Source: Morganella morganii
Lineage (GTDB): Bacteria > Pseudomonadota > Gammaproteobacteria > Enterobacterales > Enterobacteriaceae
Assembly: GCF_003996855.1 (NCBI RefSeq)
Contig: NZ_NRQY01000002.1
Location: forward strand, 657,082-721,081
Direction: 5' to 3'
Length of the DNA: 64,000 nt
In this document: positions 1-64,000 of the stretch, in pieces
How positions within the stretch are numbered: the stretch's first letter is position 1
Layout: each line of letters starts with the position of its first letter
The notes under the pieces: model-generated
Seen by the model: only the letters and a program-made list of their open reading frames with translations
Databases searched by the model: none
Told to the model about the DNA's origin: nothing
Program-made: the position numbers and the translations under genes

Positions 1-130
1 ATTACCAATTTATAACATATTTCCAAAATTTTATTCCTTAAAATAATACCAAAAAAGATGACAAAATCAGAATATTATTCATATAAATCAATCACGATCG
101 ACATTATTAACCACAATTATATTGTTACTG

Positions 131-170
131 CAAAATAAAGAAGCCACAGGCATTTCTGTCTGTGGCTTTT
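131..170 (-). terminator. Terminator of the giant adhesin gene
   Basis: A perfect 9-bp stem (AAGCCACAG at 141-149, CTGTGGCTT at 160-168) lies just past the leftward adhesin stop. On the minus strand it is followed by CTTTATTTTG, and on the plus strand by TTTATTATT, so it could work in both directions. Confidence 0.8.
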
Positions 171-204
171 ATTATTGTTACTGATTAACAGTAATCTTTC
201 TTAT

Positions 205-3200
205 TTAAGTTGGGTCAACGGATGATACCGTTCCTTTTGGTACAACCTGGACTTCATTATTCTCATCAACAATAATATCAAATACAATCCAGTTTGCTTT
301 TGCAGGGACAACCACATCCGGCGCATCAAAACTCATCATCTCGGATGTACCTGACTTCAGGGTTAAATCCTTATTCAGGAAAAGTAATACTTTCGCTGTT
401 GATAATTCAGTGTCAGTACCTGCGGAATAGCGTTTAACAAAGTAGGTATAAGTCCCCTTATGTCCTTTCCTGATCGTAATCGTTTCGACTCCCGGCGGGC
501 TTTTCTGATCTTTATCCAGTGATGCGTCCGCACCTGCCGGATTATTAGAAGTGTCCGGGTAGAACACATGGATTCGGGCTCCTCCGCCGACAGGCGGAAC
601 CAGTAAATGCGCATCCAGATCGTTAGGTGCTTCACTCCATTGCAGAATAATACGACCGAATTCTGTTCTCAATGCCGGAGACAATGCAAACTTAAAGTTA
701 GTGTCTGCACCACTCTTCACAACCATGAAGTCATCGTAATCGTCGTAATTATTCGCGGTGATCTTAACTGCATACTTTCCGCCAACCAGGTCAACCTTAA
801 ACTTACCGGTTGCATCCGTTGTCGTCTCGTACAGTAATTCTGTTCCATCTTCCGAGAAGATCTTAATGTGTGCTCCGTCAACCGGCTTATCTCCGGCTAC
901 AACCGCGTCAATCACCAGCACTGACGTTGAGAACAGCTCTTCAAAGGAAACTTCCTTATCCGCTTTAACCGTCTGGCTTCCCTGTGCAGCACTGATCACA
1001 ATGTCATAGACCGGTGTCTTGGTACTGGTCAATTTGACAGTCGCGTTACCTGTTGCATCGGTCTGCTGTGAAGTCGCAGATAATTTAGCAGAAGCACCGG
1101 CCGTACTGGTCCAGTTAACGGTCACACCACTCACCGGGTTGTTGTTCGCATCACGGACTTCGGCAATAAATTCAAAGGAATCTGTACCGTTTGCAATCTT
1201 CCGTGTCAGCGCACCGTTAAGCTTCACGCTCGTGATAGTCGCTGTTGCGGCATCACCTGTCAGGCTGACAGTAACACCGGCAACCGGCAGCGCTGTTCCG
1301 TTAACAGTAACTGTCAGCAGAGCATCACCGGCTGTTTTACCTTTCAGTGTCGCAGTATAAGTGCCATCTCCGTTATCCGTCACAGTACTGAAGGTGGTGT
1401 TGGCCAGGCCGGTACTGAACAGCACCGTCTGTCCGGCAACCGGGTTATCGTTGATATCTTTCAGGGTCAGCTTCAGCGTTGAAGTCGCGGTATTGTTTGC
1501 CACGATAGTCAGCGGATCAGCCGTCAGCACCGATTTATCCTTATCCAGCTTGCTGCTGTCTGCTGTCAGTTTCACCGTCACCGGTGCCACATCCAGTACA
1601 GTTCCGTTAACAGTCACTTTCAGTAACGCATCTCCTGCTTTGGTGCCTTTCAGAGTGGCGGTATAGGTACCGTCCAGGTTATCCGTCACCGCACTGAAGG
1701 TGGTGCTGGCCAGGCCGGTACTGAACAGCACGGTCTGTCCGGCAACCGGGTTATCGTTGATATCTTTCAGGGTCAGCTTCAGCGTTGAAGTCGCGGTATT
1801 GTTTGCCACGATAGTCAGCGGATCTGCTGTCAGGACAGATTTATCCTTATCCAGATTACTGCTGTCCGCCGTCAGTTTCACTGTTACCGGTGCAACTGCC
1901 AGTTCCGTACCGTTAACGGTGACTTTCAGTAACGCATCACCGGCCGTTTTCCCTTTCAGAGTCGCGGTATAGGTGCCATCTCCGTTATCCGTCACAGTAC
2001 TGAAGGTGGTGTTGGCCAGGCCGGTACTGAACAGCACCGTCTGTCCGGCAACCGGGTTATCGTTGATATCTTTCAGGGTCAGCTTCAGCGTTGAAGTCGC
2101 GGTATTGTTTGCCACGATAGTCAGCGGATCAGCTGTCAGTACCGATTTATCCTTATCAAGCTGACTGCTGTCTGCTGTCAGTTTCACCGTCACCGGTGCA
2201 ACTGCCAGCACAGTACCGTTGACGGTCACTTTCAGTAACGCATCGCCGGCAGTTTTCCCTTTCAGAGTCGCGGTATAGGTGCCATCTCCGTTATCCGTCA
2301 CAGTACTGAAGGTGGTGTTGGCCAGGCCGGTACTGAACAGCACGGTCTGTCCGGCAACCGGGTTATCGTTGATATCCTTCAGGGTCAGCGTCAGCGTTGA
2401 TACTGTCGCATTGTCAGCCACAATAGTTTCCGGTGTCGCCGTCAGCACTGATTTATCTTTATCCAGCTTGCTGCTGTCCGCTGTCAGCGTCACGGTTACC
2501 GGCGCCACATCCAGTGCATTGCCGCCCACCGTCACTTTGATCACCGCCGCACCGGCTGTTTTCCCTTTCAGGGTCGCCGTATAGGTGCCATCCTGATTAT
2601 CCGTCACCGTACCGAATGTGGTATTTGCCAGTGCTGTGCTGAACAGCACGGTCTGACCGGTCACCGGGTTATCGTTGATATCTTTCAGCGTCAGTTTCAC
2701 CACAGAAGTCGTGGTATTGTTTGCCACGATAGTCAGCGGATCTGCCGTCAGTGCCGACTTATCTTTGTCCAGGTTCTCCTGGTCGCCGATCAGTTTCACT
2801 GTCACCGGTGTAACAGCCAGTACAGCGCTATTCACTGTCACGTTCAGCAATGCATTCCCGGCGGTTTTCCCTTTCAGGGTCGCCGTATAAGTGCCATCCC
2901 CGTTATCCGTCACAGTACTGAAAGTGGTATTTGACAGGCCGGTACTGAACAACACGGTTTGTCCCGGAACCAGGTTGCCGTTGACATCTTTCAGCGTCAG
3001 TGTCAGCGCGGACGTTGCGGTGTTGTTTGCCACAATAGTCAGCGGAACTGCGGTCAGTGCCGATTTATCCTTATCCAGCTTGCTGCTGTCCGGTGTCAGC
3101 ATCACGGTTACCGGCGCCACATCCAGTGCATTGCCGCCCACCGTCACTTTGATCACCGCCGCACCGGCTGTTTTCCCTTTCAGGGTCGCCGTATAGGTGC

Positions 3201-6200
3201 CGTCCTGATTATCTTTTACTGCACTGAAAGTGGTGTTGGCCAGATCAGTACTGAACAGCACAGTCTGTCCGGAGACCAGGTTATCGTTGATATCTTTCAG
3301 GGTCAGCTTTAGTGAAGATGTCGTTGTATCATCAGCCACAATACTCAGCGGTACTGCGGTCAGCGCCGATTTATCCTTATCCAGATTCGTGCTGTCCGCC
3401 GTCAGTTTCACCGTGACCGGTGCCACATCCAGCGTATTACCGCCCACAGTGACGTTAATCACTGCATCACCGGCTGTTTTCCCTTTCAGGGTTGCCGTAT
3501 AAGTGCCGTCCTGATTGTCGATCACCGTACTGAAGGTGGTGTTGGCCAGTGTGGTACTGAACAGCACCGTCTGCCCGGCAACCGGGTTACCATTGACATC
3601 TTTCAGGGTCAGTTTCAGCGCGGAGGTCGCAGTATTGTTTGCCACGATAGTCAGCGGATCAGCCGTCAGTGCCGATTTATCCTTATCCAGATTACCGCTG
3701 TCGGCTGTCAGTTTCACCGTGACCGGTGCCACATCCAGCGCATTACCACCCACAGTGACGTTAATCACTGCATCACCGGCCGTTTTCCCTTTCAGCGTTG
3801 CCGTATAGGTACCGTCCTGATTATCTGTCACTGAACTGAACGTAGTGTTAGCCAGTGCAGTACTGAACAGCACAGTCTGGCCGGTCACCGGGTTGTCGTT
3901 GACGTCTTTCAGGGTCAGCTTCAGTGTTGAGGTCGTGGTGTTGTTTGCCACGATAGTCAGCGGATCAGCCGTCAGTGCCGACTTATCTTTATCCAGATTA
4001 TCCTGGTCGCCGATCAATTTTACACTCACTGGTGTAACAACCAGTTCCGTACCGTTTACGGTCACTTTCAGAGCCGCATTACCGGCTGTTTTCCCTTTCA
4101 GGGTCGCTGTATAGGTACCGTCCAGATTATCGTTCACCGTACTGAAGGCCGTATTTGCCAGATCTGTACTGAACAGCACGGTCTGCCCCGGAACCGGGTT
4201 GCCGTTAACATCTTTCAGGGTCAGTTTCAGCGCGGAGGTCGCGGTGTTGTCCGCTACGATAGTCAGCGGTGTCGCGGTCAGTGCCGATTTATCCTTATCC
4301 AGATGCGTGCTGTCCGGTGTCAGCGTAACAGTTACCGGCGCAACAGCCAGCCCAGTGCCGTTAACAATAACCGTCAGAGGAGCATCACCGGATTTGGTAC
4401 CTTTCAGCGTCGCGGTATAAGTCCCGTCCTGATTATCGGTTACCGCACTGAAGGTGGTATCCGCCAGTGTGGTGCTGAACAGAACTGTCTGTCCCGGAAC
4501 CGGGTTACCGTTAACATCTTTCAGAGCCAGTGTCAGTGATGAGGTCGCAGTATTATTTGCCACGATACTCAGCGGGTCAGCAGTCAGGACGGATTTATCC
4601 TTGCTCAGATTACCGTTATCCGCCGTCAGTTTTACCGTCACCGGTGCAACAGACAGCTCCGTACCGTTCACAGTCACTTTCAGCAACGCATCACCGGCCG
4701 TTTTCCCTTTCAGGGTCGCGGTGTAAGTGCCGTCCTGATTATCGGTTACCGCACTGAAGGTCGTACCGCCAAGCGCAGTGCTGAATACCACTGTCTGTCC
4801 CGGAACCGGGTTACCGTTAACGTCTTTCAGCGTCAGTTTCAGATCCGATAATGATGCATCATCTGCCACGATAGTCAGCGGTACTGCGGTCAGCGCGGAT
4901 TTATCTTTATCCAGCTGACTGCTGTCAGGCGTCAGTGTCACCGTGACCGGTGCCACATCCAGCGCATTACCACCCACCGTCACTTTAATAACAGCATCAC
5001 CGGCGGTTTTCCCTTTCAGTGTCGCGGTATAAGTCCCGTCCTGATTATCGTTCACCGTACTGAAGGCGGTGTTCGCCAGTGTGGTACTGAACAGCACGGT
5101 TTGTCCGGAAACCGGGTTACCGTTGACGTCTTTCAGGGTCAGTTTCAGCATTGAGGTCGTGGTATTATTTGCCACAATGCTCAGTGGTGTCGCCTCCAGA
5201 ACAGATTTATCTTTATCCAGATTACCGCTGTCCGCTGTCAGTTTCACCGTCACCGCTGCCACTGCCAGTTCCGTACCGTTTACGGTCACTTTCAGTGCCG
5301 CATCACCGGCGGTTTTCCCTTTCAGGGTCGCAGAATAAGTGCCGTCCTGATTATCGGTTACCGCACTGAAGGTGGTACCGCCAAGCGCAGTGCTGAATGC
5401 GACTGCCTGTCCCGGAACCGGGTTACCGTTAACATCCTTCAGGGTCAGGGTCAGTGAAGACGTCGCTGCGTTATCTGCCACGATAGTCAGCGGCACTGCG
5501 TTCAGTGAGGATTTATCTTTATCCAGATTCGTGCTGTCCGGTGTCAGTGTCACTGTTACCGCTGCAACATCCAGCACAGTGCCATTGACAGTCACTTTGA
5601 TAGCGGCATCACCGGCGGTCTTCCCTTTCAGCGTCGCCGTATAGGTGCCGTCCTGATTATCGATCACCGTACTGAACGCAGTATTTGCCAGTGTGGTACT
5701 GAACAATACTGTCTGGCCGCTGACGGCGTTACCGTTAACGTCTTTCAGGGTCAGTTTCAGCGCAGAGGTCGCGGTGTTATCCGCCACGATAGTCAGCGGT
5801 GTTGCAGTCAGTGAGGATTTATCCTTATCCAGATTACCGCTGTCCGCGGTCAGTTTTACCGTTACCGGTGCAACAGCCAGCACAGCGCCGTTTACGGTCA
5901 CTTCCAGAGCCGCATTACCGGCAGTTTTCCCCTTCAGCGTCGCGGTATAGGTGCCATCCTGATTATCCGTTACCGCACTGAATGTGGTATCTGCCAGTGA
6001 AGTACTGAACAGCACAGCCTGACCGGTCACCGGGTTGTTGTTAACATCTTTCAGCGTCAGTTTCAGCACGGAGGTCGCGGTGTTGTTTGCCACGATACTC
6101 AGCGGTGTCGCTGCCAGTACAGATTTATCTTTATCCAGCTGACTGCTGTCCGCCGTCAGTTTCACCGTCACGGGTGCAACAGCAAAATTATTGCCGTTCA

Positions 6201-9200
6201 GCGTGACACTGATCTGCGCATCACCGGATTTGGTCCCTTTCAGGGTGGCCGTGTAAGTACCGTCCTGATTATCCGTTACCGCACTGAAGGTGGTGTCTTG
6301 CAGGCCGGTGCTGAACAGCGCAGTCTGCCCCGCAACCGGGTTATTATTCACATCCCGCAGAGTCAGTGTGATTGCGGATGTCGTGTTACCGTCCGCCACG
6401 ATGGTGTCCGGTACTGCTGTAAGCGAGGATTTATCTTTATCCAGCTTACTGCTGTCTGCGGTCAGTTTTACACTCACTTCAGAAACAGCCAGTACAGCAT
6501 CATTTACTGTTACTTTGATTTTTGCGGTTCCGGCTTTAGTCCCTTTCAGAGTGGCAGTATAAGTCCCGTCCGCATTGTCTCTTACCGCACTGAACACAGT
6601 ATCTGCCAGGGTGGTTGTGCTGAATACCACTGTCTGGCCGCTCACGCTATTACCGTTAGCATCTTTCAGGTTCAGAGTCAGCGTTGACGCTGCCTTGCCA
6701 TCAGCCACGATAGTGTCAGGAACAGCCGTCAGCTCAGATTTATCCCCGCTCAGGTTACCGTTATCAGCCGTCAGTTTTACGATGACCGGCGCAACCGCGA
6801 ACGCTTTTCCGTTCAGCGTAATGCTGACTTTCGCATCCCCGGCTTTAACACCTTTCAGCGTCGCCGTGTAAGTACCATCCGGATTTTCGGTAGTATCGCT
6901 CACCGTTGTCCCTGTCAGAGGAGCACTGAAGACCACTGTCTGACCCGGGATCAGGTTCCCCTGACGATCTTTTAAGATAAAATGCAGCGTCGATGTTGTC
7001 TGATCATCTGCCACGATCGTCATCGGGTCCGCTGTCAGTGAAGATTTCTGAGCATCCGGGTTCGCACTGTCTGCCTTAAAGGTGACGGTGACAAATGGCT
7101 CACTGGTATTAATCTTCGCTTTAACAGCAACCTGTGCAGCGCGGGTACTGGTCATGCTGAATGTTACTTCGCCCTGCTCATTGGTCAGCAGTGACTGCGA
7201 GGCCGGAGCCGCACCATTGTCAGCCGAGAAAAGAACGGCCACATACGGCACAACGTTACCCTGTGCATCGGTAACAATCGCTTTCACGCTGTTGACGGAT
7301 ACACCATCTGCGGCGCTGTTATCTGCGGTCACCGTGAGGTTCGGTGCCAGAATTTCCGCTGTCGTGCTGTCCGCAGTAAACATCACTGTTTTTGATGCGG
7401 ATTTACCATTGATTTGTGCGGTGACTTTCGTGTTACCCGCACGGGTGTTAGTCAGTTCAAACAGCGCATTGCCATCCGTATCAGTGTTGATCTGCATCTG
7501 AGAGGGCAGTGCACCGTGGTCAGTGATGAACTGTACCGCCATTCCCGGAACCGGGTTATTGTAGGCATCAACAATAGTGGCTTTCACACTGTTTGCTGCC
7601 GCACCATCTGCTTTCTGATTATTGGTGACGATAACCAGGCTTGCATCTGTGATGGTTGCCGTGGTTTCATCCGCCACAAATTTCAGTGGGCGTACCGCAT
7701 CATCGCCGTTAATGCTGAAGGTATAGTTATCAGAACCGGCTTTGGTATTGCTGATACTGATACGCAGCTGACCACGGCTGTCTGTCAGACCGCTGACAGG
7801 CTGGGTCTGATAGCGCGCAGTTCCCGGCACGTTGATGGTTACCGGTGCACCGGCTAACGGGTTATTGCGGCTGTCGGTGACAGTCACCAGAACCTCATTT
7901 TTCGCTTTACCGTCAGCTTTGGCACCATCCTGAGTCACTACCGCACTCTGGATTTTCGCAGTGCTGATATCTGCAACAAACTGTGAGGTCACACTCTTCG
8001 AAGTGCCTGTTCCTTCAACCACCAGTTTTGAATCCCCGGCCGTCTCACTGCTGAAACGGATAGTGACCTGTCCGTTAGTGTCGGTCTGCTGGTTCGGATC
8101 AACAACTGTCGCGCCATTATCCGCTCTGGCGGTTAACGGGAAGTTTTCCACCTGGTTATCAAACTGGTCAGTGACCGTTGCCACAGCGATGTTCTTCGCC
8201 TGGCCATCCGCTACGGCTTTGTTATTGGTTAACTCAAGCGTTTTGATTTTTGCGGTACTGATATCAGCAAGATAAGTGATTGATTCCGTCCGGCTGTTAC
8301 CGTTACGCATCTTGGCTTTCAGCAATCCTTTACCGGCGGATTTACTGATGATTTTCACGGTCGCCGTGCCGTCCGGCCCGGAGATTACGGTCAGGGTCTG
8401 GCCGCTGTTACCGTCCGCATCATAAATTGTCACACCTTCCGGATTTTTCAGGCCGGAAACGCTGAAGGTGACTGCTTTATTCGGCAGCACTTCACCTTTG
8501 TCATTCTGTAACAGAGCAACGGCCGTGAACTGGTCGCTGTTATTGGCGATTAATGACTGATTCGGCGTTACCGTCAGGCGGGTAATGGTTTCCACAGACG
8601 GAATAACATTCACCCACATTTCTGCGGTGTTGGACGGGTTACCCTCGTTATCTTCACCCACCGTCGTCACACGGTAGCCCTGCGGCCCGCCGTTGCGATC
8701 CATAAAGATATATTCCGGCAGGGTAATATCTGCCGTGGTCAGCCCGGTTTGTTTAATTTCACCACCGTTTGCCAGCAGTTCAGGCGCTGACCAGCGCAGT
8801 GATTTCAGGCCGTATTTGGCTTTCAGCACACTGACCGTCACCGGCAATGTCTGTGCCGCTTCACCGTTGAGTGCCGGCGGCAGTGCAATCCGCAGCAGTT
8901 CCTGCTTACGGTACTGCATCACAATGTTGTAGTTTCTGTCGACAAAATCGTAACGGTTACCTGCCAGGTTACGCATCAGATCAACATTTTCGGTATCCAG
9001 CTGTTGTGACAACGGCACGCCGAAACGGTAGGAAAGTTCCATACCAATCTGGCTGTCATTGGAATCACCACGGGATGTCTGACCTTTGAACGTGATCAGC
9101 GGGAACGGGGTATAACTGAGTCCGAAGGTGGAAACTGACGGGTTATTTTTCAGTTCACCGGAAGAAGTGGTACTGGCCAGGCTGATGCCGTCGCCGAAGT

Positions 9201-10242
9201 ACTGTTCATATTTTGCAAATGCACCTAACTGCGGATAATCAGGCAGATAGCCCTCCGCACGAATATCAAACCCGTTAGCCGGGCGTTCATCATAATCTCG
9301 CATTTCATGCAGTTTTGACTGATGCCAGTCTGTTACCCTGAAATAGCCGTTAGCCGCAAATTTCAGGTAATCAGCCCATAACTCACCACCGACACCAACC
9401 CGCGAGTTACCGCCGGTGATATCGTAATCATAAAAGCTGTTTACACCCCACATCCAGCCATCTTCATACTGACGATAGCCCAGACCGAGGTTGGTGGTGG
9501 TGCGTTCTTCATTGGCACGAAGCCCGACCTGTGAAAACAGCAGGCTGTTCGGGTTATCGATTAACGGCACCAGAACATCCGCATCACCGGTTTTATTGCT
9601 GCCGAACTGAATGCGGGCATGACCCACCTGGTTCAGCCAGTCATTTACCTGCTGATTCAGCAGGTTTTCACCGATACTGCGCACATAGCCGAGAGACGCG
9701 TCAACTGCATCATCACTGGAGAGGATCTGACCAGCCTGTGAAGCATTGCCCGCCCAGCGGGATTCATTTTGCGCCGCTTCATCTTCCGGAGAGATATCCG
9801 GCAGACCGAGAGTCGGTAATGCGCTGAAAACATCATCTGTCCGCACGGTATTATCGCGCGGTGCCGGGTTTGCCGGGTCCGGTAGTGTGCTGACACTCAT
9901 CGGGAACGGCATACCGTTCTGTCCGGAGATAAAACCGCTGTCAGAACCGGCCGGCATTACACCGTATTCACTGCCTGCCGGCATTTCAACGGTAAATCCC
10001 TCACTGCTCAGAGTACTGCCGGACGCAGTTTTTCCGCCCTGTAATTTCGGAGGCGGAGCCGGGGATGTATCCATCAGTGCATTAAGTCCGTCAAACGTTT
10101 CTGACATGATTAATGCATCATTTTGTTCTGCCGCATAAGCAACAGATAATGTTGCCGTCGACACCGGAAAAAATAACTGCAAAAAGAGCAACAGATAGGC
10201 TGTTACTCTCTTTGTTTTTGAGTAATACGAAGTCACAGGCAT
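205..10242 (-). CDS. Giant intimin/invasin-family inverse autotransporter adhesin
   Basis: This 3345-residue protein is a very large outer-membrane adhesin. An N-terminal signal region (about 1-38, hydrophobic core LLLFLQLFF) is followed by an inverse-autotransporter beta-barrel domain (about 185-450, with the typical run from YVRSIGENLLNQ to ELSYRFGVPL). Next come several divergent Ig-like (Big_1) domains and then about 19 tandem Ig-like repeats of ~102 residues, each starting near DKDKSxLTAxPLTIVA. The C-terminus has a carboxypeptidase-regulatory-like domain and a last domain with the LQWSEAPNDLDAHL motif of the YfaP/DUF2135 type, not the C-type lectin domain of intimin. The family inserts the barrel in the outer membrane and exports the C-terminal repeats to the surface. 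It lies 38 bp downstream of a lipoprotein gene on the same strand, probably one operon. The binding target is unknown. Confidence 0.93.
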   Translation of the reverse strand: MPVTSYYSKTKRVTAYLLLFLQLFFPVSTATLSVAYAAEQNDALIMSETFDGLNALMDTSPAPPPKLQGGKTASGSTLSSEGFTVEMPAGSEYGVMPAGSDSGFISGQNGMPFPMSVSTLPDPANPAPRDNTVRTDDVFSALPTLGLPDISPEDEAAQNESRWAGNASQAGQILSSDDAVDASLGYVRSIGENLLNQQVNDWLNQVGHARIQFGSNKTGDADVLVPLIDNPNSLLFSQVGLRANEERTTTNLGLGYRQYEDGWMWGVNSFYDYDITGGNSRVGVGGELWADYLKFAANGYFRVTDWHQSKLHEMRDYDERPANGFDIRAEGYLPDYPQLGAFAKYEQYFGDGISLASTTSSGELKNNPSVSTFGLSYTPFPLITFKGQTSRGDSNDSQIGMELSYRFGVPLSQQLDTENVDLMRNLAGNRYDFVDRNYNIVMQYRKQELLRIALPPALNGEAAQTLPVTVSVLKAKYGLKSLRWSAPELLANGGEIKQTGLTTADITLPEYIFMDRNGGPQGYRVTTVGEDNEGNPSNTAEMWVNVIPSVETITRLTVTPNQSLIANNSDQFTAVALLQNDKGEVLPNKAVTFSVSGLKNPEGVTIYDADGNSGQTLTVISGPDGTATVKIISKSAGKGLLKAKMRNGNSRTESITYLADISTAKIKTLELTNNKAVADGQAKNIAVATVTDQFDNQVENFPLTARADNGATVVDPNQQTDTNGQVTIRFSSETAGDSKLVVEGTGTSKSVTSQFVADISTAKIQSAVVTQDGAKADGKAKNEVLVTVTDSRNNPLAGAPVTINVPGTARYQTQPVSGLTDSRGQLRISISNTKAGSDNYTFSINGDDAVRPLKFVADETTATITDASLVIVTNNQKADGAAANSVKATIVDAYNNPVPGMAVQFITDHGALPSQMQINTDTDGNALFELTNTRAGNTKVTAQINGKSASKTVMFTADSTTAEILAPNLTVTADNSAADGVSVNSVKAIVTDAQGNVVPYVAVLFSADNGAAPASQSLLTNEQGEVTFSMTSTRAAQVAVKAKINTSEPFVTVTFKADSANPDAQKSSLTADPMTIVADDQTTSTLHFILKDRQGNLIPGQTVVFSAPLTGTTVSDTTENPDGTYTATLKGVKAGDAKVSITLNGKAFAVAPVIVKLTADNGNLSGDKSELTAVPDTIVADGKAASTLTLNLKDANGNSVSGQTVVFSTTTLADTVFSAVRDNADGTYTATLKGTKAGTAKIKVTVNDAVLAVSEVSVKLTADSSKLDKDKSSLTAVPDTIVADGNTTSAITLTLRDVNNNPVAGQTALFSTGLQDTTFSAVTDNQDGTYTATLKGTKSGDAQISVTLNGNNFAVAPVTVKLTADSSQLDKDKSVLAATPLSIVANNTATSVLKLTLKDVNNNPVTGQAVLFSTSLADTTFSAVTDNQDGTYTATLKGKTAGNAALEVTVNGAVLAVAPVTVKLTADSGNLDKDKSSLTATPLTIVADNTATSALKLTLKDVNGNAVSGQTVLFSTTLANTAFSTVIDNQDGTYTATLKGKTAGDAAIKVTVNGTVLDVAAVTVTLTPDSTNLDKDKSSLNAVPLTIVADNAATSSLTLTLKDVNGNPVPGQAVAFSTALGGTTFSAVTDNQDGTYSATLKGKTAGDAALKVTVNGTELAVAAVTVKLTADSGNLDKDKSVLEATPLSIVANNTTTSMLKLTLKDVNGNPVSGQTVLFSTTLANTAFSTVNDNQDGTYTATLKGKTAGDAVIKVTVGGNALDVAPVTVTLTPDSSQLDKDKSALTAVPLTIVADDASLSDLKLTLKDVNGNPVPGQTVVFSTALGGTTFSAVTDNQDGTYTATLKGKTAGDALLKVTVNGTELSVAPVTVKLTADNGNLSKDKSVLTADPLSIVANNTATSSLTLALKDVNGNPVPGQTVLFSTTLADTTFSAVTDNQDGTYTATLKGTKSGDAPLTVIVNGTGLAVAPVTVTLTPDSTHLDKDKSALTATPLTIVADNTATSALKLTLKDVNGNPVPGQTVLFSTDLANTAFSTVNDNLDGTYTATLKGKTAGNAALKVTVNGTELVVTPVSVKLIGDQDNLDKDKSALTADPLTIVANNTTTSTLKLTLKDVNDNPVTGQTVLFSTALANTTFSSVTDNQDGTYTATLKGKTAGDAVINVTVGGNALDVAPVTVKLTADSGNLDKDKSALTADPLTIVANNTATSALKLTLKDVNGNPVAGQTVLFSTTLANTTFSTVIDNQDGTYTATLKGKTAGDAVINVTVGGNTLDVAPVTVKLTADSTNLDKDKSALTAVPLSIVADDTTTSSLKLTLKDINDNLVSGQTVLFSTDLANTTFSAVKDNQDGTYTATLKGKTAGAAVIKVTVGGNALDVAPVTVMLTPDSSKLDKDKSALTAVPLTIVANNTATSALTLTLKDVNGNLVPGQTVLFSTGLSNTTFSTVTDNGDGTYTATLKGKTAGNALLNVTVNSAVLAVTPVTVKLIGDQENLDKDKSALTADPLTIVANNTTTSVVKLTLKDINDNPVTGQTVLFSTALANTTFGTVTDNQDGTYTATLKGKTAGAAVIKVTVGGNALDVAPVTVTLTADSSKLDKDKSVLTATPETIVADNATVSTLTLTLKDINDNPVAGQTVLFSTGLANTTFSTVTDNGDGTYTATLKGKTAGDALLKVTVNGTVLAVAPVTVKLTADSSQLDKDKSVLTADPLTIVANNTATSTLKLTLKDINDNPVAGQTVLFSTGLANTTFSTVTDNGDGTYTATLKGKTAGDALLKVTVNGTELAVAPVTVKLTADSSNLDKDKSVLTADPLTIVANNTATSTLKLTLKDINDNPVAGQTVLFSTGLASTTFSAVTDNLDGTYTATLKGTKAGDALLKVTVNGTVLDVAPVTVKLTADSSKLDKDKSVLTADPLTIVANNTATSTLKLTLKDINDNPVAGQTVLFSTGLANTTFSTVTDNGDGTYTATLKGKTAGDALLTVTVNGTALPVAGVTVSLTGDAATATITSVKLNGALTRKIANGTDSFEFIAEVRDANNNPVSGVTVNWTSTAGASAKLSATSQQTDATGNATVKLTSTKTPVYDIVISAAQGSQTVKADKEVSFEELFSTSVLVIDAVVAGDKPVDGAHIKIFSEDGTELLYETTTDATGKFKVDLVGGKYAVKITANNYDDYDDFMVVKSGADTNFKFALSPALRTEFGRIILQWSEAPNDLDAHLLVPPVGGGARIHVFYPDTSNNPAGADASLDKDQKSPPGVETITIRKGHKGTYTYFVKRYSAGTDTELSTAKVLLFLNKDLTLKSGTSEMMSFDAPDVVVPAKANWIVFDIIVDENNEVQVVPKGTVSSVDPT
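1240..7060 (-). repeat. About 19 tandem ~306-bp Ig-like repeats
   Basis: Inside the adhesin gene a unit of about 306 bp recurs roughly 19 times. The three or four units nearest the C-terminal end (about 1270-2440) are almost identical at the DNA level, sharing long tracts such as those around ATCGTTGATATC. Units toward the N-terminus are more divergent. Such an array can gain or lose units by homologous recombination, so its length may vary between isolates and is easily mis-assembled from short reads. Confidence 0.9.
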
Positions 10243-10280
10243 GAATACATCCCCGAAATAAGATTAAAAACCCGGAAAAA

Positions 10281-10760
10281 TTAAATATCAGAAAGTGCTT
10301 TTATTTTATCCTTCACACCAATGAAACCTGCGTACTGCACTTTGGTACATAAGGTGTCCAGTTTTTTATTCAGCGTCATGGATAACACCTCACGGGAGTC
10401 TTTATCCATAATCTCTTTATTGACGTTTAAGAAGGTGTAGTTCTGATTAATACGTCCGTAGCTGGATGAGAAATCATTAAACTCAGCCTGATTGACACCT
10501 TTAAGGAAATTAAACCCGTCAACACACGCGTTATTTGTGGATGCAATAACAATTCCCTGTGATGCTAATTGTTTACTTCCCACATACGCCTGTGCCGCGT
10601 TATTACCGGTCACATTAGGAGTGGCAGAACGGGTTTGCTGCTTCACCGGCGGATTTTTAACTGCTGCCGTATTTTTCTTTACCGGTGATGTTGAGCAGGC
10701 AGAAATAACCAGTGAAAGACCGGCTACAACGAGTGCTTTTTTGTTAATCATCATTTTCAT
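10281..10760 (-). CDS. Small lipoprotein upstream of the adhesin
   Basis: This 159-residue protein starts with a lipoprotein signal peptide: basic start, hydrophobic ALVVAGLSLVISA, then the lipobox cysteine of ISAC at about residue 22. The mature part opens with a Lys/Thr/Pro/Asn-rich linker and continues as a mostly polar domain with two cysteines. I do not recognise the family. An AGGA ribosome-binding sequence precedes a cluster of candidate ATG codons, so the start may be codon 1 or codon 3. The stop is 38 bp from the adhesin start on the same strand, so it is probably co-transcribed and may help export or anchoring of the adhesin. That role is an inference from position only. Confidence 0.75.
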   Translation of the reverse strand: MKMMINKKALVVAGLSLVISACSTSPVKKNTAAVKNPPVKQQTRSATPNVTGNNAAQAYVGSKQLASQGIVIASTNNACVDGFNFLKGVNQAEFNDFSSSYGRINQNYTFLNVNKEIMDKDSREVLSMTLNKKLDTLCTKVQYAGFIGVKDKIKALSDI

Positions 10761-10947
10761 TCATTCCTATTTATAAAATTAACTCTTACAGAGAGAAATT
10801 ACAGGTTTAATAAAAACACCTGACTGCCGATGATATGAAGTTAGTGCAACATATTATTAACAGCATTCAGATGTCATCAGACAGAAATAGGTTGGTGATG
10901 TTAAATACACGAGTAAAGGGAGAGTCATAACAGCCGGATAGTCAGCA

Positions 10948-11240
10948 TTACGGATTATCAGTGTCATCTGTATTTTCCTCTCCGGAAATAACAGACTGAT
11001 AGTGGGTGCTGATAATGGAGAAAAGTTCGCTGATCTCACGCTCCGTCATTCCCAGTGCCGCACAGTATCTGAGCATGACGTCCGGACTAAGCACCGACAG
11101 CCCGCGTTCATAGCGGGATATCTGCTGCTGGCTGATATTCAGTTTTTCAGCCACTTCCGAACCTGTTAATCCCTGACTTTTTCGCCTTCTTTTTAAAAAA
11201 AAACCACTTCTTTCAATAGAGATATATTATTATCACACAT
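10948..11240 (-). pseudogene. MrpJ-like HTH regulator, frameshifted at a T9 run
   Basis: The reading frame ending at 10948 encodes an XRE/MrpJ-type helix-turn-helix (LKRRRKSQGLTGSEVAEKLN followed by ISQQQISRYERG), but it has no proper start. An ATG at 11240-11238 with an AGG seven bases upstream opens a frame encoding MCDNNISLLKEVVFF that meets a stop in a run of nine T (11203-11195, minus strand). Adding one T, or slipping back one base on the run, joins the two into one protein of about 97 residues that looks like a full family member. MrpJ-family proteins are known to repress motility and affect virulence genes in Proteus. The gene heads the leftward adhesin locus. It may be a true frameshift, a slip-strand phase switch, translational or transcriptional slippage, or a homopolymer sequencing error. 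Confidence 0.7.
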
Positions 11241-11868
11241 AGCAAAACCTGATTTACCCGGGATATTTAACTCCTTTTAGGTTTATCCGGAATAATTAAC
11301 GACAGTAATGAACATAAAAATCCTGTTATTACGCACTATATCCACCGGAGAATCAGACCGGAAAGGTAACGTTCCCTGTTAATTACTGCATCCTTTATCG
11401 GAAAAGAAGCCAGCCACTGCTTTTATTTTCAGTTGATATTATTCAGCCAAATACAAGTTAAGTGAGTTTAATCACCATTATTCAGCAGCAATAAGATCGC
11501 TGATAACAAAATAATACCGATAAATCATCACTATCAGATCGGGTAAAGAATAAGTGAATCCTGAGCAGTCATGCAAATAATCATTCTTCTTTCGTTACCT
11601 TAAGAACAATTGGTAAAATCTATCTGTGAGTAACCATAAATAGTAATAACGGGGGAAATAACCATGTAATTTCAGTTTATTATATAAAACAAACCGCACG
11701 GGTAATGATGGCGTAACAAAAATGATATTTTAGATAACTCCCTGCATGATTAAACCTGTATCACTTTGTTACAGTTTTAATCCTCTTTTTATTCATATAA
11801 GTATAATAAAAAGAATTTTATTATGATTAATTAAATATAACTCCAATAACTTGTATTTTATGCCGGTT
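11241..11868. other. AT-rich non-coding stretch
   Basis: About 630 bp without a convincing gene lies between the MrpJ-like regulator and the ugpQ terminator. It is strongly AT-rich. It presumably holds the promoter of the leftward adhesin locus, including the AGG ribosome-binding sequence at about 11248-11250. I see no repeat or RNA gene in it. Confidence 0.5.
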
Positions 11869-11904
11869 AAATAAAAACACCGGCCTGTCAGAGAAAGCCG
11901 GTGT
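11868..11904 (-). terminator. Terminator after ugpQ
   Basis: The inverted repeat ACACCGGC (11877-11884) / GCCGGTGT (11897-11904) forms an 8-bp stem. Read on the minus strand it is followed by TTTTTATTT, a good intrinsic terminator just past the ugpQ stop. Confidence 0.85.
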
Positions 11905-11924
11905 AATAATGATGCAATATAGCA

Positions 11925-12662
11925 TTAAGAAAAACGATTTTCGTCCCTGTATATTGCAGGGTTATCGGTTATCAGCATACCCACCCCCCAGTCCGCAAAA
12001 TGCGCAACCAGTTCCGGATAATTAGGTGTATAGCAAAAAACCTGATAACCCGCATTTCTCAGTGATTTCGCGGTTTCTTCCCGCAGAAACAGCCAGTCAC
12101 AGTGTACACTGAACGCCTCAATCTCCTGAAGCAGCGCCAGAGGCTGCGGCGGGATTTTTTCCCAGAGCTGTCCGCGCCGGATGTGCGGCATCCGTTTGTA
12201 CATATACCGCAGTGTGCGGGTATCAAAACCGGAAAAAAGAATCCGTTCAGCCGGAAAATTCTGCATTTCAAGCACTGCCGCCGTGGCTTCACACAGCTGT
12301 GCAATCGCATGGTCACTGTCTGTAAGCTCAGTTTTCAGTTCCAGATTCAGATGCAGATCATATTCTTCCGCCAACTCCAGCAGATCCGTCAGCAGCGGAA
12401 TTTTTTCTCCCCGGTACACTTCTCCTGCCCATAACCCGGCATCCGCTGTCCGCAGCTCGCGTAAGGTCAGTGACGTCACTTTTCCGCTGCCATTGGTAGT
12501 GCGGTTAACCGTTTCATCGTGGATCAGCACCGGAACACCGTCGGCGCTGATCTGAACGTCAGTTTCAATCCACAGACAGCCAAACTCCGCAGCCTGCCGG
12601 AATGCCGTCATGGTGTTTTCCGGTGCACGGGCGGAAAAGCCGCGGTGTGCTGCAATAATCAT
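11925..12662 (-). CDS. ugpQ: Glycerophosphodiester phosphodiesterase UgpQ
   Basis: The product hydrolyses glycerophosphodiesters to glycerol-3-phosphate and an alcohol in the cytoplasm. The start chosen is the ATG at 12662 because AAAGGA lies seven bases before it and because the protein then begins MIIAAHRGFSARAPENT, the canonical start of the family. An in-frame codon 30 bases further upstream has no such support. The resulting 245 residues match the usual UgpQ length. The HRG motif, the ETDVQISADGVPVLIHDE metal-binding stretch and the C-terminal GVGMLITDNP are all visible. It stands alone, 45 bp downstream of narL, with its own terminator. Confidence 0.93.
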   Translation of the reverse strand: MIIAAHRGFSARAPENTMTAFRQAAEFGCLWIETDVQISADGVPVLIHDETVNRTTNGSGKVTSLTLRELRTADAGLWAGEVYRGEKIPLLTDLLELAEEYDLHLNLELKTELTDSDHAIAQLCEATAAVLEMQNFPAERILFSGFDTRTLRYMYKRMPHIRRGQLWEKIPPQPLALLQEIEAFSVHCDWLFLREETAKSLRNAGYQVFCYTPNYPELVAHFADWGVGMLITDNPAIYRDENRFS

Positions 12663-12707
12663 AATCTGTTCCTTTATATACAGGCCGGTCAAAGAATCAT
12701 GCGGACA

Positions 12708-13409
12708 TTATTTGTTCTGTAATACCCAGACCACCGCTTCCACCCGCGATTTTACCTTCATCTTTTTCATCAGGTTTTTCACATGCACTTTTACCGTGCT
12801 TTCGGTGATATCCAGTTTACGGGCGATCATTTTATTCGGCTGCCCCTGAGCGATCAATTTCAGTATATCGCGCTCACGCGGGGTAAGTGCATTGATATCC
12901 GGTTCATCATCATTGCGTACCTCACGCAGCGCGCCGGCCAGTACTTCGGTCAGTGCCGGGGAGACCACCATTTTACCGGCAGCCGCCTGGCGCAGTGCCA
13001 CCAGCAGCTCTTCCGGCTCCATATCTTTGAGCAGATAGCCGTCCGCCCCCCGGCGCAGTGCCGTAATCAGATCTTCCCGGTAGTTGGACACGCTGAATAC
13101 CACCACCCGGCCGGACAGGGGTTTACGCCGCAAAATATCCAGGGTCTCAAAACCGTTCATTTCCGGCATATTCAGATCCAGCAAAATCAGATCCGGATCG
13201 AGTGATTCCGCCAGTGCAATGCCGTCACGGCCGTTCCCTGCTTCACCTGCCACCGTCAGTGACGGCTCCATGCTGATTAACTGCCTGACACCGTTACGCA
13301 GCATCGGGTGATCATCTATCAGCAGGATCGTGGCGGGAGAGGCCGGATCAGCGGCTTCATCCGGGTCACTGAGTATAATATCTCCGGCAGAAAATATTCT
13401 GTTCGTCAT
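12708..13409 (-). CDS. narL: Nitrate/nitrite response regulator NarL
   Basis: NarL is the DNA-binding partner of the sensor NarX. An N-terminal receiver domain (about 27-145) carries the phospho-acceptor Asp78 in [11 protein letters not shown] and the acidic pair in LIDDHPML. The C-terminal LuxR-type helix-turn-helix (about 170-218) contains [15 protein letters not shown] and [12 protein letters not shown]. The protein is about 17 residues longer at the N-terminus than the E. coli protein, and no internal Met allows a shorter start. Its ATG lies three bases after the narX stop, so the two are translationally close and form one leftward operon facing away from narK. Confidence 0.97.
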
Positions 13410-13412
13410 TGT

Positions 13413-15155
13413 TTACCTTGCTCCTGAATCATCTTCATTTATTCTTATAGTTGTATTAGAGGGAAAGCTTATCAGCACCTGCGTGCCGCCCTGTTCCCGT
13501 GCGGTTATCCGGCAGGCTCCGTGCAGTGTGGCTGCCCGTTCCCGCATAATGGATAACCCGTAATGGTTATTTTTTTCCGGATGTTCCGGAAGCCCTTCCC
13601 CGTTATCTTCCACACTGATATAAATTATCTGATCTTCTGACCGGCACACCACCAGCGCCTCCGATGCATTGGCGTGCTGGAGAATGTTGCTCAGCGCCTC
13701 ACGGACAATCTGCACCACATGAATAGTCTGGTGCGCGGAAACCTGCCGCCCGGAGAGCTGAAAATCAAAACCGATACGATAGCCCAGCCGCTGCTCAAAT
13801 TCGTCCAGCGTGCTCTGCAATGCCGCGAGCAGCCCGGGCTCGGTCAGTTTCAGGCGAAAAGTGGTCAGCAATTCACGCAGCTGATGATAAGCACCGTTTA
13901 CTTCCCGGCGCATTTCTGTCAGCAGTGTCTGACAATTTTCCGGGATCTGCGCGGAATGCATCTGTAAATAGCTTATCTGAATTTTGAGGCAGGATAATGA
14001 CTGAGCGATAGAATCGTGAAGTTCGCGGGCAATCACCGACCGCTCATCCATCAGAATCAGCTGTTGCTGCTGCTCATGCTGATAAGCCAGCGCAAAGGCC
14101 GAGATAATTTGTTTGCTCAGCATCTGCATCATATTCTGCTGTTCACTGTTGAGCTGCTGACCGGCCGGTAACAGAAGTGTCAATACCCCGTAACGGTTAA
14201 TCGGCCCGCTCAGATTCCAGGTCAGCTGTTCCTGCGTCTGTGGCGGCACGCGGCCGCAGTTCCCGATTTCAGTATAACGGGAGGCGTTATTGTCCTCAAA
14301 AATCCGCAGACACAACGCGCCTTCCGGCATAATCTGATGCAGATCCCGCAAAATATCGGTCAGTTGTGTGGTCAGGTCTCTGGTGTTATTCAATCGCTGC
14401 CCGCTTTTATATAAGAAGGCCAGCATCTGATTTTTTTCCTGCAAATCCTGTGTTTTCACCGCCACCCGTGACTCCAGCTCCCCGTAGAGCGCAGACAGTT
14501 CCTCTGCCGTGCGGTTAAGGGTATTGCCGATCATGGTGATTTCGTCACGGTGGTCATAATCCGCAAAGCGCGGCTGAAAGTTTCCCTGCCCCATGGCATC
14601 AGCCTGTGCCAGCAGCCGCTGCCACGGATGGAGTATCCGGCGGCGGAAATGACGCGCCGACAGCAGCAGCAGCAAAATCATCAGCGCGATAAAGACCAGC
14701 TGAATGGCCGCCACCAACCGGATCGTGGATTCCGTCTGATGGTCGATGGCAGACACCAGGCTGTCAATCTGTCTGACAAATTCCGCCACCAGTGTACGGG
14801 CCTCTTCCGGCTGTTTTGCTGCTTCCAGTGCCGGACGGAGTTTTTGTCGCCAGGTCTGTTCAATAGCCAGAAACTGCTGCTGTATTTTTGCCGGACTCAC
14901 CGCTTTCATCCCGGCAAGCAGGGTTAAATCTGATTCAAAATCATCAAGATACTGTTGTGAATGTCCGGTCAGGGGGATTTCAGATAAGAAACGGTAACTC
15001 TGCATCCGCAATGTACCGGACTTATTAATGGCGTGCGCATTCCCCTGCACACTTTCGGTGATCTGATTGGTCAGCCCCATGCCGATCACCGCGAAAACAG
15101 TAAGCAGCACCATAAAACCGGTGATTTGAGTGAGAATAGATGTGTGTTTCAGCAT
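13413..15155 (-). CDS. narX: Nitrate/nitrite sensor histidine kinase NarX
   Basis: This 580-residue inner-membrane kinase senses nitrate and nitrite in the periplasm and phosphorylates NarL. Membrane segments lie at about 12-30 and 148-166. The ligand-binding P-box (INKSGTLRMQSYR, about 43-55) sits just outside the first membrane segment. A HAMP region follows the second, then a central module with a few cysteines (Cys282, Cys300) and a HisKA_3 domain with the phosphorylated His380 in ARELHDSIAQSLS. The ATPase domain has VREALSNILQHA and VEDNGEGLP. It is the first gene of narXL and diverges from narK across about 300 bp of regulatory DNA. Confidence 0.97.
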   Translation of the reverse strand: MLKHTSILTQITGFMVLLTVFAVIGMGLTNQITESVQGNAHAINKSGTLRMQSYRFLSEIPLTGHSQQYLDDFESDLTLLAGMKAVSPAKIQQQFLAIEQTWRQKLRPALEAAKQPEEARTLVAEFVRQIDSLVSAIDHQTESTIRLVAAIQLVFIALMILLLLLSARHFRRRILHPWQRLLAQADAMGQGNFQPRFADYDHRDEITMIGNTLNRTAEELSALYGELESRVAVKTQDLQEKNQMLAFLYKSGQRLNNTRDLTTQLTDILRDLHQIMPEGALCLRIFEDNNASRYTEIGNCGRVPPQTQEQLTWNLSGPINRYGVLTLLLPAGQQLNSEQQNMMQMLSKQIISAFALAYQHEQQQQLILMDERSVIARELHDSIAQSLSCLKIQISYLQMHSAQIPENCQTLLTEMRREVNGAYHQLRELLTTFRLKLTEPGLLAALQSTLDEFEQRLGYRIGFDFQLSGRQVSAHQTIHVVQIVREALSNILQHANASEALVVCRSEDQIIYISVEDNGEGLPEHPEKNNHYGLSIMRERAATLHGACRITAREQGGTQVLISFPSNTTIRINEDDSGAR

Positions 15156-15213
15156 GCACTGATGCTCCTCTGTACTGACCGGTTATTCTCTCCGATTTCT
15201 CTGAAAAAACACT

Positions 15214-15339
15214 TACCACTAAAGTAGCACCCCTTAAAACCTTGAGGGATTAACCGTTATAACCCACACTAACAATACTGATACTAACCTTTTGATTTTA
15301 CATATCTTCATCAGATTAACAACCGTACCTCTAAAGTAG
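15214..15339. promoter_or_regulatory. Duplicated TACCWCTAAAGTAG elements in the narX-narK gap
   Basis: TACCACTAAAGTAG (15214-15227) and TACCTCTAAAGTAG (15326-15339) differ at one base. The second begins with TACCTCT, which fits the NarL heptamer TACYYMT. They are candidate NarL/NarP sites acting on narK, narX or both. A second exact 11-bp direct repeat, TTATAACCCAC, occurs at 15257-15267 and 15403-15413. Confidence 0.5.
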
Positions 15340-15378
15340 AATGACGGTTTTACGCTTAAAAATCAATCGGTTCACCCT

Positions 15379-15392
15379 TTGATTAAGATCAG
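15379..15392 (+). promoter_or_regulatory. FNR site upstream of narK
   Basis: TTGATTAAGATCAG matches the FNR consensus TTGATNNNNATCAA at nine of ten defined positions. It lies 62-75 bases upstream of the narK start codon, consistent with anaerobic activation as known for narK in E. coli. The exact -10 box and transcription start are not clear to me. Confidence 0.7.
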
Positions 15393-15453
15393 TATCAGTA
15401 CCTTATAACCCACGTAAAACGCCTTTAATTTTAGCATAATTTTGAGGTGTATT

Positions 15454-16836
15454 ATGGCTCAGGTATCCAAAGGCAAGGCAGCCACGGGCGTCATTACCGA
15501 CTGGCGCCCGGAAGAGGAAAAATTCTGGGCAGAGAGCGGACACCGGATTGCATCACGCAACCTGTGGATCTCCGTTCCCTGTCTGTTACTGGCATTCTGT
15601 GTATGGATGCTGTTCAGCGCCGTTGCCGTCAATCTCCCGAAAGTCGGTTTTAACTTTACCACCGATCAGTTGTTTATGCTGACGGCCCTGCCTTCGGTTT
15701 CCGGGGCACTCCTGCGGGTTCCTTATTCCTTCGTAATCCCGATTTTCGGCGGCCGCCGCTGGACCGCGTTCAGTACCCTGATCCTGATTGTGCCGTGTGT
15801 GTGGCTCGGGTTTGCAGTGCAGAATCCGTCAACGCCGTATGCGGTGTTTGTGATTATCGCCCTGCTGTGCGGCTTTGCCGGGGCAAACTTTGCCTCCAGT
15901 ATGGGTAATATCAGTTTCTTCTTCCCAAAAGCGAAACAGGGCGGAGCACTGGGTATCAACGGTGGACTGGGTAATCTCGGCGTCAGCGTGATGCAGCTGG
16001 TTGCACCGTTTATTGTGACATTCGGTGTGTTCAGCTTTATGGGCGGTACCGGTGTGACTCAGCCGGACGGCTCTGAGCTGTGGTTACAGAATGCCGCGTG
16101 GATCTGGGTACCGTTTCTGCTGCTGTTTACCGCCGCAGCCTGGCTGGGGATGAATGATCTCTCCGCCAATAAAGCTTCACTGAAAGAGCAGTTACCGGTT
16201 CTGAAACGCAAACATCTGTGGATCCTGAGCTTCCTCTATCTCTCCACGTTCGGCTCATTTATCGGGTTTTCCGCCGGGTTTGCCATGCTGTCGAAAACCC
16301 AGTTCCCGGATATCGTTATCCTGAAATTCGCCTTCTTCGGCCCGTTACTGGGTGCGCTGGCCCGCCCGCTGGGGGGCTTCCTCTCCGATAAATTCGGCGG
16401 TATCCGCGTGACCTTTATTAACTTTGTGGTCATGGCCGTTTTCGCATTCCTGCTGTTCTTCACCCTGCCGGGTAAAAACGATGCCGGTTCGTTTGCCGCG
16501 TTCTTCGGCGTCTTTATGGTGCTGTTTTTCACTGCCGGTCTCGGCAGCGGCTCGACATTCCAGATGATTGCAGTGGTATTCCGCAAAATCACCACTGAGC
16601 GCGTGCTGGCACAGGGCGGAACCGAAAAAGAAGCCCAGCATGAAGCTATCACCGAGAGTGCTGCCGCACTCGGTTTTATCTCGGCCATCGGCGCTATCGG
16701 CGGGTTCTTTATCCCGAATGCCTTTGGTATTTCACTGACACTGACCGGCTCGCCTGCCGGTGCAATGAAAGTGTTCGTTGTCTTTTATGTGGTCTGCATT
16801 CTGACCACATGGCTGGTATACGGCCGTAAAAAATAA
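15454..16836 (+). CDS. narK: Nitrate/nitrite antiporter NarK
   Basis: NarK is a major-facilitator transporter of the inner membrane that takes up nitrate and exports nitrite. I take the ATG at 15454, preceded by GAGGTG, over an in-frame ATG 12 bases upstream with no ribosome-binding sequence. The protein is then 460 residues, close to the E. coli length. It is hydrophobic with about 12 membrane segments, has the nitrate-binding arginine region ALLRVPYSF (Arg88) and the family's glycine-rich signatures GFAGANFASSMGN and GLGSGSTFQM. It precedes narG by 61 bp and is divergent from narX. The FNR site and the duplicated elements upstream suggest anaerobic and nitrate control. Confidence 0.97.
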   Translation: MAQVSKGKAATGVITDWRPEEEKFWAESGHRIASRNLWISVPCLLLAFCVWMLFSAVAVNLPKVGFNFTTDQLFMLTALPSVSGALLRVPYSFVIPIFGGRRWTAFSTLILIVPCVWLGFAVQNPSTPYAVFVIIALLCGFAGANFASSMGNISFFFPKAKQGGALGINGGLGNLGVSVMQLVAPFIVTFGVFSFMGGTGVTQPDGSELWLQNAAWIWVPFLLLFTAAAWLGMNDLSANKASLKEQLPVLKRKHLWILSFLYLSTFGSFIGFSAGFAMLSKTQFPDIVILKFAFFGPLLGALARPLGGFLSDKFGGIRVTFINFVVMAVFAFLLFFTLPGKNDAGSFAAFFGVFMVLFFTAGLGSGSTFQMIAVVFRKITTERVLAQGGTEKEAQHEAITESAAALGFISAIGAIGGFFIPNAFGISLTLTGSPAGAMKVFVVFYVVCILTTWLVYGRKK

Positions 16837-16897
16837 TTAATTCAATTCTGATAATCAGAGCAATGTGAGCGCCCGGCGCTTATCGGGGGATTACCGA

Positions 16898-19800
16898 ATG
16901 AGCAAGTTTTTAGACAGATTCCGTTATTTTAAGCAGCGCGGGGAAACCTTCTCCGGCGACCACGGACAAGAACTGAACGTCAACCGCGACTGGGAAGATG
17001 GTTACCGCAGCCGCTGGCAGCATGACAAAGTTGTCCGTTCCACCCACGGCGTGAACTGTACCGGTTCATGCAGCTGGAAAATCTACGTGAAAAACGGCCT
17101 GGTGACCTGGGAGACGCAGCAGACGGACTACCCGCGTACCCGTCCTGATCTGCCGGACCATGAACCGCGCGGCTGTCCGCGCGGTGCCAGCTATTCCTGG
17201 TATCTGTACAGCGCGAATCGCGTGAAGTATCCGATGGTACGCAAACGCCTGATCAAACTGTGGCGTGAGGCCAAAGCGCAGCACGCGGACCCGGTGGATG
17301 CATGGGCGTCCATTATTAATGATGAGGCAAAAGCCAAAAGCTACAAACAGGCCCGCGGCCGCGGCGGATTTGTCCGCTCCGACTGGCAGGAAGTGAATGA
17401 AATGATTGCGGCAGCCAATATTGTGACTGCCAAACAGTTCGGCCCTGACCGTATTATCGGTTTCTCACCGATCCCGGCGATGTCGATGGTTTCCTATGCC
17501 TCCGGCGCCCGTTATTTATCCCTGATCGGCGGTGCCTGCCTGAGTTTCTATGACTGGTATTGTGACCTGCCGCCGGCCTCCCCGCAGACCTGGGGTGAGC
17601 AGACTGACGTGCCGGAATCCGCTGACTGGTATAACTCCTCTTATCTGATAGCCTGGGGTTCCAACGTCCCGCAGACCCGCACCCCGGATGCGCACTTCTT
17701 CACTGAAGTCCGTTATAAAGGTACTAAAACTGTCGCGGTCACTCCCGATTATGCTGAAATCGCCAAACTGTGCGACCAGTGGCTGAATCCGAAACAGGGA
17801 ACAGACAGTGCCATGGCGCTGGCCATGGGGCACGTGATCCTCAATGAGTTCCACGCGAAGCGTCAGGCGGAATACTTCACCAATTATGTCCGTACTTACA
17901 GTGATATGCCGATGCTCGTGATGCTGGAACCACGGGCGGAAGGCGGCTATGTGCCTGGTCGTATGCTGCGGGCATCAGATCTGGTGGATTCACTCGGCGA
18001 GAAAGAAAATGCCGAATGGAAAACTATTGCCATTGATGAAAACAGTCAGCAACTGGTGGCACCGCAGGGCTCTATCGGGTTCCGCTGGGACAAATCCCGC
18101 AAATGGAACCTGAAGCCGCGTGACGGCAAAAACGGTGACGAAATCACCATGCAGCTGAGCCTGCTGGATAAGCACGATGATGTTGCCGATGTCGCTTTCC
18201 CGTATTTCGGCGGCATTGAAAATGAATTCTTTGAAGGTGTGGCACTGGATGAAGTGCTGATGCACAAACTGCCGGTAAAAGTGGTGCGTCTGGCAGACGG
18301 CAGTGACGTCCGTGTGGCGAGTGTCTTCGATTTAACTCTCGCCAACTACGGTATCGATCGCGGTCTGAATGATGTGAACTGCGCGGCGGACTACAGCGAA
18401 ATCAAGGCCTATACCCCGGCCTGGGCAGAGGAAGTGACCGGCGTCAGCCAGCACCATATCTCCCGCATTGCCCGCGAGTTTGCCGATAACGCCGAGAAAA
18501 CCCACGGCCGTTCAATGGTGATTGTCGGTGCCGGTATCAACCACTGGTATCACATGGATATGACCTACCGCGGCATCATCAATATGCTGGTGTTCTGCGG
18601 CTGTGTCGGTCAGAGCGGCGGCGGTTGGTCACACTATGTGGGCCAGGAAAAACTGCGTCCACAGACCGGCTGGTTACCGCTGGCGTTCGGGCTGGACTGG
18701 TCACGTCCGCCGCGCCATATGAACAGCACCTCGTTCTTCTATAACCACTCCAGCCAGTGGCGTTATGAAACTGTTCAGCCGCAGGAATTGCTCTCTCCGC
18801 TGGCGGACAAATCCCGCTTCAGCGGCAGCCTGCTGGACTTCAACATCCGTGCCGAGCGCATGGGCTGGCTGCCGTCCGCGCCGCAGCTGAACGTGAACCC
18901 GCTGACTATCGCGGCGAGAGCAAAAGAAGCCAGTCAGGACCCGCAGGCCTACACCGCAGAAGCGCTGAAGAGCGGCACAATCCGTTTTGCGGCGGAACAG
19001 CCGGATAATCCGCAGAACTTCCCGCGTAACCTGTTTATCTGGCGCTCCAACCTGCTCGGCTCTGCCGGTAAAGGCCATGAGTATCTGCTGAAATACCTGC
19101 TCGGCACCGAAAACGGTCTGCTGGGTAAAGATCTCGGCGAACAGGGCAGCGTGAAACCGGAAGAAGCGGAATGGGTGGATAATGCCCCGGAAGGAAAAGT
19201 GGATCTGGTGGTCACACTCGATTTCCGTATGTCCAGTACCTGTCTGTTCTCGGATATCGTGCTGCCGACCGCGACCTGGTATGAAAAAGATGATATGAAC
19301 ACCTCAGATATGCATCCGTTCATTCATCCGCTGACCGCCGCTGTTGATCCGGCCTGGGAATCCAAAACCGACTGGGAAATCTACAAAGGGATCGCCAAAT
19401 CCTTCTCTGAACTCTGTCCGGGCCACCTAGGTAAAGAGACGGATGTTGTCACCCTGCCTATCCAGCATGACTCCGCGGCCGAAATGGCGCAGCCGTTTGA
19501 TGTGAAAGACTGGAAAAAAGGCGAATGTGATCTGATTCCGGGGAAAACCGCACCGCACCTGATGGTGGTGGAGCGCGATTATCCGAATACCTACGCCCGC
19601 TTTACCTCTCTGGGGCCGCTGCTGGATAAACTCGGCAACGGCGGGAAAGGTATCAGCTGGAATACACAGGAAGAAGTCGATTTCCTGAAAAAACTCAACT
19701 GCACCCGTACTGAAGGCGCGGCGGAAGGTCGTCCGGCGATTGAAACCGCGATTGATGCGGCAGAAGTCGTACTCTCGCTGGCACCGGAAACCAATGGCCA

Positions 19801-20659
19801 TGTGGCGGTGAAAGCCTGGGATGCGCTCGGTAAAGTCACCGGCCGCGACCATACCCATCTTGCCATCCATAAAGAAGATGAAAAAATCCGCTTCCGCGAT
19901 ATCGTGGCGCAGCCGCGCAAAATTATCTCCAGCCCGACCTGGTCCGGCCTCGAAGATGAACATGTCTCTTATAACGCGGGTTACACCAACGTTCACGAGA
20001 TGATCCCGTGGCGCACTCTGAGCGGTCGTCAGCAGTTGTATCAGGATCACGAATGGATGCGCGCATTCGGTGAGGCACTGGTGGTGTATCGTCCGCCGGT
20101 CGATACCCGTGCGGCACAGCCGCTGCTGGGCGCCAAACCGAACGGCTATCCGGAGAAAGCTCTGAACTTCCTGACCCCGCACCAGAAATGGGGTATTCAC
20201 TCCACCTACAGTGATAACCAGCTGATGCTGACCCTCGGCCGTGGTGGTCCGGTGGTGTGGCTGAGCGAGGAAGATGCCCGTTCACTGGGGATTGAGGATA
20301 ACGACTGGATCGAAGCCTTTAACAGCAACGGCGCACTGACTGCCCGTGCGATTGTCAGCCAGCGTATCCCGGACGGCATGATCTTTATGTATCACGCCCA
20401 GGAGCGTCAGATTAACCTGCCGGGCTCGGAAGTGACCGGTATGCGCGGCGGTATTCATAACTCCGTCACCCGTGTCTGCCCGAAACCGACCCATATGATC
20501 GGCGGCTACAGCCACCTGGCGTACAGCTTCAACTATTACGGCACTGTCGGCTCCAACCGTGACGAATTTGTGGTGGTTCGCAAAATGAAAAATGTGGACT
20601 GGCTCGACGGTGAGCAGGATGGTTATCAACAGACCCTGAGCGGGCAGGAGAAAGCATAA
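16898..20659 (+). CDS. narG: Respiratory nitrate reductase alpha subunit NarG
   Basis: NarG is the catalytic molybdenum bis-MGD subunit that reduces nitrate to nitrite on the cytoplasmic face. The start at 16898 is chosen for the GGGGGA seven bases upstream and the conserved MSKFLDRFRYFKQRGETF beginning; an in-frame codon 33 bases earlier is not supported. This gives 1253 residues. The FS0 iron-sulfur ligands His50, Cys54, Cys58 and Cys93 are present in STHGVNCTGSCSW and RGCPRGASYSW. The molybdenum-ligand region around YCDLPPASPQTWGEQTDVPE is intact. The last base of the stop is the first base of the narH start. Codon 844 is the rare leucine codon CTA inside CCTAGG, possibly a changed CCTGG Dcm site. 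Confidence 0.98.
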   Translation: MSKFLDRFRYFKQRGETFSGDHGQELNVNRDWEDGYRSRWQHDKVVRSTHGVNCTGSCSWKIYVKNGLVTWETQQTDYPRTRPDLPDHEPRGCPRGASYSWYLYSANRVKYPMVRKRLIKLWREAKAQHADPVDAWASIINDEAKAKSYKQARGRGGFVRSDWQEVNEMIAAANIVTAKQFGPDRIIGFSPIPAMSMVSYASGARYLSLIGGACLSFYDWYCDLPPASPQTWGEQTDVPESADWYNSSYLIAWGSNVPQTRTPDAHFFTEVRYKGTKTVAVTPDYAEIAKLCDQWLNPKQGTDSAMALAMGHVILNEFHAKRQAEYFTNYVRTYSDMPMLVMLEPRAEGGYVPGRMLRASDLVDSLGEKENAEWKTIAIDENSQQLVAPQGSIGFRWDKSRKWNLKPRDGKNGDEITMQLSLLDKHDDVADVAFPYFGGIENEFFEGVALDEVLMHKLPVKVVRLADGSDVRVASVFDLTLANYGIDRGLNDVNCAADYSEIKAYTPAWAEEVTGVSQHHISRIAREFADNAEKTHGRSMVIVGAGINHWYHMDMTYRGIINMLVFCGCVGQSGGGWSHYVGQEKLRPQTGWLPLAFGLDWSRPPRHMNSTSFFYNHSSQWRYETVQPQELLSPLADKSRFSGSLLDFNIRAERMGWLPSAPQLNVNPLTIAARAKEASQDPQAYTAEALKSGTIRFAAEQPDNPQNFPRNLFIWRSNLLGSAGKGHEYLLKYLLGTENGLLGKDLGEQGSVKPEEAEWVDNAPEGKVDLVVTLDFRMSSTCLFSDIVLPTATWYEKDDMNTSDMHPFIHPLTAAVDPAWESKTDWEIYKGIAKSFSELCPGHLGKETDVVTLPIQHDSAAEMAQPFDVKDWKKGECDLIPGKTAPHLMVVERDYPNTYARFTSLGPLLDKLGNGGKGISWNTQEEVDFLKKLNCTRTEGAAEGRPAIETAIDAAEVVLSLAPETNGHVAVKAWDALGKVTGRDHTHLAIHKEDEKIRFRDIVAQPRKIISSPTWSGLEDEHVSYNAGYTNVHEMIPWRTLSGRQQLYQDHEWMRAFGEALVVYRPPVDTRAAQPLLGAKPNGYPEKALNFLTPHQKWGIHSTYSDNQLMLTLGRGGPVVWLSEEDARSLGIEDNDWIEAFNSNGALTARAIVSQRIPDGMIFMYHAQERQINLPGSEVTGMRGGIHNSVTRVCPKPTHMIGGYSHLAYSFNYYGTVGSNRDEFVVVRKMKNVDWLDGEQDGYQQTLSGQEKA

Positions 20660-22215
20660 TGAAGATACGTTCCCAAGTCGGCATGGTATTGAACCTGGAT
20701 AAATGTATCGGTTGTCATACCTGCTCTGTCACCTGTAAAAACGTCTGGACCAGCCGCGAAGGGGTGGAATACGCGTGGTTCAATAACGTCGAAACCAAAC
20801 CCGGACTGGGCTACCCGCATAACTGGGAAGACCAGGAAAAATGGAAAGGCGGCTGGATCAAAAATATCCGCGGCAAACTGGTTCCCCGTATGGGTAACAA
20901 AATCGGCCTGCTGTCAAAAATCTTCGCCAACCCTGACCAGCCGGAGCTGGATGATTACTACGAGCCGTTCACTTACGACTATGATCATCTGAAAAACGCC
21001 CCGGAAGGCAATCTGCCGACCGCCCGTCCGCGCTCACTGATCACCGGTCAGCGCATGACAAAAATCGAAAACGGCCCGAACTGGGAAGATGACCTCGGCG
21101 GTGAATTCAGCCGCCGCAGCGCGGACAAAAACTTTGCCGACATGCAGAAAGAGATGTACGGCCAGTTTGAGCAGACTTTTATGATGTATCTGCCGCGTCT
21201 GTGTGAACACTGTCTGAACCCGGCCTGTGTCGCGACCTGTCCGAGCGGCGCGATCTATAAACGTGCGGAAGACGGCATCGTCCTTATCGATCAGGACAAG
21301 TGCCGCGGCTGGCGTATGTGCCTGACCGGCTGTCCGTACAAAAAAATCTACTTCAACTGGAAGAGCGGCAAATCCGAGAAATGTATTTTCTGCTATCCGC
21401 GTATCGAAGCCGGTCAGCCGACAGTCTGCTCGGAAACCTGTGTCGGCCGTATCCGTTACCTCGGTGTGCTGCTCTATGATGCGGATCGCATTGAAGAAGC
21501 GGCAAGTGCGGATAACGAAAAAGATCTGTATGAGCGCCAGCTCGGGATCTTCCTCGACCCGAATGACCCGGAAGTGATCCGCCAGGCACAGAAAGACGGA
21601 ATCCCGCTGAGTGTGATCGATGCAGCACAAAAATCACCGGTCTACAAAATGGCGATGGAATGGAAACTGGCTCTGCCGCTGCATCCGGAATACCGCACAC
21701 TGCCGATGGTCTGGTATGTGCCGCCTCTGTCACCGATTCAGTCTGTCAGCGATGCGGGTATGCTGCCGCACAGCGGCGTACTGCCGGATGTGGAAAGTCT
21801 GCGCATTCCGGTTCAGTACCTCGCCAACCTGCTGACCGCCGGGGATACCGCGCCGGTACTGCGCGCCCTGAAACGGATGCTGGCCATGCGTCACTACAAA
21901 CGCGCGGAAACCGTGGATAAAACCCGCGATATCAGTGCGCTGGAAGAAGTGGGTCTGACAGAAGCCCAGGCACAGGAGATGTACCGCTATCTGGCTATCG
22001 CGAATTATGAGGATCGCTTTGTTATTCCGTCCTCACACCGCGAACTGGCCCGTGAGGCATTCCCTGAGCGCAACGGCTGCGGATTCAGCTTCGGTGACGG
22101 CTGCCACGGCAGCGATACCAAATTTAATCTGTTTAACAGCCGCCGTATCGATGCCATTGATATCACGCAGAAAACATCGGCAGATGCGCCAATCTCAGAG
22201 AGGCATTCATCATGA
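20659..22215 (+). CDS. narH: Respiratory nitrate reductase beta subunit NarH
   Basis: NarH is the iron-sulfur electron-transfer subunit linking NarI to NarG. At 518 residues it is near the family length. The first cysteine group is Cys16, Cys19, Cys22 and Cys26 (DKCIGCHTCSVTCKN). The later groups are LCEHCLNPACVATCPSG, DKCRGWRMCLTGCPY, and KCIFC with CSETC. The Trp in DKCRGWRMC replaces a cysteine, which is the known feature that makes one centre a 3Fe-4S cluster. The gene overlaps narG by one base and narJ by four, so translation is coupled. Confidence 0.98.
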   Translation: MKIRSQVGMVLNLDKCIGCHTCSVTCKNVWTSREGVEYAWFNNVETKPGLGYPHNWEDQEKWKGGWIKNIRGKLVPRMGNKIGLLSKIFANPDQPELDDYYEPFTYDYDHLKNAPEGNLPTARPRSLITGQRMTKIENGPNWEDDLGGEFSRRSADKNFADMQKEMYGQFEQTFMMYLPRLCEHCLNPACVATCPSGAIYKRAEDGIVLIDQDKCRGWRMCLTGCPYKKIYFNWKSGKSEKCIFCYPRIEAGQPTVCSETCVGRIRYLGVLLYDADRIEEAASADNEKDLYERQLGIFLDPNDPEVIRQAQKDGIPLSVIDAAQKSPVYKMAMEWKLALPLHPEYRTLPMVWYVPPLSPIQSVSDAGMLPHSGVLPDVESLRIPVQYLANLLTAGDTAPVLRALKRMLAMRHYKRAETVDKTRDISALEEVGLTEAQAQEMYRYLAIANYEDRFVIPSSHRELAREAFPERNGCGFSFGDGCHGSDTKFNLFNSRRIDAIDITQKTSADAPISERHSS

Positions 22216-22946
22216 TCAGCTTAAAAATCATCGGCTGCCTGCTGGATTACCCGAATGAGGAGCTTTGGGCACACCGCGACGAACTGATTGCAGAGATTGA
22301 ACAGGCGCACGAGCTGCGCCTGACTCAGGCCGCCGCACTGATGTACTTCGTCGCTGAACTGACCGCAGAGCCGCTGCTCGACAGCCAGGCACGCTACAGT
22401 GAATTGTTTGATCGCGGCAGAGCCACCTCTCTGCTGCTGTTTGAACACGTTTATGGTGAGTCGCGCGATCGCGGCCAGGCGATGGTGTCGCTGCTGGAAC
22501 AATATGAGCAGGCCGGGATCACCCTCAACAGCCGTGAACTGCCGGATTATCTGCCGGTTTACCTGGAATATCTCTCTGTTATGCCACCGGAACAGGCCTG
22601 TCAGGGACTGAAAGATATTGCACCGATCCTCGCCCTGCTCGGTGAGCGCCTGCGTCAGCGCGAAAGTCATTATCATGAATTGTTCAGCCTGCTGCTGGCA
22701 ATGGCGGACAGCGATCTGACACTCAGCTCGCTGACCCGTCAGGTGGACGGTGAAGCCCGTGATGACACCCCGGCCGCGCTGGATGCCGTCTGGGAAGAAG
22801 AACAGGTGACATTCCTGGCCGATAAAGGCTGTGACAATTCTGTTCTGACACAACATGAGCGTCGTTTTTCACAGAGTGTCGCCCCGAATTACATTCAGGT
22901 GGGTGACGCGCCGGTTTCCCCTGCGGCGAAAGGAGTAACTCCATGA
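22212..22946 (+). CDS. narJ: Nitrate reductase assembly chaperone NarJ
   Basis: NarJ is a cytoplasmic chaperone of the TorD/NarJ family that helps insert the molybdenum cofactor into NarG and holds NarGH until it docks on NarI. The 244-residue protein is helical and acidic, starts [19 protein letters not shown] and has the family segment [10 protein letters not shown]. It overlaps narH by the ATGA tetranucleotide and narI by another ATGA, so it is made in step with its partners and is not part of the final enzyme. Confidence 0.96.
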
Positions 22947-23620
22947 ATTTCCTGAATACGTTTTTCTTTGATATCTACCCGTATATCGCAGGCGCAGTCT
23001 TTATCATCGGCAGCTGGCTGCGTTACGACTACGGGCAATACACCTGGCGTGCCGGTTCCAGTCAGATGCTGGATAAAAAAGGGATGCGTCTGGCCTCCAA
23101 CCTGTTCCATATCGGGATCATCGGCATCTTCTTCGGGCATTTCGTCGGGATGCTGACCCCGCACTGGATGTATGAGCCGTTTATCACTGTGGCGCAGAAA
23201 CAGATGCTGGCGATGGTGGCAGGCGGTGCCTGCGGGGTGATGACGCTGATCGGCGGCGGTCTGCTGCTCAAACGCCATCTGACCAACCCGCGTGTCCGTG
23301 CAACATCGTCTGCGGGCGATATTCTGATTATCACTTTGCTGGTAATTCAGGTGATTCTGGGGCTGGGCACGATTCCGTTCTCCGCACAGCACACTGACGG
23401 CAGCGAGATGATGAAACTGGTCGGCTGGGCGCAGTCTGTCGTGACATTTCAGGGTGGCGAATCAGAACATCTGGAAGGGGTTGCCTTTATCTTCCGTATG
23501 CACCTGGTGCTGGGTATGACGCTGTTCCTGATCTTCCCGTTCTGCCGTCTGGTACATATCTGGAGTGCACCGGTCGAATACATTACGCGCCGCTACCAGT
23601 TAGTGCGCAACCGTCATTAA
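22943..23620 (+). CDS. narI: Respiratory nitrate reductase gamma subunit NarI
   Basis: NarI is the membrane cytochrome b subunit that oxidises quinol and passes electrons to NarH. It has 225 residues and five predicted membrane helices. The four haem-ligand histidines known from E. coli are at the same numbers here: His56 and His66 ([18 protein letters not shown]), His187 (FRMHLVLG) and His205 ([10 protein letters not shown]). It is the last gene of narGHJI and is followed by a strong terminator. Confidence 0.97.
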
Positions 23621-23658
23621 TTAACAACAACAGTCTCGTCCTTTAAATGCACAGTTTT

Positions 23659-23684
23659 GGGTGGCTCCGGCCACCCCTTTTTTT
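23659..23684 (+). terminator. Terminator of narGHJI
   Basis: GGGTGGC (23659-23665) pairs with GCCACCC (23670-23676) around a four-base loop and is followed by CTTTTTTT. This is a strong intrinsic terminator 38 bp past narI. Confidence 0.92.
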
Positions 23685-23948
23685 AGTACCGTGTAATTTC
23701 TTCAAAAAAAGTTTAAATAACTTACCGGTACAGATTCAAAACAACCGGATTCTCTGCCGCTGTAACGCCGTACTAACATTTTCAACATCATTCATCTTAT
23801 AAAAAAATCTGCTAAATTAATTCAGTAAATCACATTCAGCAGAAACACACTGTTTTATCCCGGTTATGATAGTCACATTTGCTATTTTTCGCTGCTTTTT
23901 TGTTATTAAAATTATTTTGTAATCATTAAAAAATAGTTGAAATTAATA

Positions 23949-23976
23949 TTGACCTGCATCACAAAACTGGTAAGAT
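23949..23976 (+). promoter_or_regulatory. Promoter of peptide gene 1
   Basis: TTGACC (23949-23954) and TAAGAT (23971-23976) are 16 bp apart, with TG one base before the -10 box (extended -10). The predicted start is near 23983, giving a leader of about 50 bases. TTGACCTGCATCAC also resembles an FNR site with two mismatches, overlapping the -35 box. Confidence 0.75.
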
Positions 23977-24032
23977 ACACCCATCGAAGCGAAACACGCT
24001 TACTTAACTAAATTCAAACGCAGGAGTTCATT

Positions 24033-24110
24033 ATGAAAATGATTAAATCTTTCTTTTCTCACCTGACCCATGCTGCTGCTATCATTGCTAAATACAGCAA
24101 AGCATTCTGA
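24033..24110 (+). CDS. 25-residue cationic amphipathic peptide, copy 1
   Basis: The frame encodes MKMIKSFFSHLTHAAAIIAK plus YSKAF. A good AGGAG ribosome-binding sequence lies six bases before the ATG, a near-consensus promoter lies upstream and an intrinsic terminator lies 21 bases after the stop, so it is a complete small gene. The peptide is basic, with a hydrophobic face (FF, L, AAA, II, F) suggesting an amphipathic helix lying on a membrane. I do not recognise the family. It could be a small membrane-binding regulator of a larger protein or a type I-like toxin, but no antisense RNA is evident. Copy 2 differs at 6 of 25 residues, mostly near the start, while the last twelve residues are identical. 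Confidence 0.7.
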   Translation: MKMIKSFFSHLTHAAAIIAKYSKAF

Positions 24111-24126
24111 TTTATCAGACAGATTT

Positions 24127-24157
24127 AAAAAAAGCGCCTTAAAGGCGCTTTTTTATT
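24127..24157 (+). terminator. Terminator of peptide gene 1
   Basis: AAAGCGCC (24131-24138), loop TTAAA, then GGCGCTTTTTT (24144-24154) forms an intrinsic terminator. The same structure recurs after copy 2. Confidence 0.92.
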
Positions 24158-24420
24158 GCCTGCTATCCGGCTTTCAAAAAAAGTTGAAACAACTTACCGG
24201 TACTGATGCACAACAACCTGTTTTTTCGCTGTCATAACGCACCACTAACATTTCAAACATCTTTTCTCTTATAAAAAATTATTTTAAATCAATTCAGTAA
24301 ATCACATTCAGCAGAAACACGCTGTTTTATCCCGGTTATGATGTTCACATCTGCTATTTTTCACTGCTTTTTTGTTATTAAAATGATTTTGTAATCATTA
24401 AAAAATAGTTGAATTTAATG

Positions 24421-24448
24421 TTGACGCACATCACAAAAATGGTAAGAT
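24421..24448 (+). promoter_or_regulatory. Promoter of peptide gene 2
   Basis: TTGACG (24421-24426) and TAAGAT (24443-24448) are 16 bp apart with an extended -10 TG, as in copy 1. The conserved spacing supports a working promoter. Confidence 0.75.
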
Positions 24449-24501
24449 GCACCCATCGAAGCAAAACAGCTTACTAACTTAATTCAAAGCAGGAGTTCAT
24501 T

Positions 24502-24579
24502 ATGAAAAGTATCAAAACTTTCTTCTCTAATCTGACCCGTGCTGCTGCTATCATTGCAAAATACAGCAAAGCATTCTGA
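24502..24579 (+). CDS. 25-residue cationic amphipathic peptide, copy 2
   Basis: The frame encodes MKSIKTFFSNLTRAAAIIAK plus YSKAF. It has the same AGGAG ribosome-binding sequence, promoter and terminator layout as copy 1. Amino-acid differences from copy 1 are conservative or keep the charge pattern, while reading frame, length and start are kept, which argues that the peptide itself is under selection. The function is unknown. It lies directly before the convergent LysR gene and shares its terminator region with that gene. Confidence 0.72.
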   Translation: MKSIKTFFSNLTRAAAIIAKYSKAF

Positions 24580-24595
24580 TTTATCAGACAGATAC

Positions 24596-24624
24596 AAAAA
24601 AAGCGCCTTAAAGGCGCTTTTTTT
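24596..24624. terminator. Shared terminator of peptide gene 2 and the lysR gene
   Basis: AAAAAAAGCGCC (24596-24607), loop TTAAA, GGCGCTTTTTTT (24613-24624) is symmetrical and should stop transcription from both sides. The TAA stop of the convergent lysR gene begins inside the T-run. Confidence 0.9.
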
Positions 24625-25534
24625 ATGTCCGCAGTTTTTTTACCAGGTAATCAATAAACACCATCATATGCGGCGGCTGATAACGCGACGGCGGATAAAG
24701 CAGCCAGGCATCCCCGCTGTACCGGGTTTTAAACGTCCAGTCCGGCAGAATTTGCACAATCTCCCCGCTCTCCAGAGACTTACGCGCCGTAAACACCGGA
24801 AGCCCGCCTATCCCGAGATGTAATTTCACCCCGCCGAGCCGCACACCGCTGTGGTTTGATGAATAACGCCCGTGCACATTCACAGACACCACTTTACTTC
24901 CCTGCTGAAAACGCCAGCGGGTATCTGCCGCTTCCTCACTGAGAAACAAACAGCTGTGCTCTTTCAGTTCCTGCGGATGGGACGGCGTACCGTGCTCCGC
25001 CAGGTATTGCGGCGTGGCACATAAAATATGACTGACCGTAAACAGCCGCTTGCCGATAAGTCCCGGCGGTGGTTCATTGGTAATGCGGATGGCAAGATCG
25101 ATGTCCTCATCAATCAAATCCATATAACGATCTTCCAGTCGCAGCATCACATTCACACCGGAATTCGTCGCGAGGAATTCATTAATAAGGGGATGCACCA
25201 TAAAGTAACCCAGAGCTTTAGGTGCACCCAGGCGTACCTGCCCGGAAGGCGTTTCACTGAACTGGCCGCTGGCACTCATCACCGCACCCGCAGAATTCAC
25301 CAGTGCCTGACAGTGCTGATAAACCGCCTTGCCGCTCTCATTCAGGCGCAGCTTCCGGGTCGTGCGCTGCAATAACCGGGTATTCAGCGCGCGCTCCAGC
25401 CGTGAAACGGCACGACTGATTGCAGAAGGCGTCGCCCCCAGTTGCCGGGCGGCTTCCGAGAAACTGCCGGTTTCCACCACTTTGGCAAACACCGCCATTT
25501 CTTCGAGTAATGCGAGGGTTTCATTTGTGATCAC
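24623..25534 (-). CDS. LysR-family transcriptional regulator
   Basis: This 303-residue protein has a winged helix-turn-helix at about 12-70 (FAKVVETGSFSEAARQLGAT, then PSAISRAVSRLE), followed by a LysR substrate-binding domain to the C-terminus. It resembles the large group of LysR regulators that act on neighbouring divergent genes. The alaX-like gene starts 100 bp away in the opposite direction and may be a target, but this is only positional. The ligand is not known. Confidence 0.88.
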   Translation of the reverse strand: MITNETLALLEEMAVFAKVVETGSFSEAARQLGATPSAISRAVSRLERALNTRLLQRTTRKLRLNESGKAVYQHCQALVNSAGAVMSASGQFSETPSGQVRLGAPKALGYFMVHPLINEFLATNSGVNVMLRLEDRYMDLIDEDIDLAIRITNEPPPGLIGKRLFTVSHILCATPQYLAEHGTPSHPQELKEHSCLFLSEEAADTRWRFQQGSKVVSVNVHGRYSSNHSGVRLGGVKLHLGIGGLPVFTARKSLESGEIVQILPDWTFKTRYSGDAWLLYPPSRYQPPHMMVFIDYLVKKLRT

Positions 25535-25634
25535 AGGGAATAAATCCTTTGCATTTTTGCCGTATTATCATATTACAGTGCCTGCAATACAATGTCAGAC
25601 AACCCGGAACAATAATAATGAGGCTCACATCACC

Positions 25635-26267
25635 ATGACAGAAAAATGCTACCTGACCAGCCGTGCCTTACAAGGCACCGCCACTGTCCTGGAGTGCCGT
25701 CCGGCAGAAGACGGGCGCTATGCGGTTATCCTCGATAAAACCCTGTTTCATCCGCAGGGCGGCGGCCAGTCCGGTGATACCGGTACACTCGGTGACGCAA
25801 CTGTTATTCACACGGCATTTATGCCGGAAGGTATCATTCACTACACGGATATCCCGGTTACCCCCGGCGATGTGCTGATGCAGGTCGATGCGGAAAAACG
25901 TCAGCTGCACTCACGGCTGCATACCGGCGGACACCTGCTCTCTCATGTGATGGAAACGTTCGGCTGGAAACCGACCAAAGGACATCACTGGCCGGATGAA
26001 GGGCGGATACAGTATATCCCGGTCGGCTCCCCGGTGATCATTGAGCCGGAAGATGTCCGCCGTCACTGTCAGGCGCTGATCGACGCGGATCACCCCTGCC
26101 ATCACTATCAGGATGAGGATGGCATGTTTCAGATTCAGTTTGCGGATTTTGAACCTTACTCCTGCGGCGGCACACATGTTCAGTCACTCGGCGAAATCGG
26201 CACACTGGTGCTGAAATCCCTGAAAACCAAAAAGGGCATTCTGTCCGTTCAGTACGACGTCGTCTGA
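25635..26267 (+). CDS. AlaX-type alanyl-tRNA editing hydrolase
   Basis: The 210-residue product matches the free-standing editing domain of alanyl-tRNA synthetase, which removes serine or glycine wrongly attached to tRNA-Ala. The zinc-binding motifs are HTGGHLLSH (HxxxH type) near residue 97 and CGGTH near residue 180, as in the second additional domain of AlaRS. The start at 25635 (MTEKCYLTSRALQG) is chosen for homology. The open frame runs far upstream, but that part overlaps the divergent lysR gene. A GAGG lies about eleven bases before the ATG, a weak ribosome-binding sequence. Confidence 0.87.
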   Translation: MTEKCYLTSRALQGTATVLECRPAEDGRYAVILDKTLFHPQGGGQSGDTGTLGDATVIHTAFMPEGIIHYTDIPVTPGDVLMQVDAEKRQLHSRLHTGGHLLSHVMETFGWKPTKGHHWPDEGRIQYIPVGSPVIIEPEDVRRHCQALIDADHPCHHYQDEDGMFQIQFADFEPYSCGGTHVQSLGEIGTLVLKSLKTKKGILSVQYDVV

Positions 26268-26323
26268 CGGAGCCTGTCTCTCTGCGGCGGCATGCCCGCC
26301 GCCCCTGTTAATCTGCTGAGGTT

Positions 26324-26962
26324 ATGATGAATCTGTTCAACCAGAGTGAATTTCTGGCGCTTGCGCTCGTCCATTTTTTCATTGTTGTCTCGCCGGGACC
26401 GGACTTTGCCGTGACTCTGCGCCAGAGCATTTATCACGGACGCAAAGCCGGACTGATGACGGCGCTCGGTATCGGCGCCGGAATTTCTGTTCATGTGGTG
26501 TACACACTGATTGGCGTCACGGCGCTGATGCAGGCCACGCCATGGCTGATGGATACCGCAAAATACATTGGTGCGGCTTATCTTATCTGGCTGGGGATTC
26601 AGTTTCTGCGCAGCAAAGGAGCGACAGCCGCTATCACGCCGGATAACCCGGATTCCCGCTCGGCACAAACAGCCGGAAAAGCATTTTGGATGGGATTTCT
26701 GACCAACGCAACCAACCCGAAAGCCATGCTCTTTTTCCTGGCCATATTCACCACACTGGTCAGTCCGTCCACACCGGTATCCGTAAAATTATTCTACGGC
26801 GTGTGGATGTGCGGCGTGAATGCAGCCTGGTTTATGGCCGTCTCTGTTCTGTTTTCACACCAGCGCATCCGTGAGCGATTCCTCGCCCACAGCCGGTTAT
26901 TCGACAATGTGATCGGCACCGTTCTGCTGCTGTTTGCCGGGCGTCTTTTGCTGGCGGTCTGA
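26324..26962 (+). CDS. LysE/RhtB-family amino-acid exporter
   Basis: This 212-residue protein has about six membrane segments and the family's N-terminal signature FFIVVSPGPDFAVTLRQS. LysE/RhtB proteins export amino acids or analogues such as homoserine, threonine or lysine. Two ATG codons stand in a row; the second (26327) has the better distance from the GAGG sequence. The internal motifs GAAYLIWLGIQFLRS and GFLTNATNPKAMLFF are typical. The substrate cannot be told from sequence. It follows the alaX-like gene by 56 bp and may be co-transcribed. Confidence 0.88.
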   Translation: MMNLFNQSEFLALALVHFFIVVSPGPDFAVTLRQSIYHGRKAGLMTALGIGAGISVHVVYTLIGVTALMQATPWLMDTAKYIGAAYLIWLGIQFLRSKGATAAITPDNPDSRSAQTAGKAFWMGFLTNATNPKAMLFFLAIFTTLVSPSTPVSVKLFYGVWMCGVNAAWFMAVSVLFSHQRIRERFLAHSRLFDNVIGTVLLLFAGRLLLAV

Positions 26963-27147
26963 TTTTTGGTAATTAATGCTGCCTTTTGCAGTTATAGCCA
27001 AATTCATTGCCACGTTAATAGGTTGATATGGTAATGTTTAAGGACGTTAATAAATACGTGTCTTTATACGCTCATGTATTTACGCCTTGTTGTACCGATG
27101 AGGCCGTCCCGGCACTCATCAGTCACCCGAACAGAACGGAGAAAATA

Positions 27148-28632
27148 ATGATTAAACTGAAAGATATAGAACAGGCTCTGCGTCCTCAGCCATCCTACAA
27201 AATGCTGATTAACGGCCAGTGGACCGAAAGCAGCGATCACGCCAAAAGCCAGACATTCAACCCTGCAACCGGTGAATTATTAGCAGATTACCCGGCCGGT
27301 ACCGCGCAGGATGTTAATACTGCGGTTGCTGCCGCCAAAAAAACCTTTGAAACCTGGCGCCATACCTCCCCTGCTGAGCGTCAGCAGCTGTTACTGAAAA
27401 TTGCCGACCGACTGGACGCCGAAAAAGAACGCTTCGCCACCCTGGAATCCCTCGATAACGGTAAGCCGTACAATGAAGCTATTTCTATCGATTTACCGGC
27501 TGCCATTGACCATTTCCGCTATTTTGCAGGCGCTATCCGCGCCCATTCCGACCAGGCCGATGTGCTGGATGAAAACACCCTGAGTCTGGTGATCCGCGAA
27601 CCGCTCGGCGTTGTCGGTCAGATTATCCCGTGGAACTTCCCGCTGCTGATGGCTGCCTGGAAACTGGCTCCGGTCATTGCCGCCGGAGATACCGTGGTGA
27701 TCAATCCGGCCAGCCTGACCCCGCTGACTCTGCTGGAACTGGGCCGCATCATGAATGATGTGCTGCCTGCCGGGGTAATTAACATTGTTACCGGTCGCGG
27801 TTCTGTAGTCGGCCAGGCTATCCTTGACCATCCGGATGTAGATAAAGTGGCCTTCACCGGCTCCACCAGCGTCGGTTACACCGTTGCCGCCGCCGCCGCG
27901 AAAAAACTGATCCCGGCCACTCTGGAGCTGGGCGGTAAATCCGCCAATATCGTGTTCCCGGATGCCAATATGGAAAAAGCCGTCAAATATGCGGCTATCG
28001 CGATCCTGATGAACCAGGGTCAGGCCTGTGAATCCGGTTCACGCCTGTTCCTGCACAAAGATATTCACGATGAATTCCTGAAAAAACTGAAAGCCCGTTT
28101 TGAATCTGTCAAAGTCGGTGATCCGATGGCGAAAGACACGCAGATGGGCAGTCAGGTCAGTCAGGGACAGCTCGATACCATCCTCAGCTATGTGGAACTG
28201 GCGAAAAAAGAGGGTGCCACCATCCTCACCGGCGGCGAGCGCCTGACCAGTGACGGGCTGGATGCCGGGTTCTTTATGAAGCCGACGATTATCACCAATG
28301 TCACTAACCAGATGCGGGTTGCCCGCGAAGAAATTTTCGGGCCGGTACTGGTGGTGATCCCGTTCAGTGATGAGGATGAGGTTGTCGCAATGGCAAATGA
28401 TTCCGAATACGGACTGGGTGGTGCGGTCTGGACACAGGATATCAACCGTGCGCTGCGTGTGGCGAAAGCCGTCAGAACCGGCCGGATGTGGGTCAATACC
28501 TACCATGAGCTGCCTGCTCATGCCCCGTTCGGGGGATATAAAAATTCCGGACTGGGACGGGAAACCCATAAAATGATGCTGGATGCGTATACAGAAGTGA
28601 AAAACATCTATATCAGCACCAAAGAGTCATAA
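27148..28632 (+). CDS. NAD-dependent aldehyde dehydrogenase
   Basis: The product oxidises an aldehyde to a carboxylic acid. The start at 27148 has GGAG six bases upstream and gives 494 residues, the usual family length; the upstream 40-codon extension looks non-coding. Catalytic Cys294 (GQACESG), general base Glu260 (LELGGKS) and Asn163 (PWNFP) are all present. The cofactor-binding position that is usually lysine (VxKPA) is Asn186 here (VVINPASL); related acetaldehyde-type enzymes of Gram-positive bacteria have Gln there, so this looks like a subfamily trait. It stands alone with its own promoter region and terminator. The substrate is not certain. Confidence 0.9.
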   Translation: MIKLKDIEQALRPQPSYKMLINGQWTESSDHAKSQTFNPATGELLADYPAGTAQDVNTAVAAAKKTFETWRHTSPAERQQLLLKIADRLDAEKERFATLESLDNGKPYNEAISIDLPAAIDHFRYFAGAIRAHSDQADVLDENTLSLVIREPLGVVGQIIPWNFPLLMAAWKLAPVIAAGDTVVINPASLTPLTLLELGRIMNDVLPAGVINIVTGRGSVVGQAILDHPDVDKVAFTGSTSVGYTVAAAAAKKLIPATLELGGKSANIVFPDANMEKAVKYAAIAILMNQGQACESGSRLFLHKDIHDEFLKKLKARFESVKVGDPMAKDTQMGSQVSQGQLDTILSYVELAKKEGATILTGGERLTSDGLDAGFFMKPTIITNVTNQMRVAREEIFGPVLVVIPFSDEDEVVAMANDSEYGLGGAVWTQDINRALRVAKAVRTGRMWVNTYHELPAHAPFGGYKNSGLGRETHKMMLDAYTEVKNIYISTKES

Positions 28633-28644
28633 TATATCACTATC

Positions 28645-28673
28645 AAAAATGCCCGGTACTGCCGGGCATTTTT
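28645..28673. terminator. Bidirectional terminator between aldehyde dehydrogenase and lipoprotein genes
   Basis: AAAAATGCCCGG (28645-28656), loop TACTG, CCGGGCATTTTT (28662-28673) forms a strong symmetrical hairpin between two convergent genes. Confidence 0.93.
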
Positions 28674-28676
28674 TAT

Positions 28677-29669
28677 TTATTTGCTGCTTTTCGCCTCGGG
28701 CGGCAGGTTCTTCTCGGCAGATCGCGCAATACTATACATCCGCTGCATCATCGCACCGTCGGTGGTTTCCGCAACAATAATCACATAGCGCCGCTCTTTC
28801 TGGTCATAGCGGAAATAGGTACATTCCGGTTTACCCCGGCGGTTGTAGTAAATCGCGCCGTTCTCTTCCTGATAGACAATACCTTTCTGCTGATTCAGCC
28901 ATTCCTCAAAACGCCAGCGGTATTTCGGCACTTTCACCAGGTGGATGATCCCTTCCGCATCACTGAGCGGATCGCGGAAGCGGTAAATCTCAGTGTTACT
29001 ATCATCACTTTCGATATGAATGCCGCCGATATCCCGGACATAATCACCGTCTTCCTGTTTTTTCAGATTGAAGGCCAGCATTTCCGGCAGGGTTACAGAG
29101 ATATTTTCAGTCATTCTGATAGTATCACCGGAAACCGGCGGGAAGCCGTTTTGTTTGTAATACTGACGCTGTGTCTCCAGATAAGCTTCATAGGAAGAAG
29201 CTCTGGCGTCAGATACCGCTTTCATACCCGCCAGTTTTTCTGACGTCTGATCGGCACGGGAGAGGGTCATTTTTATTTCGCAGTTAAAAAATCCGCACGC
29301 ACCCTCTTTTTCTGTAGTCAGATAAACAGTCTGTCCGCTGTCGGGTGATGTCCAGGTCGCCTGTATCTCATTCAGTTCAAAGGTATTACCATGGATCTTA
29401 CTGTCAAAATGGTTGCCGTTGTTATCCACCGTGACGCTGTCCGGCTCAAAATAAAAGAATGTGGTGTCTTTCAGGCTGATCATCGTGTCGCGGATAGCGG
29501 CTTTCACATTTTTTTCCGGATCACTGTTCTCCGGCGCATTATCCGCCGGGTTATCATAAGTGACGGTAATATCATCAATCACATAATAGCCGTCCGGCGC
29601 CGGCGGCGGGGTTTCCTTACATCCGGCCAGCAATGCAAATACCACTGATAAAAAAACACCCCTTTTCAT
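28677..29669 (-). CDS. Lipoprotein of unknown function
   Basis: The 330-residue product has a lipoprotein signal (MKRGVFLSVVFALLAGC) with the lipid-accepting Cys17 and a proline-rich linker after it. The mature part is polar and about 310 residues long, with a cysteine pair in the CGFFNCEI segment. I do not recognise the family. It is monocistronic, ends in a shared terminator and is divergent from the TauE-family transporter gene. Confidence 0.75.
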   Translation of the reverse strand: MKRGVFLSVVFALLAGCKETPPPAPDGYYVIDDITVTYDNPADNAPENSDPEKNVKAAIRDTMISLKDTTFFYFEPDSVTVDNNGNHFDSKIHGNTFELNEIQATWTSPDSGQTVYLTTEKEGACGFFNCEIKMTLSRADQTSEKLAGMKAVSDARASSYEAYLETQRQYYKQNGFPPVSGDTIRMTENISVTLPEMLAFNLKKQEDGDYVRDIGGIHIESDDSNTEIYRFRDPLSDAEGIIHLVKVPKYRWRFEEWLNQQKGIVYQEENGAIYYNRRGKPECTYFRYDQKERRYVIIVAETTDGAMMQRMYSIARSAEKNLPPEAKSSK

Positions 29670-29818
29670 GACTCATCCTTTATTTAATTACCGGAAATCC
29701 GTGGTGATCATAGCGCAAAAAATGAAAAATCCTGACCGGAATTATCCTTAAGTGTTCCTATATGTCCGCCATGGGGTATGATAACTCCCCTGTTTATTCC
29801 GGCTCAGGGAAAAGAACA

Positions 29819-30601
29819 ATGGCCATTATCACTACACTGATCACGGGTGCCTTAACCGGGCTGATTATCAGTACTACCGGTGTCGGCGGCGGGGTGATAG
29901 TGCTGCCAATCCTCACGTATCTCTACGGTATGGATGCCCTGATGGCCGTCGCCACCGCCAACCTTCTCTCCGGGCTGATGAAAATCGCCTCTTCCTGGCT
30001 GCACTATAAGCTCGGTAATATTCCGCTCCGGCGCGCCATGATTGTGCTGGGGATTATGCTGCCCGCCACTTTCGGTGCCAGCCTGCTGGTGACATGGCTT
30101 GCCTCTGTGCCGGCCTGGCAGGTCATCACAGAAAAGAGCATTAATCTGCTGGTGGTAGCCGCGATCCTGTTTTCACTGTGGTTGTTTATTCAGCGGATGT
30201 TTTTCCCGCCTCCGTTACCGGCGGATACGGCTGAAACCCCCATGTCAGTGCGGGAGCTGCTTCTGCCGGGGATCACCGCCGGTGCGGTGCTGGGAGCAAC
30301 CGGTGTCGGCGGCGGGATTGTGGTTCTGCCGATGCTGCTGCGTTATGCAAAGATGGATATCCGTCAGGCCATCGGCACTTCTATTTTTGTCACCACCCTG
30401 CTCTCCGCCTCTTCCGCCATTGCGTATATGCAGGACGGGCATACGGATGTCCGCCTGGCGTTGTGGTTGTTTGCCGGATCACTGCTCAGCATACCGCTGA
30501 CTAAAATTCTGCTCATGCGGATGCCGGATCGCGCTTTTCAGTACGCCACTCTGATTCTGATCCTGTGCAGTGCCGTGATGATGATGCTGAAGCTGTTCTA
30601 A
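29819..30601 (+). CDS. TauE/SafE-family permease
   Basis: This is a membrane protein of 260 residues with about eight membrane segments in two halves. Each half carries the family's glycine-rich motif: TGVGGGVIVLPIL near residue 21 and TGVGGGIVVLPML near residue 160. Family members are proposed to export sulfite or sulfonate-like anions. The start at 29819 is chosen because the first 19 codons of the longer frame are polar and an AGGGA lies upstream of this ATG. The 3' end overlaps the convergent mocR gene by four bases. The substrate is unknown. Confidence 0.85.
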   Translation: MAIITTLITGALTGLIISTTGVGGGVIVLPILTYLYGMDALMAVATANLLSGLMKIASSWLHYKLGNIPLRRAMIVLGIMLPATFGASLLVTWLASVPAWQVITEKSINLLVVAAILFSLWLFIQRMFFPPPLPADTAETPMSVRELLLPGITAGAVLGATGVGGGIVVLPMLLRYAKMDIRQAIGTSIFVTTLLSASSAIAYMQDGHTDVRLALWLFAGSLLSIPLTKILLMRMPDRAFQYATLILILCSAVMMMLKLF

Positions 30602-32085
30602 ACCGTCACCACGCCCTGTACCCGCAGTACCTCAGCCAGACGGCGGATGCCGTCAGTGAGTTTCTCTGCCGGATAAGCGGCAAACCCGAACAGAACGCCC
30701 TCCTGCTGTGCATCCGGACGGCAGTAGAGCGATAACGGCTGCATGCCCATACCGCACTGACGCCCGGCCTGAATCACAGTTTGTGCCGGAACACTGTTTT
30801 TCATCCGGCATAGCAGGTGGATACCCGAATCACTCGGCACAATATCCAGCAGAGCAGGAAGATAGTGATTGATCGCATCCGTCACCGCCTGCCGCCGTTC
30901 ATAACAGGCTTTGCGCACCCGCCGGACATGGCGCGCATAATGTCCTTCATTAATAAACCGGGCCAGCGTGGCCTGTTCCAGATAACCGCAGCCGGTATCC
31001 GCATAGTATTTTGTCACCTCAAACGCGGGGATCAGGGCTTTCGGCACCACCAGAAACCCCAGCCGGAAAGCGGGATAGAGCATTTTGGAGAAGGTACCCG
31101 CATAAATGACCCGCTGATGCCTGTCCAGCCCCTGCAATGCCTGAAGCGGGCGATCGGCATAACGGAATTCGCCGTTATAATCATCCTCCAGGACCCAGAC
31201 ATGATGCTGCGCCGCCCACGACAGCAGCGCCGAGCGCCGGGCCAGACTGAGTGTGCCGCCCGACGGAAACTGATGCGACGGTGCAGTAAAAACCAGTTTT
31301 GCATCCGGCCAGCGGCGCAGGCCGTCATACACATCCATACCCTCTTCATCCGTCCGTACCGGGCGTACGATCAGCCGCTGTGATAAAAACGCACCGCGCG
31401 CGCCGTCATAACCGGGGTCATCGAGCCAGACTTCATCCCCGGGCTGTAACAGTGTCTGTACTGTCAGATTAATCGCCTGCTGGGTGCCGTTCACAATCAG
31501 GATCTGATCTTCATCGCACTGCAATCCCCGGGTGGCCCGGACATAATGACAGATTGCCCGGCGCAGCGGCGGATAGCCGTGCGGCTCACTGTGTGCATGC
31601 AGCGCATAGCGGGACTGACGCCAGACACGGCCGAGCAGCCGCCCCCAGACATCATGCGGAAACAGATCCACACACCCGGTACCGACCATAAACAGCGCAT
31701 CAGACGGCGCGCCGGATGCAATACGCTGTGACTGCAATTCTTCTGTCAGCGGGCTGATATTTGCGGTCACCGGCTCCCCGCCATCATCAGCCGGAGATGA
31801 CACCGGCCCGCTGATGGCATGATCCGGCAGATTATCCGCCACAAAGGTGCCCGCACCGCGCCGGGTGATGAGATAATCCTCATCCTGCAACCGCTCAAAC
31901 CCGGCAATCACTGAGTTACGGGAGATCCCCATCATTTCCGCCAGCGCCCGCCCGGACGGCACTTTGCTGCCCGCATGCAGGCGGCCGCTGAGGATCGCCT
32001 CACGCAGTGCGTGATATACCTGATCTTTGATGATCCCGTTACCGGTCAGTAATTCGGGGAAGGCTGCCGCGCCGGATTTTCGCAT
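30598..32085 (-). CDS. MocR/PdxR-family GntR-type regulator with aminotransferase fold
   Basis: The 495-residue protein fuses a GntR winged helix-turn-helix (about 15-82, PSGRALAEMMGISRNSVIAG) to a class I aminotransferase-like domain that binds pyridoxal phosphate. The cofactor-binding lysine lies in GTFSKMLYPAFRLGF and the aspartate in LDDPGYDGARGAF. MocR proteins use PLP or PLP adducts as effectors and often control a divergent gene, here the GNAT gene 140 bp away. The exact regulon is not known. Confidence 0.9.
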   Translation of the reverse strand: MRKSGAAAFPELLTGNGIIKDQVYHALREAILSGRLHAGSKVPSGRALAEMMGISRNSVIAGFERLQDEDYLITRRGAGTFVADNLPDHAISGPVSSPADDGGEPVTANISPLTEELQSQRIASGAPSDALFMVGTGCVDLFPHDVWGRLLGRVWRQSRYALHAHSEPHGYPPLRRAICHYVRATRGLQCDEDQILIVNGTQQAINLTVQTLLQPGDEVWLDDPGYDGARGAFLSQRLIVRPVRTDEEGMDVYDGLRRWPDAKLVFTAPSHQFPSGGTLSLARRSALLSWAAQHHVWVLEDDYNGEFRYADRPLQALQGLDRHQRVIYAGTFSKMLYPAFRLGFLVVPKALIPAFEVTKYYADTGCGYLEQATLARFINEGHYARHVRRVRKACYERRQAVTDAINHYLPALLDIVPSDSGIHLLCRMKNSVPAQTVIQAGRQCGMGMQPLSLYCRPDAQQEGVLFGFAAYPAEKLTDGIRRLAEVLRVQGVVTV

Positions 32086-32117
32086 TGTGATCTGCCTGAA
32101 AAGTGGATCTGTTAAAA

Positions 32118-32132
32118 ATACAAAAAGTGTAT
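32118..32132. promoter_or_regulatory. Candidate operator in the mocR-GNAT gap
   Basis: ATACA-AAAAG-TGTAT is a perfect 5-bp inverted repeat in the 140-bp gap between the divergent mocR and acetyltransferase genes. It could bind the MocR protein, although that family often uses direct repeats. Confidence 0.3.
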
Positions 32133-32225
32133 CTTATAAAGAACCAAAATAACACGTACTCTTCACATCACGGAAAACGCGCGTTTTCTTCATAACAGCA
32201 GAATCAGAATAATGAGGGAAACACC

Positions 32226-32702
32226 ATGAATAATACAATGACATCATCCGCTTTGGATCTGGTGACAGTGGCACCTGCCACACAGAATGATTATGCGGGC
32301 TGGCTGCCGCACTGGCTGGCTTATCAGGAATTTTATAAGGTCAGCTTTCCGGAAGAAGTAACACTGACCAGCTGGTCACGTTTCTTTGATGAAAAAGAAC
32401 CGGTGTTCTGCGCCGTGGCACGACTGGACGGTAAAGTCGCCGGGTTTGTGCATTATCTCTATCACCGTTCCACCTGGGCGGAAAAAGAGTTTTGCTATCT
32501 GGAAGACCTGTATGTGGACCCGTCCGTGCGCGGCCAGCATATCGGAAAACAGCTGATTGAGTTTGTGCAGCAGCAGGCGCTGGCCCGTCCGTGCGGTCGT
32601 CTTTACTGGCACACACATAAAGACAATACCCGTGGTCAGCGTCTGTATGACTGGGTGGCGAATAAATCCGGTGCTATCGAATATATTATGCCGCTGAAAT
32701 AA
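32226..32702 (+). CDS. GNAT-family N-acetyltransferase
   Basis: This 158-residue protein is a single GNAT domain that moves an acetyl group from acetyl-CoA to an amine. The acetyl-CoA loop is visible as LYVDPSVRGQHIGKQLI (about 97-113), preceded by the conserved FCYLEDLYV strand. The C-terminal YDWVANKSG matches the usual final helix-strand. It is transcribed away from the mocR-type regulator, which may control it. The substrate is unknown. Confidence 0.88.
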   Translation: MNNTMTSSALDLVTVAPATQNDYAGWLPHWLAYQEFYKVSFPEEVTLTSWSRFFDEKEPVFCAVARLDGKVAGFVHYLYHRSTWAEKEFCYLEDLYVDPSVRGQHIGKQLIEFVQQQALARPCGRLYWHTHKDNTRGQRLYDWVANKSGAIEYIMPLK

Positions 32703-32720
32703 TGGCGGCGATATCCGGCG

Positions 32721-32747
32721 AAAAAAGGCCCTCCGCGGGTCTTTTTT
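32721..32747. terminator. Bidirectional terminator after the GNAT gene
   Basis: AAAAAAGGCCC (32721-32731) pairs with GGGTCTTTTTT (32737-32747), one G-T pair included, around a five-base loop. It lies between convergent genes; the DUF3289 gene ends within it. Confidence 0.85.
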
Positions 32748-33612
32748 AATCGTCTTTATTTTCTGCGCTACTGCCCCGCGCTTTTCCTTTAATTTCCGTG
32801 GTGGCTTTAATATTGATAACAAACGGTTTAAATGCGAATTTTTTATAGCGCTGCAACACATACCAGATCCGGAAAAAACGGGAACTGTCACCGTAGCGTT
32901 TCATATCCGCAGTGCTCAGCCCGAAATGCCCCTGAAGCTGATAACTCAGCTGTGCAGTGAAGTGATTACTTTTAATATGAAGAGAATCCAGGGTGATTTC
33001 TGTCGCCCAGGTATCATTGAGCATCACAGGCGTTCTCTTTTTCAGATCCTGCCAGCGGTTATATGCCGGAAACAGCGTTTTATTCAGTCCTTCCCGGAGG
33101 CTGTCCTGTAAATCAGCATCCTCACGAAGTTTCACCGTCTGCCAGTCAATCTGTGCGGCAATAATTTTTTTCACCGCCGTCTGTAACGGATTGAGTGCAT
33201 CCTGATCCAGAATATTATCCCGGAAGGAATAATCCAGCGCGCGGTCACGATACGGCCTGCCATTGGCATTCTACATATGGGTGATCAGTTTTTTCAGAAC
33301 GCCCGGATAACCGCCTGACCAGGAGAATTGTGAGGATAACTGCCGCATCTCATCAAACAATATCCGGCTGACAGCTTTTGCCCCGAGGTTAAAAATCTGC
33401 GGCGTGTAATCACGCCCCATCAGCAGTGGATGGCTGCCCGCTTCCGGTTTCCGCATGGTCCAGGGGTCTACCTGTGCGGAGACATCATGCAGCCGCAACA
33501 GATCACGAAGCTGAAGTAACTCAAAATCACCGCTGCGCATATCGTCCGGACGATAATCATCCCGGCGGCGCTGCGACTGACAGATTAATAACGGAAATGA
33601 TAATGTTGCCAT
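32746..33612 (-). pseudogene. DUF3289-family protein interrupted by an amber codon
   Basis: Two leftward frames, 33612-33271 and 33270-32746, are in the same phase and separated only by one TAG at 33273-33271. The first begins near MRSGDFELLQLRDLLRLHDV and ends KKLITHM. The second reads on NANGRPYRDRALDYSFRDN through to the end of the domain. Together they make a protein of about 288 residues that fits the DUF3289 family; its function is unknown to me. The most likely original codon is CAG. The surrounding bases (ATGTAGAAT) do not form a Dcm site, unlike the other amber codons in this window. It may be a true pseudogene, or read through if the strain has an amber suppressor tRNA. Confidence 0.72.
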
Positions 33613-33707
33613 TCTGTCCCTGAATAATCTCTGTACATTTTATACGATGATTATTTTATCATCAGCAGACGGAAAGATCCTTGCCGTCAGTCTGAAAGCG
33701 GGAGCGA

Positions 33708-33732
33708 TAAAAAAGGCCCGTTTCCGGGCCTT
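33708..33732 (-). terminator. Terminator of the M20/DUF3100 operon
   Basis: AAGGCCCG (33713-33720) and CGGGCCTT (33725-33732) form an 8-bp stem. On the minus strand it is followed by TTTTATC, just past the hydrolase stop. Confidence 0.88.
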
Positions 33733-33743
33733 CGGGGGGATGA

Positions 33744-35069
33744 TCAGTTCTTAAAGGAACTGATAAACGAGAGGTACTCTTCTTTACTCATCAGCGGTTT
33801 ATACTCCGCCAGCAGATCTTCCGCACCGGCGGCATCATCAAACAGCAAATCAATAATCGTCATTGCCATCATCTGAGCCGGACGGATATAGGCCATATCG
33901 TCATCAAAAACGACATAATCTTTGCCGTGCAGCCCGCCGCGCACTGAACCAATCCATGGATGACTGACCGGCATGATGTGGGACAGATCCCCGGTATCAG
34001 TGCTGCCGGTCATATGCTCGGCAACCCAGACGTTTTCATTACCAATCAGACCTTCCGCATTCTGCTGTAACAGATCATTCAGTACATCGTTGTTGTACAG
34101 CGGCAGATAGCCCGGTAAATCTTTCACTTCCACTTCCGCACCGACAGACATGGCTCCCGCCACCAGCGCACGGGTAATACGCTCGTTGGCGTCAATCATC
34201 GCCGGCACGTTTGAGGCACGGACATAACTTTCCATGCGCACATCACTCGGGGTCACGTTCACCAGATCACCCCCCTGGGTGATAATCGGATGGAAACGGA
34301 TATAATCTTTCTCCTGAAAAGTTTCACGGATAGCATTCACACCCATAATACCCATCATTGCCGCATTCAGGGCGTTGATACCCATATGCGGAGCCGCCGC
34401 CGCATGTGCCGGTTTGCCTTTGTAATTAATCAGCTTACCGATAAAGCCGTTGGTGGTAGTGGAGATTTCAATAAATCCGTTATCACGCTCAGGTTTGACG
34501 CTGGTCAGGTGGATCTGTAGTGCCATATCCACATCATCAAACTCACCGAGAGAAATCAGCTCCGGCTTACCGCCGATATAACTGATTTTTCCCTGTTCGA
34601 TCAGCTTGTTGCGGTAGGTAAGTTCCACATATTCCTCGGCCGGAACAGCGAAGGGCACCACGTCCCCCGCCAGATATTCCATTGCCCCGGAATCAATCAG
34701 CCCCATGGTAACCGCCATCATATTGGCGATCTGCGCATTATGCCCGCAGCAGTGCGTCGCGCCGGTCTGGTCGTCCGCATCAGGGTGTTCAGCACAGATA
34801 ATGGCATCCAGCTCACCGATCACCGCAACACTGCGCTTACTGCCTTTTCCGCCTTTCAGGCGGGCCTTGACGCCGGTGAGAGCCAGCTGATTACGGTAGC
34901 TGACGCCCAGCGCATCAAAGGCTGCTTCGACTTTCTTCGCTGTGCGGATTTCTTTATAACCCAGCTCAGGCTCTGCCCAGATATTCTCCGCCAGTTTTTT
35001 AATGTCACCCTTGCGGGCGGCAATCGCTTCGCAGACTTTGGCTTTCAGTTGCTCTTTGGTCATTGTCAT
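33744..35069 (-). CDS. M20-family amidohydrolase (AbgA/AbgB-like)
   Basis: The 441-residue enzyme belongs to the M20 metal-dependent amidohydrolases that cleave amide bonds of N-acyl amino acids or aminobenzoyl-glutamate. Visible metal and catalytic motifs are VIGELDAI, THCCGHNAQ, the acidic pair in PAEEYVE, ALQIHL and the PAHAAAAPHMGINAL segment. I take the ATG at 35069, with AGGGG about ten bases upstream, over the one 33 bases earlier, which overlaps the preceding gene. It has no signal peptide and so acts in the cytoplasm. The two upstream membrane genes probably import its substrate. Confidence 0.85.
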   Translation of the reverse strand: MTMTKEQLKAKVCEAIAARKGDIKKLAENIWAEPELGYKEIRTAKKVEAAFDALGVSYRNQLALTGVKARLKGGKGSKRSVAVIGELDAIICAEHPDADDQTGATHCCGHNAQIANMMAVTMGLIDSGAMEYLAGDVVPFAVPAEEYVELTYRNKLIEQGKISYIGGKPELISLGEFDDVDMALQIHLTSVKPERDNGFIEISTTTNGFIGKLINYKGKPAHAAAAPHMGINALNAAMMGIMGVNAIRETFQEKDYIRFHPIITQGGDLVNVTPSDVRMESYVRASNVPAMIDANERITRALVAGAMSVGAEVEVKDLPGYLPLYNNDVLNDLLQQNAEGLIGNENVWVAEHMTGSTDTGDLSHIMPVSHPWIGSVRGGLHGKDYVVFDDDMAYIRPAQMMAMTIIDLLFDDAAGAEDLLAEYKPLMSKEEYLSFISSFKN

Positions 35070-35088
35070 GCTGAATATTCCCCTCTGA

Positions 35089-35565
35089 TCAGATAACGCC
35101 ACTCCATGAGAGCGTCAGTTGGCCGATAAGTGCGGCAAATAAGAATGTCCCTGAGAACACGGCCAGTGAGACCGGGATAATGCGCCATGAAATCGCTTTG
35201 AATTTATCGATATCTTTACCCAGTGAAAGACCTGCGAAGGCCAGTACTGTGGTACTGATAACCGCGATGGAAACTTTACCGGTCATGGCAATCATTTCTT
35301 TGTCATACGGGAACAGCGGCGAACACAGACCGGCGGCAATCAGGGAAACCCAGAAGATTACCGGCAGTTTGCCTAACGGCGGGATCATCGCAATCAGATA
35401 TGCCGCAAAAGACATTCCGCCCAGCAGCGCCATGGCCAGCAGTGTATCGCTGAACACCTGTCCGAATTCACCGCGGCCGTACATTGACCCGCCGACGGCA
35501 TCACCGAGCGCGGTAAAGAACACCACCAGAATCAGGATTACGGTTATTTCTGTCATCTTTTTCAT
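35089..35565 (-). CDS. Small four-helix membrane protein, transporter partner
   Basis: This 158-residue protein has about four to five membrane segments and no recognised motif. It sits between the DUF3100 gene (two bases upstream) and the amidohydrolase gene (about 20 bases downstream), all on the minus strand. Such tight spacing suggests a two-part permease with the DUF3100 protein. The function is inferred only from context. Confidence 0.7.
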   Translation of the reverse strand: MKKMTEITVILILVVFFTALGDAVGGSMYGRGEFGQVFSDTLLAMALLGGMSFAAYLIAMIPPLGKLPVIFWVSLIAAGLCSPLFPYDKEMIAMTGKVSIAVISTTVLAFAGLSLGKDIDKFKAISWRIIPVSLAVFSGTFLFAALIGQLTLSWSGVI

Positions 35566-35567
35566 GA

Positions 35568-36365
35568 TTAATTATCCTTATTAGTATCCGCAGTCGCCGT
35601 TGCGCGTTTTCCTTTAAATTTGTTGTACAGGTAAGACGCAAACGGTAAGGAGAAGAAGATATAGATGTACAGACCTAACACGGAAGACATCAGGTTCGCG
35701 GAAGACGAGAACGCCTGGATATCCGCAGCCTGGTCAGGATAGAGCTCCAGCAGAGGTGCTACCGCTGCTGCCAGCATAGATCCGCTGCCGACCCCTGCAC
35801 CCATCGCCAGGGCGAGCGGGCTGAGAATGTCCAGACCGGCGATCACACTCGCAAGAATACCCATCCAGACAGCACCGTACAGAGTACCGCAGATGTACAT
35901 TGCCATCACACCGCGGCCTTCCGGTGAACTTAACCCGTATTTGGCTTCGATGATAGCGATGTTCGGCTCACGGCCGACAGAGTAGGTGGCACCGACCGCT
36001 TCACGGCCCATACCTAACATAATAGCCAGCGGCAGACCCAGCAGGATGGTACCGATAAAATGGCCCACTTCCTGCAGAACCAGCGCACCACCGGCCTGAA
36101 TGATTTTTTCCCAGGATGCCCCGACGGAAGTACTCAGCTTGGCGATCAGGATCACCAGTGCCACACTCATGATAGAGGTCGCATGCGCCATATTCTTTTC
36201 GTTGAGAATTTTAAATTTCGGAAAACTGATAATACCACCCATCAGCATGGAGTAGAGCATCGGAAAAACCATCACCAGACTGATTTTAATTTGCCCTATC
36301 GCTTCCGCAAGAAGAATGATAAATAAGCTGACCAAAAGCAATTTACTATCTTTTAATATATCCAT
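35568..36365 (-). CDS. DUF3100-domain membrane protein
   Basis: The 265-residue product has about eight membrane segments and a central conserved stretch, GREAVGATYSVGREPNIAII, followed by MGAGVGSGSMLAAAVAPL, as in the DUF3100 family. These proteins often lie beside amidohydrolase genes and are thought to carry the substrate in, but no transport activity is known to me. It is the first gene of a three-gene leftward operon and is preceded by a long AT-rich region. Confidence 0.8.
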   Translation of the reverse strand: MDILKDSKLLLVSLFIILLAEAIGQIKISLVMVFPMLYSMLMGGIISFPKFKILNEKNMAHATSIMSVALVILIAKLSTSVGASWEKIIQAGGALVLQEVGHFIGTILLGLPLAIMLGMGREAVGATYSVGREPNIAIIEAKYGLSSPEGRGVMAMYICGTLYGAVWMGILASVIAGLDILSPLALAMGAGVGSGSMLAAAVAPLLELYPDQAADIQAFSSSANLMSSVLGLYIYIFFSLPFASYLYNKFKGKRATATADTNKDN

Positions 36366-36512
36366 AGTGTTACCTTTATAGGAATTGTTATTGAGAATTA
36401 CTCATGTGTATTTATATAAAAAACGTACCCTTTCCCTATTCATACTACCCGCGGGACTGTTTTCCTGACAATATTCCGAAAATTCCTCACCCATGCCTTT
36501 TGGGAATGCCAT

Positions 36513-36536
36513 AAATTAATAAATTAATAAATTAAT
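36513..36536. repeat. Three tandem copies of AAATTAAT
   Basis: AAATTAAT occurs three times head to tail, about 150 bp upstream of the DUF3100 gene start. Copy-number change could shift promoter spacing, but three copies is few for a contingency locus. Confidence 0.6.
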
Positions 36537-37473
36537 ATTTATTGATTAACCCTGTCGCATTTACTTATTTCTGGTTACCAATTAATAGATAATTCCTTTA
36601 TTTTCATGATGATACAAAATGCTATAATTTTGTAAAAAACATTATTCGATAAGTGATGTTGGTTTTAATTAAAATAAACAGGGTAATGTTCAAATAAACC
36701 AATAATGTGAACCGGATCTTATTTTTTTAATTCACCACCATTCTTATTTTAATGAGAATGATTTTATATAATGATGAAAACCCTGTTTTAACACTGAAAT
36801 TATTCAATCTTTACCGGTATAAACATCTTATTGCATCTCCCTATCACTGTTATGGCAAAATATTTGACTAGTGATAAAAAATTACCGTCATGGCAGACAA
36901 CATGAATAAATCAGATATAGATCACATTATTTCATCAATATCGACAAAGGTCACAATATTGACTATTCTCCCGGTTCTCTCAGCCGTAATCCGGAAAAAC
37001 AGTGCTATAACGAATGGGTTTCACACACTGATACACCTCCGGCTGGCGGCCTTTCCGCCAACAGCAGGAAATACAGGCGAAAGGGACAGAGCGATCCCTG
37101 ATTAGCCAATCCTCATTACTAAATTGTTACATAATTGTGGTTTTATTTTTTGGGGATGATATCTGTTTCATTGTGTCTCAAAAATATTTTGCACTTGCTC
37201 ACACATAATTACTTAAAAAACACATCAATATCAGAGTATTTCAGTATGTGAGCACCATAGCGTATAAATAAAATTTACTTAACTGTGATGTATGCCGCAA
37301 TATTATCAGAGACAGAAAACAGTTGTTGTCTCAGGGTAAGAATGGCATCTGATCGCATCGCAAAACTCAGAAATAATAAATAAAACTGTATTATTTATTT
37401 TTAACAGCCATCAATTCCCCTTCCTTATTAATTATTAATATAAAACTAATCGCTAAAACTAATCACTTTTGTA

Positions 37474-37489
37474 TTTGATTATAATCAAA
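37474..37489. promoter_or_regulatory. Perfect FNR palindrome upstream of the fimbrial operon
   Basis: TTTGATTATAATCAAA is a 16-bp perfect palindrome containing TTGAT-TATA-ATCAA, which matches the FNR consensus at all ten positions. It lies about 300 bp upstream of the fimbrial promoter and 460 bp upstream of the major subunit gene. Confidence 0.65.
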
Positions 37490-37780
37490 CACTTTTTGTA
37501 AATAGTGACTACATCCGGATATGAACATATTAAGATTGTCATTCGTAGTTAAACGTAGGCCATCAGGCCAACTAAATACATTTTATCACCATAAATATAA
37601 CTTAATGAAATACAGTGAAAAGGTAATCAGTTTTTGATGCCAAACAAACCACTGTTTTTTTGTCGTTTCCATGAAAGAATTTTGTTCATTCTCAATATAT
37701 AATTTCACCTCTCACTCATACAATGATATTTAAATTTAAATGTTATCATAATATAAAAAATAGCAGAACCCGCCGTATTA

Positions 37781-37809
37781 TTGACACCCCAATAAACAAT
37801 TATGATAAT
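37781..37809 (+). promoter_or_regulatory. Near-consensus promoter of the fimbrial operon
   Basis: TTGACA (37781-37786), a 17-bp spacer and GATAAT (37804-37809) make a near-perfect sigma-70 promoter. The predicted start is near 37816, giving a leader of about 130 bases. Confidence 0.78.
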
Positions 37810-37852
37810 ACTCAGGCACTCAAAGAATATTACTCATAATCATTATTAATTC

Positions 37853-37884
37853 ATCCCGGCATGAGCTTCACGGGATTTTTTATT
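37853..37884 (+). terminator. Intrinsic terminator in the fimbrial leader (attenuator)
   Basis: ATCCCG (37853-37858) pairs with CGGGAT (37871-37876) and is followed by TTTTTATTTT. It lies about 40 bases after the predicted start and 65 bases before the major subunit ATG. CTCAT (37833-37837) can pair with ATGAG (37861-37865) as an alternative fold. Confidence 0.6.
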
Positions 37885-37948
37885 TTAATAATATTAATAA
37901 AAAAATTATTCTTAAATATTGACGAACATCCCTGATAAAGGAAATAAC

Positions 37949-38539
37949 ATGAAACTTCAGAAAGTATTACTCTCAGTTGTTCTGGGATCTATATTTGCTG
38001 CGGGTACTGCTATGGCAGAAGAACCTGTGCAACCACCAGAAGTAAAAAGCGGTCTCGGTACCGTACATTTCAAAGGCTTTATTAATAACGTGCCTTGCTC
38101 TATCGACAGTAAATTCCTGGATCAGACAGTTGATTTCGGTGAAATCAGCCGTAATGAACTGACTACCGGTACTTACCGTACAGATAGCAAAACATTTAAT
38201 ATCGAACTGAAAAATTGTGATACCAGCACTTATAAAACTGCGCAGATCCAATTCACTGCACCCACAGTTGAACTGAAAGACGGTACTGCAACATCCAAAT
38301 ATGTCGGTCTGGGTTCAATCCAGAATGCCGGTATCGCGCTGACCGACAGCGGCGGTAAAGCTATTGAGCTGGGTTCACGTTTCCCTGCTGAAAAATACGC
38401 CCTGAACGGCGGCAAAGATCAGATAACTCCGCTGAACTTTGCCGCTTATGTAAAAGGTAACCAGTCTGCTGTTGCCGGTGAACAGGCGACTACCGGTCAT
38501 TTCGATACCCCGGTTAACTTCCAGATTTTTTATCAATAA
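37949..38539 (+). CDS. Major fimbrial subunit
   Basis: The 196-residue product is a chaperone-usher pilin of the type 1/MR-P kind. It has a signal peptide (MKLQKVLLSVVLGSIFAAGT, cleaved after AMA), two cysteines that form the usual loop (VPCSIDS and LKNCDTS) and the C-terminal beta-strand ending VNFQIFYQ with the penultimate tyrosine typical of pilins. AAGGAA lies before the ATG at 37949, so I prefer it over a start 30 bases upstream. It is the first and probably most expressed gene of a seven-gene operon and is followed by an intercistronic stem-loop. Confidence 0.92.
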   Translation: MKLQKVLLSVVLGSIFAAGTAMAEEPVQPPEVKSGLGTVHFKGFINNVPCSIDSKFLDQTVDFGEISRNELTTGTYRTDSKTFNIELKNCDTSTYKTAQIQFTAPTVELKDGTATSKYVGLGSIQNAGIALTDSGGKAIELGSRFPAEKYALNGGKDQITPLNFAAYVKGNQSAVAGEQATTGHFDTPVNFQIFYQ

Positions 38540-38568
38540 CAGGATAGTTGCTGAATAGTTTTTTATAT

Positions 38569-38605
38569 ATGCAGTGGTCTGCAAGGACAGCACCCGCCAC
38601 TGCAT
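38569..38605 (+). other. Intercistronic stem-loop after the major pilin gene
   Basis: ATGCAGTGG (38569-38577) pairs perfectly with CCACTGCAT (38597-38605) in the gap between pilin and usher genes. No T-run follows, so it more likely stabilises the upstream mRNA or reduces read-through, as seen in other pilus operons. Confidence 0.7.
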
Positions 38606-38633
38606 AATAGATTAGTGGTGGCGGACATATTTC

Positions 38634-41132
38634 ATGAAGCTCAGAAAAATAATAAAAATAATTACAGCTTCTGTTATTGCAGCCATTCAGATAAATAACG
38701 TATTTGCTGAAGAAGCGGTTAATTTCAATACATCATTTTTAGATGAAGACAGTCAGGAAATTGATTTCTCAAAATTCAGCCGGGCTAATTATGTTATGCC
38801 TGGCACTTATCCTCTGGCGACAAAACTGAACAACAATGTTATTACCGGTGATGAAAATATTCTTTTTTATACTCCCGATTATGACCCTGAAATAACAGTT
38901 CCCTGCATTACACCGGAATTATTTACACAACTTGCCATGAAAGATGAATGGCAGAATAAAGTCAGCTGGACAGAACAGGATACACAGCAGTGTCTTGATA
39001 TCCGCACTATTCCTGAGATGCAGGCCACTGGTGATATCGCGGATAATAAACTCAATATTCAGATCCCCCAGGCCTATATGGCCTACAGTGATCCGTCATG
39101 GGACCCGCCTGAACGCTGGGATGACGGTATCGCCGGATTGATATTCGACTATAACGCCACTGCCTCCCGCAGCAATTACCAGTCAGGCAGTGATGACGAT
39201 AAAAGCAGCAAAACGGATGTTATCAGCTATGGTGATACCGGTGTCAATCTCGGCACCTGGCGTGTACGTGCGGAATGGCAGGCGACCGGAGGTGACAGTG
39301 CGGAACATTCAAAACGCTGGCGCTGGAACCAGATTTACGCGTACCGGGCACTTCGTGATCTCAGTGCCCGTCTGATGTTCGGTGAACAGTATCTGACCTC
39401 AGAACTGTTTGAAAGCTTCCGTTACACCGGCCTGAGCCTGGAAACAGATGAAAATATGTTTCCGCCGCTGCTGCGCGGCTATGCGCCGGAAGTTGCCGGG
39501 GTTGCCCGTACCAACGCCACGGTGATCATCCGCCAGGGTGAACGTATCATTTATCAGGAACAGGTCAGTAAAGGACCGTTCCGTATCCGTGATATGAACT
39601 ACATCGGCGACGGTACACTGAATGTCACTGTTAAAGAACAGGATGGCAGTGAGCAGCATTTCAGCATTGAAGCATCACGCCTTTCAATGCTGATCCGTCC
39701 CGGCCAGTTCCTGTTTAAACTGGCTGCGGGTAAACCGCTCTCGGATGCTCACAAAACTGAGGGACCGGCGTTCGCTACAGGCAGTTTTTCGCGGGGGATG
39801 AGCAATAACACCACACTGTTCGGCGGAGTACTTGCGGCAACAGACTATCAGAACGTGTCTCTCGGGATTGGCCGGGATATCGCACCGTTCGGGGTCTTTT
39901 CCGCGAAAGTCTCTTATTCACGGGCAAATACGGGTAATTTTTCAGATAAACAGCATAAAACCGGCAGTGCTTACAGCATCACGTATTCCAAAGAATTCGA
40001 TGCCATCAACAGCCAGCTGACATTCGCCGGTTACCGCTTCTCGGAGCGGAATTATATGACCATGAACCAGTTTGTGGATCTGCGCTACCGCAACGGTAAT
40101 ACCGACAGCAGTAAAGAGATGTATAACATCATCTTTAACAAGGTGTTCCCGTCTCTGCGCATGAATGTCTATCTGAACTACAGCCACCAGACATTCTGGA
40201 ACAAACTGGGCATTAATAACTACAGCATGACCCTCTCCCGCAACTTTGACTGGGGGGAGAAAAAGAACCTCAGTATGAGCTTATCAGCCTACCGGACAGA
40301 GTCAGACCCGGCAAAAGATAACGGCATGTACGTCAGTCTCTCGGTTCCGCTCGATAACAACAAGGGTATGTTCAGTTACAGCGGCAGTTACAATAAGAAT
40401 TCTCACAGCAATAACGTTAACTATTACACTGATATTGATAATTCAAGTAACTATTCACTGTCTGCCGGGGAAGGTGACGGCAAAGTAAACCTGGCCGGTT
40501 TCTATACCAATGAAGGGGGAAATAACTACCTTTCACTGAGCGGAACCTACATTCAGGACAATGTGATCACGGTATCCGGCCAGTCACGCGGCGGCTTTAC
40601 CCTGACCCGTGAAGGTGCGGCATTCCACCGCAGCGGCAACAGTATGGCACCGCGCATTCTGGTGGATACCAGCGGTACACCGGACATTGATGTGCGCGGT
40701 ACCGGCAAAGCAGTACGGACCAACGCCTTCGGGAAAGCCGTTATCCCGGCCGCGACGGCCTACTCGCGCGGCCAGCTGTCTCTTGATCTCGATGCCATGC
40801 CGGATAATGCGGAAGCACTGACCTCTGTGCAGCAGGCAACACTGACATCCGGAGCGATCGGTTACCGGAAATTTAATGTTGTCGAAGGCTATAAAATCAT
40901 GGGTATTATTGCTATGAATGATAATACTCATCCGCCATTCGGCGCCTCTGTCATGAATGACAAAAATGCAGAGATCGGCATCGTTGCTGATAACGGCTCG
41001 GCTTATCTGACCGGTATACAATCAGGTCAGACGCTGACTGTGGCCTGGAGCGGACAGACACAATGTACTGTCCGGATCCCGGAAATAAAGGATGATAACG
41101 TTCAGTTTAATATGCTGCTGCCTTGTCAGTAA
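38634..41132 (+). CDS. Fimbrial outer-membrane usher
   Basis: The usher is a pore in the outer membrane that receives subunit-chaperone complexes and assembles the pilus. At 832 residues it is of normal size. A signal peptide (cleaved near NVFAEE) precedes the N-terminal subunit-binding domain (VNFNTSFLDE...), the 24-strand barrel with the plug domain (about 220-300) and the C-terminal domain ending in NMLLPCQ with a cysteine pair. Typical usher motifs such as LGIGRDIAPFG and FRYTGLSLETDENMFPP are present. It lies in the middle of the operon before the chaperone gene. Confidence 0.95.
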   Translation: MKLRKIIKIITASVIAAIQINNVFAEEAVNFNTSFLDEDSQEIDFSKFSRANYVMPGTYPLATKLNNNVITGDENILFYTPDYDPEITVPCITPELFTQLAMKDEWQNKVSWTEQDTQQCLDIRTIPEMQATGDIADNKLNIQIPQAYMAYSDPSWDPPERWDDGIAGLIFDYNATASRSNYQSGSDDDKSSKTDVISYGDTGVNLGTWRVRAEWQATGGDSAEHSKRWRWNQIYAYRALRDLSARLMFGEQYLTSELFESFRYTGLSLETDENMFPPLLRGYAPEVAGVARTNATVIIRQGERIIYQEQVSKGPFRIRDMNYIGDGTLNVTVKEQDGSEQHFSIEASRLSMLIRPGQFLFKLAAGKPLSDAHKTEGPAFATGSFSRGMSNNTTLFGGVLAATDYQNVSLGIGRDIAPFGVFSAKVSYSRANTGNFSDKQHKTGSAYSITYSKEFDAINSQLTFAGYRFSERNYMTMNQFVDLRYRNGNTDSSKEMYNIIFNKVFPSLRMNVYLNYSHQTFWNKLGINNYSMTLSRNFDWGEKKNLSMSLSAYRTESDPAKDNGMYVSLSVPLDNNKGMFSYSGSYNKNSHSNNVNYYTDIDNSSNYSLSAGEGDGKVNLAGFYTNEGGNNYLSLSGTYIQDNVITVSGQSRGGFTLTREGAAFHRSGNSMAPRILVDTSGTPDIDVRGTGKAVRTNAFGKAVIPAATAYSRGQLSLDLDAMPDNAEALTSVQQATLTSGAIGYRKFNVVEGYKIMGIIAMNDNTHPPFGASVMNDKNAEIGIVADNGSAYLTGIQSGQTLTVAWSGQTQCTVRIPEIKDDNVQFNMLLPCQ

Positions 41133-41193
41133 ATCAGGCAGTACCGGTTTGTACTTTACAGAATTAACAGATGAATCCGTAAGGAACCTTAAC

Positions 41194-41928
41194 ATGAGAA
41201 AAGTGACTACTTTATTCTGCGCCGCACTCACGACTCTGGCCGCCATTCCGGTGACTGCCGGTGCTGCCATCGCACTCGACAGAACCCGTGTTATTTATAA
41301 CGAAGGTGACAAAGCTGTGCCGCTGACGGTCACCAATGAACACCTCAGCAAACCTTATCTTGCACAGTCCTGGATTGAGAACAATGCCGGACAAAAAATT
41401 ACCTCACCGGTGTTTGTTACCCCGCCGGTTCAGCGGATTGAGCCTAACAGCAAAAGCCAGATTAAAGTGCAGCTCTCCCCGGAAGCCGCTTCGTTACCGG
41501 CTGATCGTGAATCGGTCTTTTATCTGAACGTCCGTGAGATTCCGCCGGCCGCAGAGAAAAGTAACGTGCTGCAAATTGCCCTGCAAACCAAAATAAAACT
41601 GTTCTACCGCCCGAAAGCGATTCAGGTTCAGGAGCGGATGGAAAAAATCACCGGCGCGGAAGGTATCCGTCTGTCTCAGAATGGCGGTCAGTACACCATT
41701 GAAAATACAACGCCGTACCATCTGTCGCTCACCCGCCTGGATGCCACCGGCGGAAAAGAAGTGAAATTTGAGCCGCTGATGGTATCGCCGAAAGCTTCCG
41801 CATCTTTCAGCGCGCCTGCACTGGGTAACGCGCCGGTTGTTTATTATGTCAATGACTACGGTGATACCAAACCACTGAAATTCAGCTGTGCCGGTAACAA
41901 CTGCACCGTGCAGTCAGACAGTCAATAA
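41194..41928 (+). CDS. Periplasmic fimbrial chaperone
   Basis: This 244-residue PapD-like chaperone folds pilins in the periplasm by donor-strand complementation. A signal peptide (MRKVTTLFCAALTTLAAIPV, cleaved after AGA) precedes two Ig-like domains. The conserved subunit-binding residues lie in LDRTRVIYNEGDK, the family signature ESVFYLNVREIPP is at about residues 107-120, and KIKLFYRP follows. The ATG at 41194 has AAGGAA upstream; the longer open frame overlaps the usher gene and is not used. Confidence 0.95.
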   Translation: MRKVTTLFCAALTTLAAIPVTAGAAIALDRTRVIYNEGDKAVPLTVTNEHLSKPYLAQSWIENNAGQKITSPVFVTPPVQRIEPNSKSQIKVQLSPEAASLPADRESVFYLNVREIPPAAEKSNVLQIALQTKIKLFYRPKAIQVQERMEKITGAEGIRLSQNGGQYTIENTTPYHLSLTRLDATGGKEVKFEPLMVSPKASASFSAPALGNAPVVYYVNDYGDTKPLKFSCAGNNCTVQSDSQ

Positions 41929-41948
41929 ATTCACAGGAGGAACCGCTG

Positions 41949-42440
41949 ATGACACTGACCACGCTTTTCCGTACCGGCTGCGCGGCCCTGCTGAGCCTGC
42001 CGCTGGTGGTCTCCGGCGGTTCTTACACCTATATAGATGTGTATGTCATCGGGGAAATTCTCGCCTCTCCCTGTAAGATAAACCAGGGGAAAAATATTCT
42101 GGTGGATTTTAAAGACGTTATCACTACGAAAATTGATAACGACAATTACAGTGAAAAACTCGATTACCTGATCGAGTGTCAGGACAACCGCGCCCGGGGA
42201 ATAAAAATGTATATCAGCGGCACCTCATCCTCCGTTGACAGCCGTTACCTTGCCACCAGTGCCGGAGATCTGGCTGTCAAATTTCAGGCTGACAACCGGT
42301 TACTGCCGCTGAATGAAAAAATTACGGTTCAGTATCCGGTTCAGCCGGACATTCGTGTCGTACTGGCCAAAAAACCGAGGGCAAAACTCCCTGCCGGTGA
42401 TTTCAGTGCAAATGCCACTATCCATATTGAGTACGAATAA
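41949..42440 (+). CDS. Minor fimbrial subunit 1
   Basis: The 163-residue product has a signal peptide and a pilin fold with the cysteine pair in SPCKINQ and LIECQDN and the end HIEYE with the penultimate tyrosine typical of chaperone-usher subunits. AGGAGG directly precedes its start. It is likely an adaptor or terminator subunit. Its ordered place among three similar minor genes suggests a tip structure. Confidence 0.85.
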   Translation: MTLTTLFRTGCAALLSLPLVVSGGSYTYIDVYVIGEILASPCKINQGKNILVDFKDVITTKIDNDNYSEKLDYLIECQDNRARGIKMYISGTSSSVDSRYLATSAGDLAVKFQADNRLLPLNEKITVQYPVQPDIRVVLAKKPRAKLPAGDFSANATIHIEYE

Positions 42441-42449
42441 GGAACTGTG

Positions 42450-42938
42450 ATGCGATTTTTCACCACCACGCTGCTTCTGGCCTGCATTGCCATACCGGGA
42501 TATGCGTTTTCAGCGGCACACAGTTCCGCGGATATCCGGATCACCGGAAAACTGGTACCGCCGCCGCCCTGCAAAGTGAACAATAATGAGGAAATCCTGG
42601 TCGATTTTCAGCGCATCCAGATAAAAACGCTGGAAAAATCCGATATCCGCAGAGAGGTGGAGATTCCTTTTATCTGTGAACAGGAATCTGACAATTTTAA
42701 ATATTATCTCACCGTTGACGGGCCGCGGGCGCAGTTCAATAACAAACTGCTGAAAACTAACCGCAACAATCTGGGCTTTAATATTGAGCTTGCCGGGGTA
42801 AAACTGGATTTGGGGAAAGCGCACCCGGTTAACAACCGCCATCTGACATTCACCGTTGTGCTGACCAAAAACCCGGATGGTAACGTCACGCCCGGCACGT
42901 TCAGCGGCAGCGGTACTGTGACAATGGAGTATTTCTGA
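42450..42938 (+). CDS. Minor fimbrial subunit 2
   Basis: This 162-residue pilin-like protein begins MRFFTTTLLLACIAIPGYAF (signal peptide), has cysteines in PPCKVNN and PFICEQE and ends VTMEYF. The GTG three bases earlier is less likely than this ATG because AAGGAA is better spaced. It overlaps the next gene in TGATG. It is about as long as minor subunit 1 and resembles it, so the two probably arose by duplication. Confidence 0.85.
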   Translation: MRFFTTTLLLACIAIPGYAFSAAHSSADIRITGKLVPPPPCKVNNNEEILVDFQRIQIKTLEKSDIRREVEIPFICEQESDNFKYYLTVDGPRAQFNNKLLKTNRNNLGFNIELAGVKLDLGKAHPVNNRHLTFTVVLTKNPDGNVTPGTFSGSGTVTMEYF

Positions 42939-43480
42939 TGAACCGGCCTTCTGTTTTCAGCCTGATATTCAGCGCCGCTCTGACATTCTCCGCCGCCATT
43001 ATTCCGGCGGGTCATGCCGCAGATAACCTGCGGGTGACCGGGGAGCTGTTTAACGATCCCTGTACATTATTACCGGAGAATAAAGATCTGCTGGTGGATT
43101 TCAGTGATGTTTCCCTGCCGGATCTGTATGAGGGGATTGAGGTGCACAAATCCTTTTCCCTGATCCTGTCTGATTGTGATGTCACGGATATGAACCGGTT
43201 TAAGATTAAATTCACCGGTACCGGCAACCCGGATATGCCGTCTTATCTGGCGTTTGATCCGTCAAGTGATGCAGGCGGATTCTCTGTCGGTATACGGACC
43301 GATAATATTTCACTGATTCCGCTGAATCAGTTTTCTGACGCCATTACCATTGCCGGAAACGGCGGGAATACAATCCGTTTTACCGCTTTTCTTCAGGTTG
43401 ATCCGAAAGCAAAAGCCGGTAAAACCATTAAGTACGGTGCGTTTAACGCCACCGCGTTTCTGACTATCGACTATTTCTGA
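42938..43480 (+). CDS. Minor fimbrial subunit 3
   Basis: The 180-residue product has a signal peptide (cleaved near GHAADN), cysteines in DPCTLLP and LSDCDVT and the end FLTIDYF, again a chaperone-usher pilin. Its start shares bases with the stop of the gene before it. It is probably a tip adaptor that carries the last gene's product. Confidence 0.86.
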   Translation: MNRPSVFSLIFSAALTFSAAIIPAGHAADNLRVTGELFNDPCTLLPENKDLLVDFSDVSLPDLYEGIEVHKSFSLILSDCDVTDMNRFKIKFTGTGNPDMPSYLAFDPSSDAGGFSVGIRTDNISLIPLNQFSDAITIAGNGGNTIRFTAFLQVDPKAKAGKTIKYGAFNATAFLTIDYF

Positions 43481-43487
43481 GGCCGGT

Positions 43488-44352
43488 ATGACAAAAATAT
43501 TCCGTTATATCAGTGTGCTGACTGCACTCGTATTTATCTCTCTGCCCGTCCGTGCAGAGATTTACAGTTATATTACCCGCTCAGAAGGAAAACCGACAAA
43601 TATCGATTATTACTATACCATTTCCGCCTGGAATCCGCCTCTGCGCGGCAGTGCAAACCCGTGTAAACTCGCCGGACTATCCGGTAAATGCTATGCCAAT
43701 ATTAACCATCGCCATACCAATGCCGACAAGGGCGGAATTGCTGATCGTAATGATAAAACATTTAACCAGCGCTGCCGTAATGTGGATTTAAATACCCTGC
43801 GCGATGGCTTTGAGGTCTATAGCTACATTTATAATACCTGCTTCGGCGGATTACCCTACAGCGGTACAACCAACCATGTCGGAACCGCGATCCGCAATGA
43901 GTGCGTCACACTTTTTCTGACATCGACCCCCAATGGCGGGAGCGGCAATATGTATCTCGGCGCCGTTTGTGGTGTTGCTCCGCCTCCCGGCGGAATATGC
44001 AGTTTTGATCTCGATCGCCCGGGCGCGGTTTTAAACCATCAGAAGGTGGCGGAAAATGCCATTAATGGTAATCAGGCATCTGAGTATCTGACGATGAAAT
44101 GCAGTAAAGATACTGTTGTCAGAATTTATTCCGTTACTGACTCAAGCGCCCGGCTGAAACTGAAAAATAACCTGTATACCCGGCTGACACTGAATAACTA
44201 TCTGCTTGATGCCGGCAGCGGCGGCGTACCGATCTATTGTCCGTGAGGGCTATCCGAACACGGCTCTGCTGAAGAGAACGCTTGAAACGACCGGCCCGGT
44301 GGAACCCGGTTCATTCTTCGGCAATATTTCCATTATTATGACCATCGACTGA
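43488..44352 (+). pseudogene. Fimbrial tip adhesin, frameshifted near the C-terminus
   Basis: The frame encodes a two-domain tip adhesin: signal peptide, an N-terminal lectin-like part with several cysteines, and a C-terminal pilin domain from about 165. It stops early at 44246 after GVPIYCP. Removing one T near 44240 makes the frame run on as VREGYPNTALLKRTLETTGP and end FFGNISIIMTID at 44352, the expected last strand of a chaperone-usher subunit. Without it the protein would lack the donor strand needed for chaperone binding. Either this is a disabling mutation or a sequencing error. It is the last gene of the operon. Confidence 0.78.
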
Positions 44353-44362
44353 CCTTATTTGC

Positions 44363-44392
44363 ACGCCGGTATGCCCGTACCGGCGCTTTTCC
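44363..44392 (+). terminator. Terminator of the fimbrial operon
   Basis: GCCGGTA (44365-44371), loop TGCCCG, TACCGGC (44378-44384), then GCTTTT forms an intrinsic terminator right after the frame-restored end of the tip adhesin. Confidence 0.85.
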
Positions 44393-44450
44393 TCCCGCCG
44401 CTCTTTTCGTGTAGAATAGCCTTACTTTTCGCCATCACCGCAGGGCCGCC

Positions 44451-45353
44451 ATGAAGAATGTCGATTATAAATCACTGAGATTGCTGGATCTGATTATCAA
44501 AGAACAGGGATTCGAAAAAGCCTCAGCGAAACTCTTTATTACACAATCGGCGGTTTCCCAGCGGGTAAAACAGCTGGAAAATCAGGTCGGTTCCCTGCTG
44601 CTGACACGCACCGTGCCGCCAAAACCGACTGAACTCGGGCAAAAGCTGCTGGGTCTTCTTTATCATGTTGATTTAATTGAGCATGATGCCTTCGATAATG
44701 AAAGCGGCAACCATGTGGTCACTATCCCGATCTCCATTAACGCCGACTCCCTCGCGACCTGGTTTTTATCCGCTATCAAACCGATCCTGGATGACCGCGC
44801 TATTCGCCTGGATATTAAAGTGGATGATGAGAGCCGGACACTCGACTATCTGCTCAAAGGAGAAGCTGTCGGCGCGATCAGTATGCAGCCCCTGCCGGCT
44901 GTCGGCGGAACCTGTGATTATCTGGGGGCGATGGATTATATCTTTGTATCCAGCCCGGCTTTTGCGGAAAAATATTTCAGTAACGGGGTGAGCAAAGAGA
45001 CCCTGCTGCGGGCGCCGGTGGTGTCATTTAACCACTCGTCAGATATGCACCATATCTTTTTGCAGGAATACTTCCGTTTAACGCCGGGAAGCCTGAACAG
45101 CCATATTGTGCCGTCTTCGGAAGCCTATATTCAGCTGGTACTGCAAAACTCCGCCTGCTGTATGATTGCAGAACATCAGATTAAACATGAGCTTGAGTCA
45201 GGCCGGATGATTAACCTGGTACCGGAACTGGTGCAGCAAAAACAGCTTTACTGGCACCGTTACCAGCCGGAATCCGGGACATTACAGCGGATTTCAGAAG
45301 CAATCATTAATAACGCCAAAGATTATCTGACCCAATCCCCGGTGACCGCCTGA
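44451..45353 (+). CDS. argP: LysR-family regulator ArgP
   Basis: This 300-residue regulator closely matches ArgP (IciA): the start MKNVDYKSLRLLDLIIKEQG, the helix-turn-helix SAKLFITQSAVSQRVKQLEN and the run GAMDYIFVSSPAFAEKYFSNG are near identical in pattern. ArgP responds to lysine and arginine and controls argO, dapB, lysP and other genes. Here it lies between the fimbrial operon and a convergent PTS operon, not next to argO, so its targets are elsewhere. Confidence 0.85.
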   Translation: MKNVDYKSLRLLDLIIKEQGFEKASAKLFITQSAVSQRVKQLENQVGSLLLTRTVPPKPTELGQKLLGLLYHVDLIEHDAFDNESGNHVVTIPISINADSLATWFLSAIKPILDDRAIRLDIKVDDESRTLDYLLKGEAVGAISMQPLPAVGGTCDYLGAMDYIFVSSPAFAEKYFSNGVSKETLLRAPVVSFNHSSDMHHIFLQEYFRLTPGSLNSHIVPSSEAYIQLVLQNSACCMIAEHQIKHELESGRMINLVPELVQQKQLYWHRYQPESGTLQRISEAIINNAKDYLTQSPVTA

Positions 45354-45380
45354 GCAGCGGCCACCGCAGGATCTGACTGA

Positions 45381-46244
45381 TTACAGTGACTGTCCGGCGG
45401 AGCCGAACAGACGCATCCGCTCTTCCACGCGCTCCGCGACCGGCCGCAACCCTTTCATAATCACTTTGCGCGGGTCGTTAATATCATGCGCGCCCTGCTG
45501 CTCAAACTGCTCTTTCACTGACAAACACCACGCATACATATTTTCCGTATTGACGTTGATTTTCGCCGTACCGAGTGAAATCGCCTTCTTCATATCCTCA
45601 TCTGAGATACCGGTTCCGCCGTGCAGTACCAGCGGCACTTTCACCAATTGCGCGATATGCTGCATTTCCGCAAAACCGAGCTTCGCTTTGCCTTTATACA
45701 GCCCGTGTGTCGAGCCGAGCGCCGCAGCCAGACAATCCACACCTGTTTCTTCCACCAGCGTCTGACACTCCGCCGGGTCTGCATAAATCACGTGAGAATT
45801 CACAATACCATCCTCACTGCCCGCAATCGTGCCCAGTTCTGCTTCCACAGAAACACCACGGCGGTGAGCGTACGTCACCAGACGTTTGGTAATTGCCAGG
45901 TTCTCGGCAAACGGCATATGTGAACCGTCGAACATCACTGAGCTGAAACCGGCTTTAATCGCCGCTTCACAAGCTTCGTAAGACTGGCCGTGATCCAGAT
46001 GCAGTGCCACCGGCACATCAATTTCCAGAAACTCCATTGCATTCACCACAATATCGTGAATGCATTTCAGCCCGAGCATATGTTTTATGGTCCCGCCGGA
46101 GACACCTAAAATAACCGGGGAACGCAGTTGCTGTGCAACTTTTAATACCGTTCCGGTCCACTCCAGGTTATTAATATTAAACTGACCGACGGCGTACTGG
46201 CGTGCAAAGGCACGATTGAGCATATTCTCCATCGAAACTAACAT
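45381..46244 (-). CDS. Class II ketose-bisphosphate aldolase
   Basis: The 287-residue enzyme cleaves a ketose-1,6-bisphosphate into dihydroxyacetone phosphate and an aldehyde phosphate. The zinc ligands lie in LHLDHGQSYE (HxDH), AELGT, THGLYKG and LHGGTGIS. It resembles tagatose- or fructose-bisphosphate aldolases. It is the last of five genes in a leftward operon with a PTS importer and a PfkB kinase, so it probably cleaves the bisphosphate made by that kinase. The exact sugar is unknown. Confidence 0.9.
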   Translation of the reverse strand: MLVSMENMLNRAFARQYAVGQFNINNLEWTGTVLKVAQQLRSPVILGVSGGTIKHMLGLKCIHDIVVNAMEFLEIDVPVALHLDHGQSYEACEAAIKAGFSSVMFDGSHMPFAENLAITKRLVTYAHRRGVSVEAELGTIAGSEDGIVNSHVIYADPAECQTLVEETGVDCLAAALGSTHGLYKGKAKLGFAEMQHIAQLVKVPLVLHGGTGISDEDMKKAISLGTAKINVNTENMYAWCLSVKEQFEQQGAHDINDPRKVIMKGLRPVAERVEERMRLFGSAGQSL

Positions 46245-46293
46245 CGGATTTCCCCTTGTTGGCGTATAACTGGAATTTAATCAAAAACCAGAA

Positions 46294-47259
46294 TTAATCA
46301 AAATAGTGTTTCAGATTTCTTTCGTATTTATTCACCGCATTATGGACATCCGCCAAATCCGGCATTGATTCGCGCACCCCTTTTTTCTCAATTGAGATGG
46401 CTGCTGACAGACTGGCAAATAAAATAATATTCTCAATATGCCAGTTATAATGAACCCCGTACGTAAATGCGCCGTGAAATATATCACCGGCACCGGTTGT
46501 ATCAATCGCGTTACAGATAAATGCCAGTGATATTGTCAGCATTCCGTTTTGCAGATACGCACAGCCTTTCTCACCCAGCGTAATAAATGCTTCACCCCGG
46601 GCCAGTTTATTCAGTTCCGTTAATGCTGTTTTTAACTGAATATCAGTGGTGAATTTATCAATCTCAATCAGATCACGGGCAAAGTTTTCACTGGCAACCA
46701 GATAATCGGTATATTTTGCCAGATTCAGATTACTTTCCCTCAGTGACCCCGCGTCCATCACGACGCGGGCATCAGGCAGACGGGTCAGAATATATTCACT
46801 CAGCTCCGGTTCATGGCCATCGATTAATACCGTGATGACTTCCCCTTTATCCTCCTGTGTCAGGCGGGTAATCAGCTCATCAATTTTCTGTTTCTCTTCG
46901 AATGTCATACGCGGCGGAGAAATCAGTTTGCGCGTAATAATTGTCCGTGAGCCATTTAACTGATTCACTAATACAAATGCCAGTGGTGTGATCATTTCAT
47001 CATTAAAAATAACGTAATCTGTATTCACACCAACATCATGAAACTCATCAATAATTTTCTGACCATAGATATCGTGGTTAAGGTGTCCGGTAAAATAAAT
47101 ATCCTCACCCCACAATCCCAGTAACCATGCCGCATTGGCACAGGGTCCGCCGCCGCTTTCAATAAAATCGCCGGAGAAATTTTTAGTATTCTCCTCCGGC
47201 CAGCGGTTAAGAAAGAAGAACTGGTCGAAGCAGGATAAACCGACAGAAATTACTGCCAT
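46294..47259 (-). CDS. PfkB-family sugar kinase
   Basis: The 321-residue kinase of the ribokinase/PfkB family has the N-terminal sugar-binding signature ESGGGPCANAAWLLGLWG (about 32-49) and the C-terminal ATP/catalytic signature DTTGAGDIFHGAF with catalytic Asp near residue 255. It likely phosphorylates the sugar phosphate delivered by the PTS genes just upstream, giving the bisphosphate for the aldolase. The spacing (34 bp from IIC, 49 bp to the aldolase) fits a single transcript. Confidence 0.9.
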   Translation of the reverse strand: MAVISVGLSCFDQFFFLNRWPEENTKNFSGDFIESGGGPCANAAWLLGLWGEDIYFTGHLNHDIYGQKIIDEFHDVGVNTDYVIFNDEMITPLAFVLVNQLNGSRTIITRKLISPPRMTFEEKQKIDELITRLTQEDKGEVITVLIDGHEPELSEYILTRLPDARVVMDAGSLRESNLNLAKYTDYLVASENFARDLIEIDKFTTDIQLKTALTELNKLARGEAFITLGEKGCAYLQNGMLTISLAFICNAIDTTGAGDIFHGAFTYGVHYNWHIENIILFASLSAAISIEKKGVRESMPDLADVHNAVNKYERNLKHYFD

Positions 47260-47293
47260 AACAACTCCTTAAAACCTTTCGTCAGTATCATGT

Positions 47294-48688
47294 TTACTTA
47301 TGTGCGCGGTCTTTTTCCATTAATTCGTCATAGCTCAGGGTATCACCCACCACTTTGACTGATTTAAAGGCAAACGGCGCCAGTAATGCCAGAACCAGAA
47401 CAAAACAAATCAGGTAAATCGCAATCTGACCGAAATGGGTGAAAGCTTCCCCGATAACAATGCCCCATACCGCGAAGTCAAAATCTGCGAAGGTACTGTT
47501 TTCGAATCCCAGGTTACCCAGTGCCGGTAACAGCATTGCCGGTAAGAAGGCGAGGAAAATACCGCCGATAAAGGACGCGATAATACAGCCCTTTTTACCG
47601 CCCAGTTTGTCCGCGAATACACCGGATGTACCACCGCAGAAGAAGTGCGGCACCATGCCGGGGATAATCAGCGCCATACCCAGACCACCCAGCATCAGCA
47701 TGCCGACAAGGCCGCCGATAAAGGAGCTGATAAAGCCGATGACCACCGCTGTCGGGCTGAAGGTAAAGAAGACAGCACAGTCAACCGCCGGAATTGAGTT
47801 CGGGATCAGTTTCTGGCTGATACCCTGGAACGCAGGTACGAGGTCACCCAGGATTAAACGCACACCGCTGTAGACAATCGCCACACCCACCGCAAACTGC
47901 AAACCGGTCAGGATGGAGAAAATCACCATGTTCTGCTCTGTGATAGTGCTGATATACGCGGAACCGGCAACAATGCTGCACACCAGATAAATCACCACCA
48001 TCACAATACCGGTAGTCACAGTGGTATCGCGCAGGAAGCCCCATTTTTCTGAGATTTCAGTATCTGCAAATGAGTTTTCTGCTTTACCGACTTTCGCCGC
48101 AATCCAGGCAGACAGATAATAGCCGAGGGAACCAAAGTGCCCCATGGCAATACCGCCGTCTTCGGTTACACGCTTGGTATAACGCTGTCCGATTGCCGGT
48201 GAAATAGCGGACCAGGCACCCAGCAGGAAACCGCCGATAACCACCATTTCCCAGCCTTTGAAATTCGCGGCCTGTAATACCGCCGAGAATAAGCAGGCTA
48301 AAAAGAAAGAGTGATGTCCGGTTAAAAAGATATATTTGTATTTAGTGAAACGGGCAATTGCCAGGTTAAAAATGAAGCCGAGTAATAAAATACTCATGGT
48401 TTCCACACCCAGTAATTTCTGGGCAACAGAAACAATCGCTTCATTATTCGGAATAACACCCCGGATATTAAAACCGGCTTCAATAATACCGCCGAGCGGA
48501 TTCAGGTTTGCCACGATAACACCAGCACCTGCACTCAGCATTAAATAACCGAGGATCGGTTTTAATGTCCCGGTTAATAATTTATTGACCGGTGACCGTA
48601 ATGCCAGCAACCCCACCAGGGAGATAATTCCCATAAGAAAGGCGGGCTGACTGAATATCTCAGTCAGGAATGAGAGAATATAAGCCAT
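47294..48688 (-). CDS. PTS IIC permease of the UlaA (ascorbate) family
   Basis: This 464-residue integral membrane protein has about eleven membrane segments and belongs to the UlaA/SgaT class of PTS IIC. The signatures include LRSPVNKLLTGTLKPILGYL, GHHSFFLACLFSAVL and MVPHFFCGGTSGVFADKLGG. UlaA imports L-ascorbate, but here the neighbours are a sugar kinase and an aldolase, not the ula catabolic genes, so the substrate is probably a different sugar. Confidence 0.9.
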   Translation of the reverse strand: MAYILSFLTEIFSQPAFLMGIISLVGLLALRSPVNKLLTGTLKPILGYLMLSAGAGVIVANLNPLGGIIEAGFNIRGVIPNNEAIVSVAQKLLGVETMSILLLGFIFNLAIARFTKYKYIFLTGHHSFFLACLFSAVLQAANFKGWEMVVIGGFLLGAWSAISPAIGQRYTKRVTEDGGIAMGHFGSLGYYLSAWIAAKVGKAENSFADTEISEKWGFLRDTTVTTGIVMVVIYLVCSIVAGSAYISTITEQNMVIFSILTGLQFAVGVAIVYSGVRLILGDLVPAFQGISQKLIPNSIPAVDCAVFFTFSPTAVVIGFISSFIGGLVGMLMLGGLGMALIIPGMVPHFFCGGTSGVFADKLGGKKGCIIASFIGGIFLAFLPAMLLPALGNLGFENSTFADFDFAVWGIVIGEAFTHFGQIAIYLICFVLVLALLAPFAFKSVKVVGDTLSYDELMEKDRAHK

Positions 48689-48717
48689 AATTTAATTCCT
48701 GTAAAAAGAATGAACTA

Positions 48718-48999
48718 TCAGGATTGACTCAGTTTCAGTAAAGCGTCTTTAATATCTTCCGCAATTTTGGCTTTATGCACATAACTGCGAATCACGGCAA
48801 CTTCACACTGCGGCGGAAATTGTGATGCCAGCTCTTTAATCGTGACATACAGATCCGCTTTCTCACCGACGGCATTAGCAAAATCCACTGAAGCCACATC
48901 GGCTTTTATGCCCATCTCCTCACAAATTTTCTTCACGTTATTGGCGGCCATTAATGAGCTGCCGATACCATTGCCGCACACAGTTCTTATTTTAATCAT
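48718..48999 (-). CDS. PTS IIB component (UlaB/lactose-type)
   Basis: The 93-residue cytosolic IIB protein carries the phosphorylated cysteine in VCGNGIGSSLMA (Cys8). It passes phosphate from IIA to the sugar at IIC. It overlaps IIA by four bases, showing translational coupling. Confidence 0.9.
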   Translation of the reverse strand: MIKIRTVCGNGIGSSLMAANNVKKICEEMGIKADVASVDFANAVGEKADLYVTIKELASQFPPQCEVAVIRSYVHKAKIAEDIKDALLKLSQS

Positions 49000-49445
49000 G
49001 CTGTCCTCTCTATCGACGTCCGGATAAATTGTAATATCTGTTCTTTGTTATTCTCTTTTACGAACTCAGTAATATTATTTTCAATCAGGTCAGCCACAGT
49101 CTGAATCAGATGAATATGGGTATCTGAATCTGTCGCGCTGATGGCAATAATGACATTGACCGGATCAAACTCCTCATGATGAAACACCAGCGGTGTGCCG
49201 GTCACCACCACGGAAAACGCGGTTTTTAATGCCCCTTTTTCCGGTCTTGCGTGCGGCATCGCCACCCCGGTATCCAGCACAATCACCGGGCCGAACTCGT
49301 GATATACGCGGATCATCTCCTCAATATAATCAGGGGTACAGGCACCTGATTTTTGCAGTAACTCACCGGCATACCGGATACCCTCTTCCGGAGATGCAAA
49401 ATTCTGATTCAGGGATAACAGCCCGCTCTCAAAATGAATATCCAA
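48996..49445 (-). CDS. PTS IIA component (fructose/mannitol type)
   Basis: The 149-residue IIA domain has the active histidine in GVAMPHARPEKG (His66). It accepts phosphate from HPr and gives it to IIB. It is the first gene of the operon. Confidence 0.9.
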   Translation of the reverse strand: MDIHFESGLLSLNQNFASPEEGIRYAGELLQKSGACTPDYIEEMIRVYHEFGPVIVLDTGVAMPHARPEKGALKTAFSVVVTGTPLVFHHEEFDPVNVIIAISATDSDTHIHLIQTVADLIENNITEFVKENNKEQILQFIRTSIERTA

Positions 49446-49901
49446 AACCGAACTCCTGATGTGATTTTTTCTTATTTTAAAGATGGCCTATTTACCGCTA
49501 AATAAATAGCGACAAAGATCACATTCCGGTTTTAAGAATGTGAGGACGCTCTCGTTTGCCTGAAATAACGCTTTATCGTGTAAAGCAAAAAATAATCCTT
49601 TTAATTCATGCAATTACTTTTTACTGAAAATTTCTCTGCTTTTATTTTCCGAACTGAATATGTGGTCTGAGTCATACTTTCATTTATGAAAATAAGATAT
49701 TCATCACATTTTTGAGGGCATTGAATCGTCACTTTGTGGAGCAGATCAAACTGAAGGCCAAAATTGATTTATTTTTAACCGGAGATAAAAAAGACACGCC
49801 GGATATCACTCACGTAGCATGCATATAGTCACACCATACAAATGTTGACCGCAGGTTCTCCTTTTTGTAACTTACCGGAATATATTTGATAAGGAATTCT
49901 T
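49446..49901. other. Promoter region of the PTS operon
   Basis: This 456-bp gap holds the leftward PTS promoter and the rightward promoter of the decayed gene at 49902. Near 49517-49530 the minus strand reads TGTGATCTTTGTCGCT, a partial CRP site (one perfect half). I see no RNA gene here. Confidence 0.45.
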
Positions 49902-51088
49902 ATGTCTGATACATTTACTGCACTATTTAAACAAGCTCTCTACCTGGTGATTAAATATACCCCATTTTTAATATTATTTTCCGGGATAACAATTTGGTTC
50001 TATCTTAGCCATATCGGAAGGATAAATATATTTCCTGAGATTATTTCTTCTTACTCCAGTTTTATTTCCATATTAGCTTCCTTATTCTTTATCGGCACCG
50101 CATTCAGTATCATATTTATCCTGCCTGGCTTATTACTTATTTTTCTTCATTTAATTCTTAACCAAAAAGACAACATTAAATATATAGAGAAAACACCGGC
50201 CGTCAGCACGACGCATATCCTGTGCTTTTATTGTTATACTATTATCCATCTCAGCCTATAATGTCAGTTATAAAAAAGATGTTTCTTTCGACATAACATG
50301 GATAATAGTAATTTCAGCATCATTACTTTATACCATAATAAATACAAGCATAAACTACACCTACATAAAAAGAAAATCATTTACTAAAAACACATTTCGT
50401 CTTATTGGAATAATAATTACTATAACTACTTTCATGTCAATATCATCATTATCAATTTCACTTCCCATGCTATTGATTTTAAATAAAGCCTCTGCTAATG
50501 ATGCTGTATCAATATTTTCTCTTTCAGCAATTTTATTAGCATTTACATTTTTTTGCTTTATACCGGCGTCGATTTATTATCGTCAATTTGATAATAAATT
50601 AATTAAACCAGAAAAAAACGAAATATCATTAATGATTATTACCCCCCCCTCTGGTCATTCTCTTTTTGGTCTGTATGCTGGTTCCCGGATTATCCGTTAG
50701 TATTATACACTTATCCCTGAACACCCTTGGTTTTTCAGACTCTCAACCACATTATTACTATATCAACAGCAAAAAATACACTTCAGATATGTTTGATAAA
50801 AATGACTGAAATCCTGTCACACAAGGAAAATTTGACAGGAAATTATATATTAAAGGCGTCAGTTTGTTTTCAATGTCAGGAAAAAAGCTTATTTGCCCTG
50901 AAAATACACTCAGACTTCAAATTGAAACCTATACAACAGACTTATATAAACAACATTTTGAACTGGATAAAGATAAAATGAAACAGCTTAAGGCTGCCAC
51001 ACAAAACTGTATCCTGTTTAATAATGATGATATCCAGCAATGGGATACATTATTCGATGATAACGGAAAGCTAAAAGGAACTGAATAA
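49902..51088 (+). pseudogene. Decayed multi-pass membrane protein gene
   Basis: Four consecutive stretches in shifted frames once formed a protein of about 395 residues. The first (49902-50261) has two membrane segments. Its frame shifts near 50220 into CAFIVILLSISAYNVSYKK. A second shift at the C8 run (50642-50649) leads from SLMIITPP to LVILFLVCMLVPGLSVSIIH; seven C would restore it. An in-frame TGA follows SDMFDKND, after which NPVTQGKFDRKLYIKGVSLF continues to 51088. It is markedly AT-rich compared with its neighbours, suggesting foreign origin. I do not recognise the family. Confidence 0.75.
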
Positions 51089-51104
51089 TTATCGCTGTAC
51101 CGGA

Positions 51105-51130
51105 CTAAAAAGCGGCCTATTACGCCGCTT
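51105..51130 (-). terminator. Terminator of the iutA operon
   Basis: AAGCGGC (51110-51116), loop of seven, GCCGCTT (51124-51130). On the minus strand it is followed by TTTAGTCC after the stem's T-run. Confidence 0.8.
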
Positions 51131-51152
51131 TCCGGTTATCGCAAACAAATAA

Positions 51153-52253
51153 TTACTGCATCGTCACCCAGAACGTACCGGTGCCGCTGATCGCCGTAAA
51201 CCGCTGATGGAATGACATCATTTCTGCCTGCGGATTCAGGTCACGGAATGCCTGCGGATGGAAAAACGCAGCTAATGCTTCGGCAGCAAAAATATTAAGC
51301 GGGCTGTTATAGAAATTATGGTAAACCGCCATCACACGCTGTGATTTTACCGCTTCCAGCGAGGATAACCTCTGCCTGTTCATCAGTGCATCCATCTCTT
51401 TCCGCGCCGGCTCTGCCGGTGCGCCGTACCCGAGTGTTACCGCCTCTGAACGGCGGCTATACTGTTTCCAGTCCGCGCCGGTCAGCACATAGAACTGCGG
51501 ATTGAGATGCAGGATATTTTCAATGCTGCTTTCCGCGCCGTTTGCCGGCATCGTGTCACGGACCAGATTATCGCCGCCTGCAATTCCCGCCAGTTCCCCG
51601 AATCCGGTGCGTCCGTATAAACGGCAGCAGTCATTCCCGAATAACCCGGCGTTGCTTTCAATCAGCACAGATGGCTTTTGTTCCGGCAGACGCTGGCGCA
51701 GTGCGGCCAGCTTAGTCCGGTAGTATTCTGAAAACTCCGCTGCCCGCCCGCCGGTTTCGAACAGTGCGCCGATAATCTGAATGCTTTTCGGCGTGTTTTC
51801 TGTCATGTCACTGCGGAAATCGATAAAAATTACCGGAATGCCCGCCGCTTCCAGCTGCGGCAGCAGATTCGAGCTTTTCATCAGCCCGTAGGACGATTTG
51901 TGCATCAGTACCGCATCCGGTGACAGCGCCAGCAGGTTTTCGGTTGTAAAGGTACCGTCTTTGCTTTTCGGCAGAACCGGTAACCGCGCCAGTTCCGGCG
52001 CGGCGTCCAGATAAGCCGCTTTCAGATCCGGTGCATAATGCGTCAGGGTATCACTCCACCCGCTGAGGGACGCAAAATGTGTTTTACCGGCAGCAATATC
52101 CACCGCCAGAATATCGCGGGCATCCGCAAGAAACAGCCGCTTAACCGGCGTGTTCACCGCCACTGACCGCCCCTGCAAATCGGTAATAATCTGCGTCTGA
52201 GCACGGGCTCCCGTGCTCAGCAGCAGCGTCACCATCAGTATGAATATACGCAT
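51153..52253 (-). CDS. Periplasmic iron-siderophore-type binding protein
   Basis: The 366-residue product has a signal peptide (MRIFILMVTLLLSTGARAQ) and the fold of FecB/BtuF-type substrate-binding proteins. It lies ten bases downstream of the receptor gene in the same Fur-controlled operon. It probably carries ferric siderophore or iron chelate across the periplasm, but no permease or ATPase gene is next to it, so it must share those with another system. Confidence 0.82.
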   Translation of the reverse strand: MRIFILMVTLLLSTGARAQTQIITDLQGRSVAVNTPVKRLFLADARDILAVDIAAGKTHFASLSGWSDTLTHYAPDLKAAYLDAAPELARLPVLPKSKDGTFTTENLLALSPDAVLMHKSSYGLMKSSNLLPQLEAAGIPVIFIDFRSDMTENTPKSIQIIGALFETGGRAAEFSEYYRTKLAALRQRLPEQKPSVLIESNAGLFGNDCCRLYGRTGFGELAGIAGGDNLVRDTMPANGAESSIENILHLNPQFYVLTGADWKQYSRRSEAVTLGYGAPAEPARKEMDALMNRQRLSSLEAVKSQRVMAVYHNFYNSPLNIFAAEALAAFFHPQAFRDLNPQAEMMSFHQRFTAISGTGTFWVTMQ

Positions 52254-52263
52254 AAAACGGGCC

Positions 52264-54477
52264 TCAGAATGTCACCAGATAATTCAGCGCGAATGTGCGG
52301 CCGCGCCCTTTATAGCTGTATAAATCCGGTGCGCCGTATGCCGGACTGTACAGGATAGGTGCACGCTGCCCCCACACGGTGGTGTAATCTTTATCCAGCA
52401 GGTTTTCGACCGCAAAACTGACTTTACCGACCGGCAACTGGTAGCTGCCGAGGAAATCGACGGTGTTATATCCGTCCAGTTTCTCCCCGTCCGCATCAGT
52501 CAGACTGAATGATTGCTGGCTTTGCAGACGCAGTGTCCAGTCTGACGGTTCCCAGGCCACATACGCGGTGACTTTTGACGGACTGGCGAATTTCACACTC
52601 CATTTTTCCCACTGGTCGCCCGCTTTTGTCTCGGATTTGATCAGGTTGAAATTGGTCCCGACACGCCAGTCAGTATCTGCGATGGCATAATCCGCCGCCC
52701 CTTCCACGCCGTAGATCCGGCGTTTGTCATCCTTCAGGAAGATAGTCATATCTTTCTTATTGATGTCATAGCTGCTGTCAGACAGTGAATAGTACGCCGC
52801 CAGCTGGGTTTGCAGGCTGTCCCCGGTATAACGCCAGCCCAGCTCGAAGGAGTTGACTTTGATACCTTTTACCCGCGTATCATTGATATTCACACTGTTG
52901 AGCAGCGGATAATGACCATTGACCGGTGAACCGTAAGTGCCGGTGCCGTAGAATTTGGCGATATCGGGAATTTCAAAGCCCTGGGAGAAATTAAACCAGG
53001 TCTGCTGTGTATCGGTCAGATTAAGCAGCACCCCGGCGTTAAATAACAGGTTGTTATAATCCGTTTCCCCGCCCGGCACCGCATCCGCAGACGTGCCTTT
53101 ACCTTCCGCAATCAGCTGTTGCTGCTGATAACCGGTGAAATCATCCACTTTATTTTTCGTGTACTGATAACGCACACCGCCGCTCAGCGTCACCAGCGGG
53201 TTGATGTCATAACTGCTTTGCAGAAACGCCGCCATCGTGGTGGTGGTGTAACCCGGATAACGTCCGGTGTTATAGGCAGAATCCAGTGTCAATCCGTTGC
53301 TTTCTTTGGCTTTTTGCAGATTAAAGAACTTCTGGTTGGCACTGAATTTTTCATGTTCGGCATCCGCGCCGTACGTCAGTGTCAGGTTATCCAGCGGCTT
53401 GCTGTTAAAGGTGACTTTACCGCCGTAGAAATCGGTTTTTTGCTCTGATGCACTGATACTGCTGACCACATAATCCGGCTTTTTGCCGCCCAGTGCCGGG
53501 AACGGATAGAAAGTCTGGGTTTCATCACGGTAATACGCCTGAGCCACCAGATCCTGTCCCAGCAGATCACTGTTGCTGTATTGCAGATTGACCATATGGC
53601 GTTTGGTGCCCGGAATACGGTCAGAATCCAGCTTATCACTGTTATGCGCAGTGCCTTTTCCTAAGACTGCTGCAAAATCTTTGCCGAGATCGATCCCGTG
53701 CTTGCCGTCAGATTCACTGTTGTAATATTGCGCCATCAGTTCCAGCGACTGATGATCATCAATCGTCAGTGTCCCGGAGCCCATCACATCCAGGCGGTCA
53801 GAATACTGAAGTCCGGTCTGGGTGTTGTCGATCAGTACTTCGCGGCCTTTGCCGTCATACCAGCCGCCGTAACGCTGATAAGCCACAGATACGCGCCCGT
53901 AAGCCTGATCATTGCCGCCGCTGACGGCTGCCGCCACATTTTCATCATGATCCGAACCGTTGCGGAAACCGCTTTTACCACCGATCTGAACCTCAACCTG
54001 TTTTTCCGCCTGCCCTTTTTTGGTCACAATATTAATCAGACCACCGCTGCTGCCGCCGCCGTACAGTGAAGTTGCACCGGAAATCACTTCAATATGATTG
54101 ATATTGAACGGATCAATCGAATCCAGCTGACGGCTGTCACTGCGAGATGAATTCAGGCGCACACCGTCCACCATCACAATCATTGAACGCCCGCGCATAT
54201 TCATACCGTAGTTTGTCCGGCCCTGGCCGCTGACGCTCATCCCCGGGATCAGCTGTGCCAGAATATCTTTCAGCTCTTTGCCACCCTCCGCCTGCTGCGC
54301 AATATCCGCGTTATCAATTACCCAGGTAGTCTGAGCCATTTCAGCGACTGTCCGGTAGCTGCGCGAAGCAGATACCACAATGGGTTCGCCGGCATCAGCA
54401 GAAGTTACCGCCAGCACTTCCGGCGTAGTTAAAAGGGTCAGGCAGGGCGTCAGAAGACAGAGAGAACGGATGCGCAT
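52264..54477 (-). CDS. iutA: TonB-dependent ferric aerobactin-type receptor IutA
   Basis: The 737-residue outer-membrane receptor closely matches IutA: VSASRSYRTVAEMAQTTWVI (TonB-box region), TNYGMNMRGRSMIVMVDGVR, ATSLYGGGSSGGLINIVTKKG, and the C-terminal TTVWGQRAPILYSPAYG ending LNYLVTF. The start at 54477 has AGGAAAG upstream and gives a normal signal peptide; the longer frame is not supported. The aerobactin synthesis genes iucABCD are not in this window, so the strain may use siderophores made by others. A Fur box lies 57 bp upstream. Confidence 0.9.
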   Translation of the reverse strand: MRIRSLCLLTPCLTLLTTPEVLAVTSADAGEPIVVSASRSYRTVAEMAQTTWVIDNADIAQQAEGGKELKDILAQLIPGMSVSGQGRTNYGMNMRGRSMIVMVDGVRLNSSRSDSRQLDSIDPFNINHIEVISGATSLYGGGSSGGLINIVTKKGQAEKQVEVQIGGKSGFRNGSDHDENVAAAVSGGNDQAYGRVSVAYQRYGGWYDGKGREVLIDNTQTGLQYSDRLDVMGSGTLTIDDHQSLELMAQYYNSESDGKHGIDLGKDFAAVLGKGTAHNSDKLDSDRIPGTKRHMVNLQYSNSDLLGQDLVAQAYYRDETQTFYPFPALGGKKPDYVVSSISASEQKTDFYGGKVTFNSKPLDNLTLTYGADAEHEKFSANQKFFNLQKAKESNGLTLDSAYNTGRYPGYTTTTMAAFLQSSYDINPLVTLSGGVRYQYTKNKVDDFTGYQQQQLIAEGKGTSADAVPGGETDYNNLLFNAGVLLNLTDTQQTWFNFSQGFEIPDIAKFYGTGTYGSPVNGHYPLLNSVNINDTRVKGIKVNSFELGWRYTGDSLQTQLAAYYSLSDSSYDINKKDMTIFLKDDKRRIYGVEGAADYAIADTDWRVGTNFNLIKSETKAGDQWEKWSVKFASPSKVTAYVAWEPSDWTLRLQSQQSFSLTDADGEKLDGYNTVDFLGSYQLPVGKVSFAVENLLDKDYTTVWGQRAPILYSPAYGAPDLYSYKGRGRTFALNYLVTF

Positions 54478-54533
54478 GGTATCTTTCCTGTGAGGATCAA
54501 AATATTCAGTATCAGGCTGCTGATAATATTGAC

Positions 54534-54548
54534 TGAGAATGATTATCA
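54534..54548 (-). promoter_or_regulatory. Fur box upstream of iutA
   Basis: On the minus strand TGATAATCATTCTCA matches the 7-1-7 Fur consensus TGATAATNATTATCA with one mismatch. It lies just before iutA and predicts repression by iron. Confidence 0.85.
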
Positions 54549-54693
54549 CAAGAAGAAATATTAACTGCTTACTTTTTAATATCGGATATTCAGAGAGTGA
54601 CTATTCACTGTGATATAGTTGAAGCGAATCCTGTCTGAAAACAGGAACCTGACATTATTCTCTTAACTCACTGATTTTCAGATAAGGAATCCC

Positions 54694-55593
54694 ATGCGAC
54701 CTGCGGACTATCTGCGGCTTACTCTGCTGGCGGCCATATGGGGTGCCAGTTTTCTTTTTATGCGGGTGGCCTCCCCGCAGTTCGGCGCGGTTAACACTGC
54801 CTTTCTGCGCGTATTTTTCGGCTGTGCGGGACTGCTGGTCATTCTCCTCGTCATGCGCCGCACCTTCCGGTTTGACGGAAAATTAAAACCGGCATTATTG
54901 CTGGGCGTGATTAACTCCGGGATTCCCTTTTTTATGTACTGTCTGGCCGCGCAGTGGCTGCCGGCAGGTTACTCCGCCATTCTCAACGCCACCACGCCGC
55001 TGATGGGTGCCCTGATCGGCTTTGCTTTCTTTGCCGAAACCCTGACCGCCCGCAAATGGCTGGGCGTGATGATGGGACTGGCCGGTATTGTGGTGATCAC
55101 GACGGTCGGGGAAAGTCAGTCTTCCGCCCATTTATTATGGGGTGTGGCCGCCTGTCTGCTTGCCACCGCCTGTTACGGGCTGGCGGGATTCCTGACACGG
55201 CGCTGGATCAGTGAAAAAGGCGGACTGGACGCACGGTTGGTCGCGTTCGGCAGTCAGCTCGGCGCCACCCTTTTTCTGCTGCCGTTTTTCGGTTTCAGTG
55301 TCACAACCGGCCCGGCGGTTAACTGGGCACAGCCAATGGTCTGGGGCAGTGTGATTGCGGTGGGTCTGCTCTGTACCGCCGTGGCATATATTCTCTATTT
55401 CCGCCTGATTGCGGATATCGGGCCGATGCGCTCACTGACGGTGACCTTTATGATCCCGCCGTTCGGTATTTTGTGGGGCTATCTCGTGCTTGATGAGACA
55501 CTCAGCCCGAACTTCTTCCTCGGCGCACTGATTGTCTGCGTGGCCGTCTGGCTGCTGGTCAGCCGCGGTAAACAGCCCGCAGCGGCAAAATAA
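54694..55593 (+). CDS. EamA/DMT-family transporter
   Basis: This 299-residue protein has ten membrane segments in two EamA repeats (about 7-140 and 150-290), with the typical start LTLLAAIWGASFLFMRVASP and AGYSAILNATTPLMGALIG. Such proteins export metabolites or amino acids. AAGGAA precedes the start. It is divergent from iutA, and the substrate is unknown. Confidence 0.88.
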   Translation: MRPADYLRLTLLAAIWGASFLFMRVASPQFGAVNTAFLRVFFGCAGLLVILLVMRRTFRFDGKLKPALLLGVINSGIPFFMYCLAAQWLPAGYSAILNATTPLMGALIGFAFFAETLTARKWLGVMMGLAGIVVITTVGESQSSAHLLWGVAACLLATACYGLAGFLTRRWISEKGGLDARLVAFGSQLGATLFLLPFFGFSVTTGPAVNWAQPMVWGSVIAVGLLCTAVAYILYFRLIADIGPMRSLTVTFMIPPFGILWGYLVLDETLSPNFFLGALIVCVAVWLLVSRGKQPAAAK

Positions 55594-55600
55594 TTCACCG

Positions 55601-55626
55601 GGCGGCATCGCCATTATGCCGCCTTC
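55601..55626. terminator. Hairpin between DMT and propeller genes
   Basis: GGCGGCAT (55601-55608) pairs with ATGCCGCC (55616-55623). Only a short pyrimidine tract (TTCCTATTCC) follows, so it is a weak terminator between convergent genes. Confidence 0.55.
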
Positions 55627-56508
55627 CTATTCCGGAGCCAGCGCAATCCCGGTAATGGCTCCCTGCTGATAAATAACCTCTTTCCGGCCATCTGACAAAT
55701 TCACTTTGTAAATACAACCAGACAGATCAGTCACATACGCAATATTATCGTCTGTTTTCACCGCCAGACCGATCGCTTCCCGGAACCCCCGGGTGATGAC
55801 CCGGTGATTATGCAGCCCTGATTCATTAAAATCCGCCACATTCAGGCTGTTACCATCCGGCGGTGCCCCCCGGTCAGTCCAATACACTCTGCCGTTCTGT
55901 AAATCAAGGCTCAGATCAATAGGCTCCGGCAAACCGGATAACAGCACCGAAATATCCGCCTCATTAATTTCTTTGCCGTCGCTGAATTTATCCAGACTCA
56001 ACCGGAAAATCCGGCCTTGTCCACCTTTTGATGCTCCTTTTTGTGTCCAGTACAGGTCATTATTTAATGTATCAACGGCAATACCTACACACTGGTCCGC
56101 AATATCCGCTACTGTGCTGCCCGCAGAATGTCTCCTGACAATTGTCTGTATGTTTTCTCCTGCGGTTGTACAACGCATAACAGCACCGCCTTCACGATCA
56201 CACCAGTACAACTCCTGCCGGGAATGGTGTAAAAACAGTTGTTTTCCGGTTGTCAGTGCTCCCAGCGGCGTCAGTAACTGCGGATTTTCCCCCCGCAACC
56301 CGCAACATCCGACAGCACCGTCTTTTTCCGTAAATGGCGCTTCTCCCATGTTTGTCCAGTAAATAACCCGATTTTTCGTATCTACCGCAATACCGTCGAG
56401 CATTCCGGGTACCGGCCCCATAATCACTGTCTGCGAAAAATCCCGCAGATCCAGCCGGATAATCTTATTTCCTTCAGTTTGCAAAAAGTACAGTACTGAC
56501 TGTGCCAT
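55627..56508 (-). CDS. YWTD-type beta-propeller protein
   Basis: The 293-residue product is made of repeats with the LDL-receptor class B motif (VIYWTNMG, ELYWCDRE, DLYWTQKG, RVYWTDRG), each preceded by IAVDTxN-like segments, indicating a six-bladed propeller. There is no signal peptide, so it should be cytoplasmic. The start at 56508 has AGGGG upstream; the codon before it is GTG. Such propellers bind proteins or act as lactonase-like scaffolds, but no catalytic site is clear and the function is unknown. Confidence 0.75.
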   Translation of the reverse strand: MAQSVLYFLQTEGNKIIRLDLRDFSQTVIMGPVPGMLDGIAVDTKNRVIYWTNMGEAPFTEKDGAVGCCGLRGENPQLLTPLGALTTGKQLFLHHSRQELYWCDREGGAVMRCTTAGENIQTIVRRHSAGSTVADIADQCVGIAVDTLNNDLYWTQKGASKGGQGRIFRLSLDKFSDGKEINEADISVLLSGLPEPIDLSLDLQNGRVYWTDRGAPPDGNSLNVADFNESGLHNHRVITRGFREAIGLAVKTDDNIAYVTDLSGCIYKVNLSDGRKEVIYQQGAITGIALAPE

Positions 56509-56713
56509 CACATTTACCCCTCAGAGAAAACAACTGTAAAACTATCAAATCACCTTACCTGATATTTCATTATTGCAGGTTAATGAAAGATAGAGCAGCC
56601 ATCGTTTTTTTAGTAACACAATACTGCCGCTGTTGTTTCCCGGAGCCCCGGGCAGTGATATAGTGCCGGGATAAAACCGGCGCACTGCCCGGCGGCTGTT
56701 TCCCGAACCGGAG

Positions 56714-57841
56714 ATGATTTTGAAAAAACACCCAGAGGACGCCCCTTTCCGGCAGTCACCCGCGGATAATTGCAGATTCACGTTTATCGATCTTTTTGCC
56801 GGTATCGGCGGGATACGCCTGCCGTTTCAGAAACAGGGCGGGCGCTGTGTTTTCACCTCTGAGTGGGATAAATTCGCCCAGCGCACCTATTTTGCCAATT
56901 TCGGTGAGATGCCTGACGGCGATATCACCCGGATCGCGGCAAAAGATATTCCGGATCACGATATTCTTCTCGGCGGTTTTCCGTGCTAGGCATTCTCACA
57001 GGCGGGTGCGCGTCAGGGGTTTAACGACACCCGCGGTACCATGTTCTTTGAAGTTCAGCGCATCATGACGGAGAAACGGCCGAAGGCGTTTCTGCTGGAG
57101 AATGTCAAACAGCTGCGCGGCCACGACGGCGGCCGGACATTACAGACCATCCTCGATATTCTGCGCGGACAGTACGAACAGACTGTACCGGATAATATTC
57201 CGCTGAGTGAAGAGACCCGCAGTGCGCTGTCGCAAAAACTGAACTATTGGGTTGATTTCCGTGTGCTGCGTGCCGCAGATTTTGGTATTCCGCAGAACCG
57301 CGAACGTATTTTTATTATCGGCTTTGATCGTGACCAGTTTCCGGATGCGGATTTTGATACCTTATTTTCCTGGCCGGAACCCACTTATCAGCCCACCCGC
57401 CTCGGCGATATTCTTCAGAGCAAAAAAGCACTGGCAGAAGATGCCGCCCGCTATAAAAAAGATCGTTTTACCATCTCCGATAAATTATGGGCCGGCCATC
57501 AGAAACGAAAAAGAGAACATAAAGCCAGAGGTAACGGCTTCGGATATTGCCTGTTTGATAAAAACAGTGAATATACCAACACCCTGAGCGCCCGCTATTA
57601 TAAAGATGGTTCTGAGATCCTGATTGACCAGTCCCGGGACGGTAAAAACCCGCGCAAACTCACCCCGCGTGAATGTGCCGGTTTGCAGGGATTTCCGGAA
57701 AATTATATTACTGATGTGGTTTCTCAGGGGCAGATCTATAAACAGTTCGGCAACTCCGTCTGTATGACTGTCGTGGAAGCTATCGCGGAAAAACTCACTG
57801 CTGCATTAGTACAGGCCGGTGCATTACCGCCGGGAAAATAA
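56714..57841 (+). pseudogene. DNA cytosine-5 methyltransferase (Dcm-like), amber codon after the catalytic cysteine
   Basis: Apart from one TAG at 56987-56989, the frame encodes a complete C5-cytosine methyltransferase of about 375 residues. Motif I is FIDLFAGIGGIRLPF, motif IV is GGFPC-TAG-AFSQAG, motif VI LLENVKQL, motif VIII QNRERIFIIGF, motif IX LTPRECAGLQGFP and motif X KQFGNSV. The TAG replaces the glutamine (CAG) right after the catalytic cysteine. TGCCAGGC would hold a CCAGG Dcm site, and TGCTAGGC is its 5-methylcytosine deamination product. The real start may be the TTG at 56720, which has GGAG at the right distance. vsr follows 81 bp downstream. The recognition sequence is inferred, from the vsr partner, to be CCWGG. 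Confidence 0.85.
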
Positions 57842-57922
57842 TCTTCCGGCGGCCTGCCGCATATTTTTCCGGGTAAATAAGGTACTCTTGGCTTATTCCT
57901 GAAATCAGCGGCTGAAAATCCG

Positions 57923-58393
57923 ATGGATGTACATGACAAAGAAACCCGTTCCCGGAATATGCGCGCCATCCGCAACCGGGATACCAAACCGGAGCATCAT
58001 GTCAGAAAGCTATTGCATCATAACGGCTTCCGTTTCCGGCTATATCCGGCAGAGTTGCCCGGCAAACCCGATATATGGATGGCAAAATGGCGGACGGCTA
58101 TCTTTATTCACGGCTGCTTCTGGCATATGCACGATTGTGAAAAATTCCGTCTCCCCGCCACCCGGACAGAATTCTGGCAAAAAAAATTATCAGAGAATAA
58201 ACTCCGTGATGAAAAATATAGCGCAGAACTGCACCGCTCGGGCTTACGGACATTAATCATCTGGGAATGTGCTCTGACCGGGAAAACAAAATTGTCTGAT
58301 CCGATGCTGCTCACATTAATAAAAACCTGGCTGATGAGCAGCGCTGTTTCAGGCAGTATTACAGACTCCGGATTAACCATCACGCCAGGCTGA
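57923..58393 (+). CDS. vsr: Very-short-patch repair endonuclease Vsr
   Basis: Vsr nicks next to T in T:G mismatches formed by deamination of 5-methylcytosine in Dcm sites, starting repair back to C. This 156-residue protein matches Vsr along its length: DVHDKETRSRNMRAIRNRDT, catalytic Asp in LPGKPDI, zinc and active-site region FIHGCFWHMHDC, PATRTEFWQKK and LIIWECALTG. All key residues look intact. It is paired with the interrupted methylase gene and lies six bases before the WYL regulator gene. Confidence 0.95.
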   Translation: MDVHDKETRSRNMRAIRNRDTKPEHHVRKLLHHNGFRFRLYPAELPGKPDIWMAKWRTAIFIHGCFWHMHDCEKFRLPATRTEFWQKKLSENKLRDEKYSAELHRSGLRTLIIWECALTGKTKLSDPMLLTLIKTWLMSSAVSGSITDSGLTITPG

Positions 58394-58399
58394 TACCTT

Positions 58400-59098
58400 A
58401 TGACACGTACCCAACGTTTACTCACCTTATTGCAGATCCTGAAAGAGAACCGCTATCCGGTCACCGCAGATTCCCTTGCCTCGCAATTACAAATCAGTGT
58501 GCGTTCCGTTTACCGGGATATTGAAACCCTGCGTTGCCAGGGTGCTGAAATTACCGGCGAAGCCGGTATTGGCTATCAGATGAAATCCGGATTACTGCTG
58601 CCGCCGATGATATTTGATGTCAATGAACTGGAAGCCTTAATTCTGGGATTGCGCTGGGTACAGAGTAATGCGGATGATGAACTGAAAGCCTCGGCTGCCC
58701 GAGCGGCCAATAAAATCAATGCCGTGGTGGAACATGAATCCCGTGCTGTTTTCAGCGACAGCACATTATTTGTGCCCGCCTCACAACTGACACAAGTGGA
58801 TAATTACATTGCCGGGGAATTACGCCGCAGTCTGCGGGAAGAATTGAAAATCAAACTGCATTATCAGGATAAAGAGGCGCAGACCAGTAACCGGGTTATC
58901 TGGCCGATCGCCATCGGCTATATGAAAGAGGTTCAGGTTCTTGCCGCCTAGTGTGAATTACGTCAGAGCTACCGGCATTTCCGGCTCGACAGAATCCAAT
59001 CCTGTGAAGTATTAACAGACAAACTGCCGTACCCGAAAAAATACCTGCTCGACCGCTGGCGCAAAGAAGTCCTCTGCATCCCTCCTGACAGATTCTGA
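58400..59098 (+). pseudogene. YafY-like HTH/WYL regulator, amber codon near the C-terminus
   Basis: The frame begins MTRTQRLLTLLQILKENRYP with an N-terminal helix-turn-helix (LASQLQISVRSVYRDIETLR) and a WYL ligand domain. It stops at TAG 58949-58951 after EVQVLAA. Reading past it gives CELRQSYRHFRLDRIQSCE and a proper family C-terminus to 59098 (232 codons). Family members have tryptophan there (AAWCELR), so TGG became TAG. GCCTGG held a CCTGG site, and CCTAG is its deamination product on the other strand. Related regulators often control the gene next door, here a glutathione S-transferase. Confidence 0.82.
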
Positions 59099-59148
59099 CA
59101 CACCTCCCGCTTATGATGATGTCTCAACATACTAAACAGGAGAACATC

Positions 59149-59748
59149 ATGAGCGGACTGACACTTTATACCAATGCAATGTCACGCGGGAATACCGTCG
59201 ATTTATTTCTGAAAATTCTGGGCGTGCCGTATCAGCGCGTTGAACTGGATTATGGTGACGATATGCATACCCCGGAATATCTGGCCATCAACCCGTTGGG
59301 CAAAGTGCCAGCGTTAACAGACGGCGACCATGTTGTTACAGAAACGGCCGCCATCTGCATGTATCTTGCAGATAAATTCATTGAAAAAGGTTTCGCGCCC
59401 GCATTTGACTCTCCGGAGCGCGCCGCGTATTACCGCTGGTTCCTGTTCACTGCCGGACCTGTCGAAGCTGCATTTACCGCCAAAGAATTTGGCTGGATAC
59501 TGACAGAAGAAGAACAGAAAATGTCCGGTTTCGGCTCCTTTGACCGGGTGATGGCCTGCCTGGAAACAGGGCTGGCTGAAGCAGCACCGTATTTATGCGG
59601 CAATACCATGATAGCTGTTGATGTTTATACCGGCTATTTCCTGATGTTCCTGGCCAAACATGACCTGATTACCATCTCTCCGGTCATGAAAGCGTATTTA
59701 GACAGCCTGACGTCAAACTCGGCATTTGCCGCTGCCTTCTCAGAATAA
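59149..59748 (+). CDS. Glutathione S-transferase family protein
   Basis: The 199-residue protein has a thioredoxin-like N-terminal domain (LTLYTNAMSRGNTVDLFLKI, with NPLGKVPALTDGDHVVTETAAI for glutathione binding) and a helical C-terminal domain. The active residue is probably Ser in NAMSRG. Start at 59149 with AGGAG nine bases upstream; the in-frame ATG 36 bases before it lacks support. It follows the WYL-type regulator gene and is possibly its target. The substrate is unknown. Confidence 0.9.
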   Translation: MSGLTLYTNAMSRGNTVDLFLKILGVPYQRVELDYGDDMHTPEYLAINPLGKVPALTDGDHVVTETAAICMYLADKFIEKGFAPAFDSPERAAYYRWFLFTAGPVEAAFTAKEFGWILTEEEQKMSGFGSFDRVMACLETGLAEAAPYLCGNTMIAVDVYTGYFLMFLAKHDLITISPVMKAYLDSLTSNSAFAAAFSE

Positions 59749-59881
59749 TAACAGCAGCACACCTGTTATACGGCGGATGCAAAAGTACAGCACCCGCCAT
59801 TTCTGCACTTTCTTTTACGGTTTATCCGCAGTACAGTTTCCTCAGTAATATAATTCTGGTAACAATCCGGCAGAGGAAATA

Positions 59882-60196
59882 ATGATAAAAAATATCCTGA
59901 AAATAATCACATTCCCGGTTTTGCTTTTTATTTCCGCCTCCGGTTTTGCACAAACGGTTACTGCCTAGGGTGATACTTTATCTGACGCGGAAGCCAAAAT
60001 AGCCCGTCAGGCAGAAAAGGCCGGTGCCGGATATCAGATAACCAGTGCCAGAGTCGGCTGGGTCACTTATGTTACGGCCACACTGACACCATTACCGGAA
60101 AATACACCTAATATTTCACCTGACGAAAAACAAACTCAAAATAACGTATTACCACAAACGGAAAATACCAGAAACCACTGGCTGACAGAAAAATAG
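59882..60196 (+). pseudogene. DUF1471 (YdgH/BhsA/McbA-like) protein, amber codon 29
   Basis: The frame encodes a signal peptide (MIKNILKIITFPVLLFISAS, cleaved after GFA), then QTVTA, TAG at 59966-59968, and GDTLSDAEAKIARQAEKAGA followed by YQITSARVG and YVTATL, a typical DUF1471 periplasmic domain. It ends at a second TAG, 60196. The codon replaced was probably TGG (or CAG); either lies in a CCWGG site, and the present CCTAGGG is the deamination product. Intact, it would be a small periplasmic stress-type protein of about 104 residues. Confidence 0.75.
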
Positions 60197-61115
60197 ATAT
60201 ATAAAATATCAGTCCATTACATACAATCACCGGATGAACTTTCATTCCCGTTAAATACATTACAATATCAATAAAGATAAAAAAACCGTTATATCTTCTT
60301 GTAACAGCCACGCTGATAACTCGTTACCATTACCACTGTTACCTTCAAAAAAAACACATTTTAAACTCAATCACAAACGCAATAAAATTTAAGCTGGATT
60401 GTTATTTATCTGTCACTGAAAATAAAATTTTTCAGAGAAATAAACGCAACGCTAAATACGGATTTCAGTCCCTGAAAAGCATAACAAACGGGATTTCACA
60501 TCTCCATGGTGAAGAATATCGCTAATCGCTATATAAAAAGCCAATGACACCAGAAAAAACACGTCATACACTAAATAACAGCCAAATGATCTGACAATTC
60601 TGAAAAGAAAAGTGTAAGTATTTGTGTGAAAAGTATCACACTTTTCCGGGCACGATCCGGAAAACCCGAACCATGATTTTCCCTTCTTTTCGTTTCCGCC
60701 GAAATAATAACAATCAATCCAACCAATTGAATATAATTAAAAAAAATAAAATTCCAAATGCAAACCAAGAACATTCACTTACTCAGCCTATATGTAAAAG
60801 ATCGCTAAAACCGATCAACAATCAATTCATGATAGTTTTTACCTATCATAAGTGTAGTATCGATCGTTAATAGCAATTTTTTATGTTTTCACAAATGTCT
60901 TGTATATTTTACTACCAGATGGTAATTATTTATACGCAGCAGACGGGTAACTGAAATTAATATTATTACATCCGTATTTGTAATAATTTATTACAGGATG
61001 TTACGATTTTTGTTTTAGCGTTAATTAATATTACTCCCTGCTGAATCAGCACCGCGTCATATAAAGGAACAGATCACACCTGAATCCTGTTATGACCCGG
61101 TGAGTGGAATCTATT
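60197..61115. other. AT-rich intergenic region
   Basis: About 920 bp without a convincing gene. It holds a perfect CRP palindrome (60625-60640) and AT-rich DNA upstream of the MrpJ-like regulator. Short frames present are low in coding signal. Confidence 0.5.
60625..60640. promoter_or_regulatory. Perfect CRP-type palindrome
   Basis: TGTGA-AAAGTA-TCACA matches the CRP core consensus TGTGAN6TCACA at all ten positions. It is 475 bp upstream of the nearest gene start, so its target is not obvious; it might serve an unannotated RNA or a distal promoter. Confidence 0.6.
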
Positions 61116-61385
61116 ATGAAAAATAATCAGATATTACTGCATGACGTAGGCGCACTGATCCGAAAATTACGTAAAGAAAAAAGAATGAGCGGCGTTGATC
61201 TCGGCGCGGAACTGGGAATCAGCCAGCAACAGATCTCGCGCTATGAAAATGCCACGAGTGAAATATCCGTATCAACACTCATTAATATACTTGCTGTATT
61301 TAATATAACACCCGCTGAATTTTTTACCCGTATATCTGATACGAGACATGACTTTTTCAGCAAATACACCATCAGGAACTGGTAA
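61116..61385 (+). CDS. MrpJ-family HTH regulator
   Basis: The 89-residue protein is an XRE-type helix-turn-helix: ALIRKLRKEKRMSGVDLGAE followed by LGISQQQISRYENATSEIS. The SQQQISRYE segment is the MrpJ-family signature. In Proteus mirabilis MrpJ and its paralogues repress flagella and affect many virulence genes. The start at 61116 is preferred over a GTG 12 bases upstream. It lies 152 bp upstream of an autotransporter gene on the same strand, mirroring the regulator-adhesin pairing at the other end of the window. Confidence 0.87.
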   Translation: MKNNQILLHDVGALIRKLRKEKRMSGVDLGAELGISQQQISRYENATSEISVSTLINILAVFNITPAEFFTRISDTRHDFFSKYTIRNW

Positions 61386-61537
61386 ATACCAGTCAATTAG
61401 TCCGTTAATTATTGTTGTTATGCATCAGCAAGTTACATCCTGATCCCAGCCTCACACCAATAATAATGACAATAAAAATATCTTATTTACATAATTTTTA
61501 TGTTTTTTGGGTAATAAAAATTATGAAAAGGAATGCT

Positions 61538-64000
61538 ATGAATATTAATCTGTTTATCAGGGGATATCAGCGATCCCCTTATTCTGAATTTACCGCCCTT
61601 TCGCTCAGGGGCTGGTTAGCCGCCGCCGGGCTTCTCAGCCTGAGTACTGCGGTCTGTTTACAGACGGCACAGGCTGCGGATATCGGCAGTCAGAACGGCA
61701 CCAATATCACCGTTAACGACGGTGACCGGATCACCGGCGATACCGGTGATGCTTCAGGAAATCCCTACGGTGTCCTGAACTCCTATAACAATGCATCGGG
61801 AACCATCAATCTCGGCAATAACGTGACTGTTAATGTGACAGATACGGACAAATACGCCAAAGGCGTGGTTATCCAGGGAAATAACAGCGTATTAAATGCC
61901 AATGGCTTATCCGTGAATGTAACCGGTAAAAGTGCCATCGGTGTTGACCTGTCCGGTAAAAAAGTACAGGCCGACCTGGGAACCGGCAGTAGCGTAAAAG
62001 TGGAAGGAACCGGAACCGGCGTGGTAGTGCGTAATGCCTCCTCACTGACCGCAGACCGGCTTTCCATTGAAACCAAAGGCAACAGCGGTATCGGCCTGTC
62101 CATCGCAGACTACGGCAGTAATGTTAATCTGGGCAGCGGCAGTACGATTAAAACCAACGGCACCGGAAGCTATGGTATCCGTATCGACGGCCTGAACGGT
62201 ACAGCATCCGACGGCCCCGCCTATTTTACTGCCACCAATCTGACTATCGATGCACAGGGTTCAAGTGCATATGGCATGAATATCCAGAGAAACTCGATTG
62301 TTGATCTGGGTACCGGCAGCAAAATTATGACCAACGGCGATAACGCCCACGGTATCTGGAGCTTTGGTGACATCAAAGCAGATGCCCTGACAATTATCGC
62401 CCGCGGAAGCAATGCCAACGCACTGGAAGTGCGCGGCGGTACTGCCAATATTGGTGCAGGCAGCCATGTGTATTCTGAACTGGGCGGCGGCCTGGTCACT
62501 AACAGCTCAGGTACGACCATCAACTTTGCCGGTACGGCAGATAACCGTAATACCATTTTCTCCGGAGGCTCTTACGGTGCGTCTGCTCAGTTCTCCGGTG
62601 CTAAAATCAACCTGAAAAACACGGATATTACGATTGACCGCAACGGAAGCCTGGGTCTGGGATTATGGGCACTGGGCGGCGGCGTCATGACCGGTGAAAA
62701 CATCTCGGTAACAGGTGCCGCCGGAACACGTGGTGTCTATGCCATGACCAACAGTCAGATTGATCTGACGGGCGACCTGACCATTAATATGGCAACCGCT
62801 GATCAGATAGCTATTGCCACTCAGCACAATGACGGTTATGCGGCCAGCCGGATTAATGCAACAGGTAAAATGCTGATCAACGGCGGTATTCAGTCACGTG
62901 GCGGGCTGATCAATGTGGATATGGCTTCCGGCTCACAGTGGACCGGGAACGCCTACAGCGATAACGTCAACGGCGGCCTGCTGAATGTCACCATGGACAA
63001 CAGCCGCTGGAATGTCACGGATGATTCTAATCTGGATAATCTGATACTGAATAATACCGCGGTCGATTTATCACACAGATTGTCCGATACCGGTTACTCA
63101 ACACTGAGTATCGCCAACCTCAGCGGCAACGGCGCATTCACACTGCGTACCGATATTGTCGGTGACGGCGATGGTGTCAACAACGCCGGTGACAAACTGG
63201 TAGTCACCGGCACCAGTGCCGGTGATTATTCATTAACAGTGTTAAACCGCGGCAGCCTGGCAACAACCGGCAATGAGATTCTGACCGTTGTGGAAACCGC
63301 AGACGGCGCAGCCAGCTTTACTTCCACGTCTGAAGTCGAGTTAGGCGGCTATCTGTATGATGTGCGCAAAAATGGCAATAATTGGGAACTCTACTCATCA
63401 GGTGCTTATGTGCCGCCGCCGGTAGTCCCGAACCCCGATCCGGAACCAGAACCGGAGCCGGAAAAACCAAAACCACCGATCACCACCACAGCGGATGCAG
63501 GCGGTAATTTCCTGAACGTGGGTTATCTGATCAACTACGCAGAAACCCAGACACTGATGCAGCGCATGGGTGATCTGCGTCAGAACGGCGGAGAGCATAA
63601 TGCATGGCTGAGAGGATTCGGCGGTAAGTTTAATTCGTTTTCCGGCGGTAAAATGAGCGGATTCGGGATGACTTACGGCGGCACACAGCTGGGCTTTGAT
63701 AAACGTATCGCACCAGACACACCTCTGTATATCGGGGCATTTGCGGGGCTGACACAGGGTTCACCGGATTATCGCGGCGGGGACGGCACTGTCCGGTCAT
63801 ACCATTTGGGGCTCTACACCACTTATATGGCGGATAACGGTTTCTACGTTGACGGCATAGCCAAGGTTTCCCGGCTGAAAAATAAATTCAGCGTATCGGA
63901 CAGCCAGAACAATAATGTCAGCGGCGACGGCAGCTCAACAGGTGTCAGTGTGTCAGCGGAAGCAGGCCGGAAATTCAGCCTGAGCCAGACCGGTAATGGT
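61538..64000 (+). CDS. Autotransporter adhesin, pertactin-like passenger (runs off the window)
   Basis: The frame is open for 821 codons to the end of the window. Start at 61538 (AAGGA six bases upstream; another ATG 15 bases earlier is possible). A long signal peptide (LRGWLAAAGLLSLSTAVC, cleaved near AQA) is followed by a beta-helix passenger of repeating GSxVxxxG-type rungs (about 45-600). A pertactin-like end, a Pro/Glu-rich linker (VPPPVVPNPDPEPEPEPEKP, about 627-650) and the first part of the autotransporter beta-barrel (AWLRGFGGKFNSFSGGKMSG onward) come next. The C-terminal barrel end lies outside. The family exports its own passenger to the surface, often for adhesion. Confidence 0.88.
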   Translation, partial: MNINLFIRGYQRSPYSEFTALSLRGWLAAAGLLSLSTAVCLQTAQAADIGSQNGTNITVNDGDRITGDTGDASGNPYGVLNSYNNASGTINLGNNVTVNVTDTDKYAKGVVIQGNNSVLNANGLSVNVTGKSAIGVDLSGKKVQADLGTGSSVKVEGTGTGVVVRNASSLTADRLSIETKGNSGIGLSIADYGSNVNLGSGSTIKTNGTGSYGIRIDGLNGTASDGPAYFTATNLTIDAQGSSAYGMNIQRNSIVDLGTGSKIMTNGDNAHGIWSFGDIKADALTIIARGSNANALEVRGGTANIGAGSHVYSELGGGLVTNSSGTTINFAGTADNRNTIFSGGSYGASAQFSGAKINLKNTDITIDRNGSLGLGLWALGGGVMTGENISVTGAAGTRGVYAMTNSQIDLTGDLTINMATADQIAIATQHNDGYAASRINATGKMLINGGIQSRGGLINVDMASGSQWTGNAYSDNVNGGLLNVTMDNSRWNVTDDSNLDNLILNNTAVDLSHRLSDTGYSTLSIANLSGNGAFTLRTDIVGDGDGVNNAGDKLVVTGTSAGDYSLTVLNRGSLATTGNEILTVVETADGAASFTSTSEVELGGYLYDVRKNGNNWELYSSGAYVPPPVVPNPDPEPEPEPEKPKPPITTTADAGGNFLNVGYLINYAETQTLMQRMGDLRQNGGEHNAWLRGFGGKFNSFSGGKMSGFGMTYGGTQLGFDKRIAPDTPLYIGAFAGLTQGSPDYRGGDGTVRSYHLGLYTTYMADNGFYVDGIAKVSRLKNKFSVSDSQNNNVSGDGSSTGVSVSAEAGRKFSLSQTGNG

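Follow-up and report, generated by a model that had tools for sequence, protein, structure and literature searches.

Amber codons at former CCWGG sites in a 64 kb stretch of Morganella DNA most likely reflect ordinary mutability of methylated cytosine

Introduction

In the 64 kb of Morganella DNA analyzed here, which is called the window throughout, the tetranucleotide CTAG occurs only five times (positions 19427, 36868, 56986, 58948, and 59965) versus a mean of 127.66 in shuffled sequences. Three of these sites bring an in-frame TAG, at 56987, 58949, and 59966, into otherwise open genes. An earlier sequence-only reading had noticed this rarity, with the right count and four right positions (the site at 36868 had been placed at 36869), and had proposed that every amber sits at a Dcm site, as a signature of either 5-methylcytosine deamination or base-calling errors. 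The locus raises the question of whether these genes were cut by mutation of a methylated motif, by faulty base calls, or by luck, and which methylase was involved.

Short-patch repair is a cause of CTAG scarcity, and Coulondre, Miller, Farabaugh, and Gilbert in 1978 reportedly described methylated CCAGG sites of E. coli lacI as hotspots of amber mutation. Like in those hotspots, in-frame ambers in the window correspond to a C-to-T change of the methylated C in CCAGG. Unlike them, the window comes from a natural strain with vsr present and a probable CCNGG-type enzyme, and is known here from assembled sequence alone.

Materials and methods

The window was compared with six Morganella genomes. 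The nearest was G004 with 91.6% identity across 52.9 kb aligned, followed by G006 (90.4%), G001 (M. morganii Mm1; 88.7%), G005 (88.4%), and G003 (M. psychrotolerans; 81.2%). None of the six looks like the same species as the window and, therefore, all comparisons run between species.

Nonsense codons were surveyed in the window and in the sister stretches of G001, G004, G005, and G006 (76–80 kb each) using non-overlapping frames of other genomes. A lesion was kept if two or more other genomes revealed it, and stops in antisense or nested frames were excluded. One candidate at 29452 was discarded, its codon carrying two changes and being no stop in the window. The survey returned no frameshift; the window frameshifts given below come from separate alignments, and frameshifts of the sisters were not surveyed alike. 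All P values concerning the four lost CCWGG sites draw on one set of sites and must not be multiplied.

Results

CTAG sites and their ancestral motifs

Alignment with the Morganella relatives showed CCWGG at four of the five CTAGs, in agreement with the earlier proposal that four of them arose by one transition at this motif. The site in the relatives is CCAGG at 56986 (5/6 genomes) and CCTGG at 58948 (6/6), at 59965 (5/6), and, as had also been proposed for narG, at 19427, where the change is silent (Table 1). Altogether, 123 CCWGG sites are still present in the window and four are lost. The scarcity of CTAG is genus-wide, with 14 sites observed versus 110.3 expected when the window and the stretches of four relatives were pooled. 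Sister G004 carries a CCWGG-to-CCTAG loss of its own at window position 18112. The hexamer CCTAGG is found twice in the window and 11, 20, 10, 24, 15, and 22 times in the entire genomes of G001 to G006, respectively. Many of those in G004 and G006 are presumably spaced like rRNA copies, so that the whole-genome counts are only a rough yardstick for the window.

Table 1. Positions of the features discussed in the text
Feature	Position	Strand	Remarks
CTAG within narG (16865–20659)	19427–19430	+	silent CCTGG loss; CCTGG in 5/5 aligned relatives; narG domains matched
DUF3289 gene	32749–33636	-	amber 33271–33273; PF11692 on both sides of the stop
Fifth CTAG	36868–36871	+	neither the window nor its relatives have CCWGG here
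Cytosine-5 DNA methylase gene (M.MmnI-like)	56714–57841	+	amber 56987–56989 directly after the catalytic Pro-Cys codons; PF00145 on both sides
vsr, very-short-patch mismatch endonuclease	57923–58393	+	apparently intact by alignment to E. coli Vsr and to relatives
HTH/WYL (YafY-like) regulator gene	58400–59098	+	amber 58949–58951; HTH_11 upstream and a weak WYL match downstream of the stop
YdgH/BhsA-like (DUF1471) gene	59882–60196	+	amber 59966–59968; PF07338 in a relative's protein

Genes cut by ambers

Four nonsense codons were detected in otherwise open genes of the window (33273, 56987, 58949, and 59966), every one TAG. The sister stretches contain one (G006), none (G005), one (G004), and two (G001), which are TGA or TAA only. 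In relatives, the methylase gene has uninterrupted frames of 375–381 codons, the WYL regulator gene frames of 232 codons, and the DUF1471 gene frames of 99–107 codons. Frames of 295–300 codons were found for the DUF3289 gene in three of four close relatives, the fourth being unaligned here. The methylase cluster P0001 (476 member sequences, of which the representative alone was inspected) has an intact M. morganii representative, and the WYL cluster P0121 (192 members) likewise has an intact representative. The ambers could also have been old pseudogenes common to the relatives, a case named beforehand as speaking against the proposal; where the window has its three CCWGG ambers, no stop is present in any of the six Morganella genomes.

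The claim that all ambers lie at such sites held for three of the four. The DUF3289 amber is outside any CCWGG or CCNGG site and is a counter-example to the link with methylation sites. Nevertheless, among 1097 possible C-to-T nonsense positions in the window only 71 are CCWGG cytosines, against which three of four ambers give a P of about 0.001.

Four TAGs versus four TGA or TAA stops in the sisters, together with coding sequence that still resembles the relatives beyond the stops, would also be expected if the strain tolerated ambers, e.g. by a suppressor tRNA, so that TAGs accumulated while the genes still partly worked. However, TAG is the product of 72% of the C-to-T nonsense targets in the window, which makes four of four unremarkable; TAG also ends four other listed frames of at least 100 codons (two of them possibly spurious), and no tRNA gene was found within the window. 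We regard amber tolerance as highly improbable.

Three further features of the window are recorded here. The gene of an MrpH-like fimbrial adhesin at 43488–44349 (PF24222, PF24223) has a frameshift near 44238, close to the gene end, in comparison with 287-codon frames in three relatives. At 49902–51085, a decayed 394-codon gene shows two frame changes, one TGA, and eight consecutive C residues; its intact relative gave no Pfam match. A frame of 3345 codons on the minus strand (205–10242) contains repeats about 306 bases apart and perhaps encodes a large repetitive surface protein.

Identity of the methylase

The methylating enzyme had been taken for Dcm, which does not agree with the profile searches: with the profile of the E. 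coli Dcm subfamily (NF007772), P0001 reaches 251.1 bits where the curated cut-off is 710 bits, and its identity to E. coli Dcm is 40%. Instead, primers published for the Morganella morganii methylase M.MmnI (M.Mom25830ORF2065P) fit the locus. Two of the four match exactly (56714, gene start, and 57906, downstream flank) and a third matches with two mismatches (57822, gene end), while the fourth, the first-round forward primer, was not found at up to four mismatches within 55500–58500. By this match, the window methylase is the gene cloned as M.MmnI in PMC10082018, as far as the available part of that paper describes it, where methylation by M.MmnI is given for CCAGG, CCTGG, CCCGG, and CCGGG. 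The window enzyme shares its genus with M.MmnI and differs from it in being amber-cut. Thus, it is likely of an M.MmnI-like CCNGG type rather than E. coli Dcm, with CCNGG as the probable motif.

As in the E. coli dcm-vsr arrangement, the methylase gene adjoins vsr, whose product is 47% identical to E. coli Vsr over 150 residues. Unlike in E. coli K-12, where the two genes overlap, they are non-overlapping in the window, and the methylase stays below the Dcm subfamily cut-off.

The state of vsr

The Vsr protein, assigned to the families TIGR00632 and PF03852, passes the TIGR00632 cut-off of 97.85 with 138.8 bits, and its frame of 156 codons equals that of four close relatives, i.e. it is full-length. 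Hypermutation of CCWGG by loss of vsr was considered and rejected, since vsr is intact and the share of C-to-T changes at other cytosines of the window is ordinary. In M. psychrotolerans DSM 17886 (G003, locus L034), the frames of both methylase and vsr are split at about 9634–12600, which is an independent loss of the module.

Base-calling errors at methylated sites

If the assembly were made from nanopore reads only and the methylase were active, a few CCWGG sites could have been read as CTAG, and the three genes concerned would be intact. All four changes hit precisely the methylated position, intact relatives exist for the three amber genes, and Dcm motifs were a known failure of the nanopore callers of 2019: with the default models, a consensus error at such motifs of about 0.4% of bases was reported for K. 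pneumoniae in the part of PMC6591954 available to us. Like those errors, the window changes are confined to CCWGG. However, over 64 kb this rate would amount to roughly 250 errors at Dcm motifs, so that many CCWGG sites should be affected; with four changes and 123 CCWGG remaining, the window has roughly sixty times fewer than predicted. Also, the fourth amber is outside CCWGG, and three nonsense changes among the four exceed what a count of positions predicts (P = 0.066). The ambiguous calls of recent R10 data were reported beside methylated adenines in the accessible text of PMC12016153. The direction of errors at CCWGG is not settled by the available parts of PMC8486125, PMC11389150, PMC12345217, PMC10687267, and PMC8350357.

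A strong base-calling artefact is unlikely, a mild one may have occurred, and overall we give an artefact roughly one chance in a few. Of the two origins offered at the outset, deamination fits better. If the changes were artefacts, annotation would label working genes as pseudogenes.

Rates of change at CCWGG

Private C-to-T changes at inherited CCWGG cytosines amount to 4/180 in the window, which is no excess over the other cytosines (704/19,535). The corresponding CCWGG counts in the four sisters are 0/180, 1/178, 2/182, and 0/170. Compared with the pooled sisters (3/710), the losses in the window are more frequent (P = 0.034). With a stricter definition of the ancestor, the window has 2/70 changes at CCWGG versus 113/7707 elsewhere, and the sisters have 0/70, 0/62, 0/60, and 0/64. 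With a laxer definition, 4/216 CCWGG cytosines of the window are changed, a share lower than that of other cytosines (P = 0.037). At CCSGG, a further target expected for an enzyme of this kind, 5/300 changes in the window versus 8/1118 in the sisters are no clear excess (P = 0.16). Regarding the traits of a deamination hotspot, the changes do fall on the motif's methylated cytosine, whereas the C-to-T rate is not above that of unmethylated cytosines and the two expected products are not both seen: CTAG was formed four times and CTTGG or CCAAG never, numbers too small for much weight.

By effect, the changes at CCWGG comprise three nonsense (71 targets), one silent (183 targets), and no missense (two targets). 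Three of the four losses are clustered inside 2981 bp (P = 0.052).

An origin in ordinary C-to-T nonsense mutations that hit CCWGG in dispensable genes by luck, without any role of methylation, would agree with the lacking excess over other cytosines, with the 72% share of TAG among the products, and with the amber that has no CCNGG site, as well as with the Providencia amber described below. Against it stands that three of the four ambers fall on CCWGG cytosines, which make up 71 of the 1097 possible positions. We hold this explanation to be improbable, though not negligibly so.

A second amber at the same WYL codon

In G218 (locus L146), a genome matching Providencia sneebia, TAG is present at WYL codon 184, equivalent to window positions 58949–58951. 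Across 183 residues, its WYL protein does not differ from P0123 (Providencia sneebia DSM 19967). The context of this amber has no CCWGG, the frame continues beyond the stop with the similarity to relatives retained, and no methylase relative was found in G218 at an E-value of 1e-20. The codon is TGG in 22 of 24 Providencia-genus genomes (one has the amber, another is truncated earlier) and in 6/6 Morganella relatives. From the approximately 25 C-to-T nonsense routes of the gene, we estimate the chance of an independent second amber at the same codon at roughly 4–8%. The shared position may be due to luck or to a useful truncated regulator.

The self-site of the methylase

The methylase amber lies in a self-site, i.e. 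a probable target of the enzyme itself across its catalytic Pro-Cys-Gln codons. This self-site is present in 5/6 Morganella relatives versus 1/12 related methylases of other genera. The latter count covers 12 distinct loci that are 66–72% identical, have Ala after Gln, and are able to form the site; left out were L145 (a copy of the contig of L009) and loci with another residue after Gln, with lower identity, or in which the motif was not found (e.g. L017, L019, L020, and L022). A wider sample provided one new locus (L171), and 2726 of 2730 plasmid matches were below 60% identity. The scarcity of the self-site outside Morganella might reflect avoidance by other methylases. The self-site could be a built-in self-inactivation hotspot, at which deamination caused by the enzyme ends the enzyme, and through which the methylase-vsr module would be lost time and again; we consider this a doubtful idea with a small chance of being right.

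Discussion

We favor ordinary deamination of 5-methylcytosine at CCWGG, with ambers kept in dispensable genes and the active-site codon of the methylase among them, at a probability of roughly 0.55. The CCWGG sites in the relatives, the ambers in the window, the type of the enzyme, and the apparently intact vsr are seen directly in the data. From there, the M.MmnI-type enzyme, while active, would have methylated CCNGG in this strain, and 5-methylcytosine at CCWGG would have deaminated to T. The adjoining Vsr would repair most mismatches, so that few changes survive and CTAG stays rare. Escapes would appear chiefly as ambers, since a stop can arise within CCWGG only by the change that makes CTAG, and would persist in the living strain in genes that it can lose. 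Since the self-site spans the catalytic codons of the methylase, deamination there is proposed to have stopped methylation. Other genomes have lost such genes, too: M. psychrotolerans G003 has split frames for both methylase and vsr, and 2/24 Providencia-genus genomes have a cut WYL gene.

Deamination with Vsr repair accounts for the link between ambers and CCWGG and for the general scarcity of CTAG. Taken alone, it predicts neither the shortage of silent products nor the local cluster. The few silent products (1/183 versus 3/71 nonsense) count against it because selection should favor silent changes, and with vsr intact, poor repair is unexplained. Further points against deamination are that C-to-T changes at CCWGG do not exceed those at other cytosines of the window, that CTTGG and CCAAG are absent, and that CCSGG shows no clear excess. 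To these are added the amber without a CCNGG site, the missing fourth primer, and the intact representatives of P0001 and P0121. Of the proposed link between ambers and CCWGG, the three ambers at sites conserved in relatives stand, while a C-to-T rate at the motif above that of the other cytosines of the window was not found.

Thus, the original observation is real yet overstated, and its mechanism is most likely ordinary: the pattern most likely shows the long-known mutability of methylated cytosine and nothing new. It would connect the loss of genes by a natural strain with this classic mutability, and it corrects the likely identity of the enzyme to a CCNGG type.
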